Source: Acidobacteriota bacterium (GTDB lineage: Bacteria > Acidobacteriota > Polarisedimenticolia > J045). From it: a stretch of 32,747 nt of DNA. The notes below the pieces were generated by a model. That model saw nothing but the letters and a program-made list of their open reading frames with translations, was not told the DNA's origin and did not search any database. The stretch is from assembly GCA_003696075.1 (NCBI GenBank), contig RFHH01000023.1, positions 1-32,747 of the forward strand. Direction: 5' to 3'. The position numbers and the translations under genes are program-made. Of this stretch, positions 1 through 32,747 are shown in pieces; positions within the stretch are counted from its first letter, which is position 1, and each line of letters begins with the position of its first letter.

Positions 1-297
1 GATGCGCCCGCCGCCCTGCCGTTCCGCGATCGACCCGGTCCCTTTCCGAACCCGAAGACCGCTCGAGTCCGGGGCCGGCAACCCCGACGAGGGGGGGACC
101 ACCGGCCGGACCCTCGAGGGAGCTCGATCCCGCCTCGAAGCCGAGGAGAGCCTCGCCCTTCGGCTCGACCGGGCACCGGCCGGCTGGCGGCGCTCCCCTG
201 CGCCGGGCCCGACCCGCGGGCACGGAGCCCGCGCGAAGCGCCGGGTGGATCGGCCGCGTGCGATCTGGCGTAAGCTCGGGGTCCGGGGCCCGTTTGT
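1..297. other. Upstream region without a recognisable gene
   Basis: I see no gene with family resemblance on either strand. The open frames here are the uninterrupted kind expected at very high GC. The region should carry the promoter of the ECF operon. The only AT-leaning patch is TAAGCT at 271-276, a weak -10 candidate 22 bases before the sigma-factor start, with no convincing -35. The upstream neighbour lies outside the window. Confidence 0.5.
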
Positions 298-897
298 ATG
301 GTCGAGGAGCGAGCGGAGGACGGCAGGGTGCTCTCGGCGGAAGAGGGAACGCCGGCCGGCGGACAACCGGCCGTCGATCTCGAGCGTCTCTTCCGGGAGC
401 ACCACGCGCGGGTCTTCCGGGCGGCCTACAGGGTGACCGGCTCCGAGGCGGACGCGGAGGACGTGCTGCAAACCGTGTTTCTCCGCCTGGCGCGGCGCTC
501 CGGCCCGGTCGATCTGTCGCCCTCCCCCGCGAGCTACCTCTACAGGTCGGCCGTGAATGCCGCTCTCGACATCGTGAGGAGTCGCCCCCACCGGAACCTC
601 CCCATCGAGGCCGCCGGCGGGCTGGCCGACCCGCGAGACCGCCCCGACGAGGGTCACCGCAGTGCGGAGATCCGCGCGCTGGTGCGAGCCGCCCTCGCCG
701 AACTCTCCCCGAGAAGCGCCGAGATCTTCGTGCTCCGCTACTTCGAGGGCCTCACCAACGAGGCGATCGCCCGGATGCTCGGCATCTCGCCCGGGTCGGT
801 GGCGGTGGCGCTCCACCGCGCCCGCGCGCGCCTGAAGCGCTCGCTCGCACGACGGCTGGCTCGGCCTGCCGGCGAAGCGGAGAGGGATGGGCGATGA
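298..897 (+). CDS. ECF-type RNA polymerase sigma factor (sigma-70 family)
   Basis: This 199-residue protein has the two-domain build of an extracytoplasmic-function sigma factor. Region 2 lies at about residues 29-95, with a LFREHHARVFRAAYRVTG start and the conserved DAEDVLQTVFLRL helix. Region 4 lies at about 128-185, with LSPRSAEIFVLRYFEG followed by the helix-turn-helix TNEAIARMLGISPGSVAVAL. The linker between them is short, as usual for the class. It would direct core polymerase to a small regulon, probably including its own operon. The ATG at 298 has only a weak ribosome site; a slightly later start is possible because the first 25 residues are not conserved family sequence. Its stop overlaps the start of the next gene by 4 bases (ATGA), the usual arrangement for a sigma factor and its anti-sigma partner. 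The family call is firm; the regulon and inducing signal are unknown. Confidence 0.93.
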   Translation: MVEERAEDGRVLSAEEGTPAGGQPAVDLERLFREHHARVFRAAYRVTGSEADAEDVLQTVFLRLARRSGPVDLSPSPASYLYRSAVNAALDIVRSRPHRNLPIEAAGGLADPRDRPDEGHRSAEIRALVRAALAELSPRSAEIFVLRYFEGLTNEAIARMLGISPGSVAVALHRARARLKRSLARRLARPAGEAERDGR

Positions 898-3527
898 GCC
901 ACGACGACACCGATCTCGACCGGACGCTGGACCGCGCGCTGGAGGAGATCCGGCTCGAGGAGCCCGATCCGCGGCGACTCGAGGCGGCCGCCGGGCGAGT
1001 GCTCGATCGCCTCCGCCGGGAGGGAGCCGCCGGCGGTGAGGCTCCGATCGATGGCTGCGACGGATTTCGATCGCTGCTCACCGACCTCGATGCCGGCCGG
1101 CTCTCGGAAGAGCGCCGGCTGCTCGTCGAGGACCACCTCAGGGAGTGCCCGCGATGCCGCCGTGCACGGCGCGCCGGCCGCGGCACCCCGCTCCCTCCGC
1201 ACCCGCGGGTCCGCTCGCGGTCCGGATGGCGGCGTCCGGGGCTCCGCATCGCCGCCGCGGCCGCGGTCGTCGCCATCGCGGCCCTCGCGGCGATCCGCCT
1301 CGGTCCTCGGCTCGGCGCCGGTGGAGGCACGGCCGGCCGGGTGACCGCCGTCGAGGGCCGACTGTTCGAAGTGGCCGGCGCCCGCCTCGTCCCGCTGGAG
1401 GCCGGTGCGGCCCTGCCCGCGGGCCGACCGATCCGGACCGCGAAGGGATCGGGCGCCCTCGTGACGCTCGGCGACGGGTCGCGCGTGGAGCTCCGGGAAC
1501 GGTCGGAGCTCGCTGTCGAACCGGGATGGACCGGTCCGACGCTCAGGCTCGGGCGCGGTGCGGTCCTCGTCGCCGCCGCTCCGCGCCACCGCGGTCACCT
1601 CACCGTGCGCACGCCCGACTGCAAGGTCGGCGTGACCGGCACGCTCTTCTCCGTCAGCCATGGCACCAAGGGCTCGCGGGTGTCGGTGGTCCAAGGGGAG
1701 GTGCGCGTGCGGCGGGCTGCCGGCACCGCCGTGCTGCACGGGGGCGACCAGCTCAGCACCAGCGAGGCGGTGCTCCCGGTGCCGCTGGCGGAGGAGGTGG
1801 CCTGGAGCCGGTTCCTGGACGAGCGGCTCGCCGCCCTGCGCGACCTGGCATCCCTGCGGCGCGAGCTGGCGGCGGTGCCTCTGCCCCCCGCGCGCCGCGG
1901 CTCGGCTCTCGCCGAGCTCCTGCCCGAGGACACCGTGGCCTATGCCGGCCTTCCCAACCTCTCCGGCACGCTCAGGGAAAGCTATGCCGTCCTTCGGAAG
2001 GAGCTGCGGTCGGCAGGGACGCTCGGCGGCTGGTGGAGCGAGGCGATCGGCCCGGAGCGGGAGCGGAAACTCGATGAACTCGTGGGGCGGCTCGCGGCCT
2101 TCGGGGAAACGCTCGGGGACGAGATCGGGATCGCGCTCGCGGCGCGGGCCGGGGGAGGTGTCGGGGGACCGCTCATTCTCGCCGAGGTGCGCGACGCCGA
2201 CGCGCTCCGGGAACGGCTCGCCGCCGAGATCGAGGCGCTGGGGGCGAGCGCCGGCGCTGACGTCCCGATCCGGCTCCTCGATTCGCCGGGAGAAGCGGGC
2301 GCCCGGAAGGGCGCGCTGGACGTCGTCGTGAGCGACGGGCTGCTCGTCGCCAGCCCGGAGCCGGACCTGCTGCGCGGGGTGCTCGCCGCGCGGAAGTCGG
2401 GCGAACGTCCCTTCCGCGATCGGCCGCTGTGGCGCAGGCTCCAGAGCTTCTACGCCGAGGGGGCGGAGTGGATCGTGGCCGTCGACGCCGGCCGGATCAT
2501 CCGGAGCGGAGCGGAGCTGGACGAAGGCGCGCGCCGAGCGCTCGCGCTGCTCGGAATCGACCGGATCGAGCACGCGGTGGCGTCGCGCCGGCACGAGGGC
2601 GGGGCGACGTTCGACCGGGTGCTCGTCACCTTCGACGCACCCCGACACGGCGTCGTCTCGTGGCTCGCGCCGCCGGCTCCGATCGGCTCGCTGCGGTTCG
2701 TCTCGCCGGAAGCGCACCTCGTCGTCGCGGCGGCGCTCGAGGATCCCGAGAGGATGCTCGATGACCTGACCGCGTGGGGCGGCGGGGAGCCGGGGCCGGG
2801 CGCGCTGGCGCGCACCCTGCTGGCAGCCTCGGGCATCGACGTCGCACGCGAGATCGCCGGTCCTCTCGGCGGCGAGTTCACGTTCGCACTCGACGGACCG
2901 CTGCTTCCGGCCCCCGCGTGGATCGCGGCGGTCGAGGTCTACGATCCCGAGACGCTGATCCGCGCGCTCGAGGCGCTCGCGGACAAGCTGGGAAGGATGG
3001 TCGAGATCGGCGACCGGCGCCTCGTCGAGTTCGAGCGAGCGGAACCCGTCCTCGGCCGGCCCGCCTTCGTCCTGAGGATCGCCGCGCCGAGGCTCGACCT
3101 CGATCTCGCCCTCACCGACGGCTACCTCCTCGTCGCGCCGACCCGTGGCGGCCTCGAGCGGGCGATCCGCCAGGAGGAGTCAGGCATCTCCCTCGCGGAC
3201 GACCCGGACTTCCTCGCGCGGCTGCCGCGCGACCGCTACGCGGACGTCTCCGCTCTCGTCTATCACGACCTGGGAAGGGCCCTCGCCTCGCTCGCCGGAA
3301 GCACCGCGCGGAGGTCCGGCCGGCCGCTCACCGGAGAGGAACGGGCGGCGCTCGACGACCTCGCCCGGGCCGCCGGCCCGGTCCTCGCCGTCGCCTATGG
3401 CTTCGAGGACCGCATCGAGATCGCGATCACGGGCAGGAGTCTGTTCGGAGCCGGGTTGGCCGACGTGCTGCCGGACCTGACCGGAGCCGGCCTCGTTCGG
3501 TGGCGCGAAGGGGGCGACGGGCGGTGA
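894..3527 (+). CDS. Membrane anti-sigma factor fused to FecR domain and a large DUF3352-like region
   Basis: The 877-residue product starts at the ATG overlapping the sigma-factor stop. Residues 1-95 look like a zinc-finger anti-sigma domain: an acidic helical start, then HLRECPRC, giving the H81-x3-C85-x2-C88 ligand set. One transmembrane helix follows at about 118-135 ([17 protein letters not shown]). Residues 149-290 match a FecR domain ([11 protein letters not shown], then [10 protein letters not shown] and VVQGEVRV). The remaining ~580 residues resemble DUF3352-type extracytoplasmic proteins, with repeated alpha/beta units containing ALADKLG- and [14 protein letters not shown]-like segments. 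I infer that the N-terminus holds the sigma factor in the cytoplasm while the FecR and large C-terminal part sense something outside the membrane. The DUF3352 assignment is from general resemblance and is the least certain part. The frame could be read further upstream, but ATG 894 fits the coupling and domain start. Confidence 0.82.
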
Positions 3528-3541
3528 GGGAACCGCGCGCG

Positions 3542-4474
3542 ATGGAGGGACCGGCCCTCGTCCTCGAGGGTCTGACGGTGCGATTCGGCCGCCGCACGAT
3601 CCTCGACCGCCTCGACGGGAGCGTCCCGGGCGGGCCGATCGGCCTTCTGGGTCCGAACGGCGCCGGCAAGACGACGCTGATCCACACCCTGCTCGGCTTC
3701 CACGAGCCGACGGCCGGGACGGCACGAGTGCTCGGGCTCGACATCCGGAACGATCGGCGCGAGGTCAAGCGGATCGTCGGCTACATGCCGGAGCGCGAAG
3801 CCTTCATCGCGGACATGACCGCCGTCTCCTTCGTGCGGCAAATGGCGGAGCTGAGCGGCCTCCCGCCGCGCCGGGCGCTGGAGCGGGCCCACGAAGCGCT
3901 CTACGCCGTTGGCCTCGGCGAGGTCCGCTACCGGAGGCTGGGGACGCTCTCGCTCGGGATGCGCCAGATGGTCAAACTGGCCCAGGCGATCGTTCACGGG
4001 CCGAAGATTCTCTTCCTCGACGAGCCGACGAACGGCCTCGACCCACCGCACCGGCGCCGCATGCTCGAGCTGATCCGTTCCATCGCCGGCACGGGGGAGG
4101 TGCACGTGGTCCTCTCCTCGCATCTGCTGCGCGATGTCGAGCAAACCTGCCGGCACGTGCTGATCTTGAAGGATGGTCGCCTCGCGGCCCTTCTCGATCT
4201 GGAGAAGGAGCGCGCGGCCGACCGCCGTTTCGTCGAGCTGGAGACGGCGGGTCGCCCGCGCGTGTTCGCCGAGGCGATCGAGCGGCTCGGGGCCGACTGC
4301 GCGCTCGCCGGAGGGGACCGGATCAAGGCGGTTCTGCCCGGCTCTGTCGGGGTGAAGGATCTGTACCGGATCGCGGCGGAGCTGGGGCTGGCGATCCGCC
4401 GGCTCAGCTTCCGGCGCGACTCGCTCGAGGACATCTTCCTGGGTGTGATGGAGGGCGACCGTGGCGGTCTATGA
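3542..4474 (+). CDS. ABC transporter ATP-binding protein (first exporter cassette)
   Basis: This 310-residue nucleotide-binding subunit belongs to the ABC-2 exporter group. It has Walker [10 protein letters not shown] at about residues 37-45, the signature LSLGMRQ in place of LSGGQ, Walker [14 protein letters not shown], and the switch histidine in LSSH. The Q-loop position reads GYMPE rather than a glutamine, a variant known in this subgroup. A C-terminal tail of about 90 residues follows the ATPase core, as in NosF/CcmA-like proteins. It should power the permease encoded next, whose start it overlaps by 14 bases. I chose ATG 3542 because AGGGA lies 9 bases upstream. An in-frame GTG at 3524 overlaps the previous stop (GTGA) and would add six residues, so translational coupling is also possible. 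The substrate cannot be read from sequence. Confidence 0.9.
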
Positions 4475-5339
4475 CCAGGGCTACCGTCCCTACTCCGGCC
4501 CGCTCACGCCGGAGTGGACGAGGTTCCTCGTCCTTCCGCGCTACGCGGCGCGGTCGGTCCTCCGCTCGCGCCTCTTCGCCGGATTCCTCGCGGCGCTGGG
4601 TATGTTCACGCTCTTCTGCTGCCTGGCGATCTACGGCGCGCACAACCTGCCGCAGATTCCCGGCCTCGAGCTGCCGATCGACCTCGGCGCCGCCCTGGAC
4701 GAGAACTTCGGTGCGTTGTACCTGCGCGTGTTCCTGTTCCTCGAGTCGATCCTGGGCGGTTTCATGATCGCCATCGTCGTCGGCCCCGGCCTGTTGTCGG
4801 CCGATCTCGCCAACGGAGCCCTTCCGCTCTATCTGTCGCGTCCCATCAGCCGGGCGGAATACGTGCTGGGCAAGGCGGCGGTGCTGGCGGGTCTCCTCTC
4901 CCTGGTGACCTTCCTCCCCGGCCTGCTCCTCTTCGGCCTGGAGGCCTACTATGCGGGGTGGGATTGGATGGCCCGACACGGACGGCTGGCGCTCGGTATC
5001 ACGGCGGGTTCGCTGGTGTGGATCGCCGTTCTGACCCTCTTCTCCCTGGCGGTCTCGGCGCTCGTCCGGTGGCGCTCGCTCGGGCGGGCGGCCCTGTTCG
5101 GCCTGTTCGTGCTTCCCGGGGGCTTCGGCGCCGCGATCGACGGGTTGTTCGGAACGAGCTGGGGCGGCCTGCTCAGCCCGACCAAGGTCATCACCCGGGT
5201 GTGGGTCCACCTGTTCGATCCCGCCCTCGAGCCGAACCGCCTTTCGGTCCCGGCCGCATGGGCCTCCCTGGCGGCCATGCTGGCGCTCGCCCTCCTGGTG
5301 CTGCGCCGCAAGCTGCGGGCGTACGAGGTCGTCCGCTGA
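4461..5339 (+). CDS. ABC-2 type transporter permease (first exporter cassette)
   Basis: The 292-residue integral membrane protein starts at GTG 4461 inside the end of the ATPase gene. About six hydrophobic helices can be seen: [21 protein letters not shown] near 35-55, [16 protein letters not shown] near 97-112, [20 protein letters not shown] near 138-157, [21 protein letters not shown] near 177-197, a glycine-rich segment near 210-230, and a last helix near 265-282 before a basic tail. The [19 protein letters not shown] segment is typical of ABC-2 permeases of the NosY/GldF type. Together with the upstream ATPase it forms a simple two-gene exporter. Cargo is unknown; the neighbouring sigma/anti-sigma pair suggests envelope-related use. 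No separate promoter is visible between the ATPase and this gene. Confidence 0.87.
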
Positions 5340-5356
5340 CTTTCCCGCCGGGACGC

Positions 5357-5384
5357 TTGCGGCGCCACCGGAGCGCGCTAACTT
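5357..5384 (+). promoter_or_regulatory. Weak candidate promoter before the phosphatase gene
   Basis: TTGCGG at 5357-5362 and TAACTT at 5379-5384 are separated by 16 bases in the 166-base gap before the phosphatase gene. Each hexamer matches the consensus at only three positions, so this is a suggestion. It would allow the second half of the operon to be expressed separately. Confidence 0.22.
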
Positions 5385-5505
5385 GGTCTCCTGGCCGCGT
5401 GCCTCCAGATCACCGTTCCCGTCCCGCGCCGGCTTTCCGATCGCTGACGGCCGGAGCGCAACGGCCCCGGAGGCCGCCTTGCGGCGCGCGGCACGAGGGG
5501 AAAGG

Positions 5506-6414
5506 ATGCCGAAGGTGACCGCGGACCGCTTCCAGGATCTCGCCGACGAGCTCGAGAACTTCGAGGAAATCGCCCGGTTCCTCAGGCCTTCGAGCGGCGA
5601 GCTGCCCACGCTCCGCGGCCTGGAGGTGGCCGGCCTGTGGCTGCCCCTCAAGGCCTCCATCGGCGGCGACCACATCATCTACCTCGATTTCAAGAAGCGC
5701 TTCGACCTCGAGCGGCGCGCCCGGAGAGCGGAAGAGGCCGGACGCCCGGATGTGGCGAAGAAGCTGCGCGAGCTGGCGCACAGGGCGGGAATCCTCGTGG
5801 CCGACGTGTCCGGGCACCGCATCACCGATGCCCTCATCGCCGCGATGCTGCACCAGGCTTTCCTTCTCGGCGTTTACTACGAGCTGGACATCAACGGCGA
5901 GGTGACGACCCGTCTTTTCGAGCACCTCAACACGCGTTTCTACCGCACGACCGCCACGAACAAGTTCTTCACGATGATCTACGGCGAGATCATCGAGGGT
6001 GGCCGGTTCCGGTTCATCTCCGCCGGACACGAGCCTCCGGCGGTCTTCTCGCGGGAGTACGGGCGGTTCGTCAGCATCCACTCCGATCACATCGTGACCC
6101 TGCCGCCGGTGGGGCTCCTGCCTCAGGCCGGCGAGCCGGCCGAGCGCACCGACGTGCCGCTCCAGGCGGCGACCGAACCGTACTCCGTCAACGAGATCAG
6201 CCTCCTCGGGGCGGGTGACGTGCTGCTGTTGTACAGCGATGGGTTCTCGGAGCACGCGGGCGGGCGGTTCTTCCCCGGGGAGGTGGAGCGCGTGCTCGCG
6301 GAGTCGGCGGACCGGCCGGTGGAGGCCATCTGCGAGATCCTCCGGGAGCGCCTGCTCGCGGCAGGACCGCCGGAGGACGACGTCACCGCGGTGGTCATTC
6401 GAAAGACCGGCTGA
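5506..6414 (+). CDS. SpoIIE/PP2C-family serine/threonine phosphatase
   Basis: The 302-residue protein carries the metal-binding motifs of SpoIIE-type phosphatases: GGDHIIYLDF (D55), LVADVSGH (D100), FRFISAGHEPP near 168-178, LLLYSDGFSEH (D245) and EDDVTAVVI (D291/D292). It is essentially a bare catalytic domain with a short helical lead of about 35 residues; no PAS, GAF, HAMP or response-regulator domain is present, so a partner must provide any signal. An insertion of about 35 charged residues sits between the first two acidic motifs (residues 62-95). Such enzymes usually dephosphorylate anti-sigma-antagonist proteins in partner-switching systems, but no STAS or RsbW-like kinase is encoded here. 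ATG 5506 was chosen because a strong GAGGGG site lies 5 bases upstream and the upstream residues are unconserved. The fold is secure; the substrate is unknown. Confidence 0.88.
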   Translation: MPKVTADRFQDLADELENFEEIARFLRPSSGELPTLRGLEVAGLWLPLKASIGGDHIIYLDFKKRFDLERRARRAEEAGRPDVAKKLRELAHRAGILVADVSGHRITDALIAAMLHQAFLLGVYYELDINGEVTTRLFEHLNTRFYRTTATNKFFTMIYGEIIEGGRFRFISAGHEPPAVFSREYGRFVSIHSDHIVTLPPVGLLPQAGEPAERTDVPLQAATEPYSVNEISLLGAGDVLLLYSDGFSEHAGGRFFPGEVERVLAESADRPVEAICEILRERLLAAGPPEDDVTAVVIRKTG

Positions 6415-6441
6415 GCGGCGCGTTCGGCGGGCGGAGGCGAC

Positions 6442-7269
6442 GTGGCGGAACACCCGTACCTCCTCGGCCACGGGGAGCGGGAGTGGTCCCGGCTCGAAGA
6501 GCAGCACCGGCTCTGGCGCGATACGCTCTTCGAACCGCTCCGCCGGCTCGGGATCGGACCGGGCATGCGCGTGCTCGAGGTCGGCTGCGGCAACGGGGTG
6601 CTCCTGGCCGACCTCGCCCGCCTCGTGGGTAGGCACGGCCGAGCGTGGGGTGTCGAGCGCGACCCGCTCGCAGCCGAGGCCGCTCGGCAGCGGGTGGAGA
6701 AGATGCCCCAGGCGGTCGTGCTCCAGGGCGACCTGTTCGGGAAACTTCCCGGCCCGGCCGACGCCGTCGTCGCGAGGTGGGTCTTCTCATTCCTCGGCCG
6801 TCCGGCGGAGGCCGTCCGGCACCTCGCAGCGGCGCTCCGGCCGGACGGCCTCCTCGTGATCCAGGACTACGACCACGACGGCCTGCGCCTCCATCCCCGC
6901 AAGCCGGCGGTCGATCGCGTGATCGAGGCCTTCCGGGCCGCCTACCGCGCCCGGGGAGGCGATCTCTGGATCGGCCTGAAGCTGCCGGGGCACTTCGCCC
7001 GCGCCGGGCTCGAGCTCGAGCTGGTCGAGCCGGCGGTGAAGGCCGGCCCTCCAGGCTCCGCGCCGTTCCGCTGGGTCGAACGCTTCCTCTTCGAGCACAT
7101 CGACACCGTGGTGAGCGACGGGCATCTCGCCCCCGCCGACCGGGTGGCATTCGAGAGGGCCTGGCGGGAGGCGGCGGAGGATCCGGCGACGCTCCTGGTC
7201 ACCCCAATCCAGCTGACCCTGGCCGCCCGCCGCCGTCGAGTCGGGGCGGGGCCGGGGGGAGCCGGGTGA
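6442..7269 (+). CDS. Class I SAM-dependent methyltransferase
   Basis: The 275-residue protein starts at GTG 6442, 27 bases after the phosphatase stop, with GGAGG upstream. The Rossmann-type S-adenosylmethionine fold is visible: motif I VLEVGCGNG at about 44-52, the acidic ribose-binding residue in WGVERD (E72), motif II near QGDLFGKLP (D97), and a post-motif strand GLLVIQDYDHDG near 136-147. The C-terminal third (about 150-275) is unlike common ubiquinone-type methyltransferases and probably shapes the substrate pocket. The substrate class (small molecule, lipid or protein) cannot be told from sequence. Its position between a phosphatase and a second ABC cassette may mean it modifies something the transporters carry or the envelope uses; this is inference from order only. 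Confidence 0.82.
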   Translation: MAEHPYLLGHGEREWSRLEEQHRLWRDTLFEPLRRLGIGPGMRVLEVGCGNGVLLADLARLVGRHGRAWGVERDPLAAEAARQRVEKMPQAVVLQGDLFGKLPGPADAVVARWVFSFLGRPAEAVRHLAAALRPDGLLVIQDYDHDGLRLHPRKPAVDRVIEAFRAAYRARGGDLWIGLKLPGHFARAGLELELVEPAVKAGPPGSAPFRWVERFLFEHIDTVVSDGHLAPADRVAFERAWREAAEDPATLLVTPIQLTLAARRRRVGAGPGGAG

Positions 7270-7341
7270 TAAGCGGGGAGCCCCCGCGCCGTTTTATCGT
7301 TGTCCGGCCGGAGGACCGCGGGCCCCCGCCGAGGTGGACGC

Positions 7342-8289
7342 ATGGCCGTGCCGAGCGATCGCATCGTCCTGGACGACGTCTCGAAGTTCTACGGCGAGGT
7401 GCTCGGGGTGAACCGCGTCCGGCTGTCGATCGGGCCGGGTATCACCGGGCTGGTCGGCCCGAACGGATCGGGGAAGACCACCCTGATGAACCTGGTGGCC
7501 GGCCTGCTGCGTCCCACCGAGGGAGAAATTCGCGTGCTCGGCGTCCGGCCCGACGACCCCGAGAGGCTTTTTCGCCTTCTCGGATACTGCACGCAGCACG
7601 ACTCGTTCCCGCGCGGGATGACCGGGATGGAGTTCCTCGCCCGCTTCCTTCGCGTGGCCGGCTACGACCCTGCCACCGCGCGGCGCCTGGCCGTGCGGGC
7701 GATCGAACGCGTCGGGCTCGAGGACGCCGCGGAACGGCGGGTGGCTTCCTACAGCAAGGGCATGCGCCAGCGCATCAAGCTCGCTCAGGCGATGGCCCAC
7801 GACCCGCCGGTGCTGATTCTCGACGAACCGCTCAACGGGCTCGATCCGATGGCGCGCGCGGAGACGATCGCCCTGTTCCGGGAGCTGGCCGCGGAAGGGC
7901 GGTATCTGATCGTGTCGAGTCACATCCTGCACGAGGTGGACCTGATCTCGGACACGGTGATCATGCTCAACCAGGGGTACGTGGTCGCCGAGGGCGCGAT
8001 CCGGGAAGTGCGCCGCGAGGTCTCGGACAAGCCGCTCAAGATCCTCGTCCGGTGCGATCGGCCGGAGGTGGTCGCCGCCCGGGCGTTCGAGCAGGATTCC
8101 GTCACGGAGGTGCGCCTGCACGAGGACCGGCGGGGCCTGCTCGTCAGCACGCGCGACCCCGAAGCGTTCTACCTGCTTCTCAACCGGATCGTCCTGGAGA
8201 ACGATCTCGCCGTCGAGCAGGTCGCGCCGGCCGACGAAACGGTGCAGGCCGTCTACAGCTATCTGATCGGCGAGGGGGAAGCGGAATGA
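7342..8289 (+). CDS. ABC transporter ATP-binding protein (second exporter cassette)
   Basis: This 315-residue ATPase has all working motifs: Walker [10 protein letters not shown] at about 39-47, Q-loop GYCTQHDSF, signature YSKGMRQ, Walker [14 protein letters not shown] and the switch histidine in VSSH. A C-terminal extension of about 90 residues follows the core (from about 225), typical of ABC-2 exporters. It is not a close copy of the ATPase at 3542-4474: Q-loop and signature differ, so the two cassettes are probably old paralogues rather than a recent duplication. ATG 7342 is preceded by GAGGTGG; an in-frame TTG at 7300 would add 14 residues and is less likely. The 72-base gap before it contains an AT-rich patch (GTTTTATCGTTG, 7291-7302) that could be a promoter remnant. 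Its stop overlaps the permease start (ATGA). Confidence 0.9.
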
Positions 8290-9134
8290 GTGCCGTTCCG
8301 CCGCTGCCGCCCCCCGGCCTGGCTCTCAGGCGCCGGCAGCTCCGCGAAGTGTTCCTCCTGGAGCTTCGCAAGGCGCTGCTGTCGCCACGGGCGGCGATGC
8401 TCTACCTGCTGGCAACCATGCCGGTCGGCCTCGGCGTCCTCTATCTGCTCGCCTCCCTCCTGCTCGATCCCGCGGCGGCGGGCGACATCGCGCGACACGA
8501 ACTGGCGTTCACCGCCATGTATCACACGTTCATCCTGCGGCTCGATCTGTTCGTGGCCTGCCTGTGGGTCTTCATGAACCTGTACCGAGCCGAGCTTCTC
8601 GATCGCAGCCTGCACTTCTACTACCTCACTCCGGTGCGGCGCGAGGTGATCGCCGCGGGGAAGATGCTCGCGGGACTCGCGACCGCGGGAGGCGTGATGA
8701 TCCTCGCCGTCGGGGCGACCGACCTCGCCTTCGTGCTCTCCGCGGGCGGGGACGGGCTCGAACATCTCCTTCTCGGACCCGGTCTCGGCCACCTCGCCTC
8801 CTTCGAGGCAGCCACGGCGCTCGCCTGCCTCGGCTACGGGGCGCTGTTCCTGTTGCTGGGTACGAGCTTCCGGAACCCGATCCTTCCCGGCCTTCTCTGC
8901 TGGGGATGGGAGCAGATCAACCCGTTCCTGCCCCCGATCCTCAAACGCCTGAGTGTGATCCACTACGTGCAGGGCATCGCCCCCGCGCCCCCCTCGGGCG
9001 CTCCGGTCCAGCTCCTGGGGGAGTCGGTCCCGCCCGCCACCGCGGTGGCCGGCATTCTGGCGGTCAGCGCCCTGTTCTTCGCCCTCGCCGCGCTAAGGGC
9101 GCGGCGTCTCGAACTCACCTACGGGGAGGAGTGA
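8286..9134 (+). CDS. ABC-2 type transporter permease (second exporter cassette)
   Basis: The 282-residue membrane protein is translationally coupled to the ATPase by a 4-base ATGA overlap. Six hydrophobic stretches are visible: near 38-58 ([20 protein letters not shown]), near 83-100 ([17 protein letters not shown]), near 120-145 ([20 protein letters not shown]), near 175-197 ([15 protein letters not shown]), near 203-222, and near 247-267 before a basic tail. The [20 protein letters not shown] segment fits the ABC-2 permease pattern, in which a YLSRP/YLTPV-like motif precedes a helix. It pairs with the preceding ATPase to form a second simple exporter. It is the last gene of the + strand block; a 548-base gap follows. 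Substrate unknown. Confidence 0.85.
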
Positions 9135-9682
9135 CACCGGCCGGGGCGGGGCGGTGGCCGCAGCGCCCGGGCGGGTAGGGGTCGAAAGGGGGCTCCGCGC
9201 GGCTCGGGGGTGCGCCTCGGGCGGGAGGTGCATCCCCAATGGTGCGCTGGCCCGCCGAACTCGTTGGAAGATCCGATGTTCCGCTCCCCTATGGATCGGC
9301 GCCGAGGATCGGGCCGAAGTGCCCGTCTCTCCTCGAGCTGCGCGGCGTTTCGCACCATCGAGGGAGCACCTCCGACGAGACGGGGGAGAGCGGCGCGGCG
9401 CCGCTCCGGGGGGCGGTGCGAGCAGGCGCAACTTCACGTCCGACATCGACTTGGGCGAACCGGCGCGCCCTCGCGACCGCCCCGCGCCCGAGGCCGCGCC
9501 GCGGCTGGCACCGAGGCTTACTTGCTTGTAAGATAGGCTCCCTCTGCCAGGCGCCGGCGCAGACCCGGGGAGGGCGCGGGATGCGCTGCCGGCGCCGCCC
9601 GGTACCGCACCACCGACTCCGGACCTGCCCCCTCCGCCCCAACCCGGCGCGCCGGGGGCGCGGTCCACCCGAGGTCCTCACC
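9135..9682. other. 548-base leader region before the oxidoreductase operon
   Basis: No open frame here resembles a known protein. The frame of the downstream gene can be read back into this region, but that stretch has shadow-type composition. Two patches are less GC-rich than the surroundings: 9230-9300, and 9515-9540, which holds an inverted repeat and a possible promoter. The length is unusual for this compact window and leaves room for a regulated leader, a decayed gene or a repeat copy. I see no T-rich terminator after the preceding permease gene. Confidence 0.5.
9505..9534 (+). promoter_or_regulatory. Candidate promoter with an overlapping inverted repeat upstream of iorA
   Basis: CTGGCA (9505-9510) and TAAGAT (9529-9534) lie 18 bases apart, each matching the sigma-70 consensus at four of six positions. 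CTTAC (9517-9521) and GTAAG (9528-9532) form a perfect 5-base inverted repeat with a 6-base spacer, covering the -10 region where a repressor could bind. The start codon is about 150 bases downstream, so a long untranslated leader would result. The assignment is tentative. Confidence 0.33.
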
Positions 9683-11311
9683 ATGAGCGTGCGACTTCTC
9701 CTGGGAGACGAGGCGGTCGCGCTGGCGGCCGTCGATGCGGGCATCGGGGGGGCCTTCTCCTACCCCGGCACCCCCGCCACCGAGATCTTCGAGACGATCG
9801 AGCAGGGTCCGGCGCGCGACGGCCGCGTCTCGGCGCGCTGGTCGGCGAACGAGAAGGTCGCCTACGAGGAGGCGCTCGGCATGTCCTACGCCGGCCGTCG
9901 CGCCCTCGTGTCGATGAAGCACGTCGGCCTGAACGTCGCCGCCGACCCGTTCGTCAACTCCGCGCTGACCGGAGTCAACGCGGGGCTGGTCCTCGCCGTC
10001 GGCGACGATCCGGGAATGCACTCGTCGCAGAACGAGCAGGACAGCCGCTTCTACGCCGAGTTCGCCCGGGTGCCGCTGTTCGAGCCGGCCACGCAGCAGG
10101 AAGCCTACGACCTGACCCGCCTCGCCTTCCGGTATTCGGAGGAGGTCGGGCTTCCGGTGATGGTGAGGCTGGTGACGAGGTTGGCCCACAGCCGATCCAC
10201 CGTGCGCCTCGACCCGGCTCCCGAACCTCCCCGCCCGCACCGCCGGCCCGATCCGTCCGATTGGACCCTGGTTCCGGCCAACGCCCGCCGCCGGTTCGCC
10301 CGTCTGGTCGAACTGCAGGCGCGGCTGCTGGAAGACTCGGAGCGGTCGCCGCACAACCGGCTGGAGCTCGCCGGCCGTCTGGGGGTGATCGCCGCCGGAG
10401 TGGGCCGCAACTACGTCAAGGAAGTCCTCGACGGCGACACGGACGTCTCGCTGCTCGAGATCGCGCGCTACCCGATCCCGGTCCGCCTCGTCCGCGAGCT
10501 CGTCGATCACTGCGACGAGATCCTCGTGGTCGAGGAGGGCTACCCCTTCATCGAGAGCCGCCTGTGCGGCCTGCTCGGGGTTCCGGGAAAGGCCATTCAC
10601 GGGAAGTTGAGCGGCCATCTCCCCGCGACCGGCGAGCTGCGTCCCGAGCACGTCGCCGCCGCACTTCGAAGGGGCGGCCCGCGGGTCGCGGTTCCCGACC
10701 TGGAGCCGGCGGTTCGCCCGCCGCAGCTCTGCCGCGGCTGCCCCCATGCGGACAGCTTCAAGGCGATCGTCGAGGCGACCAGCGGCTACGATGCCCCGAT
10801 CCTTTTCAGCGACATCGGCTGCTACACCCTCGGCGTCATGCCCCCGTACCGTGCCGTGCACGCCTGCGTCGATATGGGGGCCTCGATCGCCATGGCTCAC
10901 GGGGCGTCGCAGGCGGGCGCCTGGCCGGTCATCTGCACGATCGGCGATTCGACCTTCTCGCACTCCGGGATGACGGCGCTCCTCGGAGCGGCGCATCACG
11001 ACGCGGACATGACCGTGTTCATCCTCGACAACGCGACCGTGGCCATGACCGGGGCGCAGGAGTCGCTCACCCACGGGGAACGGCTGCTCGAGGTCCTCCG
11101 CGGACTCGGCGTGTCCGACGAGCATCTCCACGTGATCGAGCCCGTTCCCAAGCGCCACGCCGAGAACGTCGAGCTGATCCGGAAGGAGATCGAGCACCGC
11201 GGCCTCAGCGTGATCGTGCCCCGCAGGCCGTGCATCCACCTCAAGCGGCGCCATCGCGCCGGGGAGCAGGCCGCGGCGGCCGGCGCCGCTGCCGGGAGGG
11301 AGGCGCGATGA
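9683..11311 (+). CDS. iorA: Indolepyruvate ferredoxin oxidoreductase alpha subunit (IorA), without C-terminal ferredoxin domain
   Basis: The 542-residue protein is the thiamine-diphosphate subunit of a 2-oxoacid:ferredoxin oxidoreductase of the indolepyruvate type, which oxidatively decarboxylates aryl pyruvates to aryl-acetyl-CoA. The N-terminal pyrimidine-binding domain starts LLLGDEAVALAAVDAG, followed by FSYPGTPATEI and the SMKHVGLNVAADPF motif. The middle (about 225-330) is the transketolase-C-like domain. The C-terminal TPP-pyrophosphate domain contains LCRGCPHADSF (350-358), DIGCYTLG (377-384), GDSTFSHSG (421-429) and ILDNATVAMTG (447-457). Known IorA proteins normally end with a domain binding two [4Fe-4S] clusters; here the chain stops soon after RRPCIHLKRRH with an Ala/Gly-rich tail and no CxxCxxC sets. 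GAGGT lies 7 bases before ATG 9683. The stop overlaps the next start (ATGA). Substrate preference is inferred from the family only. Confidence 0.9.
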   Translation: MSVRLLLGDEAVALAAVDAGIGGAFSYPGTPATEIFETIEQGPARDGRVSARWSANEKVAYEEALGMSYAGRRALVSMKHVGLNVAADPFVNSALTGVNAGLVLAVGDDPGMHSSQNEQDSRFYAEFARVPLFEPATQQEAYDLTRLAFRYSEEVGLPVMVRLVTRLAHSRSTVRLDPAPEPPRPHRRPDPSDWTLVPANARRRFARLVELQARLLEDSERSPHNRLELAGRLGVIAAGVGRNYVKEVLDGDTDVSLLEIARYPIPVRLVRELVDHCDEILVVEEGYPFIESRLCGLLGVPGKAIHGKLSGHLPATGELRPEHVAAALRRGGPRVAVPDLEPAVRPPQLCRGCPHADSFKAIVEATSGYDAPILFSDIGCYTLGVMPPYRAVHACVDMGASIAMAHGASQAGAWPVICTIGDSTFSHSGMTALLGAAHHDADMTVFILDNATVAMTGAQESLTHGERLLEVLRGLGVSDEHLHVIEPVPKRHAENVELIRKEIEHRGLSVIVPRRPCIHLKRRHRAGEQAAAAGAAAGREAR

Positions 11312-14300
11312 AGCAGGACATCGTCCTGGCCGGGGTGGGCGGCCAGGGGATTCTCACGATCGCCCAGGCCATTTCCTCCGCTGCCGTACGGCGCGGTTTG
11401 TCGGTCAAGCAGTCGGAGGTCCACGGGATGTCTCAGCGAGGCGGCGCCGTGCAGGCGCACATCCGCCTCGCCGACGGCGCCATTCACAGCGACGTGATCC
11501 CCGCCGGGACGGCCGACCTGGTCATCGCCGTGGAGCCCCTGGAAGCGCTGCGGCACCTTCCCCACCTCCGCAACGGCGGATGCGTGGTTTCGAGCGTGAA
11601 CGCGTTCGTCAATATCGGTGACTACCCCCCGGTGGAGACGCTCCTCGAGAGGATCGCCGCGGCGCCCTACCACGTCCTCGTTGACGCGGAGCGGATCGCC
11701 CGCGCCGCCGGATCGGGCCGGGCGGCGAACATCGCGATGCTCGGCGCGGCGTCCCTGTTCATCGAGATGGATCCGCAGCAGCTCGAGGAAGCGGTGGCCG
11801 AGATGTTCGCCGCGAAAGGAGAACGGGTCGTCGAAGCCAACCTGCGGGCGTTCCGATTCGGCCGGAACGCCGCGCGGGCCTACCTCGACGGGATCCAGCG
11901 GGGAGCGCCTTCCGCGGCCGTCCGGCACTGGATCGACTCTCTCGACGCCCGCCACCTCGCGGAGCCGGAGGCGCCCGACGCTCCCGTGCTCGAGGTGGTC
12001 GCCGACAGCGGCATTTTGTCGGGCGCGGAAGAGCACGCCGTCGCCAAGACACTCGAGGACGCCTATCACGAGGGCCGACGGCAGCTCCTCGAGCACGAGG
12101 TGTACGCGATCGTCCAGCTCGTCGGAGCGATCTCGCCGCCCAAGCATCTCTTCGTGAGCACCGAGGAGATGATCTCCGAGGAAGAGCTGGCTCGGTTCCC
12201 GGGCGACCGCGTGGTCCTCAAGATCGTCTCGCCCGACATCGTCCACAAGACCGAAGCGAACGGTATCGCCTTCGTCCCGAAGGACTACGAGACGGTCTGC
12301 CGGGAAATCGATCGCCTCATTGCCCGCCACCGCGCGGGTGCGGACGTGCGCGGAGTCCTCGTGGTGGAGTACGTCGAACGCGTCCGCCCCGGTTTCGGCA
12401 ACGAACTGTTCGTCGGCATCCGCAGCACGCGCGAGTTCGGTCCGGTGATCGCCGCCGGGCTGGGCGGCATCGACACCGAGTACCTGGCCGACAAGATGAA
12501 ACCCGGCCTCGCAGTGGCGAAGGCCTGCGCCCTCGACACCGACGCCGAGCGGTTCCTCGAGCTGTTCCAGGGAACGGTGGCCTACGAGATCCTGTCGGGC
12601 CGCGCCAGAGGCCGGCGGCGTATCGTCTCTGACGGCGAGTTGCTGCGCTGCTTCCGGGCTTTCCTCGCGCTCGCCCGGCGGTTCTGCGTCGATCGGGGCG
12701 AGGAGGAACCGGACGTGGCGGAGCTGGAGGTGAACCCGTTCGCGTTCCGGCGGCAACGCCTGGTACCGCTCGACGGGCGAGGCCGTCTCGCCCCGGCCGT
12801 GCGCCGCCCGCCGGCTCGGCCGCGCGCAGCGATCGCCCGGCTTCTCGAGCCGGGGAGCATCGCGGTTCTGGGCGTTTCCTCCCGCGAAGAAGGCTTCGGC
12901 CGCATCATCCTCCGCAACGTGCAGCGTGCCGGTTTTCCCGCCGAGCGGGTGCGGGTGGTGAAGCCGGGCGTCGAGGAGATCGACGGCATCCCCGCCGTTG
13001 CGAGCCCTTCGGACCTGCCCGAGCCGGTCGACCTGCTCGTCGTCGCCGCCGGGGCCGACCGTCTTCCCGCCATCGCCGAGGAGATCGTGGATTGCGGCAA
13101 GGCCCGCTCGGTGATCCTCATCCCGGGCGGGGCCGGGGAGACATCCGGATCGGAGGAGATCGCCGAGCGCCTGGCGCGGGCCATCGCGCGGGCGCGCGAG
13201 CGGTCCGCTGACGGCCCCGTCTTCCTCGGCCCGAACAGCCTCGGCCTCATCTCCCGCCCGGGACGCTACGACACCTTCTTCATCCCTGAATCGAGGCTGG
13301 ACAAGCGGCGCGGGGCCCCGGCGCGTCCCGTGGCGCTCCTGTCGCAGAGCGGTGCGTTCATCGCCAGCCGGCTGAGCAATCTCGAGACCCTCGACCCGGC
13401 GTTCTCCGTCTCGCTGGGGAACCAGGCCGACCTGACCATCTCCGATATGCTCGCGGCGCTGGCCGGGCGGGAGGACGTGGCCACCATCGGCGTCTATGCC
13501 GAGGGGTTCAACGACCTCGACGGGCTGGACACCGTGCGCGAGATCGAGCAAGCGGTTGCGAGGGGAAAGGAGGTCGTCTTCTACAAGGCGGGGCGCACGG
13601 AGCCCGGCCGCAGCGCCGCCGCGGGGCACACCGCCTCCGTGGCCGGCGACTACGACGTCTGCCAGGCCGCGGCCGACCAGGCGGGGGCGATGGTCGCCGA
13701 CACGTTCAAGGAGTTCGAGCAGCTGCTCGAGCTTTCGGCCGCGCTGCACGACCGTCCGGTGCGCGGCAACCGCATCGCCGTGGTCACCAATGCCGGGTTC
13801 GAGGCCGTCGGCACCGCCGACGCCGTCATCGGCCAGCGTTATCGTGTGGAGCTGCCGCCGCTCGACCCCGTGGTCCGAGAACGGCTCCGCGAACTGCTGG
13901 AGGCCCACCGGCTGGGACGTCTCGTCAACGCCCGCAATCCGCTGGACCTGACACCGATGGCGGGGGAGGAGGTCTACGAGGGTGCCGTCCGGATCCTGCT
14001 CGAGTGGGATGGCGTGGACGCCGTGCTCGTCGGCATCGTCCCGCTCACCGTCACGCTGAAGGTCACGCCGGACGAGTTGGACACCCCCGGCTCGCTGCCG
14101 GAGCGGCTCGGACGCCTGCGCGCGTCCCACGACAAGCCGCTCGCCGCGGTGGTCGACTCCGGTCCGCGTTACGCCCCGCTCGTTCATCGCCTGAGAGAAG
14201 CCGGACTCCCCGTGTTCCCCTCGGCCGATCAGGCGGTGCGCTCGCTGGGCCGTTATCTCTGCCATCGCGCGGCGCGGCGGACGCCCGTGCACCCGGGCGG

Positions 14301-14316
14301 AGCCGCCGTGCGCTGA
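11308..14316 (+). CDS. Fusion: indolepyruvate oxidoreductase beta subunit (IorB) + ADP-forming acyl-CoA synthetase (ATP-grasp beta part, then CoA-binding/ligase alpha part)
   Basis: This 1002-residue protein joins two consecutive enzymes. Residues 1 to about 205 are IorB: VLAGVGGQGILTIAQ and SEVHGMSQRGGAVQAHIR are hallmark segments. Residues about 225-500 are the ATP-grasp (beta) part of an NDP-forming acyl-CoA synthetase: VVLKIVSPDIVHKTEANGI (302-320), GNELFVGIRSTREFGPVIAAGLGG (364-387) and ELEVNPFAF (472-480). Residues about 505-650 are the CoA-binding Rossmann domain (SIAVLGVSSREEGFG; FLGPNSLGLI). Residues about 672-1000 are the ligase domains, with LLSQSGAF and AGHTASVAGD, whose His774 aligns with the phosphorylated histidine of the family. 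The expected chemistry is 2-oxoacid to acyl-CoA (with IorA), then acyl-CoA + ADP + Pi to acid + CoA + ATP. The frame is open throughout and motifs from all parts are intact, arguing against a sequencing fusion. It is coupled to iorA by ATGA. Confidence 0.9.
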   Translation: MKQDIVLAGVGGQGILTIAQAISSAAVRRGLSVKQSEVHGMSQRGGAVQAHIRLADGAIHSDVIPAGTADLVIAVEPLEALRHLPHLRNGGCVVSSVNAFVNIGDYPPVETLLERIAAAPYHVLVDAERIARAAGSGRAANIAMLGAASLFIEMDPQQLEEAVAEMFAAKGERVVEANLRAFRFGRNAARAYLDGIQRGAPSAAVRHWIDSLDARHLAEPEAPDAPVLEVVADSGILSGAEEHAVAKTLEDAYHEGRRQLLEHEVYAIVQLVGAISPPKHLFVSTEEMISEEELARFPGDRVVLKIVSPDIVHKTEANGIAFVPKDYETVCREIDRLIARHRAGADVRGVLVVEYVERVRPGFGNELFVGIRSTREFGPVIAAGLGGIDTEYLADKMKPGLAVAKACALDTDAERFLELFQGTVAYEILSGRARGRRRIVSDGELLRCFRAFLALARRFCVDRGEEEPDVAELEVNPFAFRRQRLVPLDGRGRLAPAVRRPPARPRAAIARLLEPGSIAVLGVSSREEGFGRIILRNVQRAGFPAERVRVVKPGVEEIDGIPAVASPSDLPEPVDLLVVAAGADRLPAIAEEIVDCGKARSVILIPGGAGETSGSEEIAERLARAIARARERSADGPVFLGPNSLGLISRPGRYDTFFIPESRLDKRRGAPARPVALLSQSGAFIASRLSNLETLDPAFSVSLGNQADLTISDMLAALAGREDVATIGVYAEGFNDLDGLDTVREIEQAVARGKEVVFYKAGRTEPGRSAAAGHTASVAGDYDVCQAAADQAGAMVADTFKEFEQLLELSAALHDRPVRGNRIAVVTNAGFEAVGTADAVIGQRYRVELPPLDPVVRERLRELLEAHRLGRLVNARNPLDLTPMAGEEVYEGAVRILLEWDGVDAVLVGIVPLTVTLKVTPDELDTPGSLPERLGRLRASHDKPLAAVVDSGPRYAPLVHRLREAGLPVFPSADQAVRSLGRYLCHRAARRTPVHPGGAAVR

Positions 14317-14617
14317 ACACCGACCGCCCCCGGGCCGGGCCCCCGAGGGAGCCCGCGCGCGGTTCGGGGAGGGCCGGTCGGGTGCCTGCCGGAGGGAGCC
14401 TGCCCCGGGGCGGGTCGTTGCGGGCTCGGCGATCCCCGCCTCGGCCGGCCCCCCCCGAAGGGGATCGCGGCCGGTTTCCTCTTCCCCTGGCAGGGAAGGC
14501 GGTCCGCGCGCCGGGGCTACCGGCGCCGCGGCCCGCTCGGCGGCGCAGCCGCGGCCGGGAGTGGGCGTCGGGTTGGTCGGGACCGACGGTGATCGACCTG
14601 CGTTGGGCCGGTGCGGT
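14317..14617. other. Convergent intergenic region with a long-loop inverted repeat
   Basis: This 301-base gap separates the + strand fusion gene from a - strand gene. No gene is recognised. GATCCCC (14431-14437) and GGGGATC (14460-14466) form a perfect 7-base inverted repeat with a 22-base spacer, followed by a pyrimidine-rich run (TTTCCTCTTCCCC, 14475-14487). It could act as a bidirectional transcription end, but there is no clean T tract. Confidence 0.35.
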
Positions 14618-15517
14618 TCAGCTCCCATCCGCGCCGGGCGCCGCTCCCTCCGCCCCGGAGGGCGGAGGGCGGCGGCAGGCGGGCAGCCTGGTCAGCAGGT
14701 CGAGGTCGAACACGAAGGCTCGCCCGTCGGCGAAACCGCGCAGCCACGCCCGCGCGTCCTCCGCGCTCGCCGCGAACTCCGGCGGAACCGCGGGGCGCGC
14801 CGGCGTCAGCTCGGCCTCCACGAGCCGGGAACAGCCGGAGAGCCTCCGCTCCCGCTGATGGGCGATGCCCGCCGCGAGCCCGGCGGCGTAAGCGAGCTCC
14901 CCGTCCGACGTGACCGTCAGCCGCTCCAGGCGGCGGCGCGCTTGCCGCAGGCGGGCCGCCAGCAGCTCGTCGGTCCGCCGGGCCTTCCACGCTCGGTAGG
15001 CGGCGAGGGTCTTCTCGTAGTCGCGCGGCAGCCGGGGCGCGCGCCGCTCGTTGTACAGCCAGGAGCGGCGGGCCTCCGCGGGAGTGTCGTGCCGCTCCAG
15101 CACGCGTGCGATCGACGACTCGATCCGCGCGCGGGCGCGCGCACGCAGGGCGCGGCGCGGCACCCCGATCAGCAGCTCGACCCGGCACGAGCGCTCTTCG
15201 TACAGCGTGAACGGGCCGTCGCGGCGCTCGATCCGGACCGGCTCGGCGAGCGACAGCCGGACCCCCACGCGGCCGCCGGCGACGGACAGGTCGTCCACGC
15301 GCGCCAGCTCCCCGGGCGGAAACCAATAGCTGCCCTCGGCCGGCGCCGTCTCCTCTTCCACGGGGTTCGCGGTGTACCGCCCGTCGCACGAGGAGCGGAG
15401 GTCGGTCGTGACGATCACCCAGGAGCCACGCCAGCGCTCGTCGAGAGCGCGCTCGACCCCACCGGCGGGCGGCGCCGCCGCGAGTCCGAGCAGGGCGAGT
15501 GCACACGACGCGGGCAC
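14618..15517 (-). CDS. Secreted protein of unknown function
   Basis: I do not recognise this 299-residue protein. It starts at a GTG (complement of 15515-15517) with a good GGGAGG site just upstream. A plausible signal peptide covers about residues 1-20 (CALALLGLAAAPPAGG), so export is likely. The mature part has a strand-rich N-terminal half (about 30-118), with tracts such as GSWVIVTTDLRSSCDGRY and GGRVGVRLSLAEPVRIERRDGPF, then a strongly basic helical half (about 120-265), with REA/RRL-rich amphipathic stretches. Four cysteines (44, 111, 229, 281) lie in the mature part and could form disulfides. No enzyme motif stands out. It lies 93 bases downstream of the GNAT gene on the same strand and could be co-transcribed with it. 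Real-gene status rests on the start signals, signal peptide and composition. Confidence 0.62.
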   Translation of the reverse strand: MPASCALALLGLAAAPPAGGVERALDERWRGSWVIVTTDLRSSCDGRYTANPVEEETAPAEGSYWFPPGELARVDDLSVAGGRVGVRLSLAEPVRIERRDGPFTLYEERSCRVELLIGVPRRALRARARARIESSIARVLERHDTPAEARRSWLYNERRAPRLPRDYEKTLAAYRAWKARRTDELLAARLRQARRRLERLTVTSDGELAYAAGLAAGIAHQRERRLSGCSRLVEAELTPARPAVPPEFAASAEDARAWLRGFADGRAFVFDLDLLTRLPACRRPPPSGAEGAAPGADGS

Positions 15518-15610
15518 CTTCCCACCTCCCGGACGGCTGGAGGATCCCCTTCCGGAAAGGTAGGGCCGCCGGGCGCGGTGGTCGATGGCCGGTGGAGCGA
15601 GGCCGGCGCG

Positions 15611-16294
15611 TCAGTGGCGGGAGGCGCCTTTCCACCGGCCGAAGCCGGAGACGACGCGGCCCTGGCCGTCGCGGAGGTCGACGGCCCGGTGACGGGTGAT
15701 GCCGCACAGGCGCACGACCGAAAGCTGCCACACCGGCTCGAACCCGATGCGCCGGTGGGCCGCGAGGGAACGGGCGTCGTCCTGCATCACCGCGAGGTAG
15801 GCGGCATGCACGCCTCGATGGCGGAGGATCTCCATCAGTCTCGCCCAGTGCTCGCGGTACAGCCCGCGCCGGCGGAGAGGTTCGGACACCTCGCATCCGA
15901 ACGCCCAAACCTCGTCCGCCTCCATCTCGAAGCGGTAGCCGTTCGAGGGGGACAGATGGACCCGCCCGGGCTCGAGCCAGCAGATGGTCGCGGGGCGCTC
16001 GCCGAGCCAGCCGAGGACCGGACGAGCGCCGGCGTCGAGGTAGCGGCGGTAGGCCCGGCGGCGGTCACGCACCGCGCACAGCGCGTCGAGGTCGTCCCGT
16101 CCGGCGAAGCGAAGGGTCAGGCAACCGGTCGCGGGGGCCGGCGGCTCGTCGAGTCTGCAGATCACCAGGCGGGCCACCCTGAAGAGCGCGGCCGGCATCA
16201 GGCCCCGGAGCGTGTGCGCCCAGAGGGGCTGCCAGCGCCGGCTGCGAAGCAGGGCAGCGGCGCTCTCGGCCCGCCGGAGTGTTCCGTTCACCAC
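15611..16294 (-). CDS. GNAT-family N-acetyltransferase
   Basis: The 227-residue protein shows the acetyl-CoA-binding pattern of the GNAT fold. Motif A appears as GCEVSEPLRRRGLYREHWARL at about 133-153 (R-R-R-G-L in the Q/RxxGxG/A position), followed by the MQDDARSLAAHRRIGFEPV strand-helix at about 170-188, which is the usual motif B. The N-terminal 55 residues are a basic, helical lead (LWAHTLRGLMPAALFRVARLVIC) that might bind a membrane surface. Acceptor substrate is unknown; family members acetylate small molecules, sugars, peptides or proteins. Two tandem GTG codons (16292-16294 and 16289-16291) could start it; GGGGGAGG lies 5 bases before the first, which I chose. A possible promoter lies upstream, facing away from the M1/M28 protease gene. 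Confidence 0.8.
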   Translation of the reverse strand: MVNGTLRRAESAAALLRSRRWQPLWAHTLRGLMPAALFRVARLVICRLDEPPAPATGCLTLRFAGRDDLDALCAVRDRRRAYRRYLDAGARPVLGWLGERPATICWLEPGRVHLSPSNGYRFEMEADEVWAFGCEVSEPLRRRGLYREHWARLMEILRHRGVHAAYLAVMQDDARSLAAHRRIGFEPVWQLSVVRLCGITRHRAVDLRDGQGRVVSGFGRWKGASRH

Positions 16295-16331
16295 GCCGGC
16301 CTCCCCCCTTCCCACACCCGGCCGCCGCCTG

Positions 16332-16359
16332 ATCGTACGTCGAGCCGCGACTCGCGCAA
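16332..16359 (-). promoter_or_regulatory. Candidate promoter for the GNAT gene
   Basis: Read on the minus strand, TTGCGC (complement of 16354-16359) and TACGAT (complement of 16332-16337) are 16 bases apart and point at the GNAT start about 40 bases downstream. The -10 matches at four of six positions and the -35 at its three key bases. Position in a divergent gap supports it. Confidence 0.38.
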
Positions 16360-16475
16360 CCGGAGGCCGGGCCGCCACGGCGCCGGAAGGGCTTCCTGAA
16401 GCACCGAAGAGGACGGAGGGGAAACGTAGGTCGTCCCCGCGACGCGGGCGACTCGCCGGGCTCGCCGGGCTCGGG

Positions 16476-16481
16476 CAGAAT
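16476..16481 (+). promoter_or_regulatory. Possible -10 element for the M1/M28 protease gene
   Basis: CAGAAT (four of six matches to TATAAT) sits in an otherwise GC-rich divergent gap, 62 bases before the protease start. No good -35 was found at the proper distance, so only the -10 is proposed. Confidence 0.25.
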
Positions 16482-16543
16482 CGCGGGGCGGACGCGCGCC
16501 GTGCGCGGCCGGCACGGCCCGCGCGTTCCGGGGAGGTCCTCAG

Positions 16544-19500
16544 ATGTCCGGTCCCGTCCGCCTCGCCGTCGCCGCCGCGCTCCTCGCCTCCGTCGAAGCG
16601 CTCCCCGCGGAGATGGGGGCACCGGTGCACCACGAGCTCACCGTGCGGATCGACCCGGCGGCCCACCGCCTCGAGGTCGAGGACGAGATCAGCCTTCCGG
16701 AGCCGCTGGCGGCCTCGGGCGATCTGCGCTTCCTGCTTCATCGCGGGCTCGAGGCGGTCTCCGCCACCCCGGAATACGCCGTGGAGCGAATGGAGCCGCC
16801 GCGGTCTTTGCGGCGCTACGGCATCAACGAGGAGAGTCCCGGCGAGGCTGCGGTCCCGCTGGACGAGTACCGCCTGCGGCCGACGACCGCCGGTGCCCCT
16901 CCCGCCCGGCCGCCGATCCTCCGCTACTCGGGAGTGATCCACCACCCGATCCGTGCGGAAGGCGAGGAGTACGCGCGGAGCTTCTCCAGAACTCCGGGAC
17001 TCATCGACGAGAAAGGCGTCGTGCTCTCGGGCAGCACTTTCTGGGTGCCGCTGTTCGGCGACGCGCTGGTGAGCTTCCGGATGACCGTGGATCTGCCCGC
17101 CGGATGGGACGCGGTCAGCCAGGGCCGGAGGGAAAAGCACGAGGCAGCGGGCGGACGCCGTCGCGTCGTCTGGAATTCGCCGGAGCCGATGGACGAGATC
17201 TACCTCGTCGCCGCCCCGTTCGAGGAGTACGAGCGCCGAAACGGGAAGCTGACGGCGATGGTGTTCCTGCGCGAGAAGGATCCGAACCTGGCGGCCCGAT
17301 ATCTGGAGGCCACCGTCCAGGACATCTCGATGTACGAGAAGCTCATCGGCCCGTACCCGTACGCGAAGTTCGCGCTCGTGGAGAACTTCTGGGAGACCGG
17401 CTACGGGATGCCATCGTTCACCCTGCTCGGGCCGAAGATCATCCGCTTCCCGTTCATCCTGCAGTCCTCCTATCCGCACGAGATCCTTCACAACTGGTGG
17501 GGGAACTCGGTCTTCGTCGATTACGAGAGCGGAAACTGGTGCGAGGGCTTGACCGCCTACCTCGCCGATCACCTCTTCAAGGAGATGCAGGGGGCCGGCG
17601 AGGCCTACCGCCGCGACACGCTCGAGCGCTACCGCTCCTACGTCCGCGAAGCGCGGGACTTTCCGCTGACCGAGTTCCGCTCGCGGCACTCTTCGGCGAC
17701 CGAGGCTGTCGGCTACGGGAAGTCGCTGATGCTCTGGCACATGTTGCGGCGAAAGCTCGGCGACGCCACCTTCGTCGACGCTCTCGCGCGGCTCTACCGC
17801 GACTACCGGTTCCGCCGGGCATCGTTCGCCGACATCGAGAAGGTCTTCAGCGCCGTGAGCGGCACCGACCTCGGGCCTTTCTTCCGCCAGTGGGTGGAGA
17901 GGACCGGCGCTCCCTCGCTGGCGCTGGGACGGGTCGCGGACGAGACCCTTCCCGATGGCCGGCACCTTCTGACGGTGGAGCTGCGGCAAGTCCAACGGGA
18001 GGAACCCTTCGCGGTCGAGGTGCCGGTGGCGATCACGGTCGCGGGTGAGAGCGCGGCTCGGATCGTCTCCATCGAAATGAGCGGGCGGACCGCCACGGGC
18101 CGGTTCGAGCTGCCAGGACCGCCCGTCAGGGTCGACGTCGACCCTCAGTTCGATCTCTTCCGGCGGCTCGACCCGAGAGAGATCCCACCCACTCTTTCCC
18201 GGCTGTTCGGCGCCCCGAAAGTGGCCATCGTCGTGCCGGACGGAGACGGCGCGGTTCCTTCCGCCGCCTGGCGCCGCTTCGCCGAGGGCTGGGCGCGAGG
18301 GAACGCGCACGACGTCCGCATCGTCGGCGAGGCGGAGCTGGATCGGATTCCACGAGACCGCGCCGTCTGGATCCTGGGCGAAGAGAACCGCTGGGCCCGG
18401 GCGGTGACGGACGCGCTCGCCCCCAAGGGCGTTCGCGTCGACCGCGAGTCGGTCGATTTCGGGAGCCACCAGGCGGCCCGTCCCGGGACGAGCTTCGTCC
18501 TCGCCGCCGAGCACCCGTACGACGAGGACCTCGCCCTCGGCTGGATCGCTGCCGACAACCCGGCGGCGCTTCCGGGCCTCGCCCGCAAGCTGCCCCATTA
18601 CGGCCGGTACTCCTACCTCGCCTTCGAGGGTGACGAACCGACGAACGTGTTGAAAGGGCGGTGGGAGCCCGCCGGCTCCCCGCTGGTGCACGCGTTTGCG
18701 CCGGGCCCGCGCGCGGCGCTGCCGCAGCGGCAGCCGTTGGCCCGACCGGAGCCGGTCTTCGATGCGTCACGGATGATGGAGGACGTCCGCTGGCTCGCCT
18801 CTCCCGAACTCGAGGGCCGGTCCGCCGGAAGCGAGGGACTCCGGCGCGCCGCCGAAAGAGTGGCGCGCGTGTTCGCCGAGGCGGGGCTCGCGCCCGGCGG
18901 GGAGGACGGCTACTTCCAGATCTGGGAGGAGCCGGGTGGGCCGGAGGGACGCACGGTCACGCTCAGGAATGTCGTGGGGGTGATCCCCGGCACCCGCCCG
19001 GACTGGCGGGGCCAGTCCGTCGTCCTCGGCGCGCACCTCGATCATCTCGGACGGGGGTGGCCCGACGTCCATGCCGGGGACGAGGGGCGGATCCATCCGG
19101 GCGCCGACGACAACGCGTCCGGCGTCGCGGTGCTCCTCGAACTCGCCCGCATCCTCGGCCGTTCGCTCCATCCGCCCCGGGCGGTCGTGTTCGTGGCCTT
19201 CGACGGAGAGGAGTGGGGGCGCCGCGGATCGCGGCACTACGTCGAGACGATGCGGGACTACCCGGCCCGTGACGCGATCGCGATGATCAACCTCGACACG
19301 GTCGGCAGGCCCGATGGCGGCCGGCTGATGCTGTTCGGTACCGGCACCGCCGAAGAGTGGCCCCACATCGCGATGGGCGTCGGCTTCACCACCGGAGTGC
19401 AGGTGCGCGCCGTGCCCGACGACCCTGGCGGCAGCGATCAGATGAGCTTCGTCGAGGCGGGCGTTCCCGCAGTCCAGCTTTTCGGCAGCGCGCACGAGGA

Positions 19501-19918
19501 CTATCACCGCCCCACCGACACCCCCGACAAGGTTCGACCCGACGCTCTCGTCGACGCGGCGACCTTCGTGCGGGAGGCGGCGGTGTACCTCGCGGAGCGG
19601 ACCGAACCGCTCACCGCCGCGGGAGGGAAGCGGCCCGGCGCCGGGGGAGCGGGACGAAAGGTGAGCCTCGGCACGCTGCCCGATTTCACCGACCCCGGGC
19701 CGGGCGTTCTCGTCGTCCGCGTGATGCCGGACTCGCCCGCGGAGCGCGCCGGCCTGCGCGCCGGGGACCGGATCGTCGCCATCGATGGCCAGGCGGTCGC
19801 CGACGTCCGCGCCTACGCAGAGGTGCTGCGCGGCCACGCCCCCGGTGACACGATCCGGATCGAGATCGAGCGAGGCGGCGAGCGTCTCGAGCTCGACGCC
19901 ACCCTCGCGCCCCGCTGA
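16544..19918 (+). CDS. Secreted M1-type metallopeptidase fused to M28 aminopeptidase and PDZ domain
   Basis: This 1124-residue exported protein has two metalloprotease units. Residues 1-22 look like a signal peptide. The M1 part (about 25-455) has HEILHNWWGN with H312, E313 and H316 for zinc binding and E334 in NWCEGLTAYLADH as third ligand. The spacing is HExxH-x17-E, one less than the classic 18. An FWETGYGMPSF segment precedes it where classical members have GxMEN. A linker of about 280 residues follows. The M28 part (about 740-1020) has GAHLDHLG (H831), HPGADDNASG (D855), FDGEEWG (E889/E890), NLDTVGR (D918) and HEDYHRPTD (H988), a complete two-zinc set. A PDZ domain ends the chain (about 1050-1122; VMPDSPAERAGLRAGDRIVAIDG). 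It should trim peptides outside the cytoplasm. GGGAGG precedes ATG 16544. Domain assignment is firm; simultaneous activity of both sites is untested. Confidence 0.9.
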   Translation: MSGPVRLAVAAALLASVEALPAEMGAPVHHELTVRIDPAAHRLEVEDEISLPEPLAASGDLRFLLHRGLEAVSATPEYAVERMEPPRSLRRYGINEESPGEAAVPLDEYRLRPTTAGAPPARPPILRYSGVIHHPIRAEGEEYARSFSRTPGLIDEKGVVLSGSTFWVPLFGDALVSFRMTVDLPAGWDAVSQGRREKHEAAGGRRRVVWNSPEPMDEIYLVAAPFEEYERRNGKLTAMVFLREKDPNLAARYLEATVQDISMYEKLIGPYPYAKFALVENFWETGYGMPSFTLLGPKIIRFPFILQSSYPHEILHNWWGNSVFVDYESGNWCEGLTAYLADHLFKEMQGAGEAYRRDTLERYRSYVREARDFPLTEFRSRHSSATEAVGYGKSLMLWHMLRRKLGDATFVDALARLYRDYRFRRASFADIEKVFSAVSGTDLGPFFRQWVERTGAPSLALGRVADETLPDGRHLLTVELRQVQREEPFAVEVPVAITVAGESAARIVSIEMSGRTATGRFELPGPPVRVDVDPQFDLFRRLDPREIPPTLSRLFGAPKVAIVVPDGDGAVPSAAWRRFAEGWARGNAHDVRIVGEAELDRIPRDRAVWILGEENRWARAVTDALAPKGVRVDRESVDFGSHQAARPGTSFVLAAEHPYDEDLALGWIAADNPAALPGLARKLPHYGRYSYLAFEGDEPTNVLKGRWEPAGSPLVHAFAPGPRAALPQRQPLARPEPVFDASRMMEDVRWLASPELEGRSAGSEGLRRAAERVARVFAEAGLAPGGEDGYFQIWEEPGGPEGRTVTLRNVVGVIPGTRPDWRGQSVVLGAHLDHLGRGWPDVHAGDEGRIHPGADDNASGVAVLLELARILGRSLHPPRAVVFVAFDGEEWGRRGSRHYVETMRDYPARDAIAMINLDTVGRPDGGRLMLFGTGTAEEWPHIAMGVGFTTGVQVRAVPDDPGGSDQMSFVEAGVPAVQLFGSAHEDYHRPTDTPDKVRPDALVDAATFVREAAVYLAERTEPLTAAGGKRPGAGGAGRKVSLGTLPDFTDPGPGVLVVRVMPDSPAERAGLRAGDRIVAIDGQAVADVRAYAEVLRGHAPGDTIRIEIERGGERLELDATLAPR

Positions 19919-19947
19919 CGCCACCCGCGGCCGCCCCTGGAGACGCG

Positions 19948-19964
19948 CCGGCGGGATTCGCCGG
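19948..19964 (+). terminator. Possible transcription-end hairpin after the M1/M28 gene
   Basis: A 6-base GC stem (CCGGCG/CGCCGG) with loop GGATT begins 30 bases after the stop codon. There is no downstream T run, so it may be a weak or factor-assisted terminator, or chance at this GC content. Confidence 0.28.
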
Positions 19965-20026
19965 AGGGCCCGGCCGATCCGGCGCGGAGGCCTCGGGATC
20001 CATCGCCCGGTCACGTCGCCCCGGTT

Positions 20027-20045
20027 CGCCCGCTCGCGGCGGGCG
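20027..20045 (-). terminator. Possible transcription-end hairpin after the M16 gene
   Basis: A 7-base perfect stem (CGCCCGC/GCGGGCG) with loop TCGCG lies about 180 bases beyond the stop of the minus-strand M16 gene. It has no T tract on either side and may be chance. Confidence 0.22.
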
Positions 20046-20224
20046 GCCGGTGTTCCGCCAGCCGGTTCGGGGCGCGCCCGCGAAGGTGCGGCCTCCCCCG
20101 AAGCCGTGGCCGGGCACGCGGTCGCGCCCGGCTCCGCTCCCCGGCAACGGCCGGCGCGCAGCCTTCGCCCCTCCAGAAGGGTTGGGTACCGGAGCGCACC
20201 GCCGGGAAAGCTTCTCCGAGCCGG

Positions 20225-22906
20225 TCAGCGCACGACGGCCACGGCGAACCGATCGGGATCGATGTACGCCCTCGCTGCCCGGAGCACCTGCTCGGGCGTC
20301 ACGCGGCGGATCGCCTCGAGGAGTTCGGGATCGCCTCCGGTGGGCTCTCCGTAGAGCAGCCCGAGAGCGTCGTAGTACGCCTGGTTGATGCTCGTCAGCC
20401 TCCGCATGAAGATCCTTCCGCGACGCGCGGCGACCACCCGCTCGAGCTCCTCCACCGGAGGCGGCTCCTCGCGGAGTTCGCGGAGGATCCGGAAGATCTC
20501 CTTCTCCGCGTGCTCGAGGTTCGTCGCGGCGGTTCCCATCGCGATCTGGAGCAGCCGGCGTCCGGCCCCGAGCGGCGTGAGACCGGCCCCGATCGAGTAA
20601 GCGAGCCCCTGGGTTTCGCGGAGATCCATCTGGAGCCTCCCGGACAGGACGAGAACCGCGACCTCCAACGCGGGCAGATCCTTCTCCGGCACGTCCACGA
20701 TGGTCCCCACCCGCAGCGAACTCTGGCGCTTGCCCAGGGTGACCTCGCGGCGCGAACCGGCGGCGGTGGGCGCCGGCGGCGGGACGAGCGCCGTGGGCCG
20801 GGCGGGCTCGGCCGCCGGCGCCGGTGCTCGGGCGCCCCCCGTGCCGCGGCCGCCGAACAAGCGGGCGATGCGCCGCTCGATCTCGGACGGATCCACCCCG
20901 CCGCGCACGGCGAGGATCAGGTTGTCGGGCGCGAACAACGAAGAGTGCAGCGCGACCACCTCGTTTCGCGTGAGGCCGTCGAAGGAGCCGGGCTCTCCCG
21001 CGACCGGTCTGGAGAGCGGGTGTCCGGGCGCCAGCAGCTCGAGCAGGATCCGGCGGGACACTGCCGAAGGCGACTCGGCGGCGCGCCGCGCGCGATCCGC
21101 CATCCGCTCCGCCTCGCGCGTGACATCCTCCGCGGGGAAGAGCGGTTGCTGGATCAGCTCGGCGAGCAGGCGCAGGGCCTCCGGGGCCCGCTCGGCCCGC
21201 GACTCCAGCCGCACGAAGGAGAAATCGGGAGAGCTCTGGTAGTCGTCGAAGGGAATCCGCGGATCGTCGCGGAGCTTGAGCTGGGCACCCGCGAGGTCGA
21301 GTGCCCGGTCGAGTTCGAGCGCGTCGAGGCTCGCGGTTCCCGCTCGAAGCAGACCGTGCAGCAGCTCGGCCAGGCCGGGGCGTCCGGGCGGCTCGAGCGC
21401 CGACCGGTTGCGCGCCAGCAAGTGGACCGCGAAGACCGCCGAGTCGGGGTTCGGGCGGATCGATACGGTCAACCCGTTGGGAAGGACGAGGGTCCGCGGC
21501 CCGGCCTCGGGCGGGGCCGGCCACTCGGGCGCCGGCACAGCGAACTCCTCCACCGTTCCCGGTTCCTCGCCTGGCCCGGAGACGACCGCCAGCGCCTCCC
21601 GCCTGCCGAGGTACCGCCGGGCCACCGCGGCGATCTCCTCCGGGGTGACGGCCGCGAGCCGGGCCGCGGAGGCCTCGAGATCCGCGGCGCTCGCGTGGAG
21701 CAGCGCGGGGGCGCTGAACATCGCGTAGTAGTGCACCTGCTCGTCGAGAGTGGCCCGTGTCGTCAGCCGGCTCTCGCGCAGGGCGCGGAGCGACTCCAGG
21801 TCGAGGAGCCCGGGCGCCGCCGCCTCCGCCAGTGCCCGCCGCGCGCGCCGGATCACCTCCGCCGCCGGCACGCGCCCGGTGAGCGTCGCGTCGAGTTCGA
21901 GCACGCCGCGCCCGCCCACGGTGGAGTACGACAGCGCGGCGTCGAACGCCGCGGCAGGATCGCTCCGCACGAGATTCCGGACGAGCGGAGACCCCTCCCC
22001 GCTTCCAGCGAGGCGGACGAGGAGATCGAACGCCTCGGCATCGGGATCGCCCGCGTCCGGCGCAGGAAACGCCGCGCGCAGGTAGGTGCGCCCGGCCTCG
22101 ATCTTCTCGTGGACGATCCGTGCCGGATCGGTGAGCGCGAGGGTGGGCCGGGGGACGCCGCTCTCCGCCTCCCCCGCGCCGCCGGGGACACCGAAGCGCT
22201 CCCGGATGCGCGCGAGCGCCTCGTCTGGCTCGAACTCTCCGGCGAGGAAAAGGACCATGTTCCCGGGACGGTACCGGCGATGGTAGTAGTCGAGAACGGC
22301 ATCCCGCGCGAGAGCGGCGATCGACTCGGCCGTTCCCAGCACCGGCCGGGCGTAGGGCGACCCGGCGTGCAGCGCCCGGGTGAAGGCCAGATCGGCCTCG
22401 TGGGCGGGGTTGCTGGCGTCCCGGCGCATCTCCTCGAGGACGATCCCTTTTTCCTTGTCGAACTTGTCCTCCGGGAGAGTGGAGTGGAAGAGCATGTCGG
22501 CCTGGATCTCGAGCGCGCGGTCGAGCGATTCGCTGGGCGCGAGCATCAGGAACAGCGTGTGATCGGCGCGGGTGGTGGCGTTGTTGTACGCGCCGATGCG
22601 CTCCACGTCGGCATAGAGCTGCTCCTGGGTCCGGTTCCGGGTGCCGTTGAACAGGAGGTGCTCGAGGAAGTGCGAGGCCCCGGACATGCCCTCCGGCTCC
22701 CACGCCACCCCCGATTTCACCAGCACCGCGGAGCAAACGACCGGGTTGCCGCGAACCTGCCGCATGACGACGCGCAGCCCGTTCGGCAGCACCGTCTCGG
22801 CGAACCCCGACGCCGCGGGCGCTTCTCCCGGCGCCAGCAACAGCGACGCCAGCCCCGCCGCGAGAGCCACCGTCTGACCGACCGACCGCCGTCCGTTCGT
22901 CGCCAT
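20225..22906 (-). CDS. Secreted M16-family zinc peptidase, two-half form
   Basis: The 893-residue product has a signal peptide (about 1-32, ending APAASG) and two tandem M16 halves. The first half carries the inverted zinc motif SHFLEHLLFNGT, with H79-x2-E82-H83, and the distal glutamate in KEKGIVLEEMRRD (E159), 76 residues after H83, as in active M16 peptidases. The typical R/Y substrate region appears in GLAYSIGAGLTPLG within the second half (around residue 770). The second half starts near RTLVLPNGLTVSI (about 455) but has LAELLHGLLRAGT where the zinc motif would be, so it is the inactive partner lobe. This single-chain build matches pitrilysin/PqqL-like enzymes. It should degrade peptides in the periplasm or outside. 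ATG 22906 is preceded by GGAGGAG. It is transcribed toward the M1/M28 gene and away from the cytochrome gene. Confidence 0.92.
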   Translation of the reverse strand: MATNGRRSVGQTVALAAGLASLLLAPGEAPAASGFAETVLPNGLRVVMRQVRGNPVVCSAVLVKSGVAWEPEGMSGASHFLEHLLFNGTRNRTQEQLYADVERIGAYNNATTRADHTLFLMLAPSESLDRALEIQADMLFHSTLPEDKFDKEKGIVLEEMRRDASNPAHEADLAFTRALHAGSPYARPVLGTAESIAALARDAVLDYYHRRYRPGNMVLFLAGEFEPDEALARIRERFGVPGGAGEAESGVPRPTLALTDPARIVHEKIEAGRTYLRAAFPAPDAGDPDAEAFDLLVRLAGSGEGSPLVRNLVRSDPAAAFDAALSYSTVGGRGVLELDATLTGRVPAAEVIRRARRALAEAAAPGLLDLESLRALRESRLTTRATLDEQVHYYAMFSAPALLHASAADLEASAARLAAVTPEEIAAVARRYLGRREALAVVSGPGEEPGTVEEFAVPAPEWPAPPEAGPRTLVLPNGLTVSIRPNPDSAVFAVHLLARNRSALEPPGRPGLAELLHGLLRAGTASLDALELDRALDLAGAQLKLRDDPRIPFDDYQSSPDFSFVRLESRAERAPEALRLLAELIQQPLFPAEDVTREAERMADRARRAAESPSAVSRRILLELLAPGHPLSRPVAGEPGSFDGLTRNEVVALHSSLFAPDNLILAVRGGVDPSEIERRIARLFGGRGTGGARAPAPAAEPARPTALVPPPAPTAAGSRREVTLGKRQSSLRVGTIVDVPEKDLPALEVAVLVLSGRLQMDLRETQGLAYSIGAGLTPLGAGRRLLQIAMGTAATNLEHAEKEIFRILRELREEPPPVEELERVVAARRGRIFMRRLTSINQAYYDALGLLYGEPTGGDPELLEAIRRVTPEQVLRAARAYIDPDRFAVAVVR

Positions 22907-22965
22907 CGCCGATTCTCCTCCACCCCTGCGCCGGGGGCGACGCCCGCGCCCCCGCGCGGCCGCTC

Positions 22966-22971
22966 AGTCTA
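22966..22971 (-). promoter_or_regulatory. Possible -10 element for the M16 gene
   Basis: On the minus strand the sequence GGTAGACT gives TAGACT, four of six matches to TATAAT, 60 bases before the start codon. The same GGTAGACT octamer occurs before the amidase gene at 25896-25903. No clear -35 was found. Confidence 0.33.
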
Positions 22972-23003
22972 CCTTGCGCGGCCCTCGGCCCGGGATTCCG
23001 GAG

Positions 23004-23026
23004 ACCCTGCCCGCCAGGGTGATAAT
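23004..23026 (+). promoter_or_regulatory. Inverted repeat abutting a -10 element before the cytochrome gene
   Basis: ACCCTG (23004-23009) and CAGGGT (23015-23020) form a perfect 6-base inverted repeat around CCCGC. GATAAT (23021-23026), five of six matches to the -10 consensus, follows directly. The repeat would occupy the spacer between -35 and -10, a common operator position. The start codon is 45 bases further on. The -10 is credible; the operator role is inferred. Confidence 0.42.
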
Positions 23027-23070
23027 GGTCGCCCGGCGCAGCCCGCCGTCCGGCGGGCGGGGAGGAAGTC

Positions 23071-24483
23071 ATGACCGATCGAGCGATCCGTCTCGCCGCG
23101 GCGCTCGCGGCGCTCGGCCTGGGTGTCGCGCCGGCCGCCGGCGGCGAAGGTTCGGTGCCTTACGATCAGTTCGACCCGGACACCGCGTGTGCCGAGTGCC
23201 ATACCGACATCGCCGGCCAGTACCGTCAGGCGATGATGTCCCAGGCCTTCGTCCATCCGTGGGACGAAATCGAGTATTTCGAGCTGGCGCTGCCCCACGC
23301 CCGGAAGAACCCGCAGGTCGCAGCGATCGAGGCCGGGTGCAACGGTTGTCACGCTCCGCTCGCCTTCCTCGCCGGAGACATCCCCCCGGCGCGCCCGTCC
23401 GCCGGCACGCGCGCCAACGAAGGCGTGTCTTGCGACCTGTGCCATTCGATCACCGGGTTCGAGGGTGAGCTGCCGTTCAATTTCAACTACACCCTCGCTC
23501 CGGGTGATGTGGAGCAGGGGGTTCGGGAGGACTCGGAGAGCATGGGGCACGAGATCGCCCGCAATCCCTTCCTCCAAACGGCCGAGTTCTGCGGGATTTG
23601 CCACAACGAGAAGGACCCGTACGGCCAATGGGTCAAAGCGACGCACCTCGAATGGCGGGAGAGCCCGCAGGCGCGCGCCGGCATCGTCTGCCAGGACTGC
23701 CACATGCCGCCGGCCGCGGGGAGCAGCGCGCCGGCCGCCGGCGGTCCCGAGCGTCCCGACGTCCGGCAGCACCTCTTCCACGGAGCGCACGATCCGGGCA
23801 AGCTGAAGGGGGCGATCGAAGTGCGGATCCACCCCCGGTCCACGAGGGCCAAGCCGGGGGACACGGTGGAGCTGCAGGCGACGGTCGTGAACGCCAAGGC
23901 GGGCCACATGATTCCGACGGGCTCGGCCGAGGAACGGGTGGTCTGGCTGCACGTCGAGGCGGAAGACGCCTACGGCCGGCGCTACCACCTCCCTGTGCAG
24001 CCCAAGGGGTTCGCCGGCGAGGAGCTGACGATCGCCTCCCGGAAGGCGCTGGCCTACCAGGACATCGGTGAGATCCGCGGCGTCGCCGGGTTTCGGGGAC
24101 TTCCCCGGGACGGCGACGTGCCGGACGGCGACCGGATCTTCCGGCTCCCCTACCTCGACCCCAAAGGGCGGATGACGGTGGCCCAGTGGCACACCGCCAG
24201 CTTCGGGCCCGACTACCGGCTCGCGCCGCTTCAGGCGCGGAACGAGACCTTCGTCTGGACGGTGCCGGAGGACGTGCCTCCGGGGAAGGTGACCGTGACC
24301 GCCACCGTGTGGTACTCGCGCCTCGTGAGCTCCGTGGCGCGCTATCTCGGCGTGCCGCCGGAGGAGTCCCGGCCGCTGGCCATCGCCTCCCATACGACCG
24401 AGATCACCATCGAGCCTCCCGCGGCGGGGGCCGAGGCCGAGCGGGCCGGCGCCCGGGTCAAGGCTCGAGGTGGACCGTCTTGA
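23071..24483 (+). CDS. Exported pentaheme c-type cytochrome
   Basis: The 470-residue protein has a signal peptide (about 1-25) and five CxxCH heme-attachment motifs, CAECH (40-44), CNGCH (90-94), CDLCH (121-125), CGICH (174-178) and CQDCH (207-211). The first 215 residues therefore form a periplasmic multiheme domain of the cytochrome c554 / NrfA-like superfamily. MSQAFVHPWDE and HLEWRESPQA, next to the heme sites, supply histidines that could be distal ligands. The remaining ~250 residues lack hemes and look strand-rich, with an AKPGDTVELQATVVNAKAGH segment resembling an immunoglobulin-like fold and a conserved-looking GHMIPTG. It probably moves electrons in respiration or detoxification; electron donor, acceptor and any catalytic activity cannot be assigned. 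GGGGAGG precedes ATG 23071. Its last 26 bases overlap the end of the opposite dehydrogenase gene. Confidence 0.85.
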   Translation: MTDRAIRLAAALAALGLGVAPAAGGEGSVPYDQFDPDTACAECHTDIAGQYRQAMMSQAFVHPWDEIEYFELALPHARKNPQVAAIEAGCNGCHAPLAFLAGDIPPARPSAGTRANEGVSCDLCHSITGFEGELPFNFNYTLAPGDVEQGVREDSESMGHEIARNPFLQTAEFCGICHNEKDPYGQWVKATHLEWRESPQARAGIVCQDCHMPPAAGSSAPAAGGPERPDVRQHLFHGAHDPGKLKGAIEVRIHPRSTRAKPGDTVELQATVVNAKAGHMIPTGSAEERVVWLHVEAEDAYGRRYHLPVQPKGFAGEELTIASRKALAYQDIGEIRGVAGFRGLPRDGDVPDGDRIFRLPYLDPKGRMTVAQWHTASFGPDYRLAPLQARNETFVWTVPEDVPPGKVTVTATVWYSRLVSSVARYLGVPPEESRPLAIASHTTEITIEPPAAGAEAERAGARVKARGGPS

Positions 24484-25822
24484 CGTTGACGAACTCGAGC
24501 TGGCCCTCGCGGCCGAGCTCGCGCCCGTAACCGGAGTCCTTCGTGCCGCCGAACGGAAGGCGCGGGTCGGACTTCACCATCGCGTTCACGAAGACCGAAC
24601 CGGCCTCCAGAGCGGACACCATCCGCTCGGCGCGTTCCGGATCGGAGGTCCAGACGCTGGCGCCGAGGCCGTAGCCGGTCGCGTTCGCCATCGACACCGC
24701 CTCTTCCTCGGTCCCGAAAGGCACGAGGTAGGCCGCCGGCCTGAACAGCTCCGCGTCTCCCGCCGGCACCGGATCGCGTCCCTCGATCACGGTGGGTGGG
24801 AAGAAGAACCCCGGGCCCGCCGGGATCTCGCCGCCGGTCACGATTCGCGCCCCCGCGCGCACCGAGGCCGCGACATGGGCGGCCAGCGTGTCCCGGAGAT
24901 CGGCGCGGGCGAGCGGTCCGATGTCGGTTCCGCCCTGCCGCGGGTCGCCCACCCGCTGCGCTTGCATCGCGGCGACGAAGCGGTCGCGGAACCGGTCGTA
25001 GATGCGGCGCTCGACCAGGAATCGCTTGGCCGCGATGCAGCTCTGGCCGCTGTTCAGGCACCGGGCCTGCACCCCTGTCGTCACGGCCCGTTCGAGATCG
25101 GCGTCGGCGAAGACGATGAACGGATCGCTTCCGCCGAGCTCCATGACCGATTTCTTGAGATGGGCGCCCGCGGCCGCCGCCACCTCCCGTCCGGCCCGGG
25201 TGCTCCCGGTGAGCGTGACGCCTCGGACGCGCCGGTCGGAGGCGACGCGTGCCGCCTGCTCGTTCGTCAGGCGGAGGTTGCGGACCGTCCCCTCCGGCGC
25301 GCCCGCCTCGCGCATGAGCTCCTCGATCGCTTCCCCGCATCGGGGCGTTCCCGGGGCATGCTTGAGGAGCACCACGTTGCCCGCGGCGAGCGCCGGCGCC
25401 GCGAAACGGAAGAACTGCCACAGCGGGAAATTCCACGGCATGATCGCGAGAATCGGGCCGAGCGGGGCGAAGCGCACCGAAGAGCGGCCGGAGCCGGTCG
25501 GTACCTCCCGCTCGGCGAGAAACGCCGCCGAGTTCTCCGCGTAGTAGCGACAGACCCAGGTGCACTTCGCCACCTCGGCCTCTCCCTGCGCCAGAGGTTT
25601 GCCCATCTCGAGAGCCATCGTGTCCGCCAGCTCCCGCGTGCGCTCCTCGAGCAGCGCCGCCGCGGCGTCCAGCATCGCGGTGCGCTCGCCGATCGGCCTC
25701 CGCGACCAGTCGGCAAATGCGCGGCACGCGCTACCGAGAGCCGCCTCGACCGCGTCGTCCGGATGCACGTCGAAACGCTCGATCAGCTCGCCCTTGGACG
25801 GGTCCAGCGTGCGGTACTCCAT
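24458..25822 (-). CDS. NAD(P)-dependent aldehyde dehydrogenase, succinate-semialdehyde type
   Basis: This 454-residue enzyme oxidises an aldehyde to the acid. Visible motifs are IMPWNFPLWQ with the transition-state asparagine N131, KHAP (K154), the GSTRAGREVA NAD-binding turn near 206-215, MELGGSDPF with the general base E228, and CLNSGQSCIAAKRF with the nucleophile C262. The overall pattern and short length match the Sad/YneI-type succinate-semialdehyde dehydrogenase subgroup (EKCTWVCRYYAEN-like segment and SGQSCIA), so that substrate is likely but not proven. In the C-terminal region the usual EE-F-GPV motif is altered to AELFRPAAYLV. AAGGAG lies 7 bases before ATG 25822. The last 26 bases overlap the convergent cytochrome gene. 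It may process aldehydes formed during amino-acid breakdown. Confidence 0.92.
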   Translation of the reverse strand: MEYRTLDPSKGELIERFDVHPDDAVEAALGSACRAFADWSRRPIGERTAMLDAAAALLEERTRELADTMALEMGKPLAQGEAEVAKCTWVCRYYAENSAAFLAEREVPTGSGRSSVRFAPLGPILAIMPWNFPLWQFFRFAAPALAAGNVVLLKHAPGTPRCGEAIEELMREAGAPEGTVRNLRLTNEQAARVASDRRVRGVTLTGSTRAGREVAAAAGAHLKKSVMELGGSDPFIVFADADLERAVTTGVQARCLNSGQSCIAAKRFLVERRIYDRFRDRFVAAMQAQRVGDPRQGGTDIGPLARADLRDTLAAHVAASVRAGARIVTGGEIPAGPGFFFPPTVIEGRDPVPAGDAELFRPAAYLVPFGTEEEAVSMANATGYGLGASVWTSDPERAERMVSALEAGSVFVNAMVKSDPRLPFGGTKDSGYGRELGREGQLEFVNVKTVHLEP

Positions 25823-25848
25823 GGGGCTTCTCCTTTTCCATCGCGGCG

Positions 25849-25854
25849 ATTATC
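25849..25854 (-). promoter_or_regulatory. -10 element for the aldehyde dehydrogenase gene
   Basis: On the minus strand GATAAT (five of six consensus matches) lies 26 bases upstream of the start codon in an otherwise GC-rich 119-base divergent gap. This gives a leader of roughly 20 bases. The -35 region is not recognisable. Confidence 0.4.
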
Positions 25855-25897
25855 GGCCAAACGGGGCCCATGTGCGCTCCGGCCGCCGGGCATGCGG

Positions 25898-25903
25898 TAG
25901 ACT
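25898..25903 (+). promoter_or_regulatory. Possible -10 element for the amidase operon
   Basis: TAGACT within GGTAGACT lies 38 bases before the amidase start, in the same octamer context as the M16 promoter candidate. It shares the 119-base divergent gap with the dehydrogenase promoter. Confidence 0.35.
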
Positions 25904-25941
25904 CCGCAGCGGGCGCCGGGACACCCGGCGGGGAGCAGAGG

Positions 25942-27747
25942 ATGGGCGATCGGCCGCCGGATCGACCGGCACCGCGCGCGGCGTTCCGCTCCGCCTCGGC
26001 GGAGATCACACGCCGGGAGCTGCTGGTCCGCCTGTCGGCGGCCGGTCTGGGCGGAACGATGCTCGCCGGTGCGGTCGACGCCGCTGGCGAGAAGACGGCG
26101 GTCACCGCGCCGATGATCCGCGGCTGCAGCTGGCTCATCGGACAGCGCTACGACGACGACGAGATCGCCCTCATGCTGCGGGGCGTCGGCGAGCTTCTCG
26201 AAGACTTTGCCGCGATCCGGGAGATCGACCTCGACAACGCGGTGCCCCCCGCACTGCGCCTCCAGCTCGCCGAGGAGCCACCGTGTCCCTCCGCGGTCCC
26301 GGAACGCGCAGAACCGGAAGTGTCCCGCGAGGGCCCGGCCCGGCCGGAATCGGCGGAGGATCTGGCGTTCCTGACGATCGCCGAGCTGTCGGGGCTGGTA
26401 CGGCGCCGCGAGGTGAGTGCTTCGGAGCTGACGCGCCTCTACCTGGAACGTCTCGAGCGCTTCGATCCGGTTCTCCGCTGCGTCATAACGCTGACGGCGG
26501 AACTCGCGATGGAGCAGGCCCGGCGCGCGGACGAGGAGATCGCCCGGGGCCGCATCCGCGGGCCGCTCCACGGCATCCCCTGGGGCGCGAAGGACCTGAT
26601 CGCGGTGCCGGGGTACCCGACCACCTGGGGCGCGAGGCCCTTCCGCGATCAGTACCGGCCCGAGACCGCGACGGTGGCCGCCCGGCTGGAGCGGGCCGGC
26701 GCCGTCCTCGCCGCGAAGACATCGGTCGGCGCGCTCGCATGGGGTGACGTCTGGTTCGGCGGGCAGACGCGCAACCCGTGGAATCCGGAACAGGGGTCGA
26801 GCGGATCCTCGGCCGGCTCGGCGGCCGCGGTCGCCGCGGGGCTCGTCGGGTTCGCCCTCGGCACCGAGACATGGGGGAGCATCGTCTCCCCGTGCAGCCG
26901 CTGCGGGGCGACCGGCCTGCGGCCCACGTTCGGGCGGGTCAGCCGGCACGGGGTGATGGCGCTCTCGTGGAGCATGGACAAGGTCGGGGTCATCGCCCGC
27001 AGCGCCGAGGACTGCGCCCTCGTCTTCTCGACCATCCACGGAGCCGACGGCCTGGACCCGTCCGCCGTGACCGCATCGTTCCGGTGGCCGCCGGTCAGGG
27101 ACCCGCGAACACTCCGGATCGGATTCGTGCCGGAGCTCTTCGAGCGCGACCGGGCGGAGGGGGTCGCCGACCCGAAGCGGGCGGCGCGGCTCCGCGCGTG
27201 GGCGGAAAACGACCGGTCGACGCTCGAGGTGCTGCGCGCGGCCGGAATCCGCCTCGTCGAGATCGAACTGCCCCGCCGCTACCCGATCGGACCTCTCGCG
27301 TTGATCCTCACCGCGGAGGCTTCCGCCGCCTTCGATGAGCTGACCCGCAGCGGGCGGGACGAGGAGATGGTCCGGCAGGAAGAAGAGGCCTGGCCGAACG
27401 TTTTCCGACAGGGCCAGCTCATCCCGGCCGTGGAATACCTGAGGGCGAATCGCGTGAGGACGCTTCTCATGCGCGAGATGGAGCGTGCGCTCGCCGGCGT
27501 CGACGGCTACGTGTGCCCGAGCTTCGTGGGCGACGATCTCCTCCTGACGAACCTCACCGGCCATCCGGCGGTCGTCGTACCGAACGGATTCGCCGGCGGA
27601 ACGCCGACGAGCATCACCTTCGTCGGCCGGCTCTTCGGGGAGGAGAATCTCCTCGCGCTCGCCCGCGTCTACCAGGAGGCGACCGCCTTCCATCGCCGCA
27701 GACCGCCGCTGGCGGCTCGCGGAACCCGAGCTGGCGACGATCGATGA
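25942..27747 (+). CDS. Tat-exported amidase-signature family hydrolase
   Basis: The 601-residue protein is an amidase-signature enzyme with a twin-arginine signal near residues 21-46 (TRRELL followed by a hydrophobic stretch, AAGLGGTMLAGAV), so it is probably exported folded. The catalytic triad can be placed: K217 in GAKDLIAVPG, the cis-serine S289 in EQGSSGSSAGSAAA, and the nucleophile S313 in GTETWGSIVSP. The 24-residue gap between the serines equals that of known family members. Between the signal and the catalytic domain (about 50-140) lies a conserved-looking lead including GQRYDDDEIALMLRGV and a proline-rich linker. It hydrolyses an amide, but the substrate is unknown. GatA is unlikely because of the Tat signal and the lack of gatB/gatC. 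GGAGCAGAGG precedes ATG 25942. The stop overlaps the next start (ATGA). Confidence 0.88.
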   Translation: MGDRPPDRPAPRAAFRSASAEITRRELLVRLSAAGLGGTMLAGAVDAAGEKTAVTAPMIRGCSWLIGQRYDDDEIALMLRGVGELLEDFAAIREIDLDNAVPPALRLQLAEEPPCPSAVPERAEPEVSREGPARPESAEDLAFLTIAELSGLVRRREVSASELTRLYLERLERFDPVLRCVITLTAELAMEQARRADEEIARGRIRGPLHGIPWGAKDLIAVPGYPTTWGARPFRDQYRPETATVAARLERAGAVLAAKTSVGALAWGDVWFGGQTRNPWNPEQGSSGSSAGSAAAVAAGLVGFALGTETWGSIVSPCSRCGATGLRPTFGRVSRHGVMALSWSMDKVGVIARSAEDCALVFSTIHGADGLDPSAVTASFRWPPVRDPRTLRIGFVPELFERDRAEGVADPKRAARLRAWAENDRSTLEVLRAAGIRLVEIELPRRYPIGPLALILTAEASAAFDELTRSGRDEEMVRQEEEAWPNVFRQGQLIPAVEYLRANRVRTLLMREMERALAGVDGYVCPSFVGDDLLLTNLTGHPAVVVPNGFAGGTPTSITFVGRLFGEENLLALARVYQEATAFHRRRPPLAARGTRAGDDR

Positions 27748-28766
27748 GCAAGAACCGCTGGCGTCCCTTCCGGAGATTCTTCGCGCAGCTTGAAGAGCTG
27801 ATGCGCATCGCCGGAGAGCGCCTGGCGGCGGACCGCGACGATCTGGCGCGCGAAAACGGGGTCGCCGGCTTCCCGGCGTGGCAGCGGCGCCTGATGGATC
27901 GGGAGCTGGTGCGCCGCGCGCTGGATATCCCGTTCTTCGCCGATCTGGTGCGCGCAGCATGGGCGACGCCGCCGGAACTGGCCCGCGAGCGGGTCGAGAG
28001 CGAGCACCTCGCGCCTTGGGGCGAAGAAGCCAAGAAGGCCTCACCGAGCGCCGACCGGGAGGCTGCGGTGCCCGACGGGCGGGCCGACGTTGGTGGCGGG
28101 GAACCTCCGCCGCGGCTGCGTTCCGCCGAGCGAGCGCTTCGCGAGCGCACCCGCTCGTTGACCGTCGTGCTCGACAACCTCAACGATCCGCTGAACGCCT
28201 CGGCGGTCCTGAGGACCGTGGAAGCGCTCGGCCTGCAGGAACTGCACATCTGCCACCGGGAGGGGCGGGTGGTCCTCAACCGGGCGATCCACAAGGGCGC
28301 CAGTGTCTGGCTCGACGTTTTCTGGTACCGCAGCGCGGAGCACGCTGCGGCCGACCTTCGGGCCCGCGGGTACACCATCCTCGGTGCGGACGTGACCGCT
28401 GGCGCCATACCGCTCGACGAGATTCCCCTGCAGACCCCTCTGGCTCTCGTGTTCGGGAACGAGCAGTCGGGGCTGTCGGACGAATTCAGGCGGCTGGTCG
28501 ACGGCTACTTCTTCATCCCCACCTGCGGGATGACCTCCTACCTCAACGTCTCCGTATCGGTGGCGATCAGCACCTTTGTGACCGACATGCGCCTGCGGCG
28601 CGCTGGCCGCCGTGCCCCGCTCGACCCGGACGACCTCCGGCGACTCCGGCGCGCCTGGTACTCCGAACTGGCCGGGCGCAGCGAGACGAGGAGGAGGGAA
28701 TTCATGGCGTACCTCGACGACCCTCCGGAGCCCTTCCGCGACGTGCGCGAGCGGAAACGCCGCTGA
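27744..28766 (+). CDS. TrmH/SpoU-family RNA 2'-O-methyltransferase with N-terminal extension
   Basis: The 340-residue protein contains the SpoU (SPOUT) knot domain at about 135-290. Motif 1 is LDNLNDPLNASAVLRTVEALG (here N and R are the conserved catalytic-site residues), motif 2 is LVFGNEQSGLSDEF and motif 3 is IPTCGMTSYLNVSVSVAI. The C-terminal helical tail (about 295-340) fits the tRNA Gm18 methyltransferase TrmH, which modifies G18 of the D-loop, though other 2'-O targets are possible. The first 130 residues are an extra, charged and mostly helical region not seen in the ~230-residue TrmH of E. coli; a related extension may help RNA binding. Translation is coupled to the upstream amidase gene by ATGA, although no functional link between the two is obvious. 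Confidence 0.85.
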   Translation: MSKNRWRPFRRFFAQLEELMRIAGERLAADRDDLARENGVAGFPAWQRRLMDRELVRRALDIPFFADLVRAAWATPPELARERVESEHLAPWGEEAKKASPSADREAAVPDGRADVGGGEPPPRLRSAERALRERTRSLTVVLDNLNDPLNASAVLRTVEALGLQELHICHREGRVVLNRAIHKGASVWLDVFWYRSAEHAAADLRARGYTILGADVTAGAIPLDEIPLQTPLALVFGNEQSGLSDEFRRLVDGYFFIPTCGMTSYLNVSVSVAISTFVTDMRLRRAGRRAPLDPDDLRRLRRAWYSELAGRSETRRREFMAYLDDPPEPFRDVRERKRR

Positions 28767-28799
28767 GCCGCCCCTGCGCGATCCCCGCCGCACCCAGCG

Positions 28800-28808
28800 T
28801 GGCATAAT
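28800..28808 (+). promoter_or_regulatory. Extended -10 promoter for the tricorn-like gene
   Basis: TGGCATAAT gives a TG extension plus CATAAT, five of six matches to the -10 consensus, in a 97-base gap between genes. The start codon lies 55 bases downstream. No -35 is visible, as is common for extended -10 promoters. Confidence 0.45.
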
Positions 28809-28863
28809 CCCGGCTCCGCACCGCGCCCCGGGGGCGGCGGAGGCGGGTCCCGGGAGGCCGCTC

Positions 28864-31800
28864 ATGTCACGCACGTTCTTTCTCTCTCTCTTCGTCGCGA
28901 TCGCCGCCGTTCCGGCGGCCCTGTCCGCAGCAGGATCCGGGGAGGCGCGCCTTCTCCGCTTCGCCGACATCCACGGCGACCGGGTGGCCTTCGTCTATGC
29001 GGGGGACATTTGGGTCGCACCGTCCGAGGGCGGCGAAGCGCGGCGCCTGACGTCCGATCCCGGACTGGAACTGTTCCCCAAGTTCTCTCCCGACGGCCGG
29101 CTCATCGCCTTCTCCGCCGAGTACGACGGGACACGGCAGGTCTATGTCATCCCCGCCGAAGGCGGCGCCCCCCGGCAACTGACCTTCTACAACGATGTGG
29201 GCCCGCTCCCGCCGCGCGGAGGCTTCGATTACCGCGTGCTGGACTGGACGCCGGACGGCGAGTTCGTCGTCGTCCGCGCCAACCGCTTGCCGTGGGGCGT
29301 CCGCATGGGACGTCCCTACCTCGTGCCGGTGCACGGCGGGATGGAGCGCCCCCTGCCCATTCCGGAGGGAGGCGGCGGCATGATGTCGCCGGACGGGAAG
29401 AAATTCGTCTACACCCCGATCGATCGCGAATTCCGGACCTGGAAGAGATACCGCGGCGGCCGCGCCCAGGACGTCTGGATCTTCGACCTCGAAACGATGA
29501 AGGCCAGGCAGCTGACCGACTATCCCGGCACCGACAACCAGCCCCTGTGGGTCGGAGACACGATCTACTTCACCTCCGACCGGGAAGACGGCCGTCTCAA
29601 TCTCTATGCCTACGACCTGACCACCGGAGACGTGCGAAAGGTGACGCACCACCGCGACTTCGACGTGCTCTGGCCGAGCGCGGGCCCGGAGCGGATCGTC
29701 TACGAGTGCGGTGGATACCTCTACCGTTTCGACCCGGCGACAGGCGAATCGACGCGGATTCCGATCCGGCTGACGGGCGACTTCGCCGGCACGCTTCCGC
29801 GCCTGCGGCGGGTCGACCGCCAGATCCGGTCCGCGTCCCTTTCGCCGCACGGCAAGCGGGCTCTCTTCGGGGCGCGGGGCGAGATCTTCACCGTCCCCGC
29901 GGAGCACGGTCCCCCGCGCAACTTGACCCGCTCGCCCGGTGTCCGCGAGATCTCTCCCGCGTGGTCGCCGGACGGGAAGTGGGTCGCCTATTTGTCGGAC
30001 CGTTCCGGCGAGTACGAGATCTACATTCGCCCGCAGGACGGCTCGGGGCCCGAGCGGCGCCTCACCCGTGACGGGGACACCTGGCGGTTTCCCCCCGTCT
30101 GGTCCCCGGACAGCCGCAAGATCGCCTTCGCCGACAAGCGGCAACGCCTGCGTCTTCTCGACGTCGAGACCGGGAAGATCACCGACGTCGACCGTTCGAC
30201 CCGCGCGGACATCCGGACCTATCGCTGGTCGCCGGACAGTCGTTACCTGGTGTACACGAAGCTGGAGGCCTCCCACTTCTCCTCCATCTACGTCTACGAC
30301 GTCGAGCTGAAGAAGGTCTCGCGGCTCACTGACGAGATGACGAACGACTACGATCCCGTCTTCGATCCGGAAGGTCGCTATCTCTACTTCCTGTCCGACC
30401 GCGACTACAACCTCGAATTCAGCGGCTACGAGTTCAACTACATCTACACCAATCCCACCAGGGTGTATGCCGCCAGCCTCTCCGCCGCCGGTCCTCCACC
30501 GCTTCCCCCTCTCGTGGACGAGGAGGCTGCCGGGGAAGGGAAGGATTCCGACGGCGGCGACAGCGACGGCGGCGGAGAGAAAGCCGCTGCGCTCGACGTG
30601 GAGGGGTTCTCCGCACGGGTGGTGGCTCTACCTGGCGATCCGGCAGACTACCGCCAGCTGCACGCCGCGCCGGAAGGCCCGGTCTACCTCGTCGGAAAGG
30701 GCCGACATGCGGCGGTCAAGCTCTTCTCCCTCGCCGAACGCGAAGAGAAGGTTCTGATCGAGGGCGTTTCCTCGTTCGATCTCTCGGCCGACGGCAAGAA
30801 GCTCCTCTACCGCGCCGGAGAGTCGTTCGGAGTCGTCGACGCGTCGCCCGGGCGAAAGGTGGGCGACGGTCGGCTGGACCTCTCGCGGATGGAGGCGCTG
30901 GTCGACCCCCGCGCCGAGTGGCGCGAGATGTTCGTCGACGCGTGGAGGATTCTCCGCGACTGGTTCTACGATCCGGGGATGCACGGCCTCGACTGGCCCG
31001 CTCTCCGGGATCGGTACGCCCCGCTCGTCGAGCACGTCGCGCACAGGGCCGATCTCGATTACATCCTCGGCGAACTGGGCGGCGAGCTCGGAGCTGGGCA
31101 TGTCTACGTCAACTCCGGGGACATGCCGCGGCCCGAGAGGCACGACGGTGGCCTGCTCGGCGCCGAGATCGAGGCGCACCCGAGCGGCTACTTCCGGATC
31201 GCCCATATCTTCCCCGGCGAGAACTGGCACGAGGACTTTCGATCGCCGCTGACGATGCCGGGGGTCGACGTGCACGAGGGGGACTTCATCCTGGCGGTCG
31301 ACGGGCGCTCCACGCGGGAGGTGTCGAATTTCTACGAGTTGCTGCGCCACACGGCCGGCCGCACGGTCTCGCTCCGCGTGAACAGCAAGCCCTCGGAGGA
31401 GGGCGCGCGCACCGTTCTCGTGGTTCCGATCCGGCGCGAGACGAATCTGCGTTACCTCGACTGGGTCCGCTCGCGGCAGCGTCTGGTGGACGAGCTGTCC
31501 GGGGGGAGAATCGGCTACATCCACCTCCCGAACACCGCCGTGGAGGGCAACCGGCAGCTCCGGAAGCTCTTCTATCCCCAGGCGCACAAGGACGCACTCA
31601 TCATCGATGTCCGCTACAACGGGGGCGGCTTCATTCCGGATCGGATGATCGAACTCCTCGAGCGCACGCCGCTCAGCTTCTGGGCCCGCCGCGGTGTCGA
31701 GCCGATGCGCACGCCGGAATACGCGCACTCCGGGCCGAAGGTCTGCCTCATCAACGGCTATTCGAGCTCCGGCGGGGACGCGTTTCCCTACTACTTCCGG

Positions 31801-32109
31801 GAACTCGGGCTGGGCAAGCTGATCGGGACGCGGACGTGGGGCGGCCTCATCGGCCTGTCCGGCAATCCAGGCCTTGTGGACGGTGGTTCGGTGTCGGTGC
31901 CGACCTTCCGGTTCATGGATCCCGAGGGGCGCTGGGCCGTCGAAGGGGTCGGCGTCGAGCCGGACATCGAGGTGGTTGATCGACCCGACCTCGTGGCTGC
32001 GGGGAGGGACCCGACACTGGAGAAGGCGGTGGAAGTCCTGCTCGAGGAGCTCGAGCGGCACCCGCCCCGCCGGATCACGCCGCCCGAGCCGCCGCGATCG
32101 GCGCGCTGA
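28864..32109 (+). CDS. Secreted tricorn-like serine protease (S41 family)
   Basis: The 1081-residue protein has a signal peptide (about 1-22), two sets of WD40/TolB-like beta-propeller blades with recurring SPDGR, SPDGK and SDR motifs (about 28-540), an Asp/Gly/Ser-rich linker (about 552-573), then the S41 half. That half comprises the core-1 helical domain (about 683-750), a PDZ domain (about 765-850) and the catalytic core-2 domain (about 860-1035). H746 in GAGHVYV, S969 in NGYSSSGGDAF and E1027 in AVEGVGVEPD align with the His, Ser and Glu of the tetrad known from Thermoplasma tricorn. The serine before that histidine there is glycine here (G745). It should digest peptides in the periplasm rather than the cytoplasm. 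ATG 28864 follows a purine-rich GGGAGG. Length and domain order fit the full-length family. Confidence 0.92.
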   Translation: MSRTFFLSLFVAIAAVPAALSAAGSGEARLLRFADIHGDRVAFVYAGDIWVAPSEGGEARRLTSDPGLELFPKFSPDGRLIAFSAEYDGTRQVYVIPAEGGAPRQLTFYNDVGPLPPRGGFDYRVLDWTPDGEFVVVRANRLPWGVRMGRPYLVPVHGGMERPLPIPEGGGGMMSPDGKKFVYTPIDREFRTWKRYRGGRAQDVWIFDLETMKARQLTDYPGTDNQPLWVGDTIYFTSDREDGRLNLYAYDLTTGDVRKVTHHRDFDVLWPSAGPERIVYECGGYLYRFDPATGESTRIPIRLTGDFAGTLPRLRRVDRQIRSASLSPHGKRALFGARGEIFTVPAEHGPPRNLTRSPGVREISPAWSPDGKWVAYLSDRSGEYEIYIRPQDGSGPERRLTRDGDTWRFPPVWSPDSRKIAFADKRQRLRLLDVETGKITDVDRSTRADIRTYRWSPDSRYLVYTKLEASHFSSIYVYDVELKKVSRLTDEMTNDYDPVFDPEGRYLYFLSDRDYNLEFSGYEFNYIYTNPTRVYAASLSAAGPPPLPPLVDEEAAGEGKDSDGGDSDGGGEKAAALDVEGFSARVVALPGDPADYRQLHAAPEGPVYLVGKGRHAAVKLFSLAEREEKVLIEGVSSFDLSADGKKLLYRAGESFGVVDASPGRKVGDGRLDLSRMEALVDPRAEWREMFVDAWRILRDWFYDPGMHGLDWPALRDRYAPLVEHVAHRADLDYILGELGGELGAGHVYVNSGDMPRPERHDGGLLGAEIEAHPSGYFRIAHIFPGENWHEDFRSPLTMPGVDVHEGDFILAVDGRSTREVSNFYELLRHTAGRTVSLRVNSKPSEEGARTVLVVPIRRETNLRYLDWVRSRQRLVDELSGGRIGYIHLPNTAVEGNRQLRKLFYPQAHKDALIIDVRYNGGGFIPDRMIELLERTPLSFWARRGVEPMRTPEYAHSGPKVCLINGYSSSGGDAFPYYFRELGLGKLIGTRTWGGLIGLSGNPGLVDGGSVSVPTFRFMDPEGRWAVEGVGVEPDIEVVDRPDLVAAGRDPTLEKAVEVLLEELERHPPRRITPPEPPRSAR

Positions 32110-32110
32110 C

Positions 32111-32747
32111 GTGGCCACCAGGCGGGCCATCGCCGGATTCGATTTCGAGCCGGGACGCCGGCTCGCCGGGAAGTACGAGGTGCAGGCGTTTCTCGGCCGC
32201 GGCTGGGAGGGCGAGGTCTACAAGGTCGTCGAGTCGAGAACGGGCGTTCCGAGGGCCATGAAGGTCTTCTACCCGGAAAGGAACGTCCGCGACCGCGCGG
32301 TGCGCTTCTACGCCAAGAAGCTCGAACGCCTCCGCGACTGCCCCATCGTCATCAAGTATCACCACAGCGAGTCGTTTTGGTACCGGGGCGTGCGTGTGAC
32401 TTGTCTGATCAGCGAGTACGTCGAGGGGGAGCTGCTGAGCCGGTTCCTGGCCCGTCAGCCCGGCGGGCGGCTCCACCCCTTCGAGGCGCTCCACCTGTTG
32501 CGGGCACTCGCCGCCGGTGTCGAGCAAATTCACGCCCGCCGGGAATACCACGGCGACATCCACGACGAAAACATCCTCGTGCGGAGGCGGGGGGTGCACT
32601 TCGACCTTCGCCTCGTCGATCTGTACCAGTGCGGCCGTCCCGACCGGTCCAAGATGACCGAAGACGTGATCCAGATGATCCGCGTCCTGTACGATGCGGT
32701 CGGGGGGGCGCGGTGGTACCGGAGGCAGCCGCCCCCGATCAAGGCGA
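32111..32747 (+). CDS. Serine/threonine protein kinase-like protein (partial, runs off window end)
   Basis: The frame from GTG 32111 stays open to the last base, giving 212 residues of an unfinished protein. It shows the kinase-fold landmarks: a glycine-rich loop FLGRGWEGEVYKV (27-39), the ATP-binding lysine in AMKVFYP (K51), a hinge-like SEYVEGELL (101-109), the catalytic loop HGDIHDENIL (D149, N154, replacing HRDLKPEN) and a DLY in place of DFG (D170). The key lysine and both aspartates are present, so activity is possible, but the catalytic and DFG loops deviate from typical Ser/Thr kinases and could suit a kinase-like small-molecule phosphotransferase. One base separates its start from the tricorn-gene stop, so they are probably co-transcribed. 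The missing C-terminal part prevents seeing sensor or membrane domains. Confidence 0.78.
   Translation, partial: MATRRAIAGFDFEPGRRLAGKYEVQAFLGRGWEGEVYKVVESRTGVPRAMKVFYPERNVRDRAVRFYAKKLERLRDCPIVIKYHHSESFWYRGVRVTCLISEYVEGELLSRFLARQPGGRLHPFEALHLLRALAAGVEQIHARREYHGDIHDENILVRRRGVHFDLRLVDLYQCGRPDRSKMTEDVIQMIRVLYDAVGGARWYRRQPPPIKA

Follow-up and report, generated by a model that had tools for sequence, protein, structure and literature searches.

A single gene of an Acidobacteriota bacterium, iorB-acd, encodes a polypeptide in which an IorB module, the partner of the 2-oxoacid oxidoreductase subunit IorA, is continuous with a complete ADP-forming acyl-CoA synthetase (ACD). The gene lies directly behind iorA in the 32,747-nucleotide stretch of contig DNA that we analyzed, here called the window. 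We propose that the two genes specify a 2-oxoacid:acceptor oxidoreductase with a built-in ADP-forming acyl-CoA synthetase that would draw ATP from amino-acid oxidation, and we put the probability of this reading at roughly two in three.

Architecture of the fused polypeptide

The iorB-acd frame stays open for 1002 codons, and its four Pfam domains lie in that one frame, each above its gathering threshold (Table 1). The original prediction of a single 1002-residue frame joining IorB to a full ACD is thus borne out. Against the equivalog model NF005324, the IorB part scores 257.1 bits, above the cut-off of 222. The three domains that follow, ATP-grasp_5, CoA_binding_2, and Succ_CoA_lig, make up the complete domain set of the ACD superfamily, with the ATP-grasp domain ahead of the CoA-binding/ligase part, i.e., in the beta-alpha order. 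Matches of the synthetase part are broad, and all fall below the equivalog cut-offs of characterised acyl-CoA synthetases. A search with the phenylacetate-CoA ligase model, TIGR02155, gave sub-cut-off matches only. No GNAT or other acetyltransferase domain is found among the Pfam matches, which sets the chain apart from PatZ-type acyltransferases.

Table 1. Features of the window, with the evidence for each.
Feature	Position	Strand	Evidence or remarks
iorA, large subunit, TPP-binding, PorA/PorB-like	9683..11311	+	Pfam POR_N, TPP_enzyme_C
ATGA overlap, iorA stop / iorB-acd start	11308..11311	+	GGGAGGGAGG just upstream
iorB-acd fusion gene, 1002 aa	11308..14316	+	Open frame, Pfam, 34 other fused ORFs aligned
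IorB/POR gamma-like module, residues 1-192	11308..11883	+	Pfam POR 11-186, NF005324 1-191
Linker, residues 193-243	11884..12036	+	Helical, then disordered 222-234; low pLDDT
ATP-grasp_5 module, ACD beta-like, residues 252-491	12061..12780	+	Pfam; H313, ELEVNP
CoA_binding_2 domain, residues 517-630	12856..13197	+	Pfam
Succ_CoA_lig flavodoxin-like domain, residues 674-808	13327..13731	+	Pfam; E732, swinging-loop phospho-His H774
Peptidase-rich surroundings: M28+PDZ, M16, amidase, tricorn-like S41	16544-19918, 20225-22906, 25717-27747, 28612-32109		
Predicted multihaem cytochrome c	23071-24483		c7/c554/NapC-like matches

Conservation is lower in the linker, the alignment of which has almost no gaps and in which the frame is kept in all 35 complete fused proteins, i.e., the window's and 34 others. 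The linker takes in residues 205-230, the segment where a stop or frameshift had been considered a possible flaw in the prediction. A search for repeats in the linker found none. Its start resembles the 60-70 residue C-terminal extension of unfused Acidobacteriota IorB proteins. On the opposite strand, an antisense ORF of 1210 aa (10996-14628, minus strand) overlaps the fusion; such ORFs are also present opposite homologues and are expected as shadow frames in DNA of 71% GC.

A two-histidine relay with a swinging loop is established for ADP-forming synthetases (PMC11494057), and both histidines are found in the fusion. H774, which had been named as the phospho-histidine, aligns with the phospho-His of solved ACDs (H254 of ckcACD1 alpha), and H313 aligns with the ATP-grasp His. 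In the 35 fused proteins, which come from at least four phyla, these two residues never vary, and neither do E732, E474, N476, and P477 (35/35). The ATP-grasp module had been described as intact, and the catalytic residues checked there agree. In the IorB part, the residues H39-G40..Q43-R44-G45-G46 are also invariant in all 35.

In the AlphaFold2 model, both halves are predicted with confidence (mean pLDDT 87.7). Low values occur in the linker (222-225 and 229-234), at IorB residues 41-45, and at the C-terminus, and the H774 loop is mildly low, with pLDDT down to 57 around residues 771-780. How IorB and ACD sit relative to each other is not to be taken from the model, the pTM of which is 0.75. 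With the ACD half as query, Foldseek matched PDB entry 9y43 (TM 0.87 on target, E 4e-44) and ckcACD1, with a fold match to 4xym; the PatZ entries 9isq and 9it0 are also among the structural matches.

The partner subunit and the electron path

The iorA ORF opens at 9239, and homology begins at M149. The upstream gene carries the POR_N and TPP_enzyme_C domains expected of the adjacent IorA in an indolepyruvate oxidoreductase (IOR) holoenzyme. Given the ATGA overlap and the GGGAGGGAGG upstream of it, iorA and iorB-acd are likely to be translationally coupled.

IorA scores 499.8 bits against TIGR03336, the model of the IOR alpha subunit, versus a cut-off of 650.9 bits, and the match stops at position 540 of 595. 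The C-terminal 2x[4Fe-4S] ferredoxin domain that marks the archaeal-type alpha subunit is missing from the protein, and the CxxCxxCxxxC motif is absent from all 49 IorAs examined, fused or not. Lack of the ferredoxin domain is common to the IorAs of fused loci and of unfused operons (window, L022-L062, L052-L097). Since the unfused operons share it, the loss predates the fusion.

Four cysteines are invariant in 45/45 IorAs: residues 498, 501, 528, and 665 of the ORF, or 350, 353, 380, and 517 counted from M149. Their pattern is compatible with a proximal [4Fe-4S] cluster near the TPP; we take these residues to be the cluster ligands from what is generally known of the OFOR family. A sequence search of the PDB with IorA gave a match confined to the N-terminal part. 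With the ferredoxin domain absent and the proximal cluster kept, electrons would pass directly to an external carrier.

Distribution and origin of the fusion

GTDB species genomes were scanned and loci were classified by ORF content; the counts are lower bounds. The original prediction had called for homologous fusions in other genomes, and these were found in both related and unrelated organisms. At least 33 named genomes carry the fusion, at least 32 of them in one open frame; the other, L055, ends at a contig end. In addition, two relatives of the window's genome carry it, at 72 and 68% identity. The matches listed are mostly from Planctomycetota, mainly Phycisphaerae. Others belong to Myxococcota by NCBI rank (L022, L027, L035), to an uncultured delta proteobacterium (L023), and to Armatimonadota (L044, L045, L048, L059). 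The fusion of L031, labelled 'Cyanobacteria bacterium CYA', is nested among Phycisphaerales inside a planctomycete clade, and this genome is probably mislabelled or a mixed bin. In a separate sample, 20 of the 298 genomes in the class of one Phycisphaerales carrier (Phycisphaerae) have a match that begins at residue 1-3 and extends to residue 987 or farther, all in one open frame. Presence is patchy in the class of the window itself, at 3/41 genomes only. Each of the named carriers listed is a metagenome-assembled genome.

In every listed fused locus with enough sequence, iorA is directly upstream; no other neighbour is widely conserved across these loci, and the peptidase genes of the window are no exception. 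L032 has, about 5 kb downstream, a pyruvate:ferredoxin oxidoreductase-like ORF (12223-15219), and similar ORFs are found near L030 and L040.

Quick maximum-likelihood trees were built separately for IorA, IorB, and ACD. The fused IorBs form one clade (36 rows, SH-aLRT 98), as do the fused IorAs (32 rows, SH-aLRT 99). The fused ACDs also form one clade (39 rows), which includes three 'unfused' members and L051. The three, L049, L050, and L061, were rejected as true unfused ACDs: their sequences begin at a contig edge, that of L050 inside the linker. L051 (7776-10364) encodes an ACD alone, with linker residues still present but no IorB and no iorA upstream, and probably reflects secondary fission or loss of IorB. 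Unfused ACDs of Phycisphaerae (L056, L060, L063) branch next to the fused ACD clade, and relatives farther off are encoded in three-gene iorA-iorB-acd operons, among others in Acidobacteriota and CSSED10-310.

One fused clade in each of the IorA and IorB trees points to one origin of the fusion, apparently followed by horizontal transfer of the two-gene unit. The simplest history would run from an operon, through one fusion event, probably in Phycisphaerae, to transfer into Myxococcota, Armatimonadota, and some Acidobacteriota, a direction that we infer. A candidate for a second, independent fusion, L101, was rejected, as an in-frame TGA separates its iorB and acd. At this locus (1405-4452) the two genes share a frame with that single TGA between them, which pictures a possible route to fusion. 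Another kind of joining is seen in Desulfovibrionales and Desulfobacterales (L068, L075, L077, L081), where IorA and IorB form a single chain of about 850 aa and acd follows directly.

Function, alternatives, and known systems

We suggest that the products of iorA and iorB-acd form one two-step enzyme. IorA and the IorB module would convert a 2-oxoacid, probably an arylpyruvate, and CoA to acyl-CoA by oxidative decarboxylation, and the electrons would exit via the single proximal [4Fe-4S] cluster to the external carrier. The C-terminal ACD would then convert acyl-CoA, ADP, and Pi to the free acid, CoA, and ATP, acting through H774 and H313. The fusion would set a 1:1 stoichiometry and proximity of the two activities and would thereby tie thioester release to substrate-level ATP formation.

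The physical coupling claimed in the original prediction stands, as it follows from the fusion itself, whereas the ATP-forming direction, the substrate, and channelling are parts of the claim that we infer. As both TIGR03336 and the ACD models fall short of their equivalog cut-offs, substrates are not transferable from characterised members. In favor of the coupled reading are the domain matches and invariant residues, the upstream iorA, the relatives in iorA-iorB-acd operons, the fold matches of the ACD half, and the single fused clades of IorA and IorB. The host genome adds that no acetate kinase was found in it, that a search with the fusion protein or its ACD returned the fusion itself as sole match, and that peptidases and an amidase lie in the window. 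Assignment of the Pyrococcus furiosus synthetase ACS2 to the IOR route (PMC3942289) points the same way. Counted on the other side are the lack of a detected prephenate dehydratase in the host, which makes an assimilatory role possible, the nonconserved peptidase neighbours, and the patchy presence in the window's class. The host genome also has five POR-domain loci above cut-off, and the window also encodes an aldehyde dehydrogenase. The picture of a strict anaerobic fermenter like Pyrococcus does not transfer directly: the host has two haem-copper oxidase genes, and its IorA is without the ferredoxin domain.

That assimilatory role would reverse the pathway. The ACD would spend ATP to activate scavenged arylacetate or another acid, and IorAB would reductively carboxylate the acyl-CoA to a 2-oxoacid for amino acids. 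Prephenate dehydratase (PF00800) was not detected in the 98.6% complete host genome, in which chorismate synthase is present, and 14/14 control genomes have one. Moreover, in Methanococcus maripaludis IOR has been linked to the making of aromatic amino acids from aryl acids (PMC3462420), and ADP-forming synthetases also run in the acid-activating direction (PMC11494057). We nevertheless consider reversal unlikely: reductive carboxylation needs a low-potential donor, whereas the host has haem-copper oxidases, the surroundings of the gene are peptidase-rich, and the dehydratase result fits a peptide-feeding Phe auxotroph equally well. Alternatively, the enzyme may be coupled as proposed but act on branched-chain or other 2-oxoacids, 'Ior' being a family label only. 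The shortfall of IorA against TIGR03336 and the broad, overlapping specificities of ACD isoenzymes (PMC3942289) speak for non-aromatic substrates, which we think quite improbable given that IorB exceeds the IOR beta equivalog cut-off and that PorA- and PorB-like parts in one IorA chain are the IOR type described in PMC13285125.

There is very little chance that the ACD half is inactive or serves a regulatory purpose, e.g., as a relative of the protein acyltransferase PatZ. ACD-like modules do exist in PatZ, as the matches to 9isq and 9it0 illustrate, but Pfam found no GNAT domain here, and the invariance of both histidines, E732, and the checked ATP-grasp residues argues for an active enzyme. 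The chance that a sequencing, assembly, or frameshift artefact joined two genes is negligible. Unfused iorB and acd often lie side by side, and those of L101 are one TGA short of a common chain, yet the frame runs open through the conserved linker in homologous fusions from independent assemblies of several phyla. The coupled, ATP-forming enzyme is thus the reading that we prefer. A stronger form of it is doubtful, though worth stating: acyl-CoA would be handed straight from the TPP site to the ACD site with none released free, making amino-acid oxidation obligately ATP-coupled, in a single-origin, horizontally spread enzyme that lacks the ferredoxin domain and has at least one carrier with haem-copper oxidases.

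A close precedent is archaeal. P. furiosus ACS2 uses the aryl-acetyl-CoA made by IOR (PMC3942289), and the same two families would here take a 2-oxoacid through acyl-CoA to acid and ATP. In P. furiosus, IorB, ACS alpha, and ACS beta are separate proteins, whereas in the window IorB, ATP-grasp, and CoA-binding/ligase parts form one chain; also, the archaeal IOR has the C-terminal ferredoxin domain that the window's IorA lacks. Among bacteria, the unfused operons (L052, L053, L064, L069, L093, L097; Acidobacteriota, CSSED10-310, and others) keep iorA, iorB, and acd in the same order and have an IorA without the ferredoxin domain and, in Acidobacteriota, the linker-like IorB extension. They differ in that iorB and acd are separate ORFs, with ACDs about 41-48% identical to the window's. 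In Bilophila, Mailhella, and Desulfobacterales, i.e., the loci with single-chain IorA-IorB, the ACD that accompanies IOR falls in the same broader clade, but acd is separate and IorAB is only distantly similar. The closest solved fold, 9y43, is the ADP-forming 3-hydroxypropionate--CoA ligase of Nitrosopumilus maritimus, a single-chain ACD with an N-terminal ATP-grasp. It has no OFOR module, is about 23% identical, and acts on a carbon-fixation substrate.

We found no description of the fusion in the open-access literature searched, in agreement with the original remark that no described IorB-ACD fusion was known. Proximity of the genes themselves had already been published: according to a 2026 study of Peptostreptococcales, including difficile, kinases or ADP-forming ligases (PF13607) are often encoded close to IOR/VOR genes, and some of the associated kinases and a ligase are active on arylacetates (PMC13285125). 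Sections 2.7 and 2.8 of that study describe neighbouring genes and fusions of OFOR subunits, with no OFOR-ligase fusion, whereas the window has a covalent one. A survey of archaeal fusions reports PorA-PorB, KorA-KorC, and KorB-KorC along with ACD domain order, and a term search of it brought up no IOR-ACD fusion (PMC11237513). That the named carriers are all metagenome-assembled may explain the silence of the literature. To summarize, neither the parts nor the pathway is novel; what is new, within the open-access literature searched, is their covalent coupling.

Until now, OFOR-family oxidoreductases and the enzymes that draw on their thioesters have been regarded as separate proteins, connected only through diffusing acyl-CoA. 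With a fusion that is natural and conserved, coupling and channelling can be put to a direct test on just two purified polypeptides, and the fusion provides a functional link for the ACD family inside it. It would also mark a module for gaining energy from amino acids that is widespread in uncultured Planctomycetota, Acidobacteriota, Myxococcota, and Armatimonadota.
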